Shown: piece by piece, positions 1 through 64,000 of the stretch
How positions within the stretch are numbered: the first letter of the stretch is position 1
Layout: every line of letters begins with the position of its first letter
Origin: a virus
IMG/VR virus record: IMGVR_UViG_3300048597_000624
Span: 1-64,000 of that record
Strand: one strand, 5' to 3'
DNA length: 64,000 bases
Notes under the pieces: generated by a model
Seen by the model: the letters and a program-made list of their open reading frames with translations, nothing else
Told to the model about the DNA's origin: nothing
Databases searched by the model: none
Program-made: the position numbers and the translations under genes

Positions 1-390
1 CTACTCCCGGAGTTGGTCCTGCACGTATTGGCGGGCTTTGTCGGCGTCCATGTTTGCGACTTTGATGAGGAGCATGGTCGTGGACTTTGCGACTGTCTGA
101 CGGAGACTCTTGGTCCGCTTATCCAACTCGTCGACTCGCTCTCGCAACGAGCGAATGAGGTCGTGTAACACGCTGAGCGACTCCCGCATTGCCTTCTCGC
201 CGGAGGGGTCGGGGTTGAGAGCCCGGCTCAGCAACTGCACGACAAACGGCGAAAAATAGTCGAACTCGGAGTTGCGGAACCGGCGGCAAAGTTCTTCAAA
301 ATCTTCTTGGTCCTCGTCGCCAAAGCGAACGGTGAAAGGGTTCTTCAACTCCTTTTCCTGCTTTTCCTGCTTCACTCGCTTTTTGGCCAT
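1..390 (-). CDS. Small charged coiled protein, paralogue of the gene at 2830-3207
   Basis: A 129-residue protein with a Lys/Glu-rich N-terminus (MAKKRVKQEKQEKELKN), a central sequence ending NPDPSGEKAMRE, and a Leu/Arg heptad-like stretch (LHDLIRSLRERVDELDKR) that should form a coiled coil. The stop codon is the first three bases of the window, so the gene is complete. I place the start at 390 because MAKK matches the start of the paralogue at 2830-3207; a longer frame to 441 exists. The two paralogues flank the topoisomerase gene, which suggests a role with it or with DNA. The family is not one I can name. Confidence 0.7.
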   Translation of the reverse strand: MAKKRVKQEKQEKELKNPFTVRFGDEDQEDFEELCRRFRNSEFDYFSPFVVQLLSRALNPDPSGEKAMRESLSVLHDLIRSLRERVDELDKRTKSLRQTVAKSTTMLLIKVANMDADKARQYVQDQLRE

Positions 391-656
391 TTGGCAAACT
401 CGATGTGGGGTTTCAAGGGCCAGTACACAAATTGTGGACAAAAGGCCGAGCAGTTACCACCTGTCAGCGAAAGAGTTAGGACGAGGGCCTCTCGAATTTG
501 TGCACACGATTGTAAACAATCCACCGCTAGGTGCGTCAGGTGTGCTGTCGCCAAGGGGGCCGCCCCCGAAGGCGACTCTGATATCAGTGGGCCTGCGGCT
601 GGAGCGACGCGGAGGGGCGGTTTCACCGACCCGTAGCTTGGAGCGGACGCCGCAGG

Positions 657-706
657 TTGAGCCGCCTTTGGCGGCTCAATCCCCGTCTCGCTCGCGAGGC
701 GGGGAC
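657..706 (-). terminator. Two tandem hairpins after the topoisomerase gene
   Basis: TTGAGCCGCC and GGCGGCTCAA (657-679) form a perfect 10-bp stem with a 3-nt loop. Immediately beside it, CCCCGTCTCG and CGAGGCGGGG (about 681-704) form a second stem with one mismatch. Both lie just beyond the topB stop codon. There is no U run, so termination is inferred from position and structure; they could also stabilise the mRNA 3' end. The rest of 391-734 shows no convincing gene. Confidence 0.45.
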
Positions 707-734
707 CAGGATTTTGCTGACCGGGAGGTCAGCC

Positions 735-2810
735 CTATTTCGAGAACTCAAACTCGACCTTGCCATCGGTCAGCTTCAACCGGGCTTCAAACGGTTTTCC
801 GGCTTTGGATTTGAATCCTTTGAGCAGGGAACTCTTTCCGTCCCGCAGTAACACGCGGGCGGTCGAGGCGGAGATTGCCTTCCCGGCAATCGTCTTCCAA
901 ATGGTGAACTTGCAGCCTGCCTTCCAGCCGGAGCACGAATAGGATTTTGGTCCTTCCAAAACCGGGGCCTGGCACAAGGGGCAGGCCCCCAGGCTGCTGG
1001 CGGTCACGCAATCAGCGGGCGGCGGCGACGGCCTCGCGGTCGCGGCCTGTTCGCTGGTGCGAATGAGGCCGCGTGTGTAGTCGGCAATCTGCCGAACGAA
1101 CTCCTCGGGACCGGCTTCGCCGCGTTCGATTTTCTTGAGGCGTTCTTCCCAGTCGCCGGTCATTTCAGGCGACTTGAGACTCGCGTCTTCAATCAAGGAA
1201 AGCAGATAGTGTCCCGACTCCGTCGCGGTGAGCTTGGTTTTCGTGCGGGCGATGTACTTGCGTTGGAGGAGCGTTTCAATAATCGACGCTCGCGTCGCGG
1301 GGGTTCCAAGTCCCCGTTCCTTGAGGGCTTCGCGAAGCTCGGCGTCCTCCACGAATTTGCCAGCCGTCTCCATCGCTCCCAAGAGCGTGTTCTCCGTGAA
1401 AGGGCTGGGCGGAGTGGTCTGGCCTTTCCTCACGCTTGGTTCGTGTGTTCCGCTTTCGCCTGGCCTGAAGTCGGGGAGTTGTTGTTCGTCCTCGGGGACT
1501 TCCTCGTCCGACGCTTGCTCGTAGAGCAGCGTCCAGCCGGGGACCGTGATGCGGGTTCCCTTGGCCACGAATGGAACGCCAGCCGATTGGGCCTGTACGG
1601 TGGTGACTTCTTTCTCGCAAGCCGGAGAGAACGCGGCGATGAATCTCGCGACAATCGCCTCGAAGACCTGTTGCTGGTCATGCGGCAATGACTGGGGAAT
1701 GGTGCCGGTCGGAATGATGGCGTGATGGTCGGTGACTTTCTTGTCGTTCGTGATGCGAGCGGTGAAGGGAAGTTTCGCCAAATTGAGTCGGCCAATTTCA
1801 GTCGGCTTGAGGGTGGCGAGCTTTTGCAGAATGCCGGGGATAGTTGGTTCGATGTCCTTGGTCAAGTACCGCGAATCGGTCCGTGGGTAGGTGATGAGCC
1901 GGGCCTCGTAGAGCGACTGAGCGGCTTGCAAGGTCGCGGCAGCCGATAGGCCGAAGCGGCGGTTCATGTCCCGCTGCAATTCGTTGAGGTCGTAGAGTTG
2001 GGGCGGCGGCGACTTCTGCGGCTGTCTCTCCACCGTCTCAATTTTCAGTGGCTGCCCGGTCACTCGTTGCAATTGAGTCCTGGCGTTTGCTTCTTCCTCG
2101 AAGCGACCGCCAGCGAATCGAAAGACCGTGTCGCGATACTTGGTGAGCAATTCCCAGAATGGCGTGGACCGGAAGTTTTTGATTTCGTTGTCGCGACTGG
2201 CAATCATGGCGAGCACGGGAGTCTGAACGCGGCCTACGCTCCACAATTCGCCGCTACTTCGATGGCGGACGGTGAAATAGCGAGTGCCATTGATGCCGAC
2301 TATCCAGTCGGCCTCGCTGCGGCAGCGAGCGGCGGCGTAGAGATTATCGAAGGCGGCGAGCGGCTTGAGCGATGCGAACGCTGCTTGAATGGCCTGCGGT
2401 GTGAGCGAACTGAGCCACAAGCGGCGGGCGGGTTTGCCGGTGCAGCCGGTAAGCGTGAGGATATAGCGGAAAATGAGTTCACCCTCGCGGCCTGCGTCGG
2501 TGGCCGCGATGAGTTCCTCCGCCGTGCGGAACAATTGCTTGATGACGCTCAATTGGTGGCGAGCGTCTTTGTCCCCGGAGGGTCTAAGTCCAAACTTGTC
2601 GGGGATGATGGGCAGCGTTTCGAGTGCCCATTTCTTCAACGACGGGTCGTAATCTTCCGGGTCGTTCAAGGCCACTAAGTGGCCGAAGGCCCATGTGACT
2701 TGATAGCCGTTGCCCTCCAGATAGCCGTCGCGGCGAGTCTTGCATCCTAAGCATTGGGCAAGCTCTCTAGCGACGGACGGTTTTTCGGCAAGGACTACTT
2801 TCATCGACAT
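735..2810 (-). CDS. topB: DNA topoisomerase III (type IA)
   Basis: This 691-residue protein has the type IA layout. An N-terminal Toprim fold starts VVLAEKPSVARELA and carries the acidic motif ATDAGREGELI near residue 105. The catalytic tyrosine lies in LITYPRTDSRYL around residue 310. A C-terminal zinc-ribbon-like segment (CPLCQAPVLEG, then YSCSGWKAGC) follows. Such enzymes pass single strands of DNA through a transient 5'-phosphotyrosyl break. Plasmid- and island-borne TopB copies are common, and placement between two small paralogues in an XRE-controlled operon supports a mobile-element copy rather than the housekeeping TopA. The start could be Met1 or Met3. Confidence 0.93.
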   Translation of the reverse strand: MSMKVVLAEKPSVARELAQCLGCKTRRDGYLEGNGYQVTWAFGHLVALNDPEDYDPSLKKWALETLPIIPDKFGLRPSGDKDARHQLSVIKQLFRTAEELIAATDAGREGELIFRYILTLTGCTGKPARRLWLSSLTPQAIQAAFASLKPLAAFDNLYAAARCRSEADWIVGINGTRYFTVRHRSSGELWSVGRVQTPVLAMIASRDNEIKNFRSTPFWELLTKYRDTVFRFAGGRFEEEANARTQLQRVTGQPLKIETVERQPQKSPPPQLYDLNELQRDMNRRFGLSAAATLQAAQSLYEARLITYPRTDSRYLTKDIEPTIPGILQKLATLKPTEIGRLNLAKLPFTARITNDKKVTDHHAIIPTGTIPQSLPHDQQQVFEAIVARFIAAFSPACEKEVTTVQAQSAGVPFVAKGTRITVPGWTLLYEQASDEEVPEDEQQLPDFRPGESGTHEPSVRKGQTTPPSPFTENTLLGAMETAGKFVEDAELREALKERGLGTPATRASIIETLLQRKYIARTKTKLTATESGHYLLSLIEDASLKSPEMTGDWEERLKKIERGEAGPEEFVRQIADYTRGLIRTSEQAATARPSPPPADCVTASSLGACPLCQAPVLEGPKSYSCSGWKAGCKFTIWKTIAGKAISASTARVLLRDGKSSLLKGFKSKAGKPFEARLKLTDGKVEFEFSK

Positions 2811-2829
2811 GCCTCACGAGCATGAAATG

Positions 2830-3207
2830 TTACCCACGCAAATGCTTCTCAACCCATTCTTTGACCTCGTCTTCGTTCCATCCTGCACATGATACGAGCA
2901 GGTGGGCGATACCGTTGGCGAAGCCGTTCCGCATTTTCTTGGTTCGGGCATCAAGTTTCTCGATGCCTTCCTGGAGATGGGCAGTGGCGTCGCGGAGTTC
3001 GCGTAGCAGTTCCCGGACAGCCTTTTCGCTCGACGGGTCAGGGTAGAGCTGTCTTTTCAGAAGTTGCTTGGCAAATGTCGAAATATTTGGGACGCCAGCC
3101 GCATCTTGCTGCCGTTCCAATTCGGCAAGGTCGTCCAATTCTTCTTTGGTGAAGCGTAGCGTAAGCAGGTTTGGGGTCTGGCTGGGTTTGCTGGTTGTTT
3201 TAGCCAT
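2830..3207 (-). CDS. Small charged coiled protein, paralogue of the gene at 1-390
   Basis: A 125-residue protein beginning MAKTTSKPSQTPNLLTLRF. It shares with the 1-390 product the spacing and wording of LYPDPSSEKAVRELLRELRD, the helical tail and a basic N-terminus. The ATG at 3207 overlaps the end of the upstream XRE gene by 8 bases, which decides the start over the longer frame to 3312. The stop is 19 bases before topB. The LTLRFTKEELDDLAEL segment resembles the start of a ribbon-helix-helix fold, but I would not name it. Likely co-translated with the regulator and topoisomerase. Confidence 0.75.
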   Translation of the reverse strand: MAKTTSKPSQTPNLLTLRFTKEELDDLAELERQQDAAGVPNISTFAKQLLKRQLYPDPSSEKAVRELLRELRDATAHLQEGIEKLDARTKKMRNGFANGIAHLLVSCAGWNEDEVKEWVEKHLRG

Positions 3208-3454
3208 CTGTTGGCCTCCTTCGTTTACCTCGTCGGTCGAAAGTGACACGCAAACCAAAGTATTTGAATAGGCGGTCGGCAACGTCAAGCCGCAAATTAT
3301 CTCGGTCGCCATTGATGAATTTGTTCAGCGTCGATTGGTCGACGCCTGATTCCTTGGCGATTTGGTAAACGCTCAGGCCGCTGCGGCGTGTGGTGTCACG
3401 CAAAATGGCGGCGAGGCCGGAAGCCTCGCCGCGTTTGTCCTTTGTTGATGCCAT
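3200..3454 (-). CDS. XRE-family helix-turn-helix regulator
   Basis: An 84-residue protein with a single Cro/C1-type HTH. The recognition region is VYQIAKESGVDQSTLNKFING (residues about 29-49), followed by a basic tail. It is the second gene of the operon whose promoter at 3851-3880 contains an 18-bp palindrome, so autoregulation at that operator is the natural inference. It overlaps the next gene by 8 bases, implying translational coupling. Confidence 0.85.
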   Translation of the reverse strand: MASTKDKRGEASGLAAILRDTTRRSGLSVYQIAKESGVDQSTLNKFINGDRDNLRLDVADRLFKYFGLRVTFDRRGKRRRPTDG

Positions 3455-3457
3455 GTG

Positions 3458-3796
3458 TTAGTCGTTGCCCAAGTCCGTCAACCAATGGCTGACAATCTCA
3501 TCCCAATTGACTTCCTGCAATGCTGCTCCGAGCAAGTCGCTGTAGAGTGTGGAGTCCTCCAGCGGTGAGCCATCAGTCACTTCAGCCTTGAGCCGGTCTG
3601 CCAAGTTGTAGCGGGCTGCCTCTTGAGCCGTCCAAGTGCCGCGTTTGACTTGCTCGCACGTCGCGGCGGAGTCCCTTGACTCGCGTGTCGCTTCTCGCCA
3701 GTAGCAATGCGTTGCATGGTCATTGTCGAGCCACAAAGCCGTGGCCCAAGTTTCGTAGTTCGTCCATCCGTTGTAGCTCTTATCATTCTGTGTCAT
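3458..3796 (-). CDS. DUF7249-like small protein
   Basis: A 112-residue protein containing YNGWTNYETWATALWLDND near its N-terminus, a motif I associate with the DUF7249 family of small proteins on phages and mobile elements. Its function is unknown. It is the first gene after the operator-containing promoter, and its stop is only 3 bases from the XRE start. The C-terminal half is acidic and helical. Confidence 0.75.
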   Translation of the reverse strand: MTQNDKSYNGWTNYETWATALWLDNDHATHCYWREATRESRDSAATCEQVKRGTWTAQEAARYNLADRLKAEVTDGSPLEDSTLYSDLLGAALQEVNWDEIVSHWLTDLGND

Positions 3797-3850
3797 GTTC
3801 CTCTATGTGGTTTACTGTGAGTTCGCCTATCGAACCCATTCAATAAGTAG

Positions 3851-3880
3851 ACTATAGGGCAATTGCCCTATGTTTGTCAA
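3851..3880 (-). promoter_or_regulatory. Sigma-70-type promoter with an 18-bp operator palindrome
   Basis: On the minus strand TTGACA (3880-3875) is followed 18 bases later by TATAGT (3856-3851). The spacer and -10 are covered by the perfect palindrome ATAGGGCAATTGCCCTAT (3854-3871). A repressor bound there would occlude polymerase. The DUF7249 start is 55 bases downstream, and the XRE protein in the same operon is the obvious ligand. The remainder of 3797-4084 is AT-rich near the promoter and otherwise without a recognisable gene. Confidence 0.8.
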
Positions 3881-4084
3881 CAAAAAAAGAGCATGTCGAA
3901 TAAAAAAGTTGGCCTCCAGCAAGAAAAGGTGTGCCGGTCATTGTCGGCCAATCGTGGCGGCTGCGAATCGTCGCTGTAGCCGAAAGCCTGCTACACTTCA
4001 CCCATCAAGAGCCAATTCACTGCTCAAGCTGTTTGGGTGATTCAAGCCGCAACCCCGACGCTGAACCGGTGGTATGCTCTCGCC

Positions 4085-4432
4085 TCACGCCTGCCGCTTA
4101 ATTTCGGCAACCTTGGCCACAAGGTAGCCGACTTCGTCGCCGTCGAGTTCGGCCACCTTTGCGATGCCGTGAATGTTATTGAGCAAGTCTTGCGACGCAC
4201 CGAGAAACGCCTTGAACGATGGTTCGCCTTCGCAGCGACCAAGTAAATGGCCGTCCGGCGTTATCGTCATCTCGACAAGTCGGGGCGTGGTCCAATCCTC
4301 GCCGAGCATACAGCCAAGGATTGCTTGGAAGTGCTCGCTGACCTGGACGGTCCGCAGCTTGCGGGCGGCATCTTGGCGGATTTGGTCGGGTTCTCGAATG
4401 TCCGATGTGCTCATAGTTGTCAAGACTTTCAC
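4085..4432 (-). CDS. Hypothetical protein coupled to the Rad50-like ATPase
   Basis: A 115-residue mainly helical protein with no family I recognise. The start is a GTG at 4432 that overlaps the ATPase stop in a GTGA tetranucleotide, with AAGGAA five bases ahead, so it is translated with the ATPase. It is the last gene of the 16861-4085 operon. A later Met at residue 7 is possible but less well placed. Constant linkage to the ATPase elsewhere would make it a real component of that system. Confidence 0.7.
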   Translation of the reverse strand: MKVLTTMSTSDIREPDQIRQDAARKLRTVQVSEHFQAILGCMLGEDWTTPRLVEMTITPDGHLLGRCEGEPSFKAFLGASQDLLNNIHGIAKVAELDGDEVGYLVAKVAEIKRQA

Positions 4433-6465
4433 ATTTCCTTAAGCACGCGGCCATCAATTTTTAGCAACTGATGAGGAAGCCCTGAGAGGTGCGATTGGAG
4501 TCTTTCGATATTCTCGCTTGTGAAGAATATGACTTGCTGGCCAAATTGACTGGCCATTGATGTCCGGCGAAGCAATTCATTAAAACTCAAATCTCTCGTA
4601 CTTTGTTGACGTGGTTCGTCAAAAATAATGCAACCGGGATGATTCGACGGCTGACTTCTTGATAATTCTAAAAGCCCGTGAAGGTAGGACCAGATGGTGC
4701 GGATTAGGTCGCTTGCGGAAATGCTCGTTTGCAGTGAAAAGCTCGTTTGCAAGTCGAAGCCTTCGTGTTCTGGTCGATACGTGTCTGTTGAAATGACAAC
4801 TTGGTTTACTGGAAAGCTGCCGAATCCATACTGAGTCAACTGCTCCCGAAGCGTAGCCGTCCAAGCCAGAAGCTTTTGCTTATCGTCTGCCGTAACGTCA
4901 TCATTTGGGAGGCGGCTTAGGCGTTCTTGCACGTCTTTCCACCGCTGCGATAGCTCATCGAATCCCTCCAAGATTGCCTGAAGCTGCTGCTCGACTTCCC
5001 GGTCCTTGCGGATGGCGTTGTCCGTCGTCATCCTTGTTTGAATTGCGGCAATCGAGGGAAGCCGTCCATCGGACACCAAAGTCTCCCGTAAAGCTCGCAC
5101 TCGATCTCGTCGGGAAGACAAGTCCTCGTGAACTGCTCGCACTTGTCGGCTCCTCGACTCGACTACTTGACGTGCGTTAAGTTGCACGCCCTCGTACGTT
5201 CGTAGTTGCTCGGTAAGAAACTGAATGTTCTCATCAAGTGTCATGACGGATTGCTCCGGTTCCAAAGGAACTAGAGAATCCTGAATGGTTTGATGACAGA
5301 CCGGGCATGTACCTTGGTCTATTGATGAGTCTTGCCGCGATCCAAGCTGCTTCAGCACCCGAACATCTTTGTGCTGCTGAATATCCTCCGCAATCGCAGC
5401 CAGCCGGTCGTCCACTCGCTTTACTTCTTGTTGCTCTGATTCCAGTGCGTCGAGCAAGCGAGAGTGCAACGTCTGCTTTTCGCGGATTCCGTGTTCTGCC
5501 TCGGTCAACTCCGACTGTGCCACAGTGGCGATTTCCTGAACGCGTGGAATTTCCTCCAGTATGAGTTGATTGAGTGACTCCACGTTGGCCGCAATGCGTT
5601 GCCCGATGTTGATCCACGAATCACCTTCCGGTACTGCAAGTGTGGGAGGGACTGCCGGGGGCCAGGTGGCAACGGGTTTTTGAGGCAATGCCTGAATCGT
5701 CCCGCCTGCACTTTCGCCGAGGTCCGCTGCTCGTGAAACCCTATTCGTCCACTCGGCCTCGATGCGACTCTGTTCAAATACCAACTCTTGTCGGGTCAGC
5801 GCGATTTGGTGAGCATCCATATTCAACAGGAACTCTACCGAGCGCTTGTGGGCATCGCGAATCCGAAAATGCGATGGGAGCGGCGGTTGAACCGTTGACC
5901 AGCCCCGAGTCTGCTCAACGATAAAATAAGGAACAATGCACTGCATGTAGAGCGGATACTCATTGCCGTCGTATGTCTGCACGGTTGGCAAACTCCACCC
6001 CAAGAATTTGGCAAGGTAGTGATGGAACCCCAACTCTCTAGTAGCTGCTCCCTGTCGGCTAACAAACATATCTCGTGTTCGGACTGAAGCAGTGGGATTT
6101 GTGAGTGCCGGACCCTCGTGAACTGTTATTAGGTTCTTGTCTCTCTCGCCCTTGATCGTGCGTTGGATTACGATCCGCTGATTCTGTGCGTTTTCAATCT
6201 CCAAGAGTACTTCGGATTCCAAAACGTCGTGCTCACCGGTTGCGGAGTTGAGACGTGCCTTGACGGCGGGCGGCAATGGCAAATCGGCCTGACTCGGCGA
6301 AAGCATCGCCTCCATTCCCAAGGCAACTAGAATGGACTTCACACACGTCGATTTGCCCATTGAGTTGTCGGCCCATACGACAACAAGTCCATCGGGGAAA
6401 TCCAGCGTCGCACCGAATGGTCCGGCGTCTGTCTGCACACGAATCATCAATCGTCTGAATCTCAT
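4429..6465 (-). CDS. Rad50/SMC-like ABC ATPase with zinc hook (ABC-three-component-type)
   Basis: A 678-residue protein with a split ABC ATPase head. Walker A is ADNSMGKSTCVKS near residue 32, and a C-terminal Walker B is CIIFDEPRQQ near residue 613. Long coiled coils (about 220-360 and 400-560) flank a CPVCHQ hook near residue 385, which in Rad50 binds zinc between two coils. Such ATPases act on DNA ends or nucleoprotein. The gene overlaps its upstream neighbour by 4 bases. Together with the next two genes it matches the ABC ATPase / middle component / effector-CTD arrangement described for ABC-three-component conflict systems. That assignment is inferred from order and size. Confidence 0.85.
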   Translation of the reverse strand: MRFRRLMIRVQTDAGPFGATLDFPDGLVVVWADNSMGKSTCVKSILVALGMEAMLSPSQADLPLPPAVKARLNSATGEHDVLESEVLLEIENAQNQRIVIQRTIKGERDKNLITVHEGPALTNPTASVRTRDMFVSRQGAATRELGFHHYLAKFLGWSLPTVQTYDGNEYPLYMQCIVPYFIVEQTRGWSTVQPPLPSHFRIRDAHKRSVEFLLNMDAHQIALTRQELVFEQSRIEAEWTNRVSRAADLGESAGGTIQALPQKPVATWPPAVPPTLAVPEGDSWINIGQRIAANVESLNQLILEEIPRVQEIATVAQSELTEAEHGIREKQTLHSRLLDALESEQQEVKRVDDRLAAIAEDIQQHKDVRVLKQLGSRQDSSIDQGTCPVCHQTIQDSLVPLEPEQSVMTLDENIQFLTEQLRTYEGVQLNARQVVESRSRQVRAVHEDLSSRRDRVRALRETLVSDGRLPSIAAIQTRMTTDNAIRKDREVEQQLQAILEGFDELSQRWKDVQERLSRLPNDDVTADDKQKLLAWTATLREQLTQYGFGSFPVNQVVISTDTYRPEHEGFDLQTSFSLQTSISASDLIRTIWSYLHGLLELSRSQPSNHPGCIIFDEPRQQSTRDLSFNELLRRTSMASQFGQQVIFFTSENIERLQSHLSGLPHQLLKIDGRVLKEM

Positions 6466-6956
6466 AGTGTGGTTCTCGCGAACATTTGATTCACGAGCGA
6501 TTCGGTTACGTTCTGTCGAATGGCGTCCATAAACTGTTTCTCGATAACGTAGATTCCTTCCGATTGCTCAAGCTCGACCGCAAAGGCTTTTCCTAGCTGG
6601 GTCAATTCAATCTTGTCGCCTCCGGCCCGCTTCAACAAACTTTCGCCAATTGCGAAATCGACGGCACGACTAAGGAACGGGTCGAAACGAACGATTACAA
6701 TGTGCGGGGACAGCGAGCCGCGAATTGCCGCCTGTAGGTCAAGGCGATTATCAACGCTGCTAATTCCCCAGTTCAACACATGAAGGCGTTTATGGGTTGA
6801 GCGTCCACTACGGCAGCATTTCTTGAGAAGAAGCACAATCAAGCCGATCCTCCACCCCGGTCGTAAATCGCCGGGGATCGCAATCGGTCGCCGTCGGAAG
6901 AGAAATGCGGTTTGCAATTCAGGAAGGTCAAGGTCGTTCTGCACGAGATCAAGCAT
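6462..6956 (-). CDS. ABC-three-component-type middle component
   Basis: A 164-residue protein lying between the Rad50-like ATPase and a nuclease-like protein, overlapping the first by 4 and the second by 8 bases. The middle (LHVLNWGISSVDNRLDLQAA) and the C-terminal half (LLKRAGGDKIELTQLGKAFA) read as a small alpha/beta then winged-helix-like fold. This is what the middle components of ABC-three-component systems look like. There are no catalytic motifs. It probably bridges ATPase and effector. Confidence 0.65.
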   Translation of the reverse strand: MLDLVQNDLDLPELQTAFLFRRRPIAIPGDLRPGWRIGLIVLLLKKCCRSGRSTHKRLHVLNWGISSVDNRLDLQAAIRGSLSPHIVIVRFDPFLSRAVDFAIGESLLKRAGGDKIELTQLGKAFAVELEQSEGIYVIEKQFMDAIRQNVTESLVNQMFARTTL

Positions 6957-7878
6957 TTGTGGCCACCTCTGGAAAATCCAACGGACAACGAAGCAACCAA
7001 TCCGCTACCGCTTCATGGGCGAGCGACTCGGCATTAAATGCGTGGAGTGCCTTCACTTCTGCCTGAAATGTGTCCTTCAGGGTCTTGATGGATGCCGTGA
7101 ATAGTTCGTGCGGAGCTTCACCACTGATTGCTGCCGCAGCAAGAAAGTTCTCGCGATGCAGTTTCGCCTGAACAACCTTTTCATAGACCTCGGGGTATTC
7201 ACGCAGCCCGTCGAGAATGTCTTGCCCTTCCAAGTACCACTTCAACACCTGCGTGTGAAACTTCCCTCGGTCGTCCTCATTGCGAATTGTAGTAAGCCGC
7301 CGCAGCTTGTCAGTTAGCGTGGCCGCAAGCGTGTCGTGAGTTGCTGCCCAGTCCGAGACTTGCTCGACGGTTGGTGAGTCTGCTTCCACGTGAAGTGCGG
7401 AAGTGCTATTGCTGAGTAGCTGGTCTCTCGCGGCACGAAAGTCTTCCTCTTGACAAACGACGACGCGAAACGAGTCGGCAACGTAAGGAAGGCTCGCCGC
7501 TACGACTTCCGTGGTCTTGGTGGCCGCATGGCCAACAATTTCCTTGCTATCGCTATACGGCACAAAGAGTGCCCATCGCGTGACCCTGATTGTCCCGAAC
7601 AATCTCTGAAGGGTGGCCCTGTTCGTGATGAACTTTCCAACATCGGCTGTCATCTTGTCGCGTTGCTTGGCATACCGAGCGGCAGTCGCTAGAGGTTCTT
7701 CGCAGCCATAAGCTTGATATGCATGACCATCGGTGACGGTAAATCCTTCGATCCCAGAGTCGCCTCGGTCGTTGTCGGGCACACGTTGATATTCAGTCGG
7801 GCCGTAGTGGCAGGATAGCAACGAGTTCGCCCACTGTTGCCATTCTTCGCCACAAAGTCTTGTGATGCTTGCTGCCAT
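6949..7878 (-). CDS. Restriction-endonuclease-like effector with C-terminal ABC-3C-type domain
   Basis: A 309-residue protein. The N-terminal region contains DRGDSGIEGFTVTDGHAYQAY (residues about 36-56), with the D...GIEG...YQ-Y pattern seen in PD-(D/E)xK-fold nucleases that use Gln in place of the usual Lys. The C-terminal 120 residues are helical and acidic and may be the domain that docks on the ATPase partner. It starts the three-gene ATPase module and overlaps the middle component by 8 bases. Inferred role: DNA cleavage triggered by the ATPase. An inactive nuclease fold is the alternative. Confidence 0.65.
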   Translation of the reverse strand: MAASITRLCGEEWQQWANSLLSCHYGPTEYQRVPDNDRGDSGIEGFTVTDGHAYQAYGCEEPLATAARYAKQRDKMTADVGKFITNRATLQRLFGTIRVTRWALFVPYSDSKEIVGHAATKTTEVVAASLPYVADSFRVVVCQEEDFRAARDQLLSNSTSALHVEADSPTVEQVSDWAATHDTLAATLTDKLRRLTTIRNEDDRGKFHTQVLKWYLEGQDILDGLREYPEVYEKVVQAKLHRENFLAAAAISGEAPHELFTASIKTLKDTFQAEVKALHAFNAESLAHEAVADWLLRCPLDFPEVATNA

Positions 7879-7907
7879 TTACGTAAAAGTCGTCTCAGGC
7901 TAGTGGG

Positions 7908-9500
7908 TTATTTGTTGCCGCTTGGGTCATCGCCGTTTGGCGGCACTAAGTCCAAGCGGCTAGAGCTATCGCCTTTAGTTGGCACACTGTTGGGTTCGCT
8001 TGAGTCGTCGGCTGATTGAGTTGATGCTTTCTCATTGTTCTTGAGCGTTGGCTCCGGGTCGGAAGCTGCGTTCGATACTGGTTTAACCGTATCGTTATTG
8101 CCAGCAGGTATGGTCAATGTTTGCGTCGGATTGTTCGGCTGCGGAGTTTTGCCGACGACAAAAAAAGAGACGAAGGCGGCGAGGATCAGCAACACCAAGC
8201 CGCCTCCATAGAAAATGTCAAGCTTGTGAGAAGAACGGATTTTCCTACGCCCAACAATTGTTGGGCTAGCTGCTCCAATCGCAGTGGCTAATCCCAATTC
8301 TGGCAAACGCGTGCTATAACGCTTCTCGATCTTCAACCCATGCGTAACTGATCCGAGTAAAAGATTGTGGTACCAATGGCGGTCCATCAAGTAAAATGCA
8401 ATCCAGACCGCTGCACCAGCAAGCAACACCAAAGTAGCGAGCGGAATATGAGTTCCCCAAATACCAACCTCTACTTGCTCCTTTACGCTAAACGCGGCAC
8501 CGGCCAAGATAGCTCCGAGAATTGTCAACGCAAAATTGCGGACCTTCATTTCCAGTTCGTTGAAATGCTTTTGAACATCAACGGTAGTTTTCCAAGCATC
8601 CACAACCGTTTCTATTTGGTCCGGTGAGCGGTCAATGTATGGCTCGAAACTAAAGGCAGGCAACACGTCTGCCAGCGACTGGTTTAGAGTCAGTGTGGGC
8701 TTAATCTGGTCTTCGGATAATCCTTTCTCCTTTTCTACCGATGACGCGGTCCAATGCGTCACTCGTCGAAGCAATTCATATTCCGGCCTAGTCTGAGCAA
8801 TCCCGTACTTTGCCCACGCATCGGTGACTTTGGCGTCCTTTGCCATTGAAATATCTTTCATCAAGCTGTCGCCGATATACAGCACCTCCTCCGGTGAAGC
8901 GGCTACGTCCCGAATGATTTGCAGCAGGATCTCTGGGTTTGGCTTCAATTCTCCCTTGGGTGTGTGGCGAGGTACTGTCCGACGAAGCTTGTACTGGCCC
9001 GTTGGATAAATCCGAATTTGTTCAGCGGTCATACCCTGCGGCAAGTCGTGGTCCGCTGGCGAATAGATGTAGTCGAGTAATCGGTCAAGACCCAACTTTC
9101 GCATTCGATAATGCGAGTAGTACGCCATCGACTCGGTGTATCCGGTCAACAAGCATCCTGCGTCCTTTAGCTTCTGGAGCGTTTCCTCAACGTCTGGGAA
9201 AAGAGCAAGCGAATCTTTGCGTGCAGAACGATAAGCATGAATCGCTGAGTCGTATATCTGGGTAATATTTTCGCCGGGGTGTTTTGCCTGAAGTGATTCG
9301 AGTTCTTCAAGGGCGAACGCGTACTCAGACGTACCGTGACGGGTGAAGACTGCCTTGAAGTCGTTCAGCAAGACTTCTTGTTCAATGCCACTTGTTCGGA
9401 TGAGTTCGTCGAGCATCGCCTTGAAGGATTGATGCCAAATGTCCACCCAATCAAATAGGGTGTTGTCCAAATCCAGAATGACGACAGATATGCGTTGCAT
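7908..9500 (-). CDS. HAD-superfamily hydrolase with C-terminal membrane segments
   Basis: A 530-residue two-part protein. Residues 1-250 are a HAD phosphatase: DxD motif in VVILDLDNTLFDW, motif II Thr in LTGYTES, and motif IV in YIGDSLMKDISMAKDAK. After a linker come three hydrophobic stretches (TILGAILAGAAFSV, TLVLLAGAAVWIAFYL, LVLLILAAFVSFFVVGK) and a Pro/Asn/Ser/Asp-rich tail of about 80 residues. It sits in the defence operon with gaps of 22 to 29 bases. A membrane-anchored HAD enzyme here could hydrolyse a nucleotide signal or act as an effector. I have not seen this fusion described in a named system. Confidence 0.8.
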   Translation of the reverse strand: MQRISVVILDLDNTLFDWVDIWHQSFKAMLDELIRTSGIEQEVLLNDFKAVFTRHGTSEYAFALEELESLQAKHPGENITQIYDSAIHAYRSARKDSLALFPDVEETLQKLKDAGCLLTGYTESMAYYSHYRMRKLGLDRLLDYIYSPADHDLPQGMTAEQIRIYPTGQYKLRRTVPRHTPKGELKPNPEILLQIIRDVAASPEEVLYIGDSLMKDISMAKDAKVTDAWAKYGIAQTRPEYELLRRVTHWTASSVEKEKGLSEDQIKPTLTLNQSLADVLPAFSFEPYIDRSPDQIETVVDAWKTTVDVQKHFNELEMKVRNFALTILGAILAGAAFSVKEQVEVGIWGTHIPLATLVLLAGAAVWIAFYLMDRHWYHNLLLGSVTHGLKIEKRYSTRLPELGLATAIGAASPTIVGRRKIRSSHKLDIFYGGGLVLLILAAFVSFFVVGKTPQPNNPTQTLTIPAGNNDTVKPVSNAASDPEPTLKNNEKASTQSADDSSEPNSVPTKGDSSSRLDLVPPNGDDPSGNK

Positions 9501-9522
9501 CGGACTTCTCGTGACGTAGGAG

Positions 9523-10179
9523 CTATCGAGTTGTTATCTGGGTGTGAATGTCTTGTGAGGACGCCTGTTCTGTTCTTTGATTGCTTCGACCAGCCAATTC
9601 GCAGCGAATTGCGTCGATGTTGTAGGGAATGGCTCCTAGATTAAGGAGCGATTGGTTTTCAGGGTCGTCGAAAGTGAAAAGTGGCTTGCCAGCCTTCACA
9701 ACTTCGCGGGCGATGGCCTCAGCCTTGCCGCCGGGCGATGCATGAGGGATGAGCACTGCGGTCGCGATTGCGAAAACGAACTCGTTGCGTGTTTGGGCGT
9801 GTGCTTTCGTAGTTCGTCGAACTGTGTCGGCGAATGGTGACACAAGCAATAGCCTGCCACCATCAATGGCCTTTCGCCAAGCAGCGGGCAACCGCGGTTG
9901 CCTTAGCCCCTTGGCAAAGCAAACGATGATGGGTTGATCGCCACGCAATAGAAAGTCGAGGCACTCTCGTTCCATCGGCGAATGGAAGCCGCCAGTGACA
10001 ACGACTCCGGCGTCTCGCAACTCACGGATCGCGTCAAAGGCCTTGATCACAATGCTTCCGGGACACTGCACGGAACAGATAAGTCCCAGCGACAGACCCT
10101 GGAGAATGCTGTAGTCCCCAACGCCATTTGTGCTTGGGGCATTGTTTAGACGTTCGTGAGGATCGCATTGCCGCGTCAT
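9523..10179 (-). CDS. DprA/Smf-like SLOG-fold protein
   Basis: A 218-residue single-domain protein matching the DprA Rossmann (SLOG) core. It has a GGFHSPMERECLDFLLRG segment near residue 60, IIVCFAKGLR near residue 85, LLLVSPFADTVRR, a QTRNEF segment and LIPHASPGGKAEA near residue 147. Housekeeping DprA loads RecA on incoming single-stranded DNA and is about 350 residues with extra domains, absent here. The ATG overlaps the methyltransferase stop (ATGA), so it is translated with it. A role in DNA or nucleotide sensing for the defence operon is inferred. Confidence 0.8.
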   Translation of the reverse strand: MTRQCDPHERLNNAPSTNGVGDYSILQGLSLGLICSVQCPGSIVIKAFDAIRELRDAGVVVTGGFHSPMERECLDFLLRGDQPIIVCFAKGLRQPRLPAAWRKAIDGGRLLLVSPFADTVRRTTKAHAQTRNEFVFAIATAVLIPHASPGGKAEAIAREVVKAGKPLFTFDDPENQSLLNLGAIPYNIDAIRCELAGRSNQRTEQASSQDIHTQITTR

Positions 10180-13100
10180 TCGTCGTCCTCACTGTCCGCA
10201 CCAACGCGATACTTGATGTCGTAATTGACGACAAAGTCGCTCTCGTCAGGCGTCATATGAAAATGCCTGCCTAGAACGTTGTCGATTTCATCAAGAATGT
10301 GCTTGCTGTACTTCGGGTAAGTACATTGGATACGCAACTCACCCCGGTCCTTGTACCGCATGGCAACTATCTTTGAGTTGCTCCGAACGTCCGTCATCAG
10401 TTCGCGGCAAAGGCGTTGAAGCTCAGCTACGTCTTGCCCTGCTGTAGGCGAGTCGAAATTGAAGCGAGCGAATCCGATGTCACGGCGGTTCAGATTCCTG
10501 CAATCGGAGTAGACGGTAAGGAGCCAGTAGAAGAGCGATGAATTCAGAATCGCTAGAAATGCGTCTCTTTGAGGCTCGGTTGCGAATGTAAGGTCTTTCA
10601 GTTCCGATGGCTCGCGTTTCTTTCCAGCTTCGTCTTTGATTGACGGTACGAAGTCCAGGATCTGCACGAAGTGGCTCAATTTGCGTGTATAATAGATATG
10701 CCACTTGCCAGCACGTTCGTACTCTCCAATAAGTCCTGGCTCTGCTTTGAACTTTGCCAGAATTGACGTTTCGATGGGCGATCCCACCTTTGCCATCGCC
10801 CCGCCCATGTTTAGCAAGGTCGTGTCAATGAACGACAGGCGATGGAACAGAGTCTCTCGTTCGACGGACTGCCATTTATTGTATGTTGTGGAGAACGTGC
10901 TGCGGCTACTGCCCTTTTCATGCAGAATGATGCAAAGTCGAATGTGCTCCAGCCCATCAAATAGTTTGCTCGGTCGGTCATTAAAGTTGCTCACGACTGA
11001 CGAACCTGTTGTGCGTAGAGCTGCCTGCAACGGTTCGTAGCCATCGGTGCATACGGAGGCAACTGGCTGAATCATGCCAACTCGTCCGTTCTCTGCTGAA
11101 ATGTGGAGGCACCGCTCCCAAACGAACGCATATAGATTGCCGCACCCCTCCGTCCTATAGCCACGGATGGTGTAAGCCTTTTTGACTTTCGCATACTCGA
11201 CATACGGCGGGTTCCCAATGATGACATCGAACCCCCCTGTGGCCATTATTCCGTAGAACTCCACAAACCAATGGAAGGGTTCGTGGCTGACCTTCCAATC
11301 TGCGAGGGCTTCTTCGTCGTTCGATTTCGACTTGCGTTTACCGACCGCGACGCCGTATTCGCCTGCAAGATACCGGTCGAGTTGAGCGTCTAGCGTTTGT
11401 AGTCGCCGACGCAATTCTTGCTTGTCCTTAGATGTTACTTTGCCGCCGTGCGTCGTTTGCTGAGCACGAAATTGTTGGAAGCATTTCTCGACAGCGAGTG
11501 AGTCTTCTTCGATTTGGTCGATTTCGTCGGCTGCGAAGCCAAAGGTACCTTTCTGGGATTCCCGCACCTGATCGAGCGAGACGTAGCCGACTAGCGTGTT
11601 GCCTGCACGAATGTTGAAGTCGATGTCCGGTAGCGGTTCAATCTGTTCAGCCGTATCGACTTGGGCAACAAGTTTAAGGAATAGGCGAAGCTTACAAATT
11701 TCGACCGCCTCCTCCATGATGTCCACGCCGAACAGATTGTTGATGATGATGCTCTTGAGTACGAAGTAGCGTTCGCTGGGGTGCTTGGCGGTCTGAGCGA
11801 GCACTTTCTTGAAATCGCTGAATTGTTCCGGGTGGTGAGTCTTGCCAGCCAAGTCCTCAACGAATCGCTCCATACGTTCCAAACAATCGCTGTAGAGACT
11901 TTCCAAGATGCGAAGGGCCGCGAAGAGGAAGGCACCTGACCCGCAAGTGGGGTCGAGCACCGTGACTTTCTGGATCGCCTGCCAGAAGGCTCGAAGTAGC
12001 TCCGGGCCTTCGCTGTTGATGATTGCGTCGCGGGCGAACTGCCAAATGTCGAGATTGAGCGTAATGAGGTCGTTGATCGCGTGGACCTGACCCTGCTGAA
12101 GCTTCTCGCGGAGTTCCAAACAGCGTTGCCGTCGGGCGACGTGTTCACGCCACGTCTCGGTCGGCAAAGCGAATGGTTCGACGGCTGGCTTGTTCCAACC
12201 GTCACGCTTGGCGACATTCTTGATACCTGCTTCAATCTCCTTCGGCAGAGGAAGAATCTTCCCGTCGTCGTCGATGACACCATGCCGAACGGCGGCGTAA
12301 ATGTAGCGGTCAGGATTGTCCCGTAACAGCTTCCAAAGGAAGCTTTCCGGCTTGAATGCGATTGGGCATTTCTTCTCAGCGGCATCGAACAGAAACGGAA
12401 TAATCGTGTTCTTGCTGATGTACTCGGTGATGTCTTCTTTGGTGTAGTACGCCCCCATCTGTTTCTGGTTGATGTACTTCTCGAAGATGTAGCCGACTAC
12501 GTCGGGATTGATCTCGTTGTCGGAACGCAAGGGACGCTCGTCGAGGTGCCAGCGGAACTCATCGAAGAAGTCGAAGAGCTTCTCGAAGGCTTTGTCGGGA
12601 ATGTCGATGTCGGGATTGCGTGCTTCCAGTTCGTGGACTTCAAAGAAGCCGCCGTTCAGGTACGGCACTTTTCCCAAAAGCTTTTCCAGCTCGCGGTCCA
12701 GCTTGCGTTCTTCCGGTGATTTGCCAAGCCCGTCGTGAAAGAGCCGGAGCAGGAAATAGCGATAGAACGTGAGGAATTTATCCTTGCCTTTGTTCTCTCG
12801 GACTTGCTTCATGCGGTTGCGAAGGTATTCCGTGTCGCTGTCGAGAAAGCCCTTCTTCTGAATGAAGTACACGAACATCAAGCGATTAAGCATGATGGAC
12901 GTGTACCATTGGAGGTCGCCTTCGCCTTTAATTCCCTTGATGAATTTCTGAAAGGCGGTGTGCTCGGCTTTGAAGAGTTCGTAGAACTTCTTCGTGACCT
13001 TATCCACATCGAACGCTTTGCGAACGCGGCCAACGGCACTGCTGAGCGTGAATTCTTCCTCTTCTTCAAACGATACAGCGATATTCGCGAGACGCTGAAT

Positions 13101-13490
13101 CAACGGGTCGCCGGATTGGGTTGCATCGTAGCGATGGTCACGGCTCGCCAGCGGCTTACCTGGCTCGCGGCGAACCCATTGCCAAACCTGCTGGCCGCCG
13201 GGTTGGTCGGCATAGATGACGAAATGCTCACGGGCCGTCTTGGTAATTTGGTTGTCGATCTTGAGCCGTGTGGCTCGGTCTGGAATTGAAGAGCAGACGT
13301 AGGCCGCAAAGCCACGCTTTTGGGCAATGGCGTTGAGTTGAATCGTTTGGCCGTCGATAGGAATGGCAAGCTGCCCTTGGTGCTTATCCCAACCCAAGTG
13401 TTCGCGAAAGAGCGTAGCGAAGTCGAACGACTTCAGGCATTTGCGAACGGCGGTGGCGTCGATGTTCATGGGTTGTTGTTCCTTGCTCAT
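10176..13490 (-). CDS. Eco57I/type IIG-like N6-adenine DNA methyltransferase
   Basis: A 1104-residue protein. The SAM-binding motif LDPTCGSGAFLFAALRILE lies near residue 512 and the N6-adenine catalytic motif NPPYVEY near residue 758. A long N-terminal region precedes them, and the C-terminal part is of the kind used for target recognition. Expected role: methylation of host adenines to mark self. I choose the ATG at 13490 because it overlaps the helicase stop as ATGA; an in-frame extension to 13562 lies inside the helicase gene, and Met8 (13469) is possible. No intact PD-(D/E)xK nuclease motif is evident at its N-terminus, so cleavage may be supplied by partners. Confidence 0.9.
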   Translation of the reverse strand: MSKEQQPMNIDATAVRKCLKSFDFATLFREHLGWDKHQGQLAIPIDGQTIQLNAIAQKRGFAAYVCSSIPDRATRLKIDNQITKTAREHFVIYADQPGGQQVWQWVRREPGKPLASRDHRYDATQSGDPLIQRLANIAVSFEEEEEFTLSSAVGRVRKAFDVDKVTKKFYELFKAEHTAFQKFIKGIKGEGDLQWYTSIMLNRLMFVYFIQKKGFLDSDTEYLRNRMKQVRENKGKDKFLTFYRYFLLRLFHDGLGKSPEERKLDRELEKLLGKVPYLNGGFFEVHELEARNPDIDIPDKAFEKLFDFFDEFRWHLDERPLRSDNEINPDVVGYIFEKYINQKQMGAYYTKEDITEYISKNTIIPFLFDAAEKKCPIAFKPESFLWKLLRDNPDRYIYAAVRHGVIDDDGKILPLPKEIEAGIKNVAKRDGWNKPAVEPFALPTETWREHVARRQRCLELREKLQQGQVHAINDLITLNLDIWQFARDAIINSEGPELLRAFWQAIQKVTVLDPTCGSGAFLFAALRILESLYSDCLERMERFVEDLAGKTHHPEQFSDFKKVLAQTAKHPSERYFVLKSIIINNLFGVDIMEEAVEICKLRLFLKLVAQVDTAEQIEPLPDIDFNIRAGNTLVGYVSLDQVRESQKGTFGFAADEIDQIEEDSLAVEKCFQQFRAQQTTHGGKVTSKDKQELRRRLQTLDAQLDRYLAGEYGVAVGKRKSKSNDEEALADWKVSHEPFHWFVEFYGIMATGGFDVIIGNPPYVEYAKVKKAYTIRGYRTEGCGNLYAFVWERCLHISAENGRVGMIQPVASVCTDGYEPLQAALRTTGSSVVSNFNDRPSKLFDGLEHIRLCIILHEKGSSRSTFSTTYNKWQSVERETLFHRLSFIDTTLLNMGGAMAKVGSPIETSILAKFKAEPGLIGEYERAGKWHIYYTRKLSHFVQILDFVPSIKDEAGKKREPSELKDLTFATEPQRDAFLAILNSSLFYWLLTVYSDCRNLNRRDIGFARFNFDSPTAGQDVAELQRLCRELMTDVRSNSKIVAMRYKDRGELRIQCTYPKYSKHILDEIDNVLGRHFHMTPDESDFVVNYDIKYRVGADSEDDE

Positions 13491-16400
13491 TCGGCTTTGC
13501 GTAGCCCGAGTGAGCAGATCACCTGCGGCTCGGCGGTTTCGGAATCCTCGGCCACCCGACACAATCGGGCGTCCTGACGCAAGCCAATCACAAGCTCGAC
13601 GAGTCCGGCGTCGCTGACGCCACTCTTGAGTTGGCGATTCAATGTGTCTGTGGCCGACTGGAGCAGTGGGTACTTGTAGATGTCTTCAATGGCTTTGCTC
13701 AATTCTGGCGTTGCAAACAGCGTCCCCTTCATGTCCTCGGCATAGGCTTTGAGGCGTTCGTAGGTGCGGAAGCGAGCACCGGAAGGACGGCCAAGTTGCC
13801 CGCCAACGGACTTCTCCGTCTCGACGATTAGCTTGACGCCTTTGGCGACCATTTCGTGATGCTTGTCATGGCGGGGAATGGCTGGCGTATCTGGCGAGCA
13901 CTCTGCGGCTTTGATGATGGTGAACTGTGACTCCGTGACGCTTTTGCCCTCGGTGTTGACCCAAGCCAAGGCATCGTTGCCCTCGGCAGTTCGGAGATAA
14001 ACAAGGGCACCTTCGGGCTGGTCTGGAGTCGGCTGATGAGTACGGGCCGAATAGACGACGTTCGGCATGGCTGGAATGATCTTTTCCAATTCTGGATTGC
14101 TGTCGATGGCGTTCTTCCAAACCTGATAGGCATAGGAAGCCAAGTCCACTTCGGTGTCGTCCTCGCCGTCGAGGATGCCGGACTTCTCGTGGTAAAGATT
14201 CCACAACGGCAGGTCGTCCTGTTCGTCATCGAAGAAAGCTTCGTCGGTGCCGACAACTTCGGCATTCTCTTTGAGCCGTTGGCGGACGCGGCCCCGAAGA
14301 TTGATGATTTGTTCGACGCCGTCGGCTGGCAGGAACGAATAGCAAAGGATGGTGTCAGACTGTTGGCCGATGCGGTCCACACGACCGGCCCGTTGAATCA
14401 AGCGAATAATGGCCCACGGCAAGTCGTAGTTGACGATGATGGCACAGTCTTGCAGGTTCTGACCTTCGCTAAGCACGTCTGTTGCCAACACGACGCGAAG
14501 CTCGTTCGCTGGCGTAATCTTGTCACGCTTCTTATTGCTGACCGGACTGAAACGATGGGCGATGGCGGTCGGGTCGTCGGAACCGCCCGTCACACCGGCA
14601 AGCGACGGCACGTGTCGCGATTGAAGCTCACCTGTTAGGTAGTCCACCGTGTCGGCGAATTGAGTGAAGAGCAAGACTTTCTCATTCGGGTGTCGCTTTT
14701 GCAGTAGGTCCAGCAAGGCGATGAGTTTGGCATCACGGGCAGACTCCCAAGGTCCGGAGTCTTTCAAGACTTTCATCAAAGCTTGCCCGTCCTTGAGTAA
14801 GTCTTTTGCTAAGTCGGCTTCAAACAAGGCGGGGCGTAGCCACTTGAAACGTCGGCGATACTGGCTGGCATATCGTTCGTAGATTTCTTTCGCACGCTGC
14901 CTGAAGTCGGCTTCGGTGAGCACGCCTTTCAATTGCTTGGTTGGGTCTGTGTCATCGCCGTCGTCCCCGTCGGCGGCGTCCCATAGGTCACTGTCTTCGT
15001 CATTGGCCCATGTATCGAGCAGGCCCATATCTTGAGTGCCGATAGGAATTGGCAAATCATTCTCGATGGCGTGTAGGACAATGAAGTTGCGGAGCACGTG
15101 CCGTTCAAGCGACAGAATGAACGAGTGACCGCTGCTTTCCAAACGCTTAAAGAGATTGGTCCGGCAGAAACCTTTAAGTCGCGTACCTGCTCGCGAGAGG
15201 TCGGCCAGCACCCGCCCCTCGTCGGGAGTTGGTGGCTTGTGCGGCGACGGCGTTTGGTAGTTGCCGAGTCCATAACGCGGCAACGTGAGTTGGTTGACTG
15301 CCCGGACAACGTCGTCGGCAAACAGGCGAGCGTATTGGTCCTTGGGGTTCTTCGGGTCAATCGGGAATTTGACCGTCTTGGGAACGCGAACCGGAAAGTA
15401 GGACCGAGTCCCATCGGGGAACTCCAAAAACTTTCGATTGGTGGCCGTGTCGAGTTTGGCGTAGTTCTCTTGGATGAAACTGCGAGTGCGACGGACAAGG
15501 TAGAGCCGCATAAGGTCTCGCCAGTCGTCGGCATAAATGCTTTTTTCAAAAGCAGCTAACGAGCGGACCGGGCATTGGTGACGACGAATGAATTCGGTCT
15601 CGCCAAGCTCGCGGAGTAACCGTTCCGGGCGAATTCCAATGTCGTCGCTCTCGTCGATGAACAAGCGAAGCTGATTCGACAGGTCAAGATAGGTTTTGTT
15701 GTAGGGAGTCGCGGAGAGCAGGATGACTCGGCTGTCATTTGAGTTGATGTACTCGGCAATCGAGCGGTAGCGTTTCCCTTCGCGATTGCGAAGGTTGTGG
15801 CTTTCGTCGATTAGCACAAGCCGATAGCGACGCAGGTCGGGCAATTCTCGCTGCACGTTGGTCGCAGAGAGAACTTTGGCCCGTAAACGATATTGCTGCC
15901 GGTAGTCCTCCCACATTGGAACGAGATTCTTCGGACAAATAATGAGCGTTTCGACACCGTGGTCGTCCTCAAAGATCCTCGCCAACGCCGTCGCCATTAG
16001 CGTCTTGCCGAGACCGACAACGTCACCGATCACGACTCCACCACGCTTATTGAGGTGGTGTGCGGCAATCTTGACCGCTGCCTTTTGAAACTCGAAGAGC
16101 GTATTGCCGAAGTCGCTCGGGATGCGAAATTCGGATAGTCCTGCCCGTGCTTCCTGCGACAGGTGGTACGCCATTTTCACGTAGATGTGATGAGGTGGAA
16201 TTGGCTCCGGTCTTGCCCAACTGTTGTTGATGATGTCAACAAGTTCTTTCGAGATGTCGATGCAGAAGCGGTCGTCCCAGCGGTCATTGAACCACTTGGC
16301 TAATTTGTCGCAGGCGTCATGGTCAAGAACGTCGACATTGAGTTCGCCTTGTTTAGCTAGTCCGGCAAACGTCAAGTTGCTGCTTCCCAGATAGCCGGTG

Positions 16401-16861
16401 GTCGGGTTAATTGGGTCTCTGCGAAAATGCAAATAGAGCTTGGCGTGCAAGCTATGTCGTAAGAAGAGTTTAACAACGAGTTTATTGGAGACGATTTGTG
16501 CGGCGAGGCGTCGCAATCCAGCTTCGTCGTCGTTGGTGGGAATTCCGACCATTAACTGGTCGCGAAAATCTTGGGCTAGCTTCCGCTTCAGTACGATGGC
16601 TGTAGCCTGGTCGATCTCGTCCTGACTGTGCAACAAGCTGAGCGAAGAGCGGAGTTGGTCTTGCGGCATCTGCTGCATACCCACAAGCAGTCGGCAGCAT
16701 TTGCCCTCGCCACCGTCCCAACGCTCGACAAGTGAGTCAATTTGTTTCCATCCGCGAAGGTTGAAATAGCCGACGCAGAAGTCCGCACGTTCAGCTAGCT
16801 CCAGTGTTTCGCGGAGTGCCGGAAGCAGCGACCGTTCGATATTGTCGAAAATGCGGGGCAT
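13487..16861 (-). CDS. PLD-nuclease/SNF2-family helicase fusion
   Basis: A 1124-residue protein and first gene of the long operon. Residues 1-200 are a phospholipase-D-type domain with one HxK motif (HSLHAKLYLH, His139/Lys141) and GSSNLTF about 20 residues on. Then follows an SNF2 helicase: Walker A GDVVGLGKTLM near 280, DESHN near 352, and the C-terminal motif QRAGRVDRIGQ near 825. PLD-helicase fusions next to adenine methylases are typical of defence islands and resemble DISARM and type I/III-like restriction machinery. The likely job is ATP-driven DNA translocation with cleavage of unmethylated DNA. One HKD motif implies dimerisation for catalysis. Confidence 0.92.
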   Translation of the reverse strand: MPRIFDNIERSLLPALRETLELAERADFCVGYFNLRGWKQIDSLVERWDGGEGKCCRLLVGMQQMPQDQLRSSLSLLHSQDEIDQATAIVLKRKLAQDFRDQLMVGIPTNDDEAGLRRLAAQIVSNKLVVKLFLRHSLHAKLYLHFRRDPINPTTGYLGSSNLTFAGLAKQGELNVDVLDHDACDKLAKWFNDRWDDRFCIDISKELVDIINNSWARPEPIPPHHIYVKMAYHLSQEARAGLSEFRIPSDFGNTLFEFQKAAVKIAAHHLNKRGGVVIGDVVGLGKTLMATALARIFEDDHGVETLIICPKNLVPMWEDYRQQYRLRAKVLSATNVQRELPDLRRYRLVLIDESHNLRNREGKRYRSIAEYINSNDSRVILLSATPYNKTYLDLSNQLRLFIDESDDIGIRPERLLRELGETEFIRRHQCPVRSLAAFEKSIYADDWRDLMRLYLVRRTRSFIQENYAKLDTATNRKFLEFPDGTRSYFPVRVPKTVKFPIDPKNPKDQYARLFADDVVRAVNQLTLPRYGLGNYQTPSPHKPPTPDEGRVLADLSRAGTRLKGFCRTNLFKRLESSGHSFILSLERHVLRNFIVLHAIENDLPIPIGTQDMGLLDTWANDEDSDLWDAADGDDGDDTDPTKQLKGVLTEADFRQRAKEIYERYASQYRRRFKWLRPALFEADLAKDLLKDGQALMKVLKDSGPWESARDAKLIALLDLLQKRHPNEKVLLFTQFADTVDYLTGELQSRHVPSLAGVTGGSDDPTAIAHRFSPVSNKKRDKITPANELRVVLATDVLSEGQNLQDCAIIVNYDLPWAIIRLIQRAGRVDRIGQQSDTILCYSFLPADGVEQIINLRGRVRQRLKENAEVVGTDEAFFDDEQDDLPLWNLYHEKSGILDGEDDTEVDLASYAYQVWKNAIDSNPELEKIIPAMPNVVYSARTHQPTPDQPEGALVYLRTAEGNDALAWVNTEGKSVTESQFTIIKAAECSPDTPAIPRHDKHHEMVAKGVKLIVETEKSVGGQLGRPSGARFRTYERLKAYAEDMKGTLFATPELSKAIEDIYKYPLLQSATDTLNRQLKSGVSDAGLVELVIGLRQDARLCRVAEDSETAEPQVICSLGLRKAE

Positions 16862-16938
16862 TGAAAGTTATCCCATTGAGCAATCGTCAGGCTGCGAACA
16901 GACGTAATTAGGTGGTGAGGGTTGTCTATATGCTTTGG

Positions 16939-17205
16939 TCAGCGTGGCTTCGGTCTTCGCCGGGACGGCGAGTTGAGTTTCTTACGAATTCGCTCCAGCT
17001 CACTCCGACTGAAGAGCCGATAGTTGTTGACCGGGTGCCGGTACTCGGCGATTTTGCCGTCGCGGCCCCAATTGCGGATTGTGTTCGGTGATACGCCGAG
17101 TAGGTCGGCGGCCTCGTTGACCAACAGGTAATCGTTTGTTGAAGGCACGGGTGCGTCTTCCGTGGTCGCATGGGACGGACTGCAAGCGTGTAGAAACCTT
17201 ACCAA
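16939..17205 (-). CDS. MerR/excisionase-like helix-turn-helix protein
   Basis: A protein of up to 88 residues with a MerR-type HTH: YLLVNEAADLLGVSPNTIR, then NWGRDGKIAEYRHPVNNYR, and a basic tail. The frame opens with TTG at 17205; a start nearer VPSTNDYLLV would remove about 20 residues. It lies 77 bases upstream of the helicase and on the same strand, so it may regulate the defence operon. A recombination directionality factor for the neighbouring integrases is the alternative. Confidence 0.75.
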   Translation of the reverse strand: MVRFLHACSPSHATTEDAPVPSTNDYLLVNEAADLLGVSPNTIRNWGRDGKIAEYRHPVNNYRLFSRSELERIRKKLNSPSRRRPKPR

Positions 17206-17518
17206 AGCTCGACAACGATTAAAAGCACCTGCCGAAGTGCAGTTTTGGTAAAAGGCAATTGCTTTCTAGGCGGCAGAAGGCGGGCGGCGATGCAGCCGGA
17301 ACACTCCGCGACCGCCAGCGAGCCGAGTGACAGGTTTCCCCTGGCACGTCGTTGCTTTCGGTCGCATCCGTCACCGGCTGCCGTTGCTCGGTCTGGAAGG
17401 GAAGCAATCCCGACGACGGACTGTAGCTTCCCAGCAGAGCAGTCGGAGATTAGAATCAGGATGTTTCGCGGTCGTCACTCGCGGTCTGTAGATTTGTGGA
17501 CGGCCAGCGGCAACGGTC
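17206..17518. other. Intergenic region between the defence island and tRNA-Gly
   Basis: No credible gene is seen here. TTACCAAA (about 17197) and TTTTGGTAA (about 17243) form an inverted repeat spanning the start of the HTH gene. A GCAC...GTGC stem lies between them, so this is the likely control region of that gene. The remainder is GC-rich without clear -10/-35 elements. Confidence 0.4.
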
Positions 17519-17589
17519 GCGGGTGTAGCTTAGTGGTAAAGCGTCGGCTTCCCAAGCCGATGATGAGGGTTCGATTCCCTTCACCCGCT
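17519..17589 (+). tRNA. tRNA-Gly (anticodon CCC)
   Basis: A 71-nt cloverleaf. The acceptor stem GCGGGTG pairs with CACCCGC, the D arm is AGCTTAGTGGTAAAGC, the anticodon stem TCGGC/GCCGA encloses loop TTCCCAA (anticodon CCC), and the T arm is AGGG-TTCGATT-CCCT. CCA is not encoded. It is the probable integration target: an integrase gene ends 5 bases beyond it, and its anticodon arm is repeated at 18982-18999. Confidence 0.95.
17540..17557 (+). other. Attachment-site core within tRNA-Gly
   Basis: AGCGTCGGCTTCCCAAGC, covering the anticodon arm, is repeated exactly at 18982-18999. Tyrosine recombinases often cross over in the anticodon arm. The integrase between the copies supports an att pair; which element each belongs to is not settled within the window. 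Confidence 0.6.
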
Positions 17590-17594
17590 CTTCT

Positions 17595-18863
17595 TCACTC
17601 TTGAGACTTTGTCTTCTTGCGAAGCTCGACCTTTGCCGTCCGAAGTGCCGTGCGAACCCATTCGATGACTATGCGATTCTCCGGCGACACGGGCTTCATG
17701 TAGACATCTGCCATGTCGGAGCCAGCGGAGTGGCCCAGCCATCGTTTCATCGCTCCGATGGAACATCCGTCTCTTGAACCGTACTCGGTTGCTCCCAAAT
17801 GCCGTAGCGAGTAGAAGCCGCCGACGCCTTTGCACGGCTCGCCCAAGCGTTTGACGAGCTTCGACCACCATTGGTGAACTGAGTCCGCATGGGCGTGAAC
17901 GAGCGGCATCCCTTTAGCGGTAACGAACATCAATTCGCCATCGTCTCGCTTGCGATGCTTGAGATAATCTTGCACTGTCTTCCAAACGAGTGGCGGCGTG
18001 TCGCCATAACGCTCAATGCCGGTCTTGCCGCGACGTAGGTCGTAGCTCTTTTTGTCGATTTGTCCGACACGGACTGCGGCGAGGTCGCGTTGACCGAAGC
18101 CGCAGCCAATGGCCATCCATACCATCGCGGTTTCGCGAGGACTGCAATTGCTGAGAAGCAGCTTTAACTGAGCCAGCGACGGCAAGCGACGCTTCCGGGC
18201 AGGCTTGCCGTGATGCACGTCGCGTGAATCCCAATTCCACGCGAGCACTTGGCCACCGTGTTCGGGTCTTCCGGCACGGTCGATGATTGCCTTGACGAAC
18301 TGGAGTCTTTTCGTGACTTGCGAAGATGAGTAACCGGACTTAACGATGGCCCGATTGTAGGCTTCCACGTCGTCCATGCTGAAGTCGGCGAGCAACAAAC
18401 GTCCGGCTGCTCCCTGGCCGTGCCGCTTTGTGATGAATGCTAATATCTCCTTAGCGTATGCCTTCCGCTGGTCGAAGACGGCTCGGCAAATGCTGCCGCG
18501 TCGCCGGGGACCGGGCTCGTCGCGGACTCGCGATTCTTCAAACTGCAACAAGCCGGAGGCGACGTGCAGAAAACTTCCCGGCAAAATCTTGGCCGGAACA
18601 CCCTTGCTAACTGCCTTCAGTTCGACGTTCTGAAGGTCGAGTTTCTTGCGTCGCTTCGGCTTAGTAGTTGGCGTCTCGCCGCGAAGATGGGCAGCCACCC
18701 ATTCATGGTAGAGCTGGTCGGCCTGCTCGCGGCTGACCATACCAAAGCGATGCTTGCGAGGGTTTCCCGAGACTGGGTCACGAAACGAAACGTGCCAGCC
18801 GATGTCCCGGCTTTTGGTGAATTTCAGGGCGGGTATTCGCCGCTTGCGTGGGTTGCGAAGCAC
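17595..18863 (-). CDS. Tyrosine recombinase/integrase 1
   Basis: A 422-residue site-specific recombinase. The C-terminal catalytic region shows Arg I in GFGQRDLAAVRVGQI, Lys in RRGKTGIERYG, the box FYSLRHLGAT (Arg present, with Tyr where the first His is usual), WLGHSAGSDMADVYMK with the second His, and the nucleophile Tyr. The N-terminus is basic and should bind arm sites. Its 3' end abuts the tRNA-Gly, the usual layout for an element integrated there. It is unrelated in sequence to integrase 2. Confidence 0.9.
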   Translation of the reverse strand: MLRNPRKRRIPALKFTKSRDIGWHVSFRDPVSGNPRKHRFGMVSREQADQLYHEWVAAHLRGETPTTKPKRRKKLDLQNVELKAVSKGVPAKILPGSFLHVASGLLQFEESRVRDEPGPRRRGSICRAVFDQRKAYAKEILAFITKRHGQGAAGRLLLADFSMDDVEAYNRAIVKSGYSSSQVTKRLQFVKAIIDRAGRPEHGGQVLAWNWDSRDVHHGKPARKRRLPSLAQLKLLLSNCSPRETAMVWMAIGCGFGQRDLAAVRVGQIDKKSYDLRRGKTGIERYGDTPPLVWKTVQDYLKHRKRDDGELMFVTAKGMPLVHAHADSVHQWWSKLVKRLGEPCKGVGGFYSLRHLGATEYGSRDGCSIGAMKRWLGHSAGSDMADVYMKPVSPENRIVIEWVRTALRTAKVELRKKTKSQE

Positions 18864-18981
18864 TGCCTGGACTCCTTAGAATCAGGCCGAGCGGGTAGCG
18901 GGATGCACTTGGGAATTGTAGTGCAAGCCCAATTGGAAATGTAGTGCGAGGCTATGTTTTCCGCTCGGAAAACAGTAGTTT

Positions 18982-19034
18982 AGCGTCGGCTTCCCAAGCT
19001 GGATGTCGCCGGTCCGAGTCCGGTCGCCCGCTCT
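18982..19034 (+). repeat. Partial tRNA-Gly copy (att site)
   Basis: The 18-bp core AGCGTCGGCTTCCCAAGC is followed by a diverged T-arm-like stretch (CCGGTCCGAGTCCGG) and GCCCGCTCTT, which matches the acceptor 3' end of the tRNA at 17519-17589 except for one base. The 5' half of a tRNA is missing. It therefore looks like a displaced tRNA 3' end at an integration junction, lying 92 bases before the second integrase. Confidence 0.65.
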
Positions 19035-19126
19035 TTTGCATCTTCTTTCGCACATTGCATTTATGAAACGGAATCGATCGCGAGACCTTGGCCATGGCGA
19101 CGGCGACTACGCGCTTAACTACGCGC

Positions 19127-20233
19127 ATGCCGAAGATCAATCTTCCGCGGTACCAAGGTCCACATAAGTCAGGTCAGGCGTATTGCCGCTGGCAAAAGAA
19201 GACGATCTACCTCGGAAAGTATGGATCCGACGAGAGCGTTGACGAGTTCAAGAAGCTTGTCGCGGCGATCGTAGGTGGCGATCCTGAACCGATTAAGCCT
19301 CGGTTTCCAACGCCGGAACATCCCGTTGTTGACTTGGCGGAACCCTACCTGGACTTCGCCGAGTCCTATTACAGCCAGAACGAATACGACTGCATTCGGT
19401 ACGCGGTAGATCTCCTGCTTGAATTGCACGGCTCGACCGAGCTCGACCAATTTGGCCCCCTGGCGCTCAAGCAGGTCAGAGAGGCCATGATCGCGAAGGA
19501 TTGGTCACGGCCGTACACCAACCACCAAATCGCCCGGCTCAAGCGGATGTGGCGATTCGGGGTCGAGAACGAAATTGTGCCGGCCTCTCTGGCCCACGCC
19601 ATCGAGAGCGTCAAGGCACTCCGCAAGGGACGCACGGAAGCCCGCGAGACGGAACCGGTTGAGCCAGTGGCAGACGAAATCGTGGCAGCCACCCTGCCCT
19701 TCATGTCGGCCACGATCGCAATGATGGTTCGCACTCAGCGGATCGCTGGAATGCGGCCAGGCGAAGTCTGCTCCATGCAAATGCGGGATCTCGAGGGTCG
19801 CGGGGATACTTGGCTCTATCGGCCGGGGCAGCACAAGAACACTTGGCGCCGCAAGCCTCGGGTGATTGCCATTCCGGCGTCCCTGCACGGGCCGCTCTGG
19901 GAGTACCTCAAGCCTGAGCCAGAGGATTACGTCTTCACGCCCAAGCCCCGCGGCTGTGTCAAACGGCCCTGCTACACCGAAGACACTTACCGGGTGGCTG
20001 TAGCCCGTGCTGCCAAAAAGGCGATTGAGGCTGGGGCAAAGGCTGTGCATTGGTCGCCAGGTCAACTCCGGCACAGCGCTGCAGACGAAGCGGTTCGCAT
20101 CCTGGGCCCAGTAGCGGCCCAACGGCTACTCGGCCACGCCAACCTGGATACGACTTCCATCTATCTGAGCCAGATGGTTGACGACCTGGTGCACGTGACC
20201 GAGCAACTGGACGCGCGCCGCAGGTCAGAATGA
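19127..20233 (+). CDS. Tyrosine recombinase/integrase 2 (planctomycete type)
   Basis: A 368-residue integrase. The N-terminus MPKINLPRYQGPHKSGQA with IYLGKYGSDES resembles a set of integrases common in planctomycetes, and this decides the start at 19127 over an upstream ATG at 19088. The catalytic domain includes RIAGMRPGEVCSMQ (Arg I), WSPGQLRHSAADE (Arg II), LLGHANLDTTSIYLS (His and nucleophile Tyr). It faces into the prophage region and lies beside the partial tRNA, so it is the likely integrase of the prophage. Confidence 0.9.
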   Translation: MPKINLPRYQGPHKSGQAYCRWQKKTIYLGKYGSDESVDEFKKLVAAIVGGDPEPIKPRFPTPEHPVVDLAEPYLDFAESYYSQNEYDCIRYAVDLLLELHGSTELDQFGPLALKQVREAMIAKDWSRPYTNHQIARLKRMWRFGVENEIVPASLAHAIESVKALRKGRTEARETEPVEPVADEIVAATLPFMSATIAMMVRTQRIAGMRPGEVCSMQMRDLEGRGDTWLYRPGQHKNTWRRKPRVIAIPASLHGPLWEYLKPEPEDYVFTPKPRGCVKRPCYTEDTYRVAVARAAKKAIEAGAKAVHWSPGQLRHSAADEAVRILGPVAAQRLLGHANLDTTSIYLSQMVDDLVHVTEQLDARRRSE

Positions 20234-20410
20234 CTTACCTGACGGTTCAAGCCGGTAGATTTCCGCTTTCACGCGGATTGGCTTGTTGCTGCAAAGCTTT
20301 TTCAGGCGAGACTTTGCGGAAACCGCTTCCTTGCGGCTGAGCGAAACGCGGACAATCCGTTCCGAGCTTCCATTGACGAGCGAGAGTACGTAGAGACATT
20401 GGCGCCTCAC
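20225..20410 (-). CDS. Possible small basic protein
   Basis: A 61-residue frame rich in Arg, Lys and Ser, convergent with integrase 2 and overlapping its end by 9 bases. Composition is protein-like (MRRQCLYVLSLVNGSSERIV) but there is no known motif and no clear ribosome site. It may be spurious. Confidence 0.3.
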   Translation of the reverse strand: MRRQCLYVLSLVNGSSERIVRVSLSRKEAVSAKSRLKKLCSNKPIRVKAEIYRLEPSGKSF

Positions 20411-20798
20411 TTTTGCCCTTCCCGCGCGCAGCCCGACCCCATTTATCCAATCTGGAGCCCTGAAATCGGGGTGCTAACGCGATTGATTCGCCCAGATCAC
20501 GGGTAAGGCCCCATGGGGCTCATAGCCGGGCACCCGCACAAACCTGCATCCGTGCGGACGAGTGAAATGTACCTTTCGTGCGGATTTTACTGTACGGTCG
20601 TTCAGATGCAAGCAAAGGTGCTATCGCAAAATCTGGTGGTTTATTTTGCCCAACCCCTACCAGTAGAAATCCCGCCCAGATGGGCATTCCGGGTCATGGA
20701 CGCGGGGGTACGCGCTGCTAAAGTCGATATAGGTACGGATATAGCAATCAAATCAAAATGGTTGCAAGTTGCTTCCGCGGTGCGGACAATCGGCCCCC
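20411..20798. other. Intergenic region before the DUF4258 gene
   Basis: About 390 bases with no gene I can support. The last 100 bases are AT-rich and probably carry the promoter of the DUF4258/DUF2283 pair, but no consensus stands out. Confidence 0.4.
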
Positions 20799-21143
20799 AT
20801 GGCGCGAAAGCATGAGGCACGAAAAGCTGAGGCGGTAGTCTCCAAGAAAGCACCGCTGCCGCTGAAGGGAGAAATTCGCAAATTCAGCAAGACGGTTCTC
20901 GATTGCTACGACGAAGCCTACGTAACTCGTCATGCAATTAAGCGGATGAATGAACGGGACATCCTTTGGCGGGAAGTTGAGCATGTCCTCTCAAATCCAT
21001 CGTACACCAAGGGACTTGATACTGAGCCAGGTCAAGAGCGATGGGCGCGCAGGAGATCGGCATCACATTGTGTGGATGTCATTTTTCAGCGCTTAGAAAA
21101 ATCATTGCGAATCATCACGGTCATTCTTGTAGAACGTTGCTAA
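20799..21143 (+). CDS. DUF4258-like protein
   Basis: A 114-residue protein. After a Lys/Ala-rich leader it has TRHAIKRMNERDILWREVEHVLSN-type text, then SHCVDVIFQRLEKSLRIITVI, the layout of DUF4258 proteins (small toxin-like RNase folds). The Met at 20799 is preferred to that at 20769. It is followed 6 bases later by a DUF2283-like gene, the usual partner, so the two may form a toxin-antitoxin pair at the prophage border. Confidence 0.7.
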   Translation: MARKHEARKAEAVVSKKAPLPLKGEIRKFSKTVLDCYDEAYVTRHAIKRMNERDILWREVEHVLSNPSYTKGLDTEPGQERWARRRSASHCVDVIFQRLEKSLRIITVILVERC

Positions 21144-21149
21144 ATACCA

Positions 21150-21446
21150 ATGAAACCGGACAAATTCCATCTTCAGTATTCGGTTGAGACAGACGAGGGC
21201 ACCGGAGACGTAATTGCCGTTTACTTCAAAGTCCGAAAGGGCAAAGCGGCTGCAACAAAAGAAGTTCTCGGCGGAAAGGTGTTTGCTGACTACAACAGTA
21301 AGGGCGAACTGCTGGGCGTGGAAATGCTCGGCCCCTGCGAAGTAAAGGTTCTCGACCAAATTACTGAGGTACCGCGAGAGCGACAGTTTATTTTGTCGCA
21401 CACGCCGCGAGCCATGCTGCTGCCAAGCGCCTCAGCTATGGCTTGA
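21150..21446 (+). CDS. DUF2283-like protein
   Basis: A 98-residue protein containing VFADYNSKGELLGVEMLGP, the signature region of DUF2283, which is often coded beside DUF4258. It ends 18 bases before a strong terminator, closing a two-gene operon. Its role as antitoxin is inferred from pairing only. Confidence 0.75.
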   Translation: MKPDKFHLQYSVETDEGTGDVIAVYFKVRKGKAAATKEVLGGKVFADYNSKGELLGVEMLGPCEVKVLDQITEVPRERQFILSHTPRAMLLPSASAMA

Positions 21447-21464
21447 TGCCGATCTTGTTTCTCG

Positions 21465-21499
21465 GCCCGTGACGTCGCGTCAGATGTCACGGGCTTTTT
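21465..21499 (+). terminator. Rho-independent terminator of the DUF4258/DUF2283 operon
   Basis: GCCCGTGAC (21465-21473) and GTCACGGGC (21486-21494) form a perfect 9-bp stem followed by TTTTT. Confidence 0.9.
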
Positions 21500-21891
21500 C
21501 ATTCGCCAGATTCCAGATTGGAATAATGGGCCGGAAATTCCAATCTCCCTGCGGAGTGCGCCTTCTGCTGACGAAGCTCCGCGTTCGTCCTGAGTTCTGG
21601 CTCCGCCTCAAGTTCGGCATCGGTGAAGCCAATAAATCGCTGATCTTCTAGAGCGAGCGGAAAGAACGTCATCCGGTCGAGTTCGGCAGGACGCTCCGTC
21701 GTCCACTGTGAGAGCAAGCCATTTTCCAGCTTGGCATAGACCGGGGCGTACAAGACGTCGGGGCCTCGCTCCACGACAGTCGGAATGAAAATCCCGATCA
21801 TCAGCCACGGGCCTGCGCGATGAACTTCACCCACGGAAGGCAGGTTAGCCTTAGCCGAACATGATGGACAGCCAGCGGGAGCATTTGACAT
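21499..21891 (-). CDS. Hypothetical prophage protein
   Basis: A 130-residue protein with an N-terminal CPSCSAK pair of cysteines and a single hydrophobic stretch (GPWLMIGIFIPTVV). No family recognised. It is the last minus-strand gene of the prophage and ends at the terminator shared with the opposing operon. Confidence 0.6.
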   Translation of the reverse strand: MSNAPAGCPSCSAKANLPSVGEVHRAGPWLMIGIFIPTVVERGPDVLYAPVYAKLENGLLSQWTTERPAELDRMTFFPLALEDQRFIGFTDAELEAEPELRTNAELRQQKAHSAGRLEFPAHYSNLESGE

Positions 21892-21895
21892 TCGA

Positions 21896-22081
21896 TTATT
21901 CCTTCGCGATTTGCAGCAGCCCGTTCGCCGCCATCACCATGAACCCCAATACGCACACCACCATCAACCAGAATCCCGCGCGGCGGAGCGGTACCCAAGG
22001 ATCCTCACCTCGCACGGGCGGGAGCGGGGCGGCCTCCCCGAACGATTCGTCGTCGTCGTAATAGTCGAATCGGCTCAACAT
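21896..22081 (-). CDS. Small single-pass membrane protein
   Basis: A 61-residue protein with an acidic N-terminus and one C-terminal TM helix (FWLMVVCVLGFMVMAANGLL). The gap to the next gene is 4 bases. Size and topology would fit a holin/spanin accessory, but no motif proves it. A hairpin with a U run lies 22 bases before its start. Confidence 0.6.
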   Translation of the reverse strand: MLSRFDYYDDDESFGEAAPLPPVRGEDPWVPLRRAGFWLMVVCVLGFMVMAANGLLQIAKE

Positions 22082-22102
22082 GGGATGGGCTCCCTCGATG
22101 AG

Positions 22103-22172
22103 AAAAGGCCGCGACCGGCGGGCGCTGGTGGGGCCCGGGAAGCCCCTCGGGGTAGAGATGCCGGCCGCGGCC
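22103..22172 (-). terminator. Large hairpin with U run ahead of the gene at 22081
   Basis: On the minus strand GGCCGCGGCCGGC and GCCGGTCGCGGCC form a long stem with a structured loop, followed by TTTTCT. It ends about 21 bases before a start codon, so it works either as a terminator of the upstream gene or as an attenuator of the downstream one. Confidence 0.55.
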
Positions 22173-22182
22173 CAGGTTCCTG

Positions 22183-22563
22183 TTATTCGTCACACCTTTG
22201 TTCGAGTTTCCGCTCGATCGTTCGCAATCGCTTGTGGTGGTCATTCAATCGCTGATCGTGCACTCGCACTTTTCTGATGGCCATCCGTGCTCGTTCCAGC
22301 GATTCAGTTGCCGCCCTGGACAGCTCCTCAATTCGCCGTTCGCTTTGCTCAGCCCGCTTGATTGACTCGTCGATCAGCTTCCGCAGTGCATCGAGACCTT
22401 TTTCGTTCTCCTCCGCGAGCTCCTGTAGCCGCATGAGGTGCTCATTCATCGCGTTGAATTGCTTGTAGCTCGCCCTCAACCACGCGACGAACGCGCCTCC
22501 CGTTCCGATCACCGCCGCCGCTGCCGCCGCATTCGCGGTCGCCTGCCAGTCGATCTCTAACAT
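22183..22563 (-). CDS. Membrane-anchored coiled-coil protein (holin-like candidate)
   Basis: A 126-residue protein. An Ala-rich hydrophobic segment (ANAAAAAAVIGTGGAFVAWL) is followed by a continuous coiled coil of about 90 residues with a strongly charged tail. Phage lysis or tail-associated proteins with one TM and a coil look like this. The assignment is by architecture only. Confidence 0.6.
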   Translation of the reverse strand: MLEIDWQATANAAAAAAVIGTGGAFVAWLRASYKQFNAMNEHLMRLQELAEENEKGLDALRKLIDESIKRAEQSERRIEELSRAATESLERARMAIRKVRVHDQRLNDHHKRLRTIERKLEQRCDE

Positions 22564-22602
22564 GACGGGGGTTAGCTCCAGTCATTGGAGTCTCGTCATA
22601 GA

Positions 22603-22642
22603 AAATTGCCCGGCGCGATGACGTCATGCCACCGCGCCGGGC
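22603..22642 (-). terminator. GC hairpin ahead of the gene at 22563
   Basis: GCCCGGCGCG (22608-22617) and CGCGCCGGGC (22633-22642) pair perfectly, with an ATGACGTCAT palindrome beginning in the loop and AATTTTC after the stem on the minus strand. Its place just upstream of a start matches other hairpins in this prophage. Confidence 0.6.
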
Positions 22643-22673
22643 TGCCTGGGGAAAACGCAGTCAAATGGGATGA

Positions 22674-23246
22674 TTACCCACGACTCGCACTGATGGCTAC
22701 CGAACCCGAGCCATTCAATCGCGCACCTCGCCGTGCGGCAGCGGCTGCCGCTAAGGCTCGGATGGTGTTGATGACCGGACGCGGGGGACCGGTTCGGCTA
22801 ATTGCCAAGCTTGCCGATCGGCCTCCGCAGCCACCACCGGAGCCGCAACCACTCGAGAAGACTTGCGGTTGAGCTTGAGTCGTCGCCGTCGCCGTCGCGC
22901 TCGAGCCCGTTTGCACCGGAGCCAACGCCAGTACCTGGGGTTGCGTTTGTACCGTAACCTGCGGCGCTGCGCTGATGAAAAACCGTGTGGCGATCGTAGC
23001 AGGAGCGATCCCCTGCACGATGGCCTGTCCAGTTCCAGCACTCGCAAATGCGTTAGCCGTTACCGGGTTCACAGTCTGGACGGCCGCCAACGGCTGAGCC
23101 AAATTGCATTGGCCATTGGCGCAGCCAACCTGAGCAGCAGAGATGTTGGCGGAACTGATCTGGCGAGTGCCGCATTGAGCGTTCGCCTTTCCGACTGTCA
23201 GGCACAAGCAGAGTGCCGCAGCCACGATGCACAAGAGATTTCGCAT
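22674..23246 (-). CDS. Secreted Ala/Gln/Thr-rich protein
   Basis: A 190-residue protein with a clear signal peptide (MRNLLCIVAAALCLCLTVG, cleavage after ANA) and a low-complexity mature part rich in Ala, Thr, Gln and Val, with Cys/Gly cluster SSGCGSGGGCGG near the C-terminus. No enzyme motif. The start is set by the signal peptide; an upstream in-frame extension to 23336 would hide it. It is part of a run of four export-directed products unusual for a prophage. Confidence 0.7.
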   Translation of the reverse strand: MRNLLCIVAAALCLCLTVGKANAQCGTRQISSANISAAQVGCANGQCNLAQPLAAVQTVNPVTANAFASAGTGQAIVQGIAPATIATRFFISAAPQVTVQTQPQVLALAPVQTGSSATATATTQAQPQVFSSGCGSGGGCGGRSASLAISRTGPPRPVINTIRALAAAAAARRGARLNGSGSVAISASRG

Positions 23247-23272
23247 GATTCTCACCTTTCGTTGGAGTCTGG

Positions 23273-24112
23273 TTATTGCATCGGGACAGCGCTCGACTCC
23301 AAGAGCGCCGCCGTATTGTTCAAAAAGTTCGACCACGTCTCAGGAGACCCGAGAACCCCAGCCATTTGCGCGGGCGTTGCCACCTCCTTAAGCCGCACAA
23401 AGAACGACGACCATCGCGCAAATGGTTTCGGACCAATGGCGATTTCGCATGCCCTTTCGAGTTCGATAAACGGATCGGCTTCGAGCGGGACTTGTCCGCT
23501 GGCAATGAGGTTCGCGAGTTCTCGAAACGATCCGGCCAAGGCCTGACCCTCCCCGCCCTTGTTGGAGCTTTGCACTTCAGCGATCGACTTGAGTAAGAAC
23601 TCATCGACGTTGAACTGCTGTGGTGGGCCAACGAAATCTTGAGCGGTGACGTCGGGCTTGGGTGCTTCGACAATGACAAATTCCCACACGTGCTGCGCTA
23701 CCAAACCGCCGTTGCCCGCGACACTCACGTGCAGTTGATAAATCCCCGGCTGGCCAGCAAAGTTCGCGACTCGCCCGTCCGGCGAAACGTCAAGCCCATT
23801 GACCTGCGGCAGTACGCTCCAGGCGAAGCTCGTTACCGTACCGGTAGTTTCAGCAATGAAGTAAAGCTTGTTGCCAACAATGCCATCTGCCGGGCCTTTT
23901 AGGCGAACAGACAGTGGCGACTGCGATTCATTGACCACCCGCACGATCTGACTTTGCTCTGGCACGTGCAAGGTAGGCGGAGAGACGGGCAGCGGCTCAA
24001 CCTCAACAGCCACTGCGGAGCGAGGCATATCATCAACTGATTGACCGTCTAACGAGCCAGCGCCAAGCAGGACGGCTGCTGCTAAGGCTGAAATGGTTTG
24101 ATGCATGGTCAT
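23273..24112 (-). CDS. Secreted Ig/PKD-like domain protein
   Basis: A 279-residue protein with an N-terminal hydrophobic segment (ISALAAAVLLGAGSL) followed by a beta-rich region with PKD-like text (SFAWSVLPQVNGLDVSPDG, GIYQLHVSVAG) around residues 95-150, and a helical C-terminal half. The ATG overlaps the cytochrome peroxidase stop by 4 bases, so the two are co-translated. Function unknown; an extracellular binding role is inferred. Confidence 0.7.
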   Translation of the reverse strand: MTMHQTISALAAAVLLGAGSLDGQSVDDMPRSAVAVEVEPLPVSPPTLHVPEQSQIVRVVNESQSPLSVRLKGPADGIVGNKLYFIAETTGTVTSFAWSVLPQVNGLDVSPDGRVANFAGQPGIYQLHVSVAGNGGLVAQHVWEFVIVEAPKPDVTAQDFVGPPQQFNVDEFLLKSIAEVQSSNKGGEGQALAGSFRELANLIASGQVPLEADPFIELERACEIAIGPKPFARWSSFFVRLKEVATPAQMAGVLGSPETWSNFLNNTAALLESSAVPMQ

Positions 24113-25113
24113 CGTGGCAATCCCGGAGCCGTGATGCGTGGGTAAGTTGGTGAGGACAATCCTTCACGAAGGAAGGCTTCAAGCTGGGCCTGTTCCTCAT
24201 CATCCAGGCCGAGCAGTCCAATGCGGGGATCTTGGTTTCGATCGACGCGCCCCCCGATCGACCATCCCGCGTTGTATCCATCAATTACTGCTGCCAGATC
24301 GAGAATCGTTCCCGCGTGCATGTAAGGAGGTGTTCGGCTAATTTCGCGTAGTGTCGGTGTTTTTGCCGCTCGAATGTCTGCTGCCGTTGCTTGGCCTCGG
24401 AGAAATCCGCCGCGAAGGCGATCGCCGGTGTTCGAGAAGAATGCAATGCCCGTGTTGTGAAATTTGCCGTCGGTCATAAGCGGGTAGGTGTGGCACTCAT
24501 TGCACTTGAGCGTGATGCCAGCACGGTTGGGACGCAGGCCCATGAACAGCTGGAAGCCTGCCTCCGCCTGGGAGCTTAAGGCTCGCGTGTAGCCTGCCAT
24601 GCGTTTGTCGACCGGGGCGTCGAACGAGAGTACCGAGTTTTCAAAGCTGGCGATGGCATGACCAAGACGGGCGGCATTGCACGGCTGGCCATAGGCCGCC
24701 AGGAACAAAGATCGATAGCCGCGGATCGAGTTGACCCGGTTCACCACCTGCTGCACTGAGCCGTTGGCCATTTCGACGGGATTGACCAAGGGGCCAAGAG
24801 ATTGCTGCGCGTGGCCGAGCGTGTTTCCGTCCCAGAATTGATTGGGAAGGTAGGTCGCTCCGATCACTGTGGGGGCATTGCGGGTGCCGCGCAGGCCGCG
24901 TACGCCGATGGATACGCTCTGCGGTTCCGCAAAGCCATGGTCCGCGCGATGGCAGGTGGCGCAACTAACCGTGCCGTCGATTGAGAGGCGCGGGTCGTAA
25001 AACAGCTTGCGCCCCAATTCCACGCGCTCGGGGGTGACGGCGACGTTCAGCGGGGCGCCGGGCGTTGGCGGCTGAGCGAGAGCCAGTGCCAGGAATGCGG
25101 CGAAGAAATTCAT
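24109..25113 (-). CDS. Di-haem cytochrome c peroxidase (CcpA/MauG family)
   Basis: A 334-residue protein with a short signal peptide (MNFFAAFLALALA). The first haem motif is VSCATCHRADHGF near residue 50 and the second is LKCNECHTYP near residue 202. The family signature ELGRKLFYDPRLS and NAPTVIGATYLPNQFWDG are also present, with a Met in the TPPYMHAGTI region as possible distal ligand. Members reduce peroxide or oxidise protein substrates in the periplasm. It is clearly coupled to its neighbours (4-base overlaps on both sides). A haem enzyme inside a phage late region is surprising; it may instead be a host gene cluster absorbed at the prophage end. Confidence 0.92.
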   Translation of the reverse strand: MNFFAAFLALALAQPPTPGAPLNVAVTPERVELGRKLFYDPRLSIDGTVSCATCHRADHGFAEPQSVSIGVRGLRGTRNAPTVIGATYLPNQFWDGNTLGHAQQSLGPLVNPVEMANGSVQQVVNRVNSIRGYRSLFLAAYGQPCNAARLGHAIASFENSVLSFDAPVDKRMAGYTRALSSQAEAGFQLFMGLRPNRAGITLKCNECHTYPLMTDGKFHNTGIAFFSNTGDRLRGGFLRGQATAADIRAAKTPTLREISRTPPYMHAGTILDLAAVIDGYNAGWSIGGRVDRNQDPRIGLLGLDDEEQAQLEAFLREGLSSPTYPRITAPGLPR

Positions 25114-25874
25114 GCGGATGGCTCCGGATCGTCGCGACGCAAGACCTTCCAGTCGCGAGACTCATCCAAAACCCCCTGCACAATTGGCAGCAGCGAGCTG
25201 CCAGGCCGGGACATTGATATCAGTAGGTTGAGGATTCTGCCTTTTAACTCGTCGTCTTGAATCCAACGACCGGTGGTGTCTCGCGGCATCGGCACCGCTC
25301 GCGGCACTACTGCCGGACCTTCGTCATCCGGCGCGGGCGGTAAGTTGCCCCCCTCTTCCGCGTCGCAGATGAACAAATGCGGAAACGCACTGTAGAGCAC
25401 AAACACCATCACACCAGGCTTGAGCCGCCGCAGGTCGCTGCAGAACTGATCCACGTCCTCAATCGCGTCGTGCTCGAATGAATATCGAAGCTCTTCAATC
25501 TCCACGTCTGTCACTTGACCAACAAACCGTTGATTGGCATCGCTAAAGATCGCGCGATACCAGACCACCACGCGGCCGCATTCACTGGTTCCGATGCGAA
25601 GCTCCGCTTCTGGCTGCACTCGGCCGCGATGCTCATCGACAACGACGGTTGACTCTTCTTGTAACCAAGCCAACAGACGTTCCGCTGGCGACAGGATCTC
25701 ACGTTGTTGCGGCGTATAGGTGCTCTCATCCGTCGCGACAGGCTGAGCAGCGCGGCCGGCAATTGCCGGAGAGGTCGAGAGATCCCAAGCGGCGACAGTC
25801 AGACTCACGACCAATAACGTTAGACCAACGCCCACTTTCCACCTGCTGCTTAAAAACTCGGGCACGATTTTCAC
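25110..25874 (-). CDS. Membrane-anchored hypothetical protein
   Basis: A 254-residue protein read from GTG at 25874, with GGAGT six bases ahead. The frame upstream of this point overlaps the protease and is not used. One N-terminal TM (VGVGLTLLVVSLTVAAW) anchors a soluble domain containing RVVVWYRAIFSDANQRFVGQ and VMVFVLYSAFPHLFICDAEEG. The family is unknown to me. It overlaps the cytochrome peroxidase start by 4 bases, so it belongs to the same exported set. Confidence 0.65.
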   Translation of the reverse strand: MKIVPEFLSSRWKVGVGLTLLVVSLTVAAWDLSTSPAIAGRAAQPVATDESTYTPQQREILSPAERLLAWLQEESTVVVDEHRGRVQPEAELRIGTSECGRVVVWYRAIFSDANQRFVGQVTDVEIEELRYSFEHDAIEDVDQFCSDLRRLKPGVMVFVLYSAFPHLFICDAEEGGNLPPAPDDEGPAVVPRAVPMPRDTTGRWIQDDELKGRILNLLISMSRPGSSLLPIVQGVLDESRDWKVLRRDDPEPSA

Positions 25875-25903
25875 TGCTTCACTCCTTTGTGAGTCATCAA
25901 CAA

Positions 25904-26986
25904 TCAAAAATTGAAAGCCAGGTCGAACTGCCCGGCCGGCGAGTAAATCTTGATGGGCCCCAATTCCAGCAGCAGCGCGACGTCGCCAGGGTCCGCGGCG
26001 CCACCGTCCGGAGCTTCCGGCGGAACAACCGAAGCCAGTAGCTTGTCGACCTTGAGCAATCCGCGGCCAACCGCGCGACCGTCGTTGGGGTCGACAATGT
26101 CGATCGCCCCGTCGTCCAGGTGCTTGCGGAGCTCGTCCATCGTCCGCAGCGGAGTGATTCCCCCGCCGAGCCGCTTGTGTCGATCGAGCAGCAGCGCGGT
26201 GCAGCCGGCGACCATCGGGCAAGCCATGCTCGTCCCGCTGATCGTTGCATGCCCGCCATTGAGCCAGAGCGATGTGACGTTCGTGCCTGGGCCGGCGATG
26301 TCGACTTCCGGTCCGCGCGACGAGTAAGGCGCGGGCTGTCCGTCCTCGCCATAGGCCGCGACCGCGATCGTGTCGAGATTCGGGTGTCCCACAGGCTGGT
26401 GGTAGCGTGCCGGGAAGTTCACGTCGTAATCCCGGCCGGTATTTCCCGCCGCGCAGATGACGAAGACTCCTCGCGAGACGGCATATTCGATGGCTGCCGC
26501 AATCTCCGGATCTGGGTATGGAGAACCAAAGCTTGCGCTAATGACGTGAGCGCCTTGCGCCACCGCCCAATAAATGGCCGCAGCGATCCAGCGATTCTGT
26601 CCGGTCCCTCGATGGAGCACCTTGCCGATCAACAATTCGCACTCGGGAGCGAACCCGATAATTGGGCCTTTGTCTTGTCGAGCCCCAACGATGCCCGCGC
26701 AGTGCGTGCCGTGGCCGTCCTGATGATCGTCCCAGAACTCGTCGGAATCGCCATAGGGCGTGAAGTTGCGGCCCGCAAGGATCGCATCAAACAGATCCCC
26801 TTCGTTCGCGTGGATTCGATCAACCCCCGTGTCGAGCACCGCGACCCGGATGCCTGCCCCGGTCGCTCGCGCGAGCGCATCCGGTAAGCCGGCCTGCCCC
26901 CAGTCCAAGCGGTCCTTGAGCTCATTGGCCAAGAACACCGTTTGGACTTCGTACGGCGGCAGGTGGCTTTCGCGGCGATTCGACAT
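25904..26986 (-). CDS. Subtilisin-family serine protease (S8)
   Basis: A 360-residue protease with the full catalytic triad: Asp in VAVLDTGVDRIH, His in DGHGTHCAGIVG, and Ser in ISGTSMACPMVAG. The oxyanion Asn is in FVICAAGNTGRDYD. There is no signal peptide; a short N-terminal stretch with YEVQTVFLANELKD precedes the catalytic core. Within a prophage it could mature virion proteins, act on the host surface from the particle, or be a passenger. It is in line with the membrane/cytochrome genes that follow. Confidence 0.93.
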   Translation of the reverse strand: MSNRRESHLPPYEVQTVFLANELKDRLDWGQAGLPDALARATGAGIRVAVLDTGVDRIHANEGDLFDAILAGRNFTPYGDSDEFWDDHQDGHGTHCAGIVGARQDKGPIIGFAPECELLIGKVLHRGTGQNRWIAAAIYWAVAQGAHVISASFGSPYPDPEIAAAIEYAVSRGVFVICAAGNTGRDYDVNFPARYHQPVGHPNLDTIAVAAYGEDGQPAPYSSRGPEVDIAGPGTNVTSLWLNGGHATISGTSMACPMVAGCTALLLDRHKRLGGGITPLRTMDELRKHLDDGAIDIVDPNDGRAVGRGLLKVDKLLASVVPPEAPDGGAADPGDVALLLELGPIKIYSPAGQFDLAFNF

Positions 26987-27040
26987 GGGATTGACCTTTG
27001 GAACGAACGGATGAACACACCAACTGACGTTGGCAGGCGG

Positions 27041-27445
27041 TTAGGCCGTGGCGGGCGGGGCGGGGAGCGCACCGCGAATCGCAGCGATCAACTGCATCAC
27101 GAGCTTGATGATTGCAATGATCCCTGCGAGGTCGCTTGCCGAAGACTCACCGGCGAAAGCTTCGTCGATGCAGGCATATTGCTCATCGAGACTCAGCGGA
27201 ACGGCATCGGACGCGACCGAGAAGTCCAGGGAAATTCCGAACAGCGCGAGAAGTTCCTTGACGAGAGCGCCGATCTTTTGCACGTTCTCGGAGTTGATGA
27301 GTTCCAGCAATTTGCGGAGTCGCGAGCCGTCGGCACTGCGCAATAACTCGGCAAGTCTGCGAGCCAGTTCGATCAATCGAACTCGGTCGCCGACGGCGGC
27401 AGCGTAGGCCATCAAATTGAGCAGCGCGGCAGATTGAGCCGTCAT
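27041..27445 (-). CDS. Small helical hypothetical protein
   Basis: A 134-residue, almost entirely helical protein with amphipathic Leu/Arg repeats and a hydrophobic C-terminus (AGIIAIIKLVMQLIAAIRGA) that could enter a membrane. No family recognised. It lies 54 bases before the protease gene and just after the tRNA. Confidence 0.6.
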   Translation of the reverse strand: MTAQSAALLNLMAYAAAVGDRVRLIELARRLAELLRSADGSRLRKLLELINSENVQKIGALVKELLALFGISLDFSVASDAVPLSLDEQYACIDEAFAGESSASDLAGIIAIIKLVMQLIAAIRGALPAPPATA

Positions 27446-27493
27446 AGAAGCACCCTTTGCAAGGAGTGAAAGAAAGAATCCCGGTCCCGGAAG

Positions 27494-27569
27494 TAGCAGG
27501 GGCTGGATTCGAACCAGCGATCTCAGGGTTATGGGCCCTACGAGGACGGCCAGACTCCTCTACCCTGCA
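27494..27569 (-). tRNA. tRNA-Met (CAT), initiator-like
   Basis: A cloverleaf on the minus strand with anticodon loop CCCATAA. Three features match bacterial initiators: the anticodon stem has three consecutive G-C pairs next to the loop (GGG/CCC), the D stem has A11-U24 (GAGG/CCTC), and the first acceptor position is unpaired (U1/U72). The T arm is GCTGG-TTCGAAT-CCAGC. CCA is not encoded. It sits between phage genes, so it is phage-borne. Confidence 0.88.
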
Positions 27570-27616
27570 CGGGCATACTGCCAGCAAGGTCGGCGCGCGT
27601 AAAATGACCAGACATT

Positions 27617-27859
27617 TCAAGCGCTGGTCGTGCTAGCGTCTTGAGCGGAAATAAAATCGGAGAGCTGCCGCACCAGGTGAGCCGGAATGCGGTCGAAATG
27701 CCGCTTCACGCCATCCGCGATCGCGTCAGCATCAGGACGATCTTGACACTCTGGGCAACGCCGAGCGCGGACGTCGAACCCCTGCATCGGTACTTTCTCT
27801 CCGCAGCCGGTGCAAATCCAACGATGCTCGCGGTGCTTTTTCCCTGCACGCTCAGCCAT
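27617..27859 (-). CDS. Small zinc-ribbon protein
   Basis: An 80-residue protein with two CxxC knuckles (WICTGCGEKV and RRCPECQDR) and a helical tail. The ATG at 27859 overlaps the upstream stop as TGATG, which decides the start over 27874. Function unknown; nucleic-acid binding is plausible. Confidence 0.7.
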   Translation of the reverse strand: MAERAGKKHREHRWICTGCGEKVPMQGFDVRARRCPECQDRPDADAIADGVKRHFDRIPAHLVRQLSDFISAQDASTTSA

Positions 27860-29295
27860 CAGTCTCGAACCCATTCCCCGGTGCCATCCGCATGGGTCAC
27901 GCGCGATACGCGAAAGCTACCGCAATCCACGGTGGTCACCAAGGGCCAACCATGAACCTGCCTCGCTGGCACGAGCGGTTCGCCAACAATTCCTTCACAA
28001 GTGTCGTCCACTTCCTGCAGTAACTTGGACAATGTGTCGAGCGTCGACGGTCGCGGTACTCCCTTGTCGACCGACAGTACGGGCGAATGGGAACCGCAGA
28101 GCAGAATCGCATGCCGCGCGTGCTCGCAGCCCTCGTCCGTCCAACTCCACTGATTGAGCGCCGCCGAGTCTTGGAACCAAGCTTTGCAGCCGCCCAGACG
28201 CAAACCCTTGCCGCGGCGACGATCAACCGCCACCGCGCCCCGCATGCACTCCAAATCGGCTGGCGTGTAAATCTTGACCGAACTGTACCCGCCCAGCGTG
28301 GCGCCCGTGCCGAAGGATTGCTTCATTCGCGTGATGCGGTACAAGTCACCCGCTTGCATCCAGGCGTTGGCGGATCCGCCGACGGCGCCGGGAAACGCTT
28401 CGACCATGGCTTGATGCAAAAGCGACTGGCACTCCTGGATGACCCGCTCTTTCATCACGTGATTCCACCGCCAGTAGCGAGGATCAGCGTCGTTCCACCG
28501 CATGACGGTCGCCAGGTCGGACTTGTCGAGTTGCATCCGCTCCTGAATCGGCAGCCAGCGCGGATCATCGAACACCACTTGCTGGATCCACTCCGATCCC
28601 TTCTGCCGGCACTCGTGAAGATTCCAAGCCTTAAACTCCCAGTCGATGTCGAACACCGTGGGGTAGGGGGTCCAGCGGGCGAGCTTGTTCAGCCGCGATC
28701 GCCAGCGAATGGGCATTTCTGAGAGCCAGCGCGGGTTGGGCCAGACGCCAAACTCGGGGGCAGCCATCGGCAGGTCCGCCGCAATGTGGAGGGAGCCGGT
28801 TGCGAGTTGATAGGCCCGGGCCTCAAGCGGTCGTCCTGCGAACAAATCAGCCGTTTCCTCCGGAGTGAGTCGTTTTAACCAGCCCGCGCGAGCGTTGCCG
28901 ATCGAGGTTTCATCCCAGCCCAGGTTGATCGCCTGGACGAGATTGGGGTATTCGCCTTCCTTCACGGCACCATGGACGTGGCAAAGGCGGCGGCGCGCGA
29001 CCGGCGCTGGACCATCGGCCCGCAACAGTCGATCGAGGATCGATCCGGGCAGACGCGCGACCATCATGTTCGCACTGTCGAGCACCTTATCGTAAATCTG
29101 GTCGGCCGAAACGTCCTTGCCGAAGACGTCGCGGTCGGCGAGCAATTGCAGGAATCCCGCCGCGCGAAGGTTGTCCGGCCAGGTGAACGACTCAGGGACG
29201 CCCAGCCCGCGGCGAAGGTCGGCCGGCGAGAGCAGGGATAGCAGGTGGTCGAAAATGTGGCCGAGACTAATGGATGAAGCGGCGGAGGTGGTCAT
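27859..29295 (-). CDS. Large hypothetical virion-associated protein
   Basis: A 478-residue protein without a family I recognise. It is Trp-rich (for example FDIDWEFKAWNLHECRQKGSEW), starts with a helical region and ends with a beta-rich part. It is translated with the downstream zinc-ribbon gene and follows the methyltransferase by 18 bases. Position near the end of the virion genes suggests a structural or assembly role. Confidence 0.6.
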   Translation of the reverse strand: MTTSAASSISLGHIFDHLLSLLSPADLRRGLGVPESFTWPDNLRAAGFLQLLADRDVFGKDVSADQIYDKVLDSANMMVARLPGSILDRLLRADGPAPVARRRLCHVHGAVKEGEYPNLVQAINLGWDETSIGNARAGWLKRLTPEETADLFAGRPLEARAYQLATGSLHIAADLPMAAPEFGVWPNPRWLSEMPIRWRSRLNKLARWTPYPTVFDIDWEFKAWNLHECRQKGSEWIQQVVFDDPRWLPIQERMQLDKSDLATVMRWNDADPRYWRWNHVMKERVIQECQSLLHQAMVEAFPGAVGGSANAWMQAGDLYRITRMKQSFGTGATLGGYSSVKIYTPADLECMRGAVAVDRRRGKGLRLGGCKAWFQDSAALNQWSWTDEGCEHARHAILLCGSHSPVLSVDKGVPRPSTLDTLSKLLQEVDDTCEGIVGEPLVPARQVHGWPLVTTVDCGSFRVSRVTHADGTGEWVRD

Positions 29296-29313
29296 TGCAT
29301 GCCCTTTCGCTGT

Positions 29314-29970
29314 TTATGACTTGCCATTAAACGCCAGCAACCAGTCCCAGTCGTGCTTGGCGAAATGTTCGCGGTAAATGCTGTCTTCGCGCAACGCAGT
29401 GTCGTCTAACGAAACGAACCCCGCCGCGCCAAACTGTTCCCGCCACCACTCGAGCGGCTTGATGCAAATATGCGTGGGATCCTCGCCAGGCGTGCCGGGC
29501 GTTCTCCCTTGGCGTCCAAACGAGTCCGCGGTGTCGAGCGCGACAAAGATCAACCCGCCGGGCCGAAGCGCCCGTCGCAGTTCGCGCAAAATGAACGGCA
29601 CCAATTCGGGCTTCCAATGCTCGGCGACTTGTGCGGAATGAATCGCGTCGAACTCGTCATCGCCGAACAAGTGCAGGTTGACCGCATCGCAGATTTCCCA
29701 GCGCTGATACGGCCATTGCTTGCGGGCGATGCCGATCGTGTGTTCGTTCAGATCGATCCCGGTGCAAGTCATCGCGCCCGCATCCATGATTCCGTGCGCG
29801 ATCGCGCCGCAGGCGCAGCCCACGTCGAGCACTCGTCTCCCCGAAAGGCCAAGCGAACCGACCCACCAGCGACCGTACAGCTTCTGCCAGTCGGAGTAAT
29901 TCGCGTAGTCGAGCCCGTTGTCTCGGTGCTGCTCGTAGTAGAGCCGGTCGTAGGCCGTGCGGGTGAGCAT
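29314..29970 (-). CDS. Class I SAM-dependent methyltransferase
   Basis: A 218-residue protein with motif I VLDVGCACGAIAHGI near residue 45, the acidic ribose-binding residue in TCTGIDLNEHT, and LRRALRPGGLIFVALD as the later strand. The sequence lacks DNA-methylase catalytic motifs, so a sugar, lipid or small-molecule substrate is likely. Its ATG shares a base with the stop of the GT9-like gene, so the two probably modify the same product, for example a glycan. Confidence 0.85.
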   Translation of the reverse strand: MLTRTAYDRLYYEQHRDNGLDYANYSDWQKLYGRWWVGSLGLSGRRVLDVGCACGAIAHGIMDAGAMTCTGIDLNEHTIGIARKQWPYQRWEICDAVNLHLFGDDEFDAIHSAQVAEHWKPELVPFILRELRRALRPGGLIFVALDTADSFGRQGRTPGTPGEDPTHICIKPLEWWREQFGAAGFVSLDDTALREDSIYREHFAKHDWDWLLAFNGKS

Positions 29971-31184
29971 TAGAGAGCCGCCAATCTTTCTTTGAGCAGT
30001 GCGGGCAGGAAGTAGCGATAGTGCTTGTCCGCCTCAGCGAACCGATACTTGCGCCGGAAGTATTCGTCGCCGGTGTCGTGGTCGCCGAAGATGAAACGTC
30101 GATGGCCGGGACGAATGACATGCTCCACGTTGTCGGCCAGGCCGTAGTAATTGACCGGGTGGAACTGATGCCAAGCGATCATCGTGGGGGTGTCGGTCGC
30201 TCCCGCCACGTGCTCGGGGCCGCTGTCGATGCCGATCATGTAGGCCGACTGCTGAATCATGGCTGCGATCTTCTCGCCATCACCCGTGCCGGTCCCACCC
30301 CAGAATGGATGTTTGACGTCGTTGATGGCGATGCCATCTCGCTCCGACAACCGCGAGCGAGGTTTCGTCTCCCACTCCAGCACGAACGGGAGAAACCCAG
30401 CCCGCTTGGCGACAAGGCAGAGTTCTCGCGCGACGCGCTCGCTCATATCCTTGGCGTCTTTGGCAGAGTTGCCTTGGTAGTGGATGAGCACGATGGGGTA
30501 TCGCTGTCCGGAAGCCACTCGCCGTCCGCACATTTCCGCCAGGTAATCGCTGGCCGACTCCATCACCTCATCGCTGATGCAAACGGCGTAGCGGCAGAGT
30601 TCCTCGATCGGTTCGATTTGGAAGGCATGACGCAGGTACTGTTCGGCCTTGGTCGATGGAGAGTTGGAATAAGTCTCCCACGGCTCGTGCCACGGAACCC
30701 AGCGATAGTCGGTGTAGCCTTCCGCTGACTTGTCCTCGGAGTAGACATGGCGAGCCAAGCCGCGAAAGAGCGTATGGGCTCCCACCTTGGACGAAACATC
30801 AATTGCCCATTCCGGGTGCAAGTGTCGCAGGTGGAGCAGTACCGTCGTGAACTGGACCGCATCGCCAAAGCCGTGCTCGAAGCGTGCCAGCAGCGTTGGC
30901 TGCTTGATCCAGGCTGCTAGGGGCCTAGGGATGGGTAGGGCCCAATTGAGCCAGGCTTGCCGCCACGGACATTTGCATCCGGGAGACTTCTTGATCCCAA
31001 CGGCGTCCAGCGCGGCAGACACTAGATCTCCTGCGCCTTGAAATTCAAGCGGTACGTCGTCCAGAGACACGCTGTCGCAGGTTCGATTGATCTGGTCCGT
31101 CGAATACCCATGTGTTCGCGCAATGAATCCGCATCGCCGACACGACGCTTCCCGGTCTGAGATTAGATAGAAATCGCAGCGCAT
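29970..31184 (-). CDS. GT9/heptosyltransferase-like glycosyltransferase
   Basis: A 404-residue protein. The N-terminal 40 residues contain Cys pairs (SCRRCGF), a zinc-binding look not typical of the family. The rest follows the ADP-heptose transferase pattern: LARFEHGFGDAVQFTTVL near residue 125 and a C-terminal MIGIDSGPEHVAGATDTPT with the Gly/Asp nucleotide-sugar loop. In a prophage it may alter surface glycans (seroconversion) or glycosylate virion proteins. It is coupled to the methyltransferase. Confidence 0.75.
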   Translation of the reverse strand: MRCDFYLISDREASCRRCGFIARTHGYSTDQINRTCDSVSLDDVPLEFQGAGDLVSAALDAVGIKKSPGCKCPWRQAWLNWALPIPRPLAAWIKQPTLLARFEHGFGDAVQFTTVLLHLRHLHPEWAIDVSSKVGAHTLFRGLARHVYSEDKSAEGYTDYRWVPWHEPWETYSNSPSTKAEQYLRHAFQIEPIEELCRYAVCISDEVMESASDYLAEMCGRRVASGQRYPIVLIHYQGNSAKDAKDMSERVARELCLVAKRAGFLPFVLEWETKPRSRLSERDGIAINDVKHPFWGGTGTGDGEKIAAMIQQSAYMIGIDSGPEHVAGATDTPTMIAWHQFHPVNYYGLADNVEHVIRPGHRRFIFGDHDTGDEYFRRKYRFAEADKHYRYFLPALLKERLAAL

Positions 31185-31187
31185 GAT

Positions 31188-31859
31188 TTACATCAACGTG
31201 AACACTTGAGCGGTCATGACGCCATTGAAGTCGCAGAGGTCGGTTCCAAGAGGGTGACGCGCCCAGTTCTCATTGACCGTCTCGGACAAATTCATGCAAT
31301 CAATCGGCTCGTCATAGGTATTACTGACCGCAAAAAAATTATTAGGATGCGGAGCCGGGGAGCCGTGATTGCAACCAACACGGATTGCATAGAGAGTTGG
31401 GCTGAACTTTTGGAAGCACAGCGAGCATGCCGCGTTTGTGCATGTTCCTCCCGAGATCGACGTGCAGCATTGATTGGAAGTTGTTGCCGCGAAGTACCAC
31501 ACGCCGTTGTAGCTAAAGCAGCAGCTTGCCGGAGGGAACGCCAAGCCGATTCCGCTGATGACAACTTCGTATTCGACGGCCGCAACGCCGTCCTTGCAGG
31601 CATCGCACAACACAACGCTGCTGCCACTCAATCGACGTCGCCGCGTTGAAGTCGACGTGCTCCCAGGCGGCGGAGGCGGCGGCGGAACGTGTGTCGACGT
31701 CGAAGTACTCCCGCGATCGCGCGTGCTCGTGCTGCCCGGATCCATCCCGCAGCAGCGCGGCACCCCCGCCATCTCTAGCAGCGGAAGCGACATGGCGACG
31801 AACATCGTCAGCTTCCACACCCAAGATCGCTTCCACAGCATGCCGCGCGGAATAGACAT
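31188..31859 (-). CDS. Cys-rich protein with Ser-Thr and poly-Pro linker
   Basis: A 223-residue protein. A hydrophobic N-terminus is followed by an STSTST...PPPPPPP...STSTST low-complexity linker (residues about 42-75) and then a Cys-rich domain with several paired cysteines (NQCCTS, TCTNAACSLC, GCNHG). Disulfides suggest an extracellular or virion-surface domain. The start may be Met1 or Met7. Function unknown. Confidence 0.6.
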   Translation of the reverse strand: MSIPRGMLWKRSWVWKLTMFVAMSLPLLEMAGVPRCCGMDPGSTSTRDRGSTSTSTHVPPPPPPPGSTSTSTRRRRLSGSSVVLCDACKDGVAAVEYEVVISGIGLAFPPASCCFSYNGVWYFAATTSNQCCTSISGGTCTNAACSLCFQKFSPTLYAIRVGCNHGSPAPHPNNFFAVSNTYDEPIDCMNLSETVNENWARHPLGTDLCDFNGVMTAQVFTLM

Positions 31860-31862
31860 CGA

Positions 31863-33422
31863 TCAGCACTCCCGTTGCCACATTTCCCAACGATTCGCGT
31901 CGGCCATGTAGCGCATATAGCCTTGGTCGGTCCCTTCCGCAGGTCCGATCCCAATCGGATCGTGCAGCAACACTTCAAGCCCGCTGTCGATCAGTTCGCC
32001 ATCCACGCCGTCCGCATCGGCGACCATCATCTTCACTGTCCCGCTGCTGCCTTTGCCGATGCCGCCTTCCTGCGTGCATTCCCAGCGGGCTTCGGGCCAG
32101 TATTGAGGTTGCTCGTCGAAGCAATGGCAAAGTTCGGTGATCGCGAAGTTGGGCGGCAGGGAGTGGGCTTCAATCAATGCCTGCGGGCCGTCTGGTCCGA
32201 TCGACCCGAACGAGCAGAGCACGTAATCGTCAGACCCTCGTGTCCGTAAGCTTGGTCTTACAAAATCACACGCATGGCTGACGTCGTACCAGACATACAT
32301 TCGAGCGTAGTAATCGTGGGCAATCAGTTCGGCCAGGGCGTCTAGTTCCGCTTGATTTACTGGCTCGCTCGGTCCGCCTTCGCTGTCGGTAAAGTCAGCA
32401 AGTGCCGTTGTGCGAATAGTAATTACTGACCGGTAGACGCCTTCGCTGCCCATGTAATCTCGCGCGTGCTTGGTAATTGCATATTCCTCTCCGCGCGGAG
32501 ATACGATTCCCTCTCGCCACTTGCGGAACACAACATCCACACGCTCGGGAACGTGAGCGTGTCCGACTCTAATGTGATACGACAAGTTCGTTTGTCCGCC
32601 TGTCACGCACGAACTTCTGTTTGGGTGTATGTCACTCAGACCAACAACTTCATCGGTCGCAAAGAGTCCAGTGGGCGGCTCGGACAACACGACATGATCG
32701 CCCTGGCAAATCACGCGGCGCCCAACCGACGCAGCCGCAACATCTAGTAGGACTGCCGGGTTGTCATGCATGCTGCAAAGCGTATATGGATCCGGCTTTC
32801 CGTATCCCTCGTCGAGAGATCCGGGAATATCCAAGGTCAAGCCCAAGTCGTCTTCAATTGCGTGGAAGAACTCTTCCCAAGTCGGTGGCTCGTCGATTGC
32901 GGGATTGAATTCCTTGTCCCACGAAGTGTTTCTGAATTGCCACCAATATCGCTGGTCGACCAGTGGCAGAATGAAGAGGTCTTCGGGAATAACGAAGCCT
33001 TGTCGTGAATGCAGGCCCCGGGGCTCGAGTGCCCACATCTTTAGTTCCGTGGCGTTCGTTCCATTGGAGAGAAAGAGCATTCCAGAAGACTCGGAAGAAC
33101 CTTGGATCAACGGCCTCGCTTGATTGAAAATGGCCTCGTATTGCTCAGCGTTTATCAGAAAACACCCAACTGCCCATCGGCTGGCGCCAGTTGGCCAGTA
33201 AATTTGATTGACCTTCAGTTTTGGAGGCTCGGGCCAGTTAATGAGAGGGATGCCGCGAGGGGTTGGGCCTGATGATTTCTGCCTCCACGTGCCGTAGAAG
33301 TTGTGATTGGGCCCAGCCGGGAGAATGTGTGAAAGCGGCATGTACTGATCGAAATATTCAACCAGCTCGGCAGTCGGCAGCAGAAGCGGCACGCCAGCGT
33401 AAGAAATCACGTCATGGCCCAA
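31863..33422 (-). CDS. Large hypothetical virion protein
   Basis: A 519-residue protein, beta-rich with scattered Trp and Pro. No catalytic motif is evident. It overlaps the 33407-33895 gene by 16 bases and lies among tail genes, so a baseplate or tail-tip role is likely but unproved. Confidence 0.6.
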   Translation of the reverse strand: MGHDVISYAGVPLLLPTAELVEYFDQYMPLSHILPAGPNHNFYGTWRQKSSGPTPRGIPLINWPEPPKLKVNQIYWPTGASRWAVGCFLINAEQYEAIFNQARPLIQGSSESSGMLFLSNGTNATELKMWALEPRGLHSRQGFVIPEDLFILPLVDQRYWWQFRNTSWDKEFNPAIDEPPTWEEFFHAIEDDLGLTLDIPGSLDEGYGKPDPYTLCSMHDNPAVLLDVAAASVGRRVICQGDHVVLSEPPTGLFATDEVVGLSDIHPNRSSCVTGGQTNLSYHIRVGHAHVPERVDVVFRKWREGIVSPRGEEYAITKHARDYMGSEGVYRSVITIRTTALADFTDSEGGPSEPVNQAELDALAELIAHDYYARMYVWYDVSHACDFVRPSLRTRGSDDYVLCSFGSIGPDGPQALIEAHSLPPNFAITELCHCFDEQPQYWPEARWECTQEGGIGKGSSGTVKMMVADADGVDGELIDSGLEVLLHDPIGIGPAEGTDQGYMRYMADANRWEMWQREC

Positions 33423-33895
33423 TCGAACTCGACCCGAATCTTCCAGGCCATCCTGAACGTCGAACCATCACCATCGACGGGTGACGAATACGCCAAGGGC
33501 TCGAGCGGGCTGCGAAGAATCTCGTCGCCGCCGGATTGCAAATCGTGGGCGTTGAGCGCTTTGAGAACCTTCTCAGCCAGTGGCAGCAGCCCATGCGCGG
33601 AGTCCGTCAACGCCGATTCGGTGTGGCCTCGTTCGTCGCGGTTGGATTGGACGTCGATCGCGATCAGCACCGCGCTGTCAAACGTCGTCTGCTCTCGGCC
33701 GCCGCCCTCCCAAAGGCCTCGATCGAGCTGGCCGGAGTCGGGGCAAACTTTGCAGACCGGCACCGGATCGGCCTTCGTGTCCTCGAACCGCGAGATAAAG
33801 CAGGTCGAATCGGAGTTGAACTCCGTCACTTGGGCCTGGATCCGCGCGACGATGGCCGCCAGGATCGTTTGCAGGTTGGTTGAGACGCGGGCCAT
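33407..33895 (-). CDS. Tail terminator/completion-like protein
   Basis: A 162-residue protein. The N-terminus (TNLQTILAAIVARIQAQVTEF) and alternating beta/helix pattern with a short C-terminal strand (WKIRVEFDWAM) resemble tail-completion proteins of siphoviruses. Position in the tail cluster agrees. The family call is by general resemblance. Confidence 0.5.
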   Translation of the reverse strand: MARVSTNLQTILAAIVARIQAQVTEFNSDSTCFISRFEDTKADPVPVCKVCPDSGQLDRGLWEGGGREQTTFDSAVLIAIDVQSNRDERGHTESALTDSAHGLLPLAEKVLKALNAHDLQSGGDEILRSPLEPLAYSSPVDGDGSTFRMAWKIRVEFDWAMT

Positions 33896-33965
33896 AAGCC
33901 TTCTCCCGGATCGCCGTTTTGCTTATGGCGAGATACAAGCAAAGCGGCGGAATGCTTGTGTACGA

Positions 33966-34433
33966 TCAGAGGCCAGCGAGGTCGTCGGCCGCTGGGGCTC
34001 CCTGCGCAACGGTGGGAGGTTCCTGCGCAGGGACTTCTTGCGCAGGGAGTCCGAAACTCTCGAACAGTTCCACCAGCGAAAGCACGGAGTCGATCAAATC
34101 CCCCAGGTCGATCGAGGGACTTGCCGGCATGGCCGGTTCGACCACGCCGTTGACCAGATCGCCCACAGTCGGGCTTTCCCAGAATGGCCGAACTTCCTGG
34201 GCTTCATGCTGATGCAGAACCACCGACGGCCGCCCGCGAAGCGCCGACGCAACCGACTCTGCGTACTTTCCAACCAGGTCGAGCGCGGCATAGGCATCGG
34301 GTGTCTCGCCGAGACGATGGAAAGTGAACTCCTCTAATCGTTCCACGTTGTTGTAAAGTTCGTTTATGCACGCGGAATGACCGCGACCGGCAATTGCTGC
34401 GCACGTTGCAATTCGTTGATTGAGGTATTTCAC
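33966..34433 (-). CDS. Hypothetical prophage protein
   Basis: A 155-residue protein with a helical N-terminal half and an acidic Ala/Pro-rich C-terminus (PAQEVPAQEPPTVAQ). No motif recognised. It lies 12 bases downstream of the CBM-like virion protein and may be a chaperone or small structural part. Confidence 0.55.
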   Translation of the reverse strand: MKYLNQRIATCAAIAGRGHSACINELYNNVERLEEFTFHRLGETPDAYAALDLVGKYAESVASALRGRPSVVLHQHEAQEVRPFWESPTVGDLVNGVVEPAMPASPSIDLGDLIDSVLSLVELFESFGLPAQEVPAQEPPTVAQGAPAADDLAGL

Positions 34434-34445
34434 GGCACGTCTCCC

Positions 34446-36059
34446 TTACGAAATCAAACTGTCCGGAATCGTGATCCCGACGCCACTCGTAGTGGGCAGC
34501 AGCAGTCCCTTGGCTTTCAAATCGAAGTTTCTGTCCATCCATTCGTGGAACTCGCCCGCGCGGTCGTTCGTGACGGCCAGGCCATACCGGTCGCCAATCG
34601 CCCAAGCGATGTTGCCTTCGAACGCCGCGACACTCGGGCCGCCGCTGTAAATCTGCGTCATGGCCACCAGCGAGAAATCGTCCGCGAATACGCTGCTGGT
34701 ATTGCTCACCGCGGTTGAGATTCGGTAGCGCAGATAAACCTGCGGAGGCAGCACGCGCGGGGTGCGGAACGCCACGTTCTTTGCGGCATAGCTGGTCGTC
34801 AGCCCGGTCGCGGAAATCGTCAGCGTGTTGGCCGTCCCCTCGTCGTCGTTGATGACGGCGCCGCCATCCCAGAGCGAGACTTGCAGCACGCCAGCCGCCG
34901 GGACCGAATCGACCTTGAATTGTCCGTTGAACGCATACTGCGTTTGCGGTGAGAGCGACAACGGTACAAGGATCTCGGTCAGTTCCGATCCGTTGGAATC
35001 GAACTCCAACGCCTTTCCGTCGCCATAAACGTGCGTCGAACCGGCAGTCGTGGTGTTGTGAGCTATCGACGGGCTGCCGCCGGTCAAGTAGCTCGTGCTG
35101 GTCAACTGAGTGACGTTGCCGCCCACGCCGTTGAACGTGATCGTGTGCGTGTAGTTCGGCGATGTGCCGGTTGCCGCCACGGTTACGAGCTCGAGTCCCT
35201 TCAGAGCCCGCAACCGCGACTGGACGGTCGAAGCAGGAGCGTTGTACGCGATGAGAGCGGTCGTCTGGACCTGGCTCGCGGCGTTGGTGTAGCTCAGCGT
35301 GTAATAGCCGTCGGTTGGGGTGCCGCTGATCGCGACCGTTTGCACTTCCACGTCCGTAAGCTTGATCGTGGTGCCGATCGTCCCGAGTACCTTGATCCAG
35401 TCGTCGGGGAAGTTGGCTTGGTCGTCTTCGTCCTCGAACCCGCCGTTCGTGATGAGTCCCCCGCCGGTTGTGACTGTGACCGTTGCTGACTTGCCCGATC
35501 CCGCCGGCCAGGATTCGGACAGCAAGTTGCGAGCCGCCACGGGGGCCTTGAGCCGGAACGACGTCGCGGCGGTCGCTTCGATTTGGATCGTCTCCGCCAG
35601 CATCAGTTCGTTGACCAGTCCATCCGCGCGCTTGGTGCTGACGACGAACGTGCCGTTGCCTGCGGGGGAGCCCACGGCCGAGACGGAGGCACCGACGGCG
35701 TTCTCTTCGACGGCCTCGGTATCGGCGATCATCTGCCGAATAATCTCGCGCAGAACGGACGCGATGTCGTAAGCCGGCAACGCGACGTCATCCTTGACCA
35801 TCTGGATGCAGGTGTTTTCGATCGCGGTTTTCAGCGCGGACTGGAGCGTGTCGGTGTTCGTTTTGAAGTTGTTCAGCGCTGGGGGCAGGCCCGCGACGGC
35901 CGCTTCAAGCTCGGGGCTGACCGCGGCGAACTCGTCGAGGGCGTCCTCAACCTCGGCCGGAACGGTCGTCCCCCGGGCGGTGTTCAGGACTTCCTGGGCG
36001 TAGAAAAGTTTGCCCAATCGGACGGGAAGGCTGCCGCTGCCGGACCAAGAGAGAGCCAT
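34446..36059 (-). CDS. Virion protein with carbohydrate-binding-module-like region
   Basis: A 537-residue protein starting MALSWSGSGSLPVRLGKLFY. Residues 1-130 are helical. The middle and C-terminal parts are beta-rich and Thr-rich, with LITNGGFEDEDD followed by a Trp, a start like that of CBM4/9-type jelly rolls. It is probably a fibre or surface decoration. The start at 36059 is chosen because the upstream frame runs into conserved leader A, which ends 30 bases before it. Confidence 0.65.
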   Translation of the reverse strand: MALSWSGSGSLPVRLGKLFYAQEVLNTARGTTVPAEVEDALDEFAAVSPELEAAVAGLPPALNNFKTNTDTLQSALKTAIENTCIQMVKDDVALPAYDIASVLREIIRQMIADTEAVEENAVGASVSAVGSPAGNGTFVVSTKRADGLVNELMLAETIQIEATAATSFRLKAPVAARNLLSESWPAGSGKSATVTVTTGGGLITNGGFEDEDDQANFPDDWIKVLGTIGTTIKLTDVEVQTVAISGTPTDGYYTLSYTNAASQVQTTALIAYNAPASTVQSRLRALKGLELVTVAATGTSPNYTHTITFNGVGGNVTQLTSTSYLTGGSPSIAHNTTTAGSTHVYGDGKALEFDSNGSELTEILVPLSLSPQTQYAFNGQFKVDSVPAAGVLQVSLWDGGAVINDDEGTANTLTISATGLTTSYAAKNVAFRTPRVLPPQVYLRYRISTAVSNTSSVFADDFSLVAMTQIYSGGPSVAAFEGNIAWAIGDRYGLAVTNDRAGEFHEWMDRNFDLKAKGLLLPTTSGVGITIPDSLIS

Positions 36060-36089
36060 AGGGAAAGCCTGTTTCGCCGTGTGCCAACG

Positions 36090-36150
36090 AAAAAAGCCCG
36101 CCAGCAAGCCGATATTGGCTCGAAGGCGGGCCCGGTTGTTCCGACACCCA
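36090..36150 (-). promoter_or_regulatory. Conserved phage leader, copy A
   Basis: On the minus strand a conserved block (complement of CCGGTTGTTCCGACACCCA at 36132-36150) holds a small UCGG-loop-CCGG hairpin. It is followed by the GC stem GCCCGCC/GGCGGGC with an inner AGCC/GGCT stem, and a run of six U. It lies 30 bases before the start at 36059. The identical block recurs in copies B and C. Confidence 0.8.
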
Positions 36151-36267
36151 TGTTGAGTTGTGCGGGGTATTCTAGCGATCCCTGGCGGCCAGTGCCAAGG
36201 TTCTTGCTGACTTTCGGATTTGCCCAAATTAAATTAAACGCTGGATTCAGGCCCGGGAGCCCATGAA

Positions 36268-37437
36268 ATGTCCAACGAGTCCCCCACTGTCGACGCCGAC
36301 CTTCGTTTCTCGTTCCGCTGCCCGTCGTGCGGCGCCAAGTGCAAGAGCAAGGTCAAGCACGTCGGCAAACGCGTGGATTGCCCGAAGTGCGGGGCATCGA
36401 TCGCGGTGCCGAGTTACTCCGGAAGGGGAGAGCAGTTCGAAGATTTGGAAATGACGGATTTGCTCAAGCGGGAGCCCGGAAGGATCCAGCCGGACGCCCC
36501 GACGATCAAGGATTGGCAAGCCACTCCGTCGCAGTCCGGATCCGGACGGAGTGTGGAAGAAAGCCTGTTTGACGATCTGCCCAGCGCGGAGGAATCGCGA
36601 GTTCGGTTCGATGCGATCAGTCGCGATGACGACTCGGATGACGATCAGCCGAGTATTGATCTGACGATGAGGGCGAAGCCGGAGCGGCGAGATGGCCCGG
36701 CAGTTCCAACGTGGGCTCCCGGCACAGTTGCAATCATTGCCTGGATGTTCCTAACGACCGCGCACGCCGCATGGATTTCATGGAGCAATACTGAACTGCC
36801 AGCCCAGGTGTACACTGCCTTTACAAGTTCCATTGGCGCATCGAATCTGTACTGGGCGGTATTTCTCTCAATTCGCGCTTGGAGAGTTGCGAAGTTTTAT
36901 TCAACAATTTCTGGAGGCGCGCTGCCCGCGTTTCCGCAATTCATTCGCTACCTGATGGCTATCTCCACGTCATGGTTTGGGATCGGAGCGGTAAGCTTCC
37001 TCCTTACGGTCCCTTACGCCATTTTTTCCAATGAGAACCTTGGGATTGTGCTGGCTGCGATTGGAATGTATTGGGCTCTTTCTCTCGTGATGTGGCTTGC
37101 GACGATTACGGTGCTTGGTGTTGTGTATTTCATCACTAAACCGCCAGTAGTCTATGCAATGCCTGCTCCCAGTCTCGATCAAGAACGAACGACGGCAAAG
37201 TCCATTAGCCTTAGTGAAATTGCTGTTTTGTTTGGGCTCTTGGCGATATGCGCCGTCTGCGGAGCGGCAATTGGAGTTTCTGCACGCGCAATCTATCCGC
37301 TGTCGCCGGCCAACGTGGGGATTCAAGGTCGCTTTGACAGGCTACCTATCAGAGCGAACGGAGCCCAAGCCCAACAGAACCAGCAAATGTGGAAAGACAT
37401 GATTCGCGGTCTGGCAAACCAGAACCAGCAGAACTAG
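36268..37437 (+). CDS. Zinc-ribbon plus multi-TM membrane protein (moron candidate)
   Basis: A 389-residue protein on the strand opposite to its prophage neighbours. An N-terminal zinc ribbon (FRCPSCGAKC...VDCPKCGASI) is followed by an acidic linker and about five TM helices (for example IIAWMFLTTAHAAWISW, FGIGAVSFLLTVPYAIF, VLAAIGMYWALSLVMW, IAVLFGLLAICAVCGAAIGV), then a Gln/Asn-rich tail. This domain pair is common in host planctomycete membrane proteins. It shares the CTAG stop tetramer with the convergent gene. Orientation points to lysogenic expression; superinfection exclusion is a guess. Confidence 0.75.
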   Translation: MSNESPTVDADLRFSFRCPSCGAKCKSKVKHVGKRVDCPKCGASIAVPSYSGRGEQFEDLEMTDLLKREPGRIQPDAPTIKDWQATPSQSGSGRSVEESLFDDLPSAEESRVRFDAISRDDDSDDDQPSIDLTMRAKPERRDGPAVPTWAPGTVAIIAWMFLTTAHAAWISWSNTELPAQVYTAFTSSIGASNLYWAVFLSIRAWRVAKFYSTISGGALPAFPQFIRYLMAISTSWFGIGAVSFLLTVPYAIFSNENLGIVLAAIGMYWALSLVMWLATITVLGVVYFITKPPVVYAMPAPSLDQERTTAKSISLSEIAVLFGLLAICAVCGAAIGVSARAIYPLSPANVGIQGRFDRLPIRANGAQAQQNQQMWKDMIRGLANQNQQN

Positions 37438-39125
37438 AGGATCCCGTCAATGAACGCCGATCCTGGAATCGTGTTGTCGTCAGCATTGGTGCTGTCGTAA
37501 GCCCGCGACCCCATGCGCAGTCTTTCGAGTCGCGACAATGATTTTGTCAGCGCGAATTTGTATTCAGCTTCAATGCGGTAAAGCAACTTTTTCACGTCGG
37601 CTGTGAGTTGCGGCGCGTGCGGGATGATGCTTACGTCCATCAGAACCGCCACGCCGGGCGCTTCGTTGTAATTCGCGAATGACGGTAGCTGCGGTGGTTC
37701 TCCTACCCGCTCCGCCTTGATCTTCACATGCCGATACGTAAGCCCGCCGCCTGGCTTTGTTAGCTGAACAACGAAGACATCATCGTCGCTGTCGCCGCCT
37801 CCAGCGATCGGCAGGGCGATGCGGTACGGATTGTGCTCGTATCGCCCAGACACTTCGTACACAGTGTAAATGGCTTGCTTGTGCTCTTCGCTGTATGGAC
37901 CCGCCTGCTTGGGTAAATCGCCGTAGGTGACTTGCGGCTCTGGCGCGTTTGATTCTTCGGGAACGTTCTCTGACTGTTCGGTGGCTTCGGTCTTGAAGAT
38001 CGAATGCTCGTCATTGCAAGGCGATTGCCAATACGAAACGAATAGTCCGATTGGAGATGCTTCTCCAGTAACGGGAGGGACTGGCGACCGAAAGCGGTTG
38101 TACTCGTCTATCGAGACAGGCTTGCCCATCATGCTCAATGGGTCGTTGATGTTGAAGGCAACTCCTTCTCCGGACTGATTGTGGAGAATTCGGACAACCA
38201 TTCCGACTCGATTTTCATGCAGATAGTCAACGATTGAGGCGTTGAGAATGAAATACTGATTGTTTCCCATTGCCGCTAGCGCCAGTTTGTTTTCGATAAC
38301 TTGAGCGCATGAGACAAGCAGCGCAGTCTTGCTTGCCGATGGTGGGCCTGTTAGCTCAATTTCAACTTCTCCGTGAGTGACAATTCCATCAGGCGAACTT
38401 GTGGTATGCCTTGCCGTCCACGACGTGGCACCACCCGGCGCGGCATACGGTATCTGGCGGTCAACGATCGTGTAGTCGATCGTAAGTCCAGCGGTGTCCA
38501 CGTTGAAGTTCATTGAATGCCGCTTAAAGCCTGGCTGTAATGGAGGAACGACCAGGTTGCGGAATGCGTGAGGTTCCATGTTGACCGTACTGACTTGAAG
38601 TCTCCCCGCGATTGTCCGCGTGCAGTACCAGTCTCCATCGTAGTCGTCGATGCTCGACCATCGGTTCGATAGAACTCCGCTAATGTTCGTCGCGTCTTCG
38701 CAGATCAGGCGACAAACCTCAATCGTAAATTCAATGCGGAGAATTCTTGCGCCGGCAGCGTGGGTGATCTTCACTCCAGACGGCTTGGGGCCGCTATTCA
38801 AATCCCACTTACTGCGCTCTTCCGAATCTGACGGAAGCGCCCGAAGGATTACCTCCTCGCCAATTTTGTACTCAAACTCCCGGCGCGGTTCATTCAAGCG
38901 ATCTTGAATCGCCCGAAAGTTATTCGCCATGTTTGTGTTTCCAGGAGAAGCCCCCAGGTAGGGAGAAAGAAACTCCGGGTGAACCAAACCGGACACGGTA
39001 ATACGGAAGCGATGATAGAGAAGATCCGTTCCGGAAGGGTCGTATATTGGTTCCTGGGAGAACTCCTTGGTCAGGACGTTTGTTAGGCCAATTCCGTTGT
39101 AGGTGACCTTCGTGTCGTCAGACAT
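37434..39125 (-). CDS. Large tail-associated protein
   Basis: A 563-residue mostly beta protein with no catalytic motif. It follows the tape-measure candidate by 14 bases, where distal-tail and baseplate hub proteins usually sit. The C-terminal 100 residues are helical. It ends at the shared CTAG with the opposing membrane gene. Confidence 0.6.
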   Translation of the reverse strand: MSDDTKVTYNGIGLTNVLTKEFSQEPIYDPSGTDLLYHRFRITVSGLVHPEFLSPYLGASPGNTNMANNFRAIQDRLNEPRREFEYKIGEEVILRALPSDSEERSKWDLNSGPKPSGVKITHAAGARILRIEFTIEVCRLICEDATNISGVLSNRWSSIDDYDGDWYCTRTIAGRLQVSTVNMEPHAFRNLVVPPLQPGFKRHSMNFNVDTAGLTIDYTIVDRQIPYAAPGGATSWTARHTTSSPDGIVTHGEVEIELTGPPSASKTALLVSCAQVIENKLALAAMGNNQYFILNASIVDYLHENRVGMVVRILHNQSGEGVAFNINDPLSMMGKPVSIDEYNRFRSPVPPVTGEASPIGLFVSYWQSPCNDEHSIFKTEATEQSENVPEESNAPEPQVTYGDLPKQAGPYSEEHKQAIYTVYEVSGRYEHNPYRIALPIAGGGDSDDDVFVVQLTKPGGGLTYRHVKIKAERVGEPPQLPSFANYNEAPGVAVLMDVSIIPHAPQLTADVKKLLYRIEAEYKFALTKSLSRLERLRMGSRAYDSTNADDNTIPGSAFIDGIL

Positions 39126-39139
39126 CTCTCACTCTCTTC

Positions 39140-40336
39140 CTAGTCCCGTTCGTCTTGTCGTTCGCGCTGGTTCCGACCTTTCTGGCCATTCGGAGCTTGC
39201 CCCCACCGGACGGTATTAAACTTTCCATTCGCCATGTCGCGCAACGCTTGATTCCACACGCCGGTAGTCTTTGCATTTCCGTTCGCAATTCCTCGGTCAA
39301 TATTTTGAAGCAATTGCACAATCGGATTAAGTCCAAGCTCTGCAGTCTTGGTCTGCAACCATGCCCAAATTGCAACCAGCTTTGCGGCGATAGTGGCGAG
39401 AACGTTTAAAGTGTTTGCCAGTTGCTGCTGGAGAGGGTGCAGTTGAGTTCTCATGTCGTTGATGGCATCGGCCAACATCTTAGTTGATCGTTCAGTTCCG
39501 GATGCCATCTGGTATTGACGCTGCATGTCCGATCGTTCGAGTTCTGCGAAAGCTCTCGCGATTCCCCCGCTGTATCGCTTCAGGCCCTCCTGCGATCTGA
39601 GTTGCGTATCAGCAAATTGCTTGCTCGCCACACCAGCAGCAAGCAACGAGCCGGCCGCCGCGCTCCCGGCCGTAGCGAGAGTGGCCATCGCCATCGCTGA
39701 CTTTTCAATCCGCTCGTCTTGCTCCTTCCTCGCCCGCTCCGCATCCGCCGAATCCGCCTCATCGGCCATCCCGCCGCCGATGATGTCCCCATACTGCTCC
39801 TTGTAGCCCGCGCGACGCTCCGCCCTCTGAACATCCGTCAGCGGACTCGCGGGGGCACCGTCCGCAGCGGTCGCCACGCCTTGGGACCGCTGCCGTAGCG
39901 ATTGCTGGACAAGGTTGGCCAACCGCTGGAACGTGCTGCGATCGTTCTTGGCCGGCGCGTTCGGCTCGGATGGAGCCTGCGATCGAGGCTGCTGTGACGG
40001 CTGGGCGAACGACCGAAATCCAGTCTCGCGCCCCTCCGCAGGACGAATCCCGTACTCCCCGCTCGCCGACGGCGTGTACTTCCCCGTCTCGACTGGACGG
40101 ATGCCGTATTCACTCCCCGACCCCGGCGACAGGTACTGATTGACTTTGCGTCCCGCGCGAGCCGCCAAGTCTCCCAAGCCTTCGTTGCGAACTACCTGGG
40201 CGGTCTGAGCGACAACCGGGCGAGCGGCTGCCGCGGCTCGAGTGAGCAAGCCGGAACCGGCCCGGGCGGCAATGGGGGCGATCTTCGGAATAAGTCCGGT
40301 CGCCATCGAAGCCAGCAGTGCCAATGGGGCGCCCAT
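39140..40336 (-). CDS. Tape-measure protein candidate (short)
   Basis: A 398-residue Ala/Gln-rich helical protein with hydrophobic segments (ATLATAGSAAAGSLLAAGVA; LNVLATIAAKLVAIWAWL) and a repeated EYGIRPVETGKY/EYGIRPAEGRET pair near residues 75-105. It starts directly after the frameshifted chaperone stop (TAA then ATG), the standard place of the tape measure. It is shorter than usual, which would mean a short tail or an unusual tape. Confidence 0.65.
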   Translation of the reverse strand: MGAPLALLASMATGLIPKIAPIAARAGSGLLTRAAAAARPVVAQTAQVVRNEGLGDLAARAGRKVNQYLSPGSGSEYGIRPVETGKYTPSASGEYGIRPAEGRETGFRSFAQPSQQPRSQAPSEPNAPAKNDRSTFQRLANLVQQSLRQRSQGVATAADGAPASPLTDVQRAERRAGYKEQYGDIIGGGMADEADSADAERARKEQDERIEKSAMAMATLATAGSAAAGSLLAAGVASKQFADTQLRSQEGLKRYSGGIARAFAELERSDMQRQYQMASGTERSTKMLADAINDMRTQLHPLQQQLANTLNVLATIAAKLVAIWAWLQTKTAELGLNPIVQLLQNIDRGIANGNAKTTGVWNQALRDMANGKFNTVRWGQAPNGQKGRNQRERQDERD

Positions 40337-40977
40337 TTACTGAACCCTCGTATCACGCGTCTCGTTCAGACGGGCATGAGTCTCCGCCATTGCGTAGAGC
40401 GCGGCTCCCTCGTCGTCCGATTCCGCCATGGCGCAGAACACAGCTTCGCTCAGCATGTCACTGCCATGCGACTTGAACGCCTCTACGATGCGCTGGCGGG
40501 CTCGGATTTCGGCTCGGCTTCGGTTGAGCCAGAATCCGACGACTCGTTCGTAGCCCCCTCCTGCGTCGTCTCCGTCAACTCCGCCGATGCCTCCTGGGAA
40601 GCATCCGCCGGCGACGTCAAAGCCGTAACAGACGGCGAGGTCAGAGTCTGGCTGGTACTTTTTTTTAGCCCCGCCAAGTACTCCATAAAGTCGACGAACA
40701 GTTGGACGGTTTCGCTTTCGGTCGCGCCATGCTGCGTACCGTCGGCGTCTTCCGTCCATTCCTTTAGACCGAAGATATCCCGCATGGCGACGATCAGGCG
40801 GCTCTGGGCTTCGAGGTCGCCGGCATCGATCAATGCCGGATCCGACGTCAGATTGAACGAGTTGTGCATCCCCAGCTTGCGGTGGGCAGCAATCGGATCG
40901 ATCGCGCGATTGATTTCTCCCGGCTTCTCTCCGTCGCTGTATCGAAAGATTTCCCGGGTTGGTTTGTTGTCCGTCAT
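40337..40977 (-). CDS. Tail assembly chaperone, G-T frameshift product
   Basis: Translation starts at 40977, follows the G frame to a run of eight A (40666-40659), slips -1 there and continues to the stop at 40337, giving about 213 residues. In the zero frame the site reads CTA AAA AAA AGT. After slippage it reads AAA AAG TAC (KKY) and continues through FWLNRSRAEIRARQRIVEAF to LNETRDTRVQ. This layout (G, G-T by -1 slip, then tape measure) is conserved in long-tailed phages. Confidence 0.75.
40483..40977 (-). CDS. Tail assembly chaperone G
   Basis: A 164-residue protein (MTDNKPTREIFRYSDGEKPG) between tail tube and tape measure. The C-terminus is low complexity (Ser/Thr/Glu). It uses the zero frame across the A8 slip site at residue 104 or so. 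The start at Met6 of the longer frame (40977) is preferred; 40992 is possible. Confidence 0.75.
   Translation of the reverse strand: MTDNKPTREIFRYSDGEKPGEINRAIDPIAAHRKLGMHNSFNLTSDPALIDAGDLEAQSRLIVAMRDIFGLKEWTEDADGTQHGATESETVQLFVDFMEYLAGLKKSTSQTLTSPSVTALTSPADASQEASAELTETTQEGATNESSDSGSTEAEPKSEPASAS
40659..40666 (-). promoter_or_regulatory. Slippery sequence for -1 ribosomal frameshift
   Basis: Eight consecutive A in the mRNA, with heptamer A AAA AAA in the correct phase, where the G frame and the -1 frame overlap by about 180 bases downstream. Confidence 0.75.
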
Positions 40978-41019
40978 GGTCCCGCTGTACATGGATAGCG
41001 CCTTTCCATCTCTTCAAAA

Positions 41020-41502
41020 CTAGGAAGTCACTGCGTTTCGAAGCACTCCCGAACCGTTCTTGTGGGCTTCGAACTCGCAGACGAACCGAGAATATTTGGT
41101 ACCCCGATTGCAGTTGATTGCTCCGCGCACAAACACCCGCGGGTAGTTTCGCGGAAGCAGCGTGGACGCGATCAGCAAGCGAATCGTCTTGCTGTCCTGG
41201 AACATGAGCGTGCCTGGAGTGCCAGGGGTGCCGGCCGTTCCGCCAGCCAGGCGAGCTTCCACCTTGGCGGCAACCGTAGAATCCCACTTGGTGAGCTCCA
41301 TGCGGATGCGGGCAATTTCCCCCAGGTACTGGACGTCGATCGGCGGGCCATCATCGCCGCCGTGCTGGTCGCCAGGGACGTCGAGGAAAAAGCCCTCTTC
41401 GTCGATGACGATGCCGTTGTCGGAGTAGCCGAGATCTTCCAGGCCGGCTCCAGCGTCGATACGGACCAGAGCCGGGCCGGGAACGATGACTGCAAGTGCC
41501 AT
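41020..41502 (-). CDS. Major tail tube protein
   Basis: A 160-residue beta-rich protein. The order tube, G, G-T, tape measure and text such as IDVQYLGEIARIRMELTKWD are characteristic of tail-tube proteins of siphoviruses. A Gly/Thr-rich loop (GGTAGTPGTPGT) lies in the middle. It polymerises around the tape measure to form the tail tube. Confidence 0.75.
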   Translation of the reverse strand: MALAVIVPGPALVRIDAGAGLEDLGYSDNGIVIDEEGFFLDVPGDQHGGDDGPPIDVQYLGEIARIRMELTKWDSTVAAKVEARLAGGTAGTPGTPGTLMFQDSKTIRLLIASTLLPRNYPRVFVRGAINCNRGTKYSRFVCEFEAHKNGSGVLRNAVTS

Positions 41503-41520
41503 GGCTTAAATCCCTCTCGT

Positions 41521-42027
41521 TCAACCAGCCGACAGCGGCGACGGACGCCGCGCGGGGTAAAAGTTTCGGACGTTGTCGCGAAGTAAGTTCTGGTTCCGCA
41601 CCGCCGATATCGAGGGCGTCAGCGCCTTGGGCAGGGCCGCGTCCTGCTGCGGTTCGAGGTTGAAGACATTCCGCCCCCGGCGCAAATCCTCGAGGTGGGC
41701 CTCGGCACGATCCATCGCCGCGACTCGCGCTTCGCTGGCTCCATCCGGGCGCCGCTCCATGAGCATCCCCATGGCGACTTCGCAGGTGATGCGCTTCAGA
41801 TACGCCTGCGAGTTGTCGGTGAGGCTCGACAAGTCCGCGACCGTGTACCGCTTGCCGACCAGCAGCGCCGCTTCGATACGGCCGCTGGCGTCTTCGAGAA
41901 TCGCGAGCAGCCGATCGTCGGTTGCCAGGTCAACTTCCTCGACTCGCGTACCGTCCCCGACCAAGTCGCCGATCTCGCGACTATCGAACCGGACGATCAT
42001 GTCGGCGGGGTCGGCGTAAGAGGCCAT
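41521..42027 (-). CDS. Head-tail connector, DUF1320/gp36-like
   Basis: A 168-residue helical protein beginning MASYADPADMIVRFDSREIGDL, the usual opening of DUF1320 (Mu gp36-like) proteins that connect head and tail. ALLVGKRYTVADL and LKRITCEVAMGMLMER fit the family. The start at 42027 is taken from this homology; the upstream frame runs through a terminator hairpin. Confidence 0.8.
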   Translation of the reverse strand: MASYADPADMIVRFDSREIGDLVGDGTRVEEVDLATDDRLLAILEDASGRIEAALLVGKRYTVADLSSLTDNSQAYLKRITCEVAMGMLMERRPDGASEARVAAMDRAEAHLEDLRRGRNVFNLEPQQDAALPKALTPSISAVRNQNLLRDNVRNFYPARRPSPLSAG

Positions 42028-42052
42028 ATCAACCAGCGAGTAAAAGAGAGAA

Positions 42053-42088
42053 GCTCTGGCGGGCGTGTTCGGCGCCACCCGCCAGAGC
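42053..42088 (-). terminator. Hairpin between capsid and connector genes
   Basis: GCTCTGGCGGG and CCCGCCAGAGC form an 11-bp perfect stem around a GC loop, followed on the minus strand by TTCTCTCTTTTA. It lies after the capsid gene and 26 bases before the connector start, so it may lower expression of the tail genes relative to the capsid. Confidence 0.75.
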
Positions 42089-42115
42089 AAGCGAGCCAGC
42101 AAACATCAAGACGGA

Positions 42116-43165
42116 TCAGTCGCAGGCACCGGTGAACAAGAACCCAGTGACGGGAGCCGTCACGATGGTGTCGTAGTTCTCGGTGATGCGACCCTTGGTG
42201 CGGCGGTTGTCGGGGTCGTCCTTCGTCTCGATCGTCATCTCCTCTTTCATGAAGATGGTGATCGTCGAGAACGAGGGAGCGCCTTCCACACCAACCAGTC
42301 CGCCCGGTCGAGCGCACATGAACGGCGTTGTGTCAGGCAGCACGAAACCGCGGCTGGTGGTCGCACCCTTTTGCGTCGAAACGCGAACGGTCTTTTCGAC
42401 CACAAGCGGGAAGCCATACAGCTTGTCCGGGAGTCCGAACATCGAATTGCCGCCGGCCAACTCGCCGCGGATTTGCGGGAGAGCGTCCGGGCTGCCCTTG
42501 ATGTGGTCAACGATCTCTTGCGCGACCGCCAGCTTGCGGGCCAAGCCCGGGCTGATGACGACAACCAAATCGTTGATGTCGATCGCGGCCAGCGTGTCCT
42601 TGAGGATCAACTCGGCCGCGTGATTCAGCGACCGCTTGATCGACTGGGCCGCCGTGGTCGAGACGTCCCACTTGGTCGACACGCCGGTGATCGAACCGCC
42701 GGTCACAGCGCTCACGTGTGTCGAATCGTAGTTGCCGGAGGTCGTCGCAGCGGTGATCGCTCGCAACGTGCGGGCGGTCATCATCCGTTGGGCGTGGATC
42801 CGGCTGTGGGCCGCGATGATGTCCCACGTCGCCTGTTCGGACGTCAAGTAGCCGATATTGAACCCGGTCGCGATGCGTTTCGCAGCGTAGGCCAGGTATT
42901 CGTGCGACTCGGTGCCGTCGTTGAAATCCGGCGACTCGTTTCCGTCCGGCCATTGCAGGTCGGCCAGATTGGAGTTGACCAGGCGGCCAGCCTGTTCGAC
43001 CGTCATTTTCATGTAATAGCCGACCATCTTGTCGACTGGGACGATTTGGGCGTATCGATTGACCGCGAAATCCTTAACATTCCGCGAGAAATCGACGACC
43101 ATTTTTCCACTCGCTTCGTGCGAGGGGACGTAGGTGTTGTTTGCGCCTGGAAGTGTGGCTGCCAC
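42116..43165 (-). CDS. Major capsid protein
   Basis: A 349-residue protein located between decoration protein and connector. The mixed alpha/beta pattern with a helical N-terminal arm, a central MMTARTLRAITAATTSGNY segment and a long C-terminal beta region ending TENYDTIVTAPVTGFLF is typical for HK97-like coat proteins. No cleavage site is obvious. A structured leader precedes the gene at 43217-43270. Confidence 0.85.
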   Translation of the reverse strand: MAATLPGANNTYVPSHEASGKMVVDFSRNVKDFAVNRYAQIVPVDKMVGYYMKMTVEQAGRLVNSNLADLQWPDGNESPDFNDGTESHEYLAYAAKRIATGFNIGYLTSEQATWDIIAAHSRIHAQRMMTARTLRAITAATTSGNYDSTHVSAVTGGSITGVSTKWDVSTTAAQSIKRSLNHAAELILKDTLAAIDINDLVVVISPGLARKLAVAQEIVDHIKGSPDALPQIRGELAGGNSMFGLPDKLYGFPLVVEKTVRVSTQKGATTSRGFVLPDTTPFMCARPGGLVGVEGAPSFSTITIFMKEEMTIETKDDPDNRRTKGRITENYDTIVTAPVTGFLFTGACD

Positions 43166-43216
43166 GGCTCATCTCCAGACCCTTCCGTCATGGTCGCTTC
43201 CGTCGTCATGTGCTAT

Positions 43217-43270
43217 GTGCGTCTTCGCCCAGGACGGAGCCGGGCTTTTCGGGGGCCAGCCTAGACGCAC
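43217..43270 (-). promoter_or_regulatory. Structured 5' leader of the capsid gene
   Basis: GTGCGTCT and AGACGCAC form an 8-bp outer stem enclosing at least one inner hairpin (GCCC...GGGC, with an alternative GGCT/AGCC pairing), 51 bases before the capsid start. There is no U run, so it is not a terminator. It could stabilise the capsid mRNA or hide a ribosome site. Confidence 0.5.
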
Positions 43271-43319
43271 TAGTTCGGTAAAAACTGTTCGGTGTGAATC
43301 GGTTGATTTGGTTGATGGA

Positions 43320-43739
43320 TTACGACAAGGCAGGGATGAACTTGAAGATCACGATTTGCACGAGGATCTTGTTGCCCGATGCCCCGGCCGACAGTGCGAT
43401 CGCACCGACGTGCTGCATGGTCGTGCCGGTGGTTGCCGCAGCAACGCCCTTGCCGTCCGCATCGGACTTGAGGTAGTCGCCGGCCACGACGTCGCCACCC
43501 AGTTCGAGCGGGCAAACGTCACCCAGGAAGTAACCCTTGAGCGCTTCGCCGGAAGCGGCCGCGTCAGCACCTGCCCCGGGAATCGGAGCGTCCTGCGCGG
43601 CTTCGCTCGAAATGCCGATGACCGGTTCGTTCGCATCGCTCTCCAGCAGCGTGTGATTCGCCGAAGTCGAATGCTTCATGAACCGGGAAGGATTGATCGT
43701 TCCGCCGGCGAGGAACGCAGGAGCAGCAGCACGAGCCAT
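43320..43739 (-). CDS. Capsid decoration protein (DUF2190/gpD-like)
   Basis: A 139-residue Ala/Gly-rich protein with ALKGYFLGDVCPLELGGDVVAGDYLKSD-type strands and GNKILVQIVIF near the end, matching small decoration proteins of the DUF2190 type. It lies between the protease/scaffold and capsid genes. AAAGGAC eight bases before the ATG and leader B ahead of it support the start. Confidence 0.75.
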   Translation of the reverse strand: MARAAAPAFLAGGTINPSRFMKHSTSANHTLLESDANEPVIGISSEAAQDAPIPGAGADAAASGEALKGYFLGDVCPLELGGDVVAGDYLKSDADGKGVAAATTGTTMQHVGAIALSAGASGNKILVQIVIFKFIPALS

Positions 43740-43760
43740 GATTTTGTCCTTTGCCTAACG

Positions 43761-43815
43761 AAAAAAGCCCGCGACTCGTTTACTGAGGTCGCGGGCCCGG
43801 TTGTTCCGACACCCA
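43761..43815 (-). promoter_or_regulatory. Conserved phage leader, copy B
   Basis: The conserved block lies at 43797-43815 (identical to copies A and C). The GC stem GCCCGCGAC/GTCGCGGGC is followed by six U ending 21 bases before the decoration-protein start at 43739. Confidence 0.85.
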
Positions 43816-43858
43816 ATTAAGTTGTAAGAGCCGGCTCTTTCGCCGGCGGAATCAGCGA

Positions 43859-44623
43859 TCAGGCTTTCGCGAGGGCGGCCTCGTAGGAAATGCCTTCGGA
43901 TTGAGCGATGTTGACCGCCCGCTTCGCGCGAGCCTCGGCGTCGGCATCGCTTTGCCCCGTCTTGATCGGGGGTCCGGAGTAAACCCGACGTTCGACCGGG
44001 ATGCGTTGATACCGCTCCTTGATTCGCGCTTCGTGCTTCTCGAATTGATCGTCGCTCAGTTCGATCGTCTCTTCGAGCTCGGCGGAGACGTCGAGCATGT
44101 GAGTCTTGGCCAGTTCGTCCAATCGCGAGTAGCGAACGCTGCGACGGTTCTCGCGTTCGAGCGCCGCGACACGCTGTTCGAGCACCTTGTTTTCACCGTC
44201 TTTCATGGCGTACTTCCTTTTCAAATCGACGTTTTCGCGGCGGTATTTCTCGGCCACGGTCGCGCTCGCCTTGCCATCGACGTCATCTTCGACGGAGCCG
44301 GCGGCTCGCTCGTAGAACTCTTTGGACTTGGGGTCATCCCCTTCGCACATCGCTCGCTTGAGCTTGGTGCGGTCTTCGTCGCCCAGGATGCCCAGGAAGT
44401 CCTTGGCGCCCTTGTCGTCGCCGTCTTCCTGATATTTGCGGAAGGCTTCGACGTTGGTGTCGTCGTCGGCAAGTGGAGCGGCACCCAGCCCAGCCGCATC
44501 CGCTTGGGGAACGGTCGGCGCGGGGCCAGTCTCTTCGGCCATCTTCGAAGCCGCCCACTGAAAGACGTCGGTTTGTTGAATTGCGTTCACAACCTGCTGG
44601 ATGTCTTCCGGCGTGAGAGCCAT
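43859..44623 (-). CDS. Scaffold protein from an internal start
   Basis: An ATG at 44623, in frame with the protease gene, is preceded by AGGAG with 9 bases spacing, one of the best ribosome sites in the prophage. It would yield a 254-residue product beginning MALTPEDIQQVVNAIQQ, exactly the scaffold part. This parallels lambda C/Nu3. Confidence 0.65.
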   Translation of the reverse strand: MALTPEDIQQVVNAIQQTDVFQWAASKMAEETGPAPTVPQADAAGLGAAPLADDDTNVEAFRKYQEDGDDKGAKDFLGILGDEDRTKLKRAMCEGDDPKSKEFYERAAGSVEDDVDGKASATVAEKYRRENVDLKRKYAMKDGENKVLEQRVAALERENRRSVRYSRLDELAKTHMLDVSAELEETIELSDDQFEKHEARIKERYQRIPVERRVYSGPPIKTGQSDADAEARAKRAVNIAQSEGISYEAALAKA

Positions 44624-45232
44624 TTTGCGCTTCTCCTGAGTGGTGCCATCGGTCGGTACGAAGACGTTCGCACCACCAGGCGCGACGGCGGCATATTTGC
44701 GGACTTGGCGTCCCTTTTCGAGACGTCGGTAGTGCAGGCCGGGCGGCAACCCCAGGTCGAGGCGGGGCGTCTCGCCGGCCAGTAGTGAAATCGGGTCGAT
44801 GAATCGGTCGTGCAAGTTCTCTTCCGCCCAGACTTCGACGCTTCGGCGGGGATACTTGCGGATGACGTCGGCGCGATCCTTGAAGATTCGGAAGCGGGCG
44901 AAGATTGCCGCGCGAGGTCGTTTCCGGCCAAGGCGCCCCAGTTTGAACGGGCCAGCAAACCCAACCACTTCAGGATCTCGATCCTCTTCACCGGGATTGG
45001 GAGTGTGCCGCAGAATGATTGGCACATAATCGCCGGTGTCTTCGATCCGCAGGTTGTTGTTGTGGCACATCGATTCGAGCACCGGCAGGTCGTACACCTC
45101 GTCTTCGCCCTCGAAAGCCGTGACGTGCTCGGCGAAAACCGCGACGTCGTCCAGCACGATGAATTGCGATTCGTCCAGCGGTGCGCTGGAGAAGTCAATT
45201 TCGGCCGGGGCTTCGAGAGTGGCTGTTGCCAT
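43859..45232 (-). CDS. Prohead protease-scaffold fusion
   Basis: A 457-residue protein. Residues 1-200 resemble capsid maturation proteases (VIRKYPRRSVEVWAEENL, then IDPISLLAGETPRLDLGL), with a Ser in RRSVEVW as candidate nucleophile. The rest is acidic, then coiled coil (VLEQRVAALERENRR), as expected for an internal scaffold. The start at 45232 (MATATLEAPAE) is 14 bases after the U run of leader C. An in-frame internal start at 44623 would give the scaffold alone. Confidence 0.75.
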   Translation of the reverse strand: MATATLEAPAEIDFSSAPLDESQFIVLDDVAVFAEHVTAFEGEDEVYDLPVLESMCHNNNLRIEDTGDYVPIILRHTPNPGEEDRDPEVVGFAGPFKLGRLGRKRPRAAIFARFRIFKDRADVIRKYPRRSVEVWAEENLHDRFIDPISLLAGETPRLDLGLPPGLHYRRLEKGRQVRKYAAVAPGGANVFVPTDGTTQEKRKMALTPEDIQQVVNAIQQTDVFQWAASKMAEETGPAPTVPQADAAGLGAAPLADDDTNVEAFRKYQEDGDDKGAKDFLGILGDEDRTKLKRAMCEGDDPKSKEFYERAAGSVEDDVDGKASATVAEKYRRENVDLKRKYAMKDGENKVLEQRVAALERENRRSVRYSRLDELAKTHMLDVSAELEETIELSDDQFEKHEARIKERYQRIPVERRVYSGPPIKTGQSDADAEARAKRAVNIAQSEGISYEAALAKA

Positions 45233-45246
45233 GCGAGGTAACCAAC

Positions 45247-45302
45247 AAAAAAAGGCCCGCGATTCCATTTTGGAGTCGCGGGCCCGGTTGTTCCGACACC
45301 CA
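45247..45302 (-). promoter_or_regulatory. Conserved phage leader, copy C
   Basis: The conserved block lies at 45284-45302. A 13-bp GC stem (GGCCCGCGA.../...TCGCGGGCC, one mismatch) is followed by seven U. It ends 14 bases before the protease-scaffold start. Confidence 0.85.
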
Positions 45303-45314
45303 ATCGCTTTGTTC

Positions 45315-45542
45315 TTACTTCAACGATTCTGAGTTGGTTGCGTGGACGACTTCGATCAGCCCGTTGTCCACGCACAGCTCGACGTTGACGCGGCCATAAT
45401 AGCCACGTCTTAAAACGTCCGTCAATAGATTCTTCAACCGCGAGTTGGCTAACGCCAGCATCCTCTGGTTCTTCTCGAAGTCCACCGTAGGGACTTCAGG
45501 CGACGTCGTTGTACCACTCAAATCAGAATTCTCCTCGGTCAA
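45315..45542 (-). CDS. Small hypothetical protein
   Basis: A 75-residue protein, acidic at the N-terminus, with a basic helix (LKNLLTDVLRRGYYGRV) then a short strand. No family recognised. It lies between the portal-region small gene and leader C. Confidence 0.6.
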   Translation of the reverse strand: MTEENSDLSGTTTSPEVPTVDFEKNQRMLALANSRLKNLLTDVLRRGYYGRVNVELCVDNGLIEVVHATNSESLK

Positions 45543-45568
45543 AAGCCGTCCCGGCCGGCCGAGTTTAC

Positions 45569-45748
45569 TTAGGATGTTTTGCGGTTCTTCCGCTTCACTG
45601 TGCTCGCGTTGACCTTGGCTGCCTGCGCCTTGGAAGCCTTGGACTTGCGGCGGTACGTCTCTTTCTCGCTGGGCTTGGTCATTACCGCATCGCCCATGAA
45701 GCCTGGTCCACGGATCGGCGTATCGAAGATCTCAGGTAGATCGGCCAT
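45569..45748 (-). CDS. Small Lys/Ala-rich basic protein
   Basis: A 59-residue protein (MADLPEIFDTPIRGPGFMGD, then a strongly basic tail rich in Lys, Ser and Ala). The ATG shares a base with the stop of the portal fusion (TGATG), so translation is coupled. It may bind DNA or act as a small head component. Confidence 0.65.
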   Translation of the reverse strand: MADLPEIFDTPIRGPGFMGDAVMTKPSEKETYRRKSKASKAQAAKVNASTVKRKNRKTS

Positions 45749-48700
45749 CAGACCAGCCCTTTATCGCGCCAATACTGGAAGCACTTGGGGTAGTTCGCTT
45801 CGGCCTTTTCTCGATCGAGAAAAAGTAGCCGTCCAAACTCTGCCCAGCCTTCTTGGGCGTCGGTTTTAGCATACTTCGACAAGGGAGTGCTGGGCAAGTT
45901 AATCTCTTCCTGCCAATTTTTCTTCCACTCAGGCGTGTAATCGAAGTCGTGGCCGCCGATGGCATGAGCCAATTCGTGGGCATGCGTGCCGGCCGCGGTG
46001 ATGTCCGAACCGGGATCTGCAGTTCCGACGCGCTCCCCTGTGTCTTCGCCTCCGTCCAGGCAAAGCGTTCCGTTGAGATCCTCATGCGTCGGCTTGCCTG
46101 TCGAACGGTAAATCGGGTAGGCAAAGAATCCCATCACGGTTGCTCCGCGCGGGATACGCGAACCGCGGCGGCGGGCCTCGGCTGTGACGCCGCTAACGCT
46201 CGGCTTCCACTGGACGCTGGAAACGAACCGGTCGACACGTCGCAAGCACTCGCCATTCATGCCGTCGATCGCGCGCGAGATTGCCGCCCGGTAGGCTTGC
46301 TGCTTGTCCTTGGAGAGCCGCTTAAGCTGCTCCGGCATGTCTTTGAGAAGCTTGGCGCGAACCGACTCGCGCGCGGCGTGTAATTCGCTTTCCGCAGAAT
46401 CGTCGGCGGTGGATTCCTTCGCGGCAGCCGCCGGCGTCGAACTCGATTCGCTGCTGCTGCTACCGCTGCCGGCGCTCTCCTTCTCGACGAACTTCCCTTC
46501 ATCGTCGCGCGGATGCTTGGACTCGAAATCAAGGCCCTTTTGCGTCCCGCTGTTGGCCTGCGGATCGTCGTCGAACAGTCGCGTTTGACGAGCATACTTC
46601 CGCAAGAATCGGCGCGTGCGGGCAAACGGCACCGACTCGATTGCGTCATCCCGCGCCGGAACATACTTGCCGGCCTGATGAGCCAGATCGACCGCTTCCG
46701 ATAAAACTTCGTTCGACCAGCGCGCGGGCGGCTCGATTCGGCCTTCGCCGAGCATGTCCCACACTCGTTCGCCGAGATCTTCGGAGTATCCTTCCGCGTG
46801 GTTACCCAGGCCGAGTTCCGGCAGCGAGGCGGCAACCGACGTCGCCTTGACGTCGAACCCAGGAATTGCCGTGTAGTCCTTGCCGGCGTTCGACAGCCGC
46901 GCGAAGTCGTTGCGGGTGAGCCCCATGATCTCGCGCAACTGCATCTTGGCGTGCTCGCGGTCCGTGATGGCTTGCCGCTTCTCTTCCCAGACGAAGTCGA
47001 CAGCATCGCGCAGAGTAGCGGCATCGAGGTTGTGCTCTTCGGCCAATGCGGAGATTGCTTGGCCCAATCGGCCTTCGGACGTTCGCTTGGGCTTGGGCTG
47101 TTTTGCCGGTTGCTGCTGCGACTGGGGCTGAGACTTGGGCTCACCACCTGGTGGCAGTCCGGCGGCCGACTCGAGTTCGCGGACCGACGCCTCTTGCTTG
47201 GGCAGCAGTTCGTCCGGTGGGTTCTGTCCGGCTTGTCGCCATGCGCGGCGAATCGCCTCTTTCGACTGCTCCAGTTCCGCTCGCGCGCGACGGGCGGCGT
47301 CGGCCTTGGCGGGATCTGGCTGCGTTGGTGCATCGATTTCGGTTTCAACAGGGGATTCCATCTGCTCGCCCGTCTCGGGCTGCTCCTGCGGCGTCGGCTC
47401 CTCATCGCCAACCATGTCGATGTCATCCCAGGCGTCGGGATAGCCTTCGTGGTCGTCGTCCTCCCGGTGCGGAGTGGCATGACCCGGGGCGTCCACAATG
47501 CCGACGCGATGCCCGCGGTTGACCAGCGTATTGAGGTGGCCCTCTAAATCCGCCTGCTTGATGACCGCATGCTTCCCGTTGCCCAATTCGAGGTGCTCAT
47601 TGAGTCGAGCGGCGCCAGCACCGAAGGCGTGATAGTCACCGTTTTCGTTGACCAGCAAAATCGTTCCCGCGGGGGCCATCTCGAGGGCGCGATCGTGGGC
47701 CTCCCGCAACACGCTGTCGCGATGATCTTCGTGGGCGTCTTGCTTGCGGGCTCGCCGTGCGCGAGATTCGTCCGATTCGTCGCGCAGGTCGTCAACGTCT
47801 TCGCCCTCCAGGCCCGGGCAGCCGGCGTGAATGTGGCCATCTTCGCCGACGAGGGCAGGGGCGCCGCCGACGGTTTTCCACTGGGCACCCTTGGGCTCTG
47901 GATCGGGCTCAGCGCGGTAGACGCGGCGACCTTCTTTGTTTCGACGATGTTTGAGCTTTTCGGGCAAATCTTCGGCAAGCTTCTCGATTTGCTGTCGGAG
48001 ATCGGGTGGTGTTGTCGCGTCGTCGAGCTTGGCAAGGCTATCGAGGCTTAGCCACCAGTGATAGTCGTGCTCCTTGGGGTTGGTGTCGACGTTTGACGAC
48101 GAACCGGCGGCCACTTGCGCCCGATACATGACCCCAGATTTGCCGTTGCGAGTTTCAAACGGAACCTCCCCTGGAAGAAACTCGATCGATAACCCCGTTT
48201 CCTCTTCCACTTCGCGCGCGGCGGCCTTGCGCGGATCCTCGCCGTCACGACGATGGCCGGCAGGGCACTCCCATTCGCCCGTGCGGGTGCTGGCTTCCGA
48301 TCGGCGGACCAGCAAAACCTTGCCGTCGTGGATGATGGCTGTGGCGACGATGTCCGGATCGTCATCCTCCACGATGATCGACTCGGCATCGTCACGCTTG
48401 GCATACTGCCGCGGCGTCGCTCCACCTGCGGGCCCGTACATGCGAAGCTGCAATCCGCCATCGGCGGCGGCTGCCTTCTGCTTGTCGCCTTCAGGCCCAT
48501 CGTCATCCGGTTTATCCGGATCATCATCGGGGTCGTCGTCCACCTCGGGTCCGTCTTCGCCCGGTCCCTCATCATCGTCGCCGCCGGCCAGTGGATTCTG
48601 CGGAAACGCCACGGTCGAGCGAGAGCCAGGCAGGTTGTCGCCCGGCTGGCCCGGCTGCCCCGGTTGTTGGCCCGGCATGCCCGGCAATCCCAGCCCCATT

Positions 48701-50202
48701 CCGGCGCCCTGCGAGAACGTGGGGTTCTGTAGCGCCTCTTCGCCGTCGGTCGGGATCGACGAACCAATCATGCCCGCGACTTCAGCCGGCTTGAGCTTCA
48801 ACCCCATCTCCCAAGCCATCTGGTACGCCTGGAGCTTCTTCTCCACCTCGGGCGATTCGGTGTCGATTACGAATCGCACATAGACCCGCTGCGAGCCGGG
48901 GAAGTTGAACAGCTTGAGCGGCTCGACAAAGTCCGTCGTTAGCGACTCTTCGAGGTTCGTCGCGTCATAGCGAATTATTTGATTAAACGTTTCGAGGTGC
49001 AGATCCGCCACGCCACTGCCCAGGCCGGTCGCTTCGGACTCACTCGACAGGATTTGGCCCAGGATGTATCGCTTGATCTGGTGGCCAAACAGGTCATGCA
49101 CGATCGACTTGAGCGACTCGACGCCGGCCGCGTTGGGCTCGATGCGATCGATTCCGTACTGCGATTTCTCTTCGCCCTCGGGGATCGGCACCAGAATGTT
49201 ATTGTTCTGGTGGGACTCCATTGCCGCCGCTTCGGCCTTTTCTTTCCCCTCGGGGTTCCCCAGCGGGTAGTACCAGATTGTGAAGCCTTGTCCCACGCGC
49301 TCGAGATATTCGACCAGCATCGCGAGGGCTTCTTGTTTCTGATACCACGCCCAGTAGATGCGCGAGCGCACGCCGACGCCATGAATCGCACCGGCGTCAA
49401 TTGGCGATTCGTAGGCCGCGTCTTCAACCATGTGCTTGTGCAGCACGATCGCGCGACGTTCCCAATCCTCCAGGAAATACCCCATGCCCTGATCGGTCGC
49501 GACCACCTTGTGCGGTCCGACCAGGTCGCCGGGCTTGAAGTTTCCCGCCACGCGGATGCCGATTTGGTCTGGATCCCAGCCCTCTTCGTTCACTCCGGGG
49601 ATATCTTGGCGAAAGAGCAGCTTGTCGCCGTTGATCGGGCGCCACTTGCGAACGATCAGCCGTTGCTGGCCGTGGACGTAGTCCCAGTTGAACAGGTTGT
49701 TGATCGCGGATCGTCCGAACCAAACCGCTTCCTGCAGCGAGCGGCGATACTCCACGAACCGCGAGGTCCGGCGAATGATCGCGGTGAGGTCGTCGACGAG
49801 CTTCTTTTGCAGCGGGGAATTCTCGTCTTCCGCCTCGAGGTGCCAATTGAGCAGCGCCACGCAACGCTGGCGAGCCTCCAGGCACTCCATCACCGTGCAA
49901 TCGTTGCGCATGTACCGCGCGTTGTCTTTCGAGTGGCGGTAGGCTTCGTCCGGATTGCGGTAGACCTTGGCGAGGTTGGAAATCAAACCCTGGAACGTCA
50001 TCACGTGCGGCATCACCGGCATGCCGAAGCCGGGAGGGGCTCCCTTGATGCCGCGCGCAGGATCGTGCGACTTCACGTTGGGCGGGCTGGCCTGGCCGTT
50101 TGCGTGGCCATTGGTGGACGGCTTGGGCGGGCGCGGCGTGCGGGCAACCAGCGGGCGGGCGTTGTCGGGCAGGTTGCCGCGAGAGGGGAGGGGAGCGGCC
50201 AT
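45748..50202 (-). CDS. Portal protein fused to Nudix, MutS-I-like and zinc-metallopeptidase domains
   Basis: A 1484-residue polyvalent protein. Residues 1 to about 520 read as a DUF935-type portal protein (YRRSLQEAVWFGRSAINNLF; HQIKRYILGQILSSESEATG). An acidic linker follows (about 534-567). A Nudix domain near 615-740 has a complete box (G-x5-E-x7-REVEEETGL, about 650-673). Around 837-897, ILLVNENGDYHAFGAGAAR and LNTLVNRGHRVGIVDA resemble the MutS N-terminal domain. The C-terminus has a zincin site HELAHAIGGHDFDY near 1412, with a later Glu in EGWAEFGRLLF. Single-frame continuity with no stops argues for a real fusion. Ejected effector domains on the portal are one reading; self-processing by the peptidase is another. 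Confidence 0.88.
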   Translation of the reverse strand: MAAPLPSRGNLPDNARPLVARTPRPPKPSTNGHANGQASPPNVKSHDPARGIKGAPPGFGMPVMPHVMTFQGLISNLAKVYRNPDEAYRHSKDNARYMRNDCTVMECLEARQRCVALLNWHLEAEDENSPLQKKLVDDLTAIIRRTSRFVEYRRSLQEAVWFGRSAINNLFNWDYVHGQQRLIVRKWRPINGDKLLFRQDIPGVNEEGWDPDQIGIRVAGNFKPGDLVGPHKVVATDQGMGYFLEDWERRAIVLHKHMVEDAAYESPIDAGAIHGVGVRSRIYWAWYQKQEALAMLVEYLERVGQGFTIWYYPLGNPEGKEKAEAAAMESHQNNNILVPIPEGEEKSQYGIDRIEPNAAGVESLKSIVHDLFGHQIKRYILGQILSSESEATGLGSGVADLHLETFNQIIRYDATNLEESLTTDFVEPLKLFNFPGSQRVYVRFVIDTESPEVEKKLQAYQMAWEMGLKLKPAEVAGMIGSSIPTDGEEALQNPTFSQGAGMGLGLPGMPGQQPGQPGQPGDNLPGSRSTVAFPQNPLAGGDDDEGPGEDGPEVDDDPDDDPDKPDDDGPEGDKQKAAAADGGLQLRMYGPAGGATPRQYAKRDDAESIIVEDDDPDIVATAIIHDGKVLLVRRSEASTRTGEWECPAGHRRDGEDPRKAAAREVEEETGLSIEFLPGEVPFETRNGKSGVMYRAQVAAGSSSNVDTNPKEHDYHWWLSLDSLAKLDDATTPPDLRQQIEKLAEDLPEKLKHRRNKEGRRVYRAEPDPEPKGAQWKTVGGAPALVGEDGHIHAGCPGLEGEDVDDLRDESDESRARRARKQDAHEDHRDSVLREAHDRALEMAPAGTILLVNENGDYHAFGAGAARLNEHLELGNGKHAVIKQADLEGHLNTLVNRGHRVGIVDAPGHATPHREDDDHEGYPDAWDDIDMVGDEEPTPQEQPETGEQMESPVETEIDAPTQPDPAKADAARRARAELEQSKEAIRRAWRQAGQNPPDELLPKQEASVRELESAAGLPPGGEPKSQPQSQQQPAKQPKPKRTSEGRLGQAISALAEEHNLDAATLRDAVDFVWEEKRQAITDREHAKMQLREIMGLTRNDFARLSNAGKDYTAIPGFDVKATSVAASLPELGLGNHAEGYSEDLGERVWDMLGEGRIEPPARWSNEVLSEAVDLAHQAGKYVPARDDAIESVPFARTRRFLRKYARQTRLFDDDPQANSGTQKGLDFESKHPRDDEGKFVEKESAGSGSSSSESSSTPAAAAKESTADDSAESELHAARESVRAKLLKDMPEQLKRLSKDKQQAYRAAISRAIDGMNGECLRRVDRFVSSVQWKPSVSGVTAEARRRGSRIPRGATVMGFFAYPIYRSTGKPTHEDLNGTLCLDGGEDTGERVGTADPGSDITAAGTHAHELAHAIGGHDFDYTPEWKKNWQEEINLPSTPLSKYAKTDAQEGWAEFGRLLFLDREKAEANYPKCFQYWRDKGLV

Positions 50203-50348
50203 AGTCGATCACCGGAGTTTACCGGGGCGACCGCTCCGTCAGCGGACTAGGGACGCAGGATGGGGCCGCCACGCTGGCCGGCGCGACGACGTTCGCTATG
50301 GTAGCGAAGTGAGGGCGGGGGCGGCAATCACGAGGTTAAAGCCCCGCA

Positions 50349-51047
50349 TCACAGCAGGCCGGCGTCCGCGAGTTTGGCCGCCTTCCTGGCGAATCGTTTG
50401 AGGTCCATCGGTGCATAGCCGAACACTTCGTAGTTGCGCCCATTGTGTTGGAGCGTCTTGCGGAGGTAGCGATAGGTGACGCGCGTCGGCCCGGGCGGAT
50501 ACCAGTGAGTTTCCTTGCCGGTCAGAGCTTCAATCTCGCGATCCTCCAGGCAGGGGCGATAGGTCTGCGTGATTGCCTTGTCGCACACCTCGGTTTTCGG
50601 GTCGAGGAAGTCTTTGGTGTTGTGGAAGGGTCCGCCGATGAATGGAAACTCGACTTTGACTGAGGCGGCGATATGGGCTGTGGAGCAGCACTGGTGATTC
50701 GGATCAGGCGGAGTCGCTGACATATTCACGCTTTTGACCGGATAGCCCAGTATCGTCTCCGGAAGAACTTTGGTCGTTGCAAACGTTCCAGTGATTCCAT
50801 GTGGCGGATAGCTTCCGAGCATTACCGACGTGACGTAAACCGTCCAGTACATTCCCGGAGTGTTCAATCTCATCGGCTCGTTAAAGCGGATCGGTGGGCC
50901 GTCGTGAGATACTTCGCTGAACTCAACCGCCCACCGCTCGCCATCGTCCGAAAGATAGAGAGCAAAGTAGCCAAACGACACTACGGACTTGCCCTCGTCA
51001 TTCGTGAGTGAGCCGCGACTGCCCGTGATCGAAGGCTTAAGCTGCAT
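50349..51047 (-). CDS. Hypothetical prophage protein
   Basis: A 232-residue protein with beta-rich N-terminal half, several cysteines (HQCCSTAH; VCDKAITQTYRPC) and a basic helical C-terminus (LKRFARKAAKLADAG). No family recognised. It is followed by a 146-base gap containing a TTCGCTA/TAGCGAA palindrome (50292-50308) upstream of the portal gene. Confidence 0.6.
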   Translation of the reverse strand: MQLKPSITGSRGSLTNDEGKSVVSFGYFALYLSDDGERWAVEFSEVSHDGPPIRFNEPMRLNTPGMYWTVYVTSVMLGSYPPHGITGTFATTKVLPETILGYPVKSVNMSATPPDPNHQCCSTAHIAASVKVEFPFIGGPFHNTKDFLDPKTEVCDKAITQTYRPCLEDREIEALTGKETHWYPPGPTRVTYRYLRKTLQHNGRNYEVFGYAPMDLKRFARKAAKLADAGLL

Positions 51048-51096
51048 CGCTCTTATTCCAGTTTTTCCCGCTTTTCCGGAATAACGGGAAAGTTAT

Positions 51097-51477
51097 TCAA
51101 GTTGCCTTGGATTCTTCCGGGACCGGTTCAACACGCCGCTCCGGATCCGTCAGCCAGCTATAGGCGGACTTCTCAAGCGGTGCCGGCGCAACAAACGCTC
51201 CGCTCACTCGCATGCTGCCCAGTCCGTCCTTGGTGTTCGTCGCTTCGACCGTCATCACCACGTGCCGGTAGTCTTGATTGGCGATCCGCAGTTGCAGGGC
51301 CTTCGTTCCGAGCAACTCGCCAAGATCGAACGGTTCGGACGGCAGGCAGGTCAGGCGGAACTTGCAGGCCGGCGGCGCGGAATCGTCGATCATCAGGCTC
51401 CATTGCTCGAACTCAAGGAGCGTGGTTCCGGTGGAGTCCATGAGCAAACCGGATTCGCCGTGGATGGTTTCTCTCAT
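51097..51477 (-). CDS. Hypothetical prophage protein
   Basis: A 126-residue beta-rich protein, possibly a small virion or assembly factor. It overlaps the upstream gene by 4 bases. No motif recognised. Confidence 0.6.
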   Translation of the reverse strand: MRETIHGESGLLMDSTGTTLLEFEQWSLMIDDSAPPACKFRLTCLPSEPFDLGELLGTKALQLRIANQDYRHVVMTVEATNTKDGLGSMRVSGAFVAPAPLEKSAYSWLTDPERRVEPVPEESKAT

Positions 51478-51668
51478 GTCAGCTTGGTTTCTGATAGTCG
51501 CTGTTTGATTTGGATGAACAATCGGCAGCGGCGCCTGATCGTGTCTATCAGGTCATCTTTAAGACTCACGCTTGCGGCCTTTCCGGCTTGATTGACCATC
51601 ATGCCAATCGCCTCGCACTCTTCTCCATACTCGCGAATCAGATGCAGCAGCGGTTCTTTTGCACTCAC
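51474..51668 (-). CDS. Small helical protein
   Basis: A 64-residue helical protein. The start is a GTG at 51668 sharing a GTGA with the upstream stop; the frame extends farther but overlaps the preceding gene. No family recognised. Confidence 0.55.
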   Translation of the reverse strand: MSAKEPLLHLIREYGEECEAIGMMVNQAGKAASVSLKDDLIDTIRRRCRLFIQIKQRLSETKLT

Positions 51669-51832
51669 GGCACATCCCCCGGGCAAGGCTCGACGATCGG
51701 CGGCATGTCAGGCGGGAGCGGTTTGGGTTCGTCCATTTCGAGTCGCTCTCGAAGCTTCTTGTAGATCAGCCACACTCCGAAGGGAACAAGGCTGGGGCCG
51801 AACGCAGTTTCAACGCTCGCCGATTCGCCCAC
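51665..51832 (-). CDS. Small protein with one hydrophobic segment and Pro-rich tail
   Basis: A 55-residue protein from GTG at 51832, one base after the upstream stop. FGPSLVPFGVWLIYKKLRER looks like a short TM, and the tail is PKPLPPDMPPIVEPCPGD. Pro-rich tails of this kind occur in spanins, but the evidence is thin. Confidence 0.5.
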   Translation of the reverse strand: MGESASVETAFGPSLVPFGVWLIYKKLRERLEMDEPKPLPPDMPPIVEPCPGDVP

Positions 51833-51833
51833 T

Positions 51834-51926
51834 TTACTGAACCCTCGTCGCCCGAATCTCAATGTACAAGCAAATCGCCATCGCCGCGGCGGACAGGACG
51901 TAGGGCAGGTATTGCCAGAAATTCAC
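51834..51926 (-). CDS. Very small membrane peptide
   Basis: A 30-residue peptide (NFWQYLPYVLSAAAMAICLY, then a short basic tail) read from GTG sharing GTGA with the upstream stop. It consists almost wholly of one TM helix. Tight overlaps on both sides support translation. Confidence 0.5.
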   Translation of the reverse strand: MNFWQYLPYVLSAAAMAICLYIEIRATRVQ

Positions 51927-52207
51927 TTCGGACCCTCTCGCCGCCGCGATTCTTTAAGGAAAAAGCGATAGGAATCCCAGTCACTCATCACTTTGAGTCC
52001 AGACGCAAACAAAATCAAGCAATACCCAGCGATCGCGAATGGATTCCAGTATTGCGGGAGGATGAACAAGGAAGTCAGTACCAAAGCCGCCAACAACACC
52101 AGGTCCGCCGCAAAATCTTCCCATGCGGTATCAAGCATCCATTCAAGCATGCTGTCGTCCAGCGTGCGAACAAACCTTGCGATGTCGCTTTCGTCGAGAA
52201 CGCTCAC
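51923..52207 (-). CDS. Two-TM membrane protein (holin-like candidate)
   Basis: A 94-residue protein with two hydrophobic helices (DLVLLAALVLTSLFILPQYW; FAIAGYCLILFASGLKVM) and a basic tail (KESRRREG). It heads the cluster of three small membrane genes at 51665-52207, so this may be the lysis cassette. No amidase or lysozyme lies beside it. Confidence 0.6.
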   Translation of the reverse strand: MSVLDESDIARFVRTLDDSMLEWMLDTAWEDFAADLVLLAALVLTSLFILPQYWNPFAIAGYCLILFASGLKVMSDWDSYRFFLKESRRREGPK

Positions 52208-53424
52208 TGCAACCCCCTCGAAGCACTCGGCATTCCAACGCTCGGCAACAGACTCCGGAAATACTTGCCGTTCTGCTGGATCGTGCGTTGCTTGAACCCG
52301 CCATCGACCACCGCCTTGCGTGGCACATACGTCGCAGCGGCCGTCCCGTCCTCGTAGAACGCCGTGGTCGCAGCGGCCAGCCGATAGTCAAACCGGTGCC
52401 CCCAGACGGTTCCACGGATCCGCAGGATATCCCAGACGGCTTCGCCTTTCGAGTCGGCCGCCTTCATCCGCATGAAGGCTCGCTCAGGAACGTCGAAGTA
52501 TTCGTACACCGCGCCGGGCGACCCGGACTGAGCCCCAATCTTGCCGCGGAATCGCTTCTTTCCCAGCCGGTTCTTGTAGACCTGGATGGCTTTGACGATC
52601 GGATTGAAATACTGCACCGTCAGCGTGCGAGTCGAGCGATCGTAACCAAATGCGTACACGCTGGACGAACCGAAGACGCGAATGTACCGGTCAGGATCGC
52701 CGTCGGGCCCGGGCTTGCCCAGCACGTGGAACCCGCGATCGTCATCGCCTCCGCCGCTCCCTTTGCCGCCTGATCGTCCGCTACTGCCACCATTGCCGCC
52801 GGCGCTGCCCGATCCATCGCGCGAGCCAAAGCGACCCGTTGCCGCACTGCGACCGCTGGGCCCGCCGCGACCGACGTTGCTTGTGCCCGGTCCGTAGGAT
52901 CCGCCGCGCCGCTGGTTCTTGGGCGAAATGACCGTCGCTTCGGTCTTCTCGGCCAGCGGGATCGGCGGCATGTCCTCCACGGGGTTGTGGAACACTCCGG
53001 TCGACCGATACGACGGCGGCGGCAGGTGCGGAGTTTCCAGCGTGTAGCCAGCTCGCTCGAGCGATCGGTGTGCGTCGTCGATAGCCCGCTGCGATGTTCG
53101 GCCACCCCGACCACCGCGAGCAGCGTTGACGAGCGTTCCAATCGCTCGAGCGAGTGAACCAGCTTGTGTGAAGAGTCGCGCGAGCGAGCCCAACGCGGGG
53201 GCCGAAGTTGGCGCGATGGATTGGGAGACGTTCATCGCGTAGCGGACGGTTTGTCCGATGGTGCGCTGAGTGCGTCGATCGGCGAGCGAGTTGAAGGCGT
53301 CTTGCGCGAGCGTGTTGGCGCTGAGTCGGCTGCGGGTTCGGTTGCCGGCATTACGCGACGACGAGCCCCCAGGCCGGAACGGGCCGGAGCGTGTCGGTCG
53401 GAATGGGCCGGTCGAGCGGTTCAT
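52204..53424 (-). CDS. KTSC-domain protein with basic N-terminus
   Basis: A 406-residue protein. The N-terminal half is Arg/Gly/Ser-rich and disordered. Residues about 240-330 contain SVYAFGYDRSTRTLTVQYF and VYEYFDVPERAFMRMKAADS, the signature of KTSC domains (small beta domains of unknown function often in phages). It overlaps the genes on both sides by 4 bases. Confidence 0.7.
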   Translation of the reverse strand: MNRSTGPFRPTRSGPFRPGGSSSRNAGNRTRSRLSANTLAQDAFNSLADRRTQRTIGQTVRYAMNVSQSIAPTSAPALGSLARLFTQAGSLARAIGTLVNAARGGRGGRTSQRAIDDAHRSLERAGYTLETPHLPPPSYRSTGVFHNPVEDMPPIPLAEKTEATVISPKNQRRGGSYGPGTSNVGRGGPSGRSAATGRFGSRDGSGSAGGNGGSSGRSGGKGSGGGDDDRGFHVLGKPGPDGDPDRYIRVFGSSSVYAFGYDRSTRTLTVQYFNPIVKAIQVYKNRLGKKRFRGKIGAQSGSPGAVYEYFDVPERAFMRMKAADSKGEAVWDILRIRGTVWGHRFDYRLAAATTAFYEDGTAAATYVPRKAVVDGGFKQRTIQQNGKYFRSLLPSVGMPSASRGLQ

Positions 53425-53759
53425 TGGGCTCCCTGGCTCTCCAGTCTGATTCGTTGGGCCAGCACGTCAGTTACGACAACCGGATTGAACAAGTATCGCG
53501 TTCCGGCCTTTATCGCGGGAATGCGTCCAGCCTCAACTTCCTCCTTCAGCCACTTCTTGGTTACTCCCAGTCGGCTCGCTTGCCGATTATCCGTCAAAAT
53601 CTCCGCTGCCCTTCCGGCAAGAGAATCAACTCCGTTATCAACCAAGGCCTGTATGGCATCGTGGAATTCGACAACTGCGGGATTGGGATTGTCCCGGTTA
53701 AGCGGGCGATTATTGCTCAGAAAGCCACTGCAAACACCAATGGCCCGGGTGAGGTCCAT
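53421..53759 (-). CDS. Excisionase/MerR-like DNA-binding protein
   Basis: A 112-residue protein starting MDLTRAIGVCSG at a TAATG junction. The C-terminal half has an HTH-like text: ASRLGVTKKWLKEEVEAG, then RIPAIKAGTRYLFNPVVV, typical of MerR-type helix-turn-helix modules used for target choice by excisionases and regulators. The location inside late genes is unusual. Confidence 0.6.
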   Translation of the reverse strand: MDLTRAIGVCSGFLSNNRPLNRDNPNPAVVEFHDAIQALVDNGVDSLAGRAAEILTDNRQASRLGVTKKWLKEEVEAGRIPAIKAGTRYLFNPVVVTDVLAQRIRLESQGAQ

Positions 53760-54106
53760 TACGAATCCTCCTTCGAGGTTCGCGCTTTGGGACGCCACGG
53801 CACCGGGCCCTCGTGCAAGGGAGCGATGCCGCCGTTGACCTTGGACAGAATCTTGCTGAGTTTCCAGCCAGCAAAATCAGCCACTCGCGCGGCATCACGC
53901 TGCGACGTCAGGTCGTCCGGGTTGGCCGATTCGACGATGAGTTGCCGGCACTCGCGCACGATTTCGAGGGCACGCTCACGCGAGAGCTCGCCGCCGCTGG
54001 AGACGACTTGGGCGGCGAAGTCGTCCAGTCGCGAATAGATCACCGCTGCCGCCGGCATGGAGGCGGTTTCGGTGCGGAAGGTTGCGATGGCTTCGTCGAT
54101 GGTCAT
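53759..54106 (-). CDS. Hypothetical helical protein
   Basis: A 115-residue helical protein (SRERALEIVRECRQLIVESA). It shares bases with its neighbours at both ends (ATGA upstream, TAATG downstream). No family recognised. Confidence 0.6.
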   Translation of the reverse strand: MTIDEAIATFRTETASMPAAAVIYSRLDDFAAQVVSSGGELSRERALEIVRECRQLIVESANPDDLTSQRDAARVADFAGWKLSKILSKVNGGIAPLHEGPVPWRPKARTSKEDS

Positions 54107-54237
54107 TGGTTGTCTTTCCGGAGTTCTAAATCAAGGCGAGCACGACAGCACACCACCGCAAAGGCTGAGATCGGCCAAACCACAATGCCCACAACGATTG
54201 TTGCCGCGGACAGACATCCGATGACTTCGATGGTCAT
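54103..54237 (-). CDS. Small TM protein
   Basis: A 44-residue protein (LSAATIVVGIVVWPISAFAV core, Cys pair, basic tail) flanked by ATGA overlaps at both ends. One TM helix. Function unknown. Confidence 0.55.
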   Translation of the reverse strand: MTIEVIGCLSAATIVVGIVVWPISAFAVVCCRARLDLELRKDNQ

Positions 54238-54404
54238 TCGTCACCGCCTGAAATGATTTCCCAAGTACCGACCCGCCAGTGATGGTAAATCAACTCGGCA
54301 TCTACGAACACCGGATCGACCATGACAACGGGATTCGGGTCAACCTCCAGTTCGTGGCCGTTGTAGACGAGCGTGGTTGTGTCGGGCTGATCGAACTGGA
54401 TCAT
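54234..54404 (-). CDS. Small acidic protein
   Basis: A 56-residue protein (MIQFDQPDTTTLVYNGHELE) with acidic, beta-rich sequence and ATGA overlaps at both ends. No family recognised. Confidence 0.55.
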   Translation of the reverse strand: MIQFDQPDTTTLVYNGHELEVDPNPVVMVDPVFVDAELIYHHWRVGTWEIISGGDE

Positions 54405-54709
54405 TGCTGTTGCACCACGGTCCCAAACAAAACTTGCGCCGCCTGAACCGTCACTTTGCCGAGATGGATGATTTCCGACTCGCCGTCCCTCACGGTCGGA
54501 AACGACGAGTGCTCGAATGCGATCAAGAAATCGTCCGTCTCTTTGCTGAATCCTATCCAGCGGGGAATTGCGCCCTTAGGGACCGGTGATTGGAGTACCA
54601 CGCCGCCGTTGGTACCCAGCAATGCCATCAGGTCGATGCGTGAGATTGCGATGGATGCGACTCTCGGGCCTTCTTCGGGATGAAAGATCTCGCCGTTCAC
54701 GTGGTTCAT
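54401..54709 (-). CDS. Hypothetical protein
   Basis: A 102-residue protein overlapping the terminase stop by 4 bases. Beta-rich, no motif recognised. It may belong to the head-packaging set because it directly follows the large terminase. Confidence 0.6.
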   Translation of the reverse strand: MNHVNGEIFHPEEGPRVASIAISRIDLMALLGTNGGVVLQSPVPKGAIPRWIGFSKETDDFLIAFEHSSFPTVRDGESEIIHLGKVTVQAAQVLFGTVVQQQ

Positions 54710-56196
54710 CGCGAATGCCTCTTGAACTGCAATTGCTTCCGCTGGGGAAGCGGCGCCTTCTTCGCAACTGGCACTTCTCCGCCTACTCGCTGCCGATCAC
54801 TATGCAATCCATATCGCAGCGCGTCAACGCAGTCATCGTTGCGCTTGAGCGGAGTGGGGGCCGCGACCTGCGGATTTATGCCGCGCCCGTTCGACCGACG
54901 CCAGCGGTAAGTTCGCATTTCCTTGGCCAGGTGCGGGCAGTTGCCGCGGTGGATCAGCAGCCGCGGCCGGTTGGTCATCGAATTGAGTTTCAGCATCGAC
55001 CGGACTGTCTCGATCCCCTTGTACACGTTGTTGTTCGCCGGCGAGACCGGGATCCCGTGGGCGGCAAAAAGGTTGATTAGGTCTGGCCGAGACGGATCCG
55101 CATAGGTCGAACCGTAGCGGGCGTTGTTCGTCGGCCAGGGGTGCCGATCCTTGATCTCGGCAATGTGGTCCAGCGCGGTCAGGTGCTGCGAGTTGTTCCA
55201 GTATTCGTCGTAGACGTGGTAGTCGCCCAGCCCATCGCGGAATAGCCACAGCGTTACGAACGGGTGTTCCGCCGACGCGCCCCAGTCGATCGAGCGGAAA
55301 TGCCAGGCACCGGGCGGGATCTCGATGTCGTCGACGAGGTGGATGCGGGGGTTGAAAGTCTGGTAGATCGAGCCTTCGTAGCTGGCAAATGCTCCCGTCT
55401 TGCGGGTTTCCAGCATTTCATCGGAGACCGACGCGAAGAACGTGTCGTACCATTCGTCCGACAGGTTCCCGCGATTCCGCTCGGTGTTGAGGCGGAAGAA
55501 CGACCAACCCTCGGGCGGATCGTCGAAAATCTCTTCAATCGGAGCCGACAACTCCGGATCGATCGGCGTAAACTCGCCCCACACGCCACCGGGGTACATG
55601 CAATCTCGGCAGCCGCGCAGCACTTCGAGGAAGATCTCGAACGGGAACTGCTCTGAGAACCAAGCGCCGCCGATCGAACTAGCCTGCATCTTGTCGCGGC
55701 CCTGCTCGTAGCTCTTGAACTCGACGATCCAGTTCTTGCCCGGGCGCCCGTGCCATGGCTTGAGCGGAACGGCGTAAGGCCAGCCGCGATTGACTCGGTA
55801 CCACTGCACGCGCTTCCAGTCGATCACGTCCTTGGGCAGGTAGCGCGAGAGCTTTTCAAACCAGCACACGCCGCAGGACTGATCGTAGGTGTTGGAGATC
55901 ACCCAGAACGGCGTATCGCGGCGTGGCGGAGGCTGGTCGAAGAGCAAGAACTTCGCGCACTTGTAGGCGCCGGCTTCGGTCTTGCCCGAGGCGTTGCCGC
56001 CGATCGCCATGGAGACGACCGACTTGGAATGTACGAACCCTTCCTGCTCGTCGTAATCGGCCGGGTTGTCGGGCCGCGGCTGGAAGGTGTACAGCGCTTG
56101 CTGGTGGAAGCGGTTGAATTCGCCGATTAGGTCATCGTCGCCGCTCGAAAGAACGACGTCCCAATCGTCGGCAGTGAAGGGTGAGGCGATGGGCAT
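54706..56196 (-). CDS. Terminase large subunit
   Basis: A 496-residue packaging motor. Walker A is SMAIGGNASGKTEAG near residue 66, and the Walker B region is IGGAWFSEQFPFEI near 175. The C-terminal RNase H-like nuclease shows the first Asp in FRSIDWGAS near 300 and later acidic residues in NDDCVDALRYGL. It cuts and translocates concatemeric DNA into the prohead together with the small subunit at 57559. It overlaps the next upstream gene by 1 base. Confidence 0.95.
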   Translation of the reverse strand: MPIASPFTADDWDVVLSSGDDDLIGEFNRFHQQALYTFQPRPDNPADYDEQEGFVHSKSVVSMAIGGNASGKTEAGAYKCAKFLLFDQPPPRRDTPFWVISNTYDQSCGVCWFEKLSRYLPKDVIDWKRVQWYRVNRGWPYAVPLKPWHGRPGKNWIVEFKSYEQGRDKMQASSIGGAWFSEQFPFEIFLEVLRGCRDCMYPGGVWGEFTPIDPELSAPIEEIFDDPPEGWSFFRLNTERNRGNLSDEWYDTFFASVSDEMLETRKTGAFASYEGSIYQTFNPRIHLVDDIEIPPGAWHFRSIDWGASAEHPFVTLWLFRDGLGDYHVYDEYWNNSQHLTALDHIAEIKDRHPWPTNNARYGSTYADPSRPDLINLFAAHGIPVSPANNNVYKGIETVRSMLKLNSMTNRPRLLIHRGNCPHLAKEMRTYRWRRSNGRGINPQVAAPTPLKRNDDCVDALRYGLHSDRQRVGGEVPVAKKAPLPQRKQLQFKRHSR

Positions 56197-56558
56197 CAGC
56201 AGTAAGCCGTAGACGTCGGACGTTTCAGGGTCGGCGGTACGCTCGGGTCATCCATCCAAGCGCGGAACTCACGAGTCTCGCCCTGGCCGTCGCACTCCGG
56301 GCAGCTTGCTCGCTTCGAGAACAACCAGCCGAGAATGCCGCGAGCGGTCGGGAGCCAGCCGCGGCCGTAGCAGCGCGAGCACGTGCGATCTGTCGGGCAG
56401 TTTGGATAGTCCATCGTGCGTTGATCGCCAGAAGACTTGACCATGGCTCGCCTCAGGTGCCGCGGAACCGGAACGGACGAACCAATCCGCTGACCCCAGA
56501 CGCCAGTACGAACGACGTCCGGTTTTGTTGGCATCGGAGGTGGTCCGTTGCGGCTCAT
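56196..56558 (-). CDS. Zinc-finger (DnaJ-like CxxCxGxG) small protein
   Basis: A 120-residue protein with CSRCYGRGW and CPECDGQGE, two CxxCxGxG repeats like DnaJ zinc centres. Basic N-terminus. It starts 24 bases after a hairpin with a U run and is coupled to the large terminase. Confidence 0.7.
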   Translation of the reverse strand: MSRNGPPPMPTKPDVVRTGVWGQRIGSSVPVPRHLRRAMVKSSGDQRTMDYPNCPTDRTCSRCYGRGWLPTARGILGWLFSKRASCPECDGQGETREFRAWMDDPSVPPTLKRPTSTAYC

Positions 56559-56582
56559 GTCAGCCTTTCACTGAATCACTAG

Positions 56583-56619
56583 AAAAGCCCCGGGAGGTGG
56601 TTTCGGATCCTCCCGGGGC
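56583..56619 (-). terminator. Hairpin with U4 between packaging genes
   Basis: GCCCCGGGAGG and CCTCCCGGGGC form an 11-bp perfect stem followed by UUUU on the minus strand, after the stop at 56639. Confidence 0.8.
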
Positions 56620-56638
56620 GCGTAGCAACAACAAGCCG

Positions 56639-57562
56639 CTACGCCGCTGATTCCTGCGTAGCCTTGGCCTTTTTCTTCGCCTTCGACGTCTCGCCCGATT
56701 GACGCCTCAGCATCCGCGTGACGAACTTGGTTTGGATCCCGAGATACTCGGCGATCTGCTTGGGCTCGTAGCCGCGCTGCGTCATCAACGCGACCCGTTC
56801 TTCGTCGCCGAGTTGATACTCCTCGTCATTCAGCGGGGGAGCATCCTCCGCGGAATCGAGCGGTCCGCCGTGCTCGTCATCGTCGATCGCATCCTCATCG
56901 AGATCCTCATCGTCCGGGCCGGCTTCAACCTCCGGCGCGTCGCTCTCGACCACGCCCGACGCTTCCGCCCCAGGACCGGCCATCGTCCGCATCACGCGAC
57001 TGCTGCGAGCCTTGGGAGCCTTGGCGTTGGCGGCCCGATTCGCGTTTCGCTCCAGCTTGGCTTCGAGCTCGCGCCGCTCGTCCAGGAACTGCTGGTCGCG
57101 CGTGCACAGCGTGCCAGGCTTGATGATCGACCCAGGATTTGCGATTTCTTTGTCGATGTCATCGTAGTGGATCGGCCACATGGCACTGATCTGGAGCTTA
57201 CTGACGCCGGCCTTGGCGAGCTCGGCGACGGACGGGATCGGCTCGAGCGGCTTGGGCGGGTTGAACTGCTCTCGCAATCGGAGGATGTTTTCCCACGCGC
57301 GCCAGAATCCCTCGTGCGGATTGGGATTCTTCTGGTTGTCGCGATTCTCGAATTTTTCCCACTCTTCGCTCATGCGAACCATCGCGTCGCGCATCGGCAT
57401 GCACGCCGGCGGCAGCTCCGCGTCGAACCATTTCTGGAGCATCGTTTCGAGCGACTCATAGAACTCCACGCTGGGGTATTGCGCGGGAGAGATCACGTAG
57501 GCCTCGTGAACCTCCTTGAACCCGTCGATCTGATCGAGCAGCATTTTCACTTGAGCGTTCAT
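56639..57562 (-). CDS. Helical protein with acidic linker and C-terminal HTH
   Basis: A 307-residue protein coded between small and large terminase. The N-terminal 180 residues are helical, then there is an Asp/Glu-rich stretch (about 205-245) and an HTH-like end: RVALMTQRGYEPKQIAEYLG with TKFVTRMLRR. Overlap of 4 bases with the small terminase. A packaging accessory or DNA-binding regulator is plausible. Confidence 0.6.
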   Translation of the reverse strand: MNAQVKMLLDQIDGFKEVHEAYVISPAQYPSVEFYESLETMLQKWFDAELPPACMPMRDAMVRMSEEWEKFENRDNQKNPNPHEGFWRAWENILRLREQFNPPKPLEPIPSVAELAKAGVSKLQISAMWPIHYDDIDKEIANPGSIIKPGTLCTRDQQFLDERRELEAKLERNANRAANAKAPKARSSRVMRTMAGPGAEASGVVESDAPEVEAGPDDEDLDEDAIDDDEHGGPLDSAEDAPPLNDEEYQLGDEERVALMTQRGYEPKQIAEYLGIQTKFVTRMLRRQSGETSKAKKKAKATQESAA

Positions 57563-58185
57563 GACTGGCCCTTTCCTGGTTTGCCGTTGCCGTTGTTAGG
57601 TGAATGGCCGTTGCGGCTGGCATTCCGCGGCGGGCCGATGTTCGGTCGAGCTTGGGACGATTGAGGCTTGGACTGGGACGATTCGGGTTGCTGGGGCTCT
57701 TGCGGCTTCCTGTCGCGGAACGAATCGATCTTCTCCCGCAATTCCCGCAAAGCTTCGGACGGCGACTTGATGTCATCCGTCAAATGCGTCAGCCCCACGT
57801 TGATGTTCTCGGATCGATCGCTTTGGCCAAGATGCTGCTGGCCAAGCCACTTGAGCATGGAGGGATTGCCCTCGCGCGCGGCCTTGAATTGCAACCGCCG
57901 CAGGGACATTTTGCCGGCTTCCTGTCCGTCCTTGATGACCTGGGCGAACCGGCGCTGCAGGGTGTCTTCCGAGCAATCGAACACCGCCGCCATTTCCTTG
58001 AGCGTGCATTGAATCTTCGCCATTTCGAAGACTTGCTTCTCACTGATCTCCTTGCGCGGCCGACCGCCCGGATGCTTGGGCTTCTCGCCATCCGCTTCCG
58101 CCGGCGGAGTCGCGTTGCTCGCCTGCGAAGCCTTGGAAGCTTTCGAATTTGCTGGTTTCTTTTTTGCTGGTTTCTTCTTCGCCAT
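57559..58185 (-). CDS. Terminase small subunit
   Basis: A 208-residue protein: Lys/Ala-rich N-terminus, then GGRPRKEISEKQVFEMAKIQ, CTLKEMAAVFDCSEDTLQRR (HTH) and NPSMLKWLGQQHLGQ, the standard ending of many small terminases, plus a disordered Gln/Ser tail. It recognises pac/cos DNA. I choose the Met at 58185 (MAKKKPAKKK). Confidence 0.85.
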   Translation of the reverse strand: MAKKKPAKKKPANSKASKASQASNATPPAEADGEKPKHPGGRPRKEISEKQVFEMAKIQCTLKEMAAVFDCSEDTLQRRFAQVIKDGQEAGKMSLRRLQFKAAREGNPSMLKWLGQQHLGQSDRSENINVGLTHLTDDIKSPSEALRELREKIDSFRDRKPQEPQQPESSQSKPQSSQARPNIGPPRNASRNGHSPNNGNGKPGKGQS

Positions 58186-58194
58186 GATCGTCAC

Positions 58195-59415
58195 TTACGC
58201 CGCGATATACCGCACGCCGTTCCCTGGGGTGGGACTCATCGCATAGGTTCGCGCCGGGTCGGCCGGGTCGCCGTGCGTGGAGTGGATAATCGCCCGTTCG
58301 CCCGGCCCGAGTTCGTAGCCGCTGGATGCGTCGACGTCAGCATCTCCGATGTACACGACGTCCTCGTTCGTCGCGTCGGCGATCACTTCCAAGCGATCGT
58401 CACACGGAACCGACTGGCCGTTGATCGACAATGGGAACGCCTGCAAGTCTCGCGAGGCACCGATCCGCTGGTTGCGAGCAAAGTTGTGCAGGAACCGCCG
58501 GAAGTCGAGCTTGAGCGTGTCGGCTCCTCCAGTGGGCAGGTCGCACACTTCGCAGATATCCGATTCGCTGGGGCGCGCGTACTCAATGTCGTCGAGGTAA
58601 TCCGCCAGCATGTGGTTGACTGTTTCGAGCTCGGTCGTGGATATCGGCTTGTTCGGGTGAATCTCGTCTTCCTGGAACGCGAAGGTCGAGTCGTCTCCAC
58701 CCTCGTGCATCTGGATGACCTGGCCCCCCAGCGTGATCGTGTCGCTGGCCAGCAGTGTGGCGTAGAGCGAATCGAAATCGATCATCGGAATGCGACGTCG
58801 CTTGCACTCCAGCCGGATGCGCTCATTCAGGCGGTGGATCGCCGCATCGACCAGCAGCCGACCCGACGCATTGGGGAACAGTCCCTGCACGTAAGGCGAC
58901 TTCGAGTAGCTGATGCAGTTGCCGATGATCGGATAGCCCGTGCCGTAGCCGAGGTAATCATCAACCCCGCCGAACAGCGCCCGGAAGGCTCCATCGAGGT
59001 AATCATCGATCGTCGATTGTGCCCAGCGGCCGAGGTAAATCGACTCATACGCGACGTTCTGCAGCGGGCTGAAATCGTTCTCCAGGATGCGGAAGATCGC
59101 GACGTTCGACGTTCCCGCTTCGAGCAGAGCGCCGGCCCCCACGTCCAACCCGAGCACCGTGCGATAAATCTGATCGCCAAACAGTCCATCCACGCGATAG
59201 GCCGAAGTGACAGTCGCGCCGTGCTTGCCGGCGTAGACGTTCGCGGTCGCGCCGGCAACGGCCAGGTTGTACGGCCGGTTCGAGCCGTCGAGTTCGCCGT
59301 ACCAGTCCGGGTAATACTCGATGCCCAGGTCGTACCAGTGCTTGGCGTAGACTGGAGCGGCCGCCGCGGTGAGTGAGTTGCCGACTCCACAAGCTTTGCC
59401 GACTAATGCTGGCAT
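58195..59415 (-). CDS. SGNH/GDSL hydrolase tail-fibre protein
   Basis: A 406-residue protein. Block I is GKACGVGNSLTAAAAPVY with the nucleophile Ser in GNS. Block V is EDEIHPNKP with the catalytic Asp and His. The last 80 residues (VVYIGDADVDASSGYELGPG ... NGVRYIAA) match the 60611-60889 protein, so they may be an attachment module. Fibre-borne SGNH enzymes deacetylate capsule or envelope polysaccharides. The start at 59415 is 4 bases after the upstream stop. Confidence 0.8.
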   Translation of the reverse strand: MPALVGKACGVGNSLTAAAAPVYAKHWYDLGIEYYPDWYGELDGSNRPYNLAVAGATANVYAGKHGATVTSAYRVDGLFGDQIYRTVLGLDVGAGALLEAGTSNVAIFRILENDFSPLQNVAYESIYLGRWAQSTIDDYLDGAFRALFGGVDDYLGYGTGYPIIGNCISYSKSPYVQGLFPNASGRLLVDAAIHRLNERIRLECKRRRIPMIDFDSLYATLLASDTITLGGQVIQMHEGGDDSTFAFQEDEIHPNKPISTTELETVNHMLADYLDDIEYARPSESDICEVCDLPTGGADTLKLDFRRFLHNFARNQRIGASRDLQAFPLSINGQSVPCDDRLEVIADATNEDVVYIGDADVDASSGYELGPGERAIIHSTHGDPADPARTYAMSPTPGNGVRYIAA

Positions 59416-59419
59416 GGGA

Positions 59420-60586
59420 TCACAGGCCTCCCAGCGAGCCTTGGTCGTAGGCGAAGGCCACCACGTCGCCCACCACTCCCGAGCCGAACGTGAGGATCGC
59501 ACAGTTGTGGTTCGACTCGTAGCCGAGCGTGCCGGGATCCACTTCGCCCGAGAAGGCTACCGTCGGCACGCCCGTCTTGGTGGTGCGCGTCGTGACGAGA
59601 TACTTCGTCCCGTTCATGCGAACCTGCACGTAGCGGGTGGAGCCAGCAGTCCAGACGCCAGCTTGCGTGTTGAGGATCGTCCCGGGGGTGCCGGCGACGA
59701 CCGGACGCAGGTTGAGATTGCCCGTCGTCAACTCGCGCTCCAACAGCAGGCCGGTCGTTCCGGCGCCGTCGAGCCGAAATCCTAAAAACTCATAGCCGCC
59801 GGTGAGCGGGTTGGAGGCGGTGACCTTGAAGTCGATCACGGTATCCGCTTCACCCAAATCGAACTGAGTTCCCGACGAGAGATTGCCCGAGTTGGCGTAG
59901 AGTTCGGCGATCGTCACGCCAGCAATGGGGATCTTCCAGTTGTCGAACGAGCCGACCGCGCTGTCGTTGGCCACGGCGGAATAGAGCGTGGCGTCGGCGT
60001 TGGAGAACTCACGCAGCAAAAGCTTGTAGGTCGAAGAGAATCCGCCCCCCTTCGCGAGCATCCATGAGCCAGCGGCCCCCAGCACGATCGCAAAGCGGTA
60101 GTCATTGCCGGTGGCGATGGAGCCGACGTTGACGTTCGAGCCAGCCAGTCGAGCTTGCAGCGTGCCGGCGGACCCTCGCAGGCCTCCGCGCGGAGAGTTG
60201 TTGATCGTGGTCGAGTTCCACCAGCCCACGTACCAGTTGCCGGTTGTAGAGAGATTCAGGTCGACCGCCATTGCCAGTCCAGCGGTACGAGTTTGCGAGG
60301 TGGAAAAGTACGCGGCCAGGTCGGCGGTTGAGGCGGACGCCTGCGCGGTGAACGCGAGCCGACTCGATGCGATCGCCCAAGTGCCGTCGGCCTGAGTGAG
60401 AACCAGAGCACCTGGCCCGGGCTCCGCGGTGCGCGGGGTCGCGACTGGCGAGGCGTCGTCCGTGGTGAACTGATCGAACAGGATGTTGGTTTCAGGCGGC
60501 ACGAACGGTTCGCCGGCCGGGCTGGAGAAATACTCGCGCCGACCGCCACCGGATTTGGTCGAGCCTGCCGAACGAAAATAACCCAT
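59420..60586 (-). CDS. Tail-fibre/lectin-like virion protein
   Basis: A 388-residue Gly/Thr/Ser-rich beta protein with repeated short strands (NWYVGWWNSTTINN, TGGYEFLGFRLDG). It lies between the SGNH fibre and the small module protein. Concanavalin-like or fibre shaft structure is inferred from composition. Confidence 0.65.
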   Translation of the reverse strand: MGYFRSAGSTKSGGGRREYFSSPAGEPFVPPETNILFDQFTTDDASPVATPRTAEPGPGALVLTQADGTWAIASSRLAFTAQASASTADLAAYFSTSQTRTAGLAMAVDLNLSTTGNWYVGWWNSTTINNSPRGGLRGSAGTLQARLAGSNVNVGSIATGNDYRFAIVLGAAGSWMLAKGGGFSSTYKLLLREFSNADATLYSAVANDSAVGSFDNWKIPIAGVTIAELYANSGNLSSGTQFDLGEADTVIDFKVTASNPLTGGYEFLGFRLDGAGTTGLLLERELTTGNLNLRPVVAGTPGTILNTQAGVWTAGSTRYVQVRMNGTKYLVTTRTTKTGVPTVAFSGEVDPGTLGYESNHNCAILTFGSGVVGDVVAFAYDQGSLGGL

Positions 60587-60610
60587 CAGGGCACCTCAGC
60601 GCCTCAGTCG

Positions 60611-60889
60611 TCAGCGAACGATGTAGCACACGCCCTGGCTGCCCGTAGAGGCGAACAAGTAAATCTCGGCGGGGTTGGCGAGGTTGCCGTGTACCGACTT
60701 GACGAACACCGATTCTCCGGCGGCGATGAAGACGCCAGTGCCAGCGTTGACGTCGGGACCGCCGACCCAAACCAAATCGTCATTGTCGACGAGCGCCTTG
60801 ATGTCCACCCCATCGACGGCGAGTGCGGAGGGCCCAAGGGCGACCGCTTCGTCCTCGATCTCGAGTTTTTGGCCAGTGACGAGAGCCAT
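60611..60889 (-). CDS. Small virion module protein
   Basis: A 92-residue protein, beta-rich, aligned end to end with the C-terminus of the SGNH hydrolase (DDLVWVGGPDVNAGTGVFIA against EDVVYIGDADVDASSGYELG; CYIVR against RYIAA). It is probably a stand-alone copy of the shared fibre module. Confidence 0.7.
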   Translation of the reverse strand: MALVTGQKLEIEDEAVALGPSALAVDGVDIKALVDNDDLVWVGGPDVNAGTGVFIAAGESVFVKSVHGNLANPAEIYLFASTGSQGVCYIVR

Positions 60890-60893
60890 GTGA

Positions 60894-61289
60894 TCACCGC
60901 TCCTTGTCGGCGGGTTTCTCGGAAGAATCAGGAGATTCGAGCTTCGGCGGCTCCGTGATGATCACCGTGCCCATGCCGATGATCTTGACCGTCTCGCCCG
61001 TCTCAGAGTTGACGAAGGCCGTGTCGGTTCCGCCCATGCCCGAAGCGTGCTTGATGATCTTCGAGGCGTACCAGACGGTTTTGGAGCCGACAGGCATCAC
61101 GAGCAGCACGTGCTTGTCAGTTGGGTTGACGCGCTGGGGCTGTGGGTTGCGTCGATGCTGAGGCGGGATGTCGATCGCATGGGCGGCGCTGTCGATCGTC
61201 CGTCCCCCAGCGAGCACTGCCCACAAGATCAGGCAGGCGGCAACCGCGGCGACCATCTCACGCGACACCAGCTTCGTGATTCGATCCAT
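60894..61289 (-). CDS. Membrane-anchored small protein
   Basis: A 131-residue protein with an N-terminal TM (EMVAAVAACLILWAVLAGG) and a periplasmic beta domain (KHVLLVMPVGSKTVWYASKI). The start at 61289 lies 14 bases after the U run of leader D; the longer frame runs back through that hairpin. No family recognised. Confidence 0.65.
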   Translation of the reverse strand: MDRITKLVSREMVAAVAACLILWAVLAGGRTIDSAAHAIDIPPQHRRNPQPQRVNPTDKHVLLVMPVGSKTVWYASKIIKHASGMGGTDTAFVNSETGETVKIIGMGTVIITEPPKLESPDSSEKPADKER

Positions 61290-61303
61290 GCAACCCACCA
61301 ACG

Positions 61304-61367
61304 AAAAAAGCCCGCAGGATGCTTCGCCGTGAGGCGGCACGCTGCGGGCTCGAGGTTTTCGATACCC
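61304..61367 (-). promoter_or_regulatory. Conserved phage leader, copy D (diverged)
   Basis: GCCCGCAG/CTGCGGGC is an 8-bp stem with an inner hairpin, followed by six U. The upstream block reads GGGTATCGAAAACCTCGA, so the small hairpin changes from UCGG/CCGG (copies A-C) to UCGA/UCGA. Both sides changed together, which supports a base-paired structure. Confidence 0.7.
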
Positions 61368-61455
61368 GTTCGGTTGTTTGTTCGGGAGGTCAGGATAGGC
61401 GCGAGGCGGCGGCGAAGTCAAGCGAGTTCGCCTAAGAGGGCCGCAAAACTATCCG

Positions 61456-62187
61456 CTACGCATCCACGATCTTGATCGGCTTGCCACTCCCGCTGGCAGG
61501 CTCGACCAGCAGCACCTGCCGTTCGGTTTTGTGGCCATCCACGTTCACGGTGATGACGCCGCGCGTCCCGCGAGGTAGCGCGACGGGATTGCTAAAAACG
61601 ATCTCGTCCGGACCGACGTGGGACAGGCAATGGAGGTCGGTGACGGCGAAGGAGAGGACGACGCGCGCGGAGTGGGACTGAGAATGAGATTCGCCACTCT
61701 TGTCGCCTGCCTCCTCTGGCGTGATCGTAACCCAAGCCTGAACTTGAGAGCCGAATCTCATATCGACCCATGGCATCCAGTCGGCGTTGTCGTAAACGTA
61801 CACGTCCTTCGAGTTGTTGTTGTGCTTTCTGATCGCCGCGTCAACGTAGAGTTGCCGCTCTGGTCGCATGTATGTTCGGACCTGCCTGAGAAGATACTCC
61901 TTCAAGTCTGGATCGCACTTGTCGAGCAACTTGTGATAGATCAGGAGTCCAGGACTTCGCAGGCCGTTTGGCATTGTTGCCATGGCTTCGAGTTCTTGGA
62001 TCGTTGGAGTTTGTTCCGCATGTCTCAGTAGCACGTAGAGGGCTTCGAGGTCTTTGCTGTCGAGCTGCAACGTTTCGTTTGCGGAGTCAAATTTGCTGGC
62101 TTCGTGATCGCCACGAAGTCTGTCAATTGCTTCCTGAACGGTTTGTTCCTTGCGACGTGCTTTGCGTTCATCATCCGTCGGCTTCAC
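61456..62187 (-). CDS. Hypothetical prophage protein
   Basis: A 243-residue protein from GTG at 62187 (GTGA overlap with the upstream stop). A charged helical first half is followed by a beta-rich part (RGVITVNVDGHKTERQVLLV). No family recognised. Confidence 0.6.
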   Translation of the reverse strand: MKPTDDERKARRKEQTVQEAIDRLRGDHEASKFDSANETLQLDSKDLEALYVLLRHAEQTPTIQELEAMATMPNGLRSPGLLIYHKLLDKCDPDLKEYLLRQVRTYMRPERQLYVDAAIRKHNNNSKDVYVYDNADWMPWVDMRFGSQVQAWVTITPEEAGDKSGESHSQSHSARVVLSFAVTDLHCLSHVGPDEIVFSNPVALPRGTRGVITVNVDGHKTERQVLLVEPASGSGKPIKIVDA

Positions 62188-62450
62188 TCCGCACCGCCTT
62201 TCTGGCGGTCCAGTATCTCCGACAGCCAACTCGGAATTCGTTGCGGATGATAGTACGCTTCCATTGCCAAGCGTACACGCTCCCGCTCCTTCCGCACCGC
62301 CTCTTGCACCTTCGCTTCCACGTCCGCCCCGGCGTTGATTTGTGCGGCAAGTGATTCCCCGTCCCAGTCTCGAATTGACTGAGCGTGCCAACTGCTACCG
62401 TCCGATCCTTGGATATCTACACCAGAACGCCTAACCGTTGCCCAAAACAT
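62184..62450 (-). CDS. Small helical protein
   Basis: An 88-residue protein starting MFWATVRRSG, preceded by AAGGAG at good spacing inside the end of the upstream gene (20-base overlap). It is charged and helical (AKVQEAVRKERERVRLAMEA). No family recognised. Confidence 0.6.
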   Translation of the reverse strand: MFWATVRRSGVDIQGSDGSSWHAQSIRDWDGESLAAQINAGADVEAKVQEAVRKERERVRLAMEAYYHPQRIPSWLSEILDRQKGGAE

Positions 62451-62733
62451 CGCCGCTCTCCTTTCGCTGGTTGATTGCAACCGACAATTCGCATGCGGCT
62501 GAGAAGAATGCACCGGACAGCCCGTGCAACTCCTCTGGCAAGTCATCCAATGCGGAGCGTGAGTACATGCTCACTATGTCTGCCAACATTCCTATTCGAC
62601 TTCCGGCATGGAACAGTGCCGTTGCAACTGCCTCGTCAAAGTTAGGGCAGGTCGCCGTGAACGATATTGCGCATTGCCGCTCGTCTGGCTCTTGCGCAAT
62701 CGTTACCGTCCATCTACCTTCCCGCAGGTCCAT
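62431..62733 (-). CDS. Hypothetical small protein
   Basis: A 100-residue protein (MDLREGRWTVTIAQEPDERQ) of mixed alpha/beta character. The ATG overlaps the upstream stop as TGATG. No family recognised. Confidence 0.6.
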   Translation of the reverse strand: MDLREGRWTVTIAQEPDERQCAISFTATCPNFDEAVATALFHAGSRIGMLADIVSMYSRSALDDLPEELHGLSGAFFSAACELSVAINQRKESGDVLGNG

Positions 62734-62951
62734 CAGGGGGCTCCTTTCAACTCTTCGTCTCTTCTCCTTCTCCAAATACTTCCGTCCGCTCTCACTACCT
62801 TGTCCTCATTCAACCTTTTCCACATAAACTCTCCGCAATCTTTACAAACCACCGTATAGATTTTGTCCGGTGCTGGGTCAGTAGTAGGCTCTACATTGCT
62901 GGACCTACAACGGTGGCATGTAACCGGATCGCCTCTGTCAAATAGAGCCAT
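62733..62951 (-). CDS. Zinc-ribbon small protein
   Basis: A 72-residue protein with VTCHRCRSS and VVCKDCGEF, two CxxC knuckles, and a basic tail. The ATG follows GGAGGAGTGAGGGG, one copy of the repeated junction cassette, which sets the start. Confidence 0.7.
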   Translation of the reverse strand: MALFDRGDPVTCHRCRSSNVEPTTDPAPDKIYTVVCKDCGEFMWKRLNEDKVVRADGSIWRRRRDEELKGAP

Positions 62952-62955
62952 CCCC

Positions 62956-63120
62956 TCACTCCTCCCGCCGCAAGTGAACGCCTTCGGAAATTGCAATCGC
63001 CAATCGTTCAAGTATGCCATCAGCAACCGCGTTGTACTCATGGTCGCCTGACTGCAATGGAAGTTGTTCCCGAAAATACTTGATTAACTGCAAGATTGGC
63101 TCTCTCTCGCTTAGGTCCAT
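62956..63120 (-). CDS. Small acidic helical protein ending RREE
   Basis: A 54-residue protein (MDLSEREPILQLIKYFREQL). It ends LRREE-stop inside the repeated 15-bp cassette. The ATG overlaps the upstream stop as TGATG. Confidence 0.6.
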   Translation of the reverse strand: MDLSEREPILQLIKYFREQLPLQSGDHEYNAVADGILERLAIAISEGVHLRREE

Positions 63121-63404
63121 CACGCCAACTCCTTCGGTACGTCAATCTCAAACGTAAACGGCTGCATCACATGTCCTTGGTCAAACGCGAGTAGCCACGT
63201 TGCCGCTTTGATCGGCATTGGTGCTCGGTGGTAAGTCTGCCCCCAGATCAGCGATGCAAACTGATGGCACACTGTTACCTCTGTGGGACGGAATCTACGC
63301 TGCAAGGCTCGTGCAATCGGGCACGTTCGGCAGTTAGCCCGCAGGCCCGCTGCAATATCGCCTTTGGTTACTCGAATCTTCACTGTTACCTCGTCCACAA
63401 TCAC
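63120..63404 (-). CDS. Small protein with CxxC motif
   Basis: A 94-residue protein from GTG at 63404 sharing GTGA with the upstream stop (a GTG at 63398 is an alternative). CRTCPIARALQRR is the only motif. The cassette GGCGGGAGGA provides the ribosome site. Confidence 0.6.
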   Translation of the reverse strand: MIVDEVTVKIRVTKGDIAAGLRANCRTCPIARALQRRFRPTEVTVCHQFASLIWGQTYHRAPMPIKAATWLLAFDQGHVMQPFTFEIDVPKELA

Positions 63405-63718
63405 TCCTCCCGCCGCTTGAACTTTTCGGTCGGCTCCTCGTCGCCGTTATCAACTCGCGCTTGGCGATAAGCGTCCCGACATGGCTCGCACCAGTCGCCG
63501 TCGGTCACGCCGTGCTCGCAAATTCCGGCATTCTCCAAGTGCTCTTGGTAGGCCTTGTGGATCTCAGCCGCGCACTCAATGCACACGAATCCGCCTCGCT
63601 CCAGGACAACGCCGTCATTGCCACCAAGCACCGTCGCCACCTTGCAAACGTCGCAATGCACGGTGTCCTCGATCACAGCATTGTCGAATTCTTCCTGCGT
63701 TGGTTGGTCCCAGCTCAT
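63401..63718 (-). CDS. Zinc-binding small protein ending RREE
   Basis: A 105-residue protein with three Cys pairs (HCDVCKVA; GFVCIECAAEI; WCEPCRDAY) and a C-terminus KRREE coded by the repeated cassette. Likely a zinc-stabilised DNA- or protein-binding domain. Confidence 0.7.
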   Translation of the reverse strand: MSWDQPTQEEFDNAVIEDTVHCDVCKVATVLGGNDGVVLERGGFVCIECAAEIHKAYQEHLENAGICEHGVTDGDWCEPCRDAYRQARVDNGDEEPTEKFKRREE

Positions 63719-63739
63719 GCAATCACTCCTCCCGCCGAC

Positions 63740-63859
63740 CTACGGCAGCGTCTCGCCAACATTCACGCCAACACTTCCGTCACCTTCGCAATTTGGGCAG
63801 AACGGTTCTCCGTCCTCATCCTCTTCCATCGGATAGCCGCACTGATCGCACATATCCAT
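63740..63859 (-). CDS. Mini zinc-ribbon protein
   Basis: A 39-residue protein with CDQCGYPM and CPNCEGDG knuckles. The ATG follows the cassette GGAGGAGTGAGGGG. The next cassette copy lies after its TAG stop, outside the coding part. Confidence 0.6.
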   Translation of the reverse strand: MDMCDQCGYPMEEDEDGEPFCPNCEGDGSVGVNVGETLP

Positions 63860-63863
63860 CCCC

Positions 63864-64000
63864 TCACTCCTCCCGCCGCGATGGGCTGAAAAACTCGACG
63901 GGGCAGCACTCTCCGTCGTACAGCGGTTCACGGCAAATAGGACATTCGCCATATACGTGCCCGTCGATTTCGCAGACCGCTTCGCAATCGTTCTCAGACG
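63864..64000 (-). CDS. Zinc-knuckle protein ending RREE, cut by the window edge
   Basis: The C-terminal 44 residues of a protein continue beyond base 64000. CPICREPLYDGECC holds a Cys-rich knuckle, and the end SRREE-stop is coded by the repeated cassette. Confidence 0.6.
   Translation of the reverse strand, partial: SENDCEAVCEIDGHVYGECPICREPLYDGECCPVEFFSPSRREE

Follow-up and report, generated by a model that had tools for sequence, protein, structure and literature searches.

The 64,000-nucleotide window examined in this study, the whole stretch of DNA analysed, is part of an 85,224-base IMG/VR provirus record and contains a tRNA-Met(CAU) gene on the minus strand (27494..27569) whose sequence identifies it, with a probability of roughly 93%, as an initiator-type tRNA. 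Phage-borne initiator tRNAs are an already known kind, to which the present gene adds one member; its sequence places it in a subset that has drawn little attention and whose anticodon loop is altered, with C at position 33. The gene is probably an accessory phage initiator tRNA that would sustain initiation when the host initiator is limiting or cleaved.

ARAGORN identified a tRNA-Met(CAU) at 27493-27569 on the minus strand, and the Rfam tRNA family (RF00005) matched 27494-27569 on the same strand with 47 bits (E 6.6e-07; gathering score 29). The location given in an earlier note on this DNA was thus borne out, and the strand, which that note did not mention, can be added to it. The gene comprises 76 nt to A73 (TGCAGGGTAGAGGAGTCTGGCCGTCCTCGTAGGGCCCATAACCCTGAGATCGCTGGTTCGAATCCAGCCCCTGCTA) and can be segmented from 5' to 3' as TGCAGGG TA GAGG AGTCTGGCCGT CCTC G TAGGG CCCATAA CCCTG AGATC GCTGG TTCGAAT CCAGC CCCTGCT A. 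Since the bases directly 3' of A73 are CTT, the CCA end is not encoded. A short stem-loop with a T-rich tail, a possible terminator or processing signal, lies directly 3' of the tRNA (27479..27492, minus strand); it is not above chance, with one such structure found against a shuffle mean of 1.5. The tRNA-Met gene is present in one copy in the record, where the sole other tRNA is a tRNA-Gly(CCC) at 17519-17590. The minimum-energy fold of the tRNA-Met is not the cloverleaf, and the same is true of the tRNA-Met of Pseudomonas phage D3 and of one chromosomal initiator; RNA folding by itself is uninformative for this gene.

The acceptor stem is paired throughout except for U1xU72, includes G2-C71 and C3-G70, and is followed by A73. 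The D-stem consists of G10-C25, A11-U24, G12-C23 and G13-C22, and all pairs of the T-stem are formed. The anticodon arm (UAGGG-CCCAUAA-CCCUG; 27524..27540, minus strand) contains U27.G43, A28-U42 and then three G-C pairs (G29-G30-G31/C39-C40-C41) around the CAU anticodon. All three hallmarks on which the earlier note had based its initiator assignment (GGG/CCC anticodon-stem pairs, A11-U24 and an unpaired position 1-72, here U.U) are therefore present, and the gene combines the full set expected of a bacterial initiator, namely a CAU anticodon in a cloverleaf, a 1-72 mismatch with G2-C71 and C3-G70, A11-U24, and G-C pairs at 29-31/39-41. The mismatch at 1-72 together with G2-C71 and C3-G70 is the feature recognized by the formyltransferase, and such determinants are the classical ones for formylation and P-site entry, as in E. 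coli tRNAfMet. Identity to initiator references ranges from 74% to 84%; the gene is 74% identical to the E. coli initiator and 54-55% identical to the E. coli elongator Met and Ile2 tRNAs, the E. coli initiator reference having been confirmed by exact database matches. The initiator classification stands on these intact determinants and on the difference between the identities. Annotation tools report tRNA-Met without separating initiator from elongator, leaving room for an elongator tRNA-Met or tRNA-Ile2 that merely resembles an initiator; this is highly improbable, as A11-U24, the 1x72 mismatch and the three G-C pairs occur together, where an elongator Met or Ile2 would show a paired 1-72, Y11-R24 and no run of three G-C pairs, and as the identity to the E. 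coli elongators is the lower one. Both alternatives that the earlier note had set against an initiator are excluded by the determinants and the reference comparison.

The oddest base of the tRNA is the C at position 33, which, like the U27.G43 pair, was overlooked in the earlier note. The usual initiator anticodon loop is CUCAUAA, with a U33 that is customary and not defining; the loop found here is CCCAUAA. U33 is near-universal in tRNAs, and the vertebrate cytoplasmic initiator is the best-known natural exception. To assess how frequent C33 is, scans were run for an initiator anticodon arm in which any base was allowed at position 33. In IMG/VR, such a scan returned 120 loci, comprising 108 new loci with U33, three loci with A33 that were not tRNAs, and nine loci already in the C33 set (the nine were obtained by subtraction, and five of them were listed). 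In this unbiased viral sample, C33 was found in 9 of 117 initiator sites and U33 in 108. The approximately 90 Pseudomonadota genomes with a match yielded no genuine tRNA with C33, and among 122 Planctomycetota genomes one had C33 and 121 had U33, which amounts to 1 of about 212 genomes in the two bacterial phyla sampled. A Fisher test of 9/117 viral sites against 1/212 genomes gave P ~5e-4, a value that is indicative only, the samples not being host-matched and the viral sample including some host flanks.

A scan specific to C33 recovered 69 viral tRNAs that fold well and have a purine 11-pyrimidine 24 pair, at least 56 of them distinct. C33 is also the chromosomal initiator form in Weissella and other Leuconostocaceae, Erysipelotrichaceae, several Patescibacteria, some Phycisphaerae and many archaea (the chromosomal loci include L238, L241, L270, L302, L308 and L326). 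C33 as a purely viral trait is ruled out by these chromosomal occurrences; because they exist, C33 does not bar the present gene from the initiator class. Five further phage initiator-like tRNAs (L357, L358, L359, L362 and L363) carry other changes of the anticodon arm, including the loops UUCAUAU and CUCAUUA and interrupted G-C runs; in phages the arm seems to vary readily. The open-access literature, as far as it was covered, yielded no description of phage initiators with C33, and an exact search of viral contigs for near-identical tRNA genes returned none.

Among annotated phage genes, the closest is the tRNA-Met of Pseudomonas phage D3 (AF165214, 53398-53473), which, with its counterparts in D3 relatives, is 84-85% identical to the present gene. 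Both genes have the initiator determinants, a U72 mismatch, A11-U24, three G-C pairs and C33, and both are carried by temperate tailed phages. They differ in that the D3 gene has C1xU72 and an encoded CCA, whereas the present gene has U1xU72 and no CCA; in addition, D3 carries a set of four tRNAs (Met, Gly, Asn and Thr), whereas no tRNA gene is adjacent to the present one. The 5' half of P. aeruginosa tRNA-fMet1 is CGCGGGGTGGAGCAGTCTGGTAGCTCGTCGGGCTC, with U33 (PMC11380944); phage D3 and its host therefore differ at position 33. Janthinobacterium phage vB_JliS-Donnerlittchen has a single tRNA, a tRNA-Met whose initiator anticodon arm also contains C33; it is about 80% identical, has another acceptor end and encodes CCA. 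Sinorhizobium meliloti prophages of the phiLM21-like group are published examples of temperate phages whose one tRNA gene is annotated as tRNA-fMet (PMC12429752). The view in the earlier note that phage tRNAs are usually elongators therefore needs qualification, as initiators are less exceptional than it implied and occur in many viral contigs and in named phages.

The tRNA-Met gene lies in a 171-base gap between minus-strand open reading frames (ORFs) of a late gene run. This run includes a terminase large subunit (54706..56196), for which 41 uncultured viral relatives share 39-57% identity, and a 1484-aa portal protein fused to a NUDIX domain (45748..50202), which has viral relatives and gave no match to annotated phage records; the NUDIX hydrolase domain spans residues ~611-729. 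A major tail protein-like gene upstream of the tRNA (34446..36227) has a weak match and a homologue in locus L403 (42% over 430 aa). The immediate neighbors, also on the minus strand, are an 85-aa ORF just upstream (27617..27874), with a weak zinc-ribbon match (PF14319) below the cut-off, and a 134-aa ORF downstream (27041..27445) with no family. Besides the terminase, the 41 tailed-phage loci related by it (L391-L431) share the portal and, at 42116-43165, a conserved gene that may encode a capsid protein. None of the 41 contains the tRNA-Met, and only L403 and L422 extend to the corresponding region and its homologous tail genes; both have a different gene order and no tRNA, consistent with the tRNA-Met being an accessory gene. 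Cargo-like genes for a subtilase, a di-haem cytochrome c peroxidase and a methyltransferase are found close to it. The best explanation of this context is a temperate tailed phage in which the tRNA-Met is an accessory gene of the minus-strand late region.

Several other features of the record were observed. The peroxidase (CCP_MauG) and the subtilase, which are unusual phage cargo, occupy 24109-26986 between the integrases and the tRNA. A defence island at 4429-16861 adjoins the attachment site and encodes Lamassu LmuB and LmuC, a HAD hydrolase with a transmembrane domain, a DprA/PsyrA-like protein, a full-length type IIG restriction-methyltransferase (1360 bits) and an SNF2-PLD helicase. A stand-alone topoisomerase III-like protein (Pfam Topoisom_bac) is encoded at 735-2810, with a second match to the PADLOC DpdF model that covers the N-terminal half of the model.

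There is about an even chance, judging from its determinants and genomic setting, that the tRNA-Met functions as a supplementary initiator during infection. The transcript would be trimmed by host RNases and completed by the host CCA-adding enzyme, and it would then be charged by MetRS and formylated by the formyltransferase before entering the P site of the ribosome to initiate the synthesis of phage proteins. The benefit would be a protected or extra supply of initiator in lytic growth when that of the host is limiting, and would be greatest when the host cuts its initiator by means of VapC-type anticodon nucleases specific for tRNAfMet. The suggestion in the earlier note that the gene could replace a cleaved host tRNA is plausible, with a published precedent in other phage tRNAs (PMC10264068). 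Several findings support the supplementary role: the 1x72 mismatch, G2-C71, C3-G70, A11-U24, the three G-C pairs, A73 and CAU are intact despite divergence elsewhere; the terminase, portal and tail genes share the strand of the tRNA, with structural genes that have viral relatives; and C33 initiators recur in other phages, D3 and Donnerlittchen included. The lack of a tRNA-Met near the terminase in the 41 related viral loci counts against it, although most of these loci end short of the corresponding place.

The C33 itself may reflect nuclease evasion, tolerated drift or host origin. It could be an escape from an initiator-cutting nuclease, or a change that is tolerated since initiators never decode in the A site. 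VapC enzymes cut tRNAfMet within the anticodon arm (PMC8522696), and phage tRNAs with anticodon-loop changes have been predicted to be nuclease-insensitive (PMC10264068). That nuclease-insensitive class (van den Berg et al. 2023) calls for an anticodon-loop change relative to the host tRNA, and C33 is a change relative to most bacteria. However, phages tend to avoid tRNA-fMet where it is targeted by VapC-LT2 (PMC10264068), and no data on position 33 were found. It is possible but unlikely that C33 serves nuclease escape, and the broader proposal that phages recurrently carry C33 initiators, the present gene included, as a class under selection to evade initiator-cutting nucleases of the host is similarly speculative.

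Alternatively, the tRNA may have been taken from a host, such as a Phycisphaerae-like planctomycete, whose chromosomal initiator already had C33, U72 and no CCA, in which case it would raise the initiator dosage in lytic growth and C33 would be non-defensive; this can be entertained only tentatively. Several chromosomal initiators of Phycisphaerae/Planctomycetota (e.g. L302 and L326) have C33, C1 or U1 opposite U72, A73, no CCA and the TTCGAAT T-loop, and are 83% identical to the present gene; they are host genes, and differ in a D-stem of GAGC/GCTC, in contrast to GAGG/CCTC here, and in another acceptor stem. In addition, a genome from the same class as Phycisphaerales genome G004 contains a tRNA-Gly with 96% identity to the tRNA-Gly(CCC) of the record, a match that leans towards a planctomycete host. 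Genome G004 has C33, and with the nearest tRNA-Gly relative in its class, C33 could simply be inherited from the host lineage. However, this class has both C33 and U33 initiators, and the 121 of 122 sampled planctomycete genomes with U33 include some of the same class. The gene is no more distant from D3 (84% identity) than from the Phycisphaerae initiators (83%), and the sequence therefore indicates no single source; D3, moreover, has its C33 within a U33 host. The 35 kb around the 96% tRNA-Gly match have nothing else in common with the record, scans with the terminase and neighboring proteins found nothing close for a host, and matches in Planctomycetota reach 40% at most for the integrase and 31-36% over half of the protein for the terminase.

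It is also conceivable, if doubtful, that the gene is carried as a passenger, decaying or under relaxed constraint, with initiators tolerating C33 by bypassing A-site decoding and the phage copy drifting without a selected role. Because initiators go straight to the P site, they should have no need of U33 for decoding in the A site, and relaxed constraint is for this reason a serious competing explanation; C33 has also arisen repeatedly in chromosomes, viruses and archaea. The U27.G43 pair, the divergent D-stem pairs and the lack of CCA would fit such drift, as would the failure of the cloverleaf to be the minimum-energy fold, although this last feature is shared with D3 and a chromosomal initiator. 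Yet drift would not preserve the determinants and helices, and here all initiator determinants are intact and the other helices all paired, which counts against a passenger.

The phage tRNA could in principle substitute for a host initiator gene disrupted by integration, a tRNA-dependent lysogeny for which there is precedent in actinobacteriophages (PMC10865867) and which the two integrases of this temperate phage would allow. The attachment site, however, is the tRNA-Gly(CCC), whose intact copy adjoins one integrase (17595-18863, minus strand); a displaced and diverged tRNA-Gly 3' half (18982-19033), which has 18 exact bases in common with the intact gene, lies ahead of the second integrase (19088-20233, plus strand). 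This arrangement is most readily explained by tandem integration at tRNA-Gly in which the gene was rebuilt, whereas tRNA-dependent lysogeny calls for a phage tRNA of the attB isotype and a gene that is not rebuilt. No repeat of the tRNA-Met longer than 12 bases occurs elsewhere in the 85-kb record, and, with no att-like repeat, such lysogeny does not explain the tRNA-Met and is very improbable. It is scarcely credible that the tRNA shifts start choice towards phage GTG starts, an impression of the earlier note, which had cited many GTG starts and weak ribosome sites: a crude rule, indicative only because it favors starts with Shine-Dalgarno (SD) motifs, gave 38 ATG, 11 GTG and 10 TTG starts and an SD-like motif ahead of 39 of the 59 long ORFs, compared with 10% in the background, and the start codons recognized through a CAU anticodon would be those of the host initiator, with no specificity added.

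The finding of an accessory phage initiator is modest, as phage-borne initiators are not new. Protein synthesis nevertheless has a single point of failure in the initiator tRNA, which VapC-type toxins target, and recurrent C33 phage initiators, including that of D3 with its U33 host, offer a simple testable system for distinguishing nuclease escape from added dosage. If nuclease escape is true, C33 phage initiators would keep initiation alive in cells that are shutting translation down.
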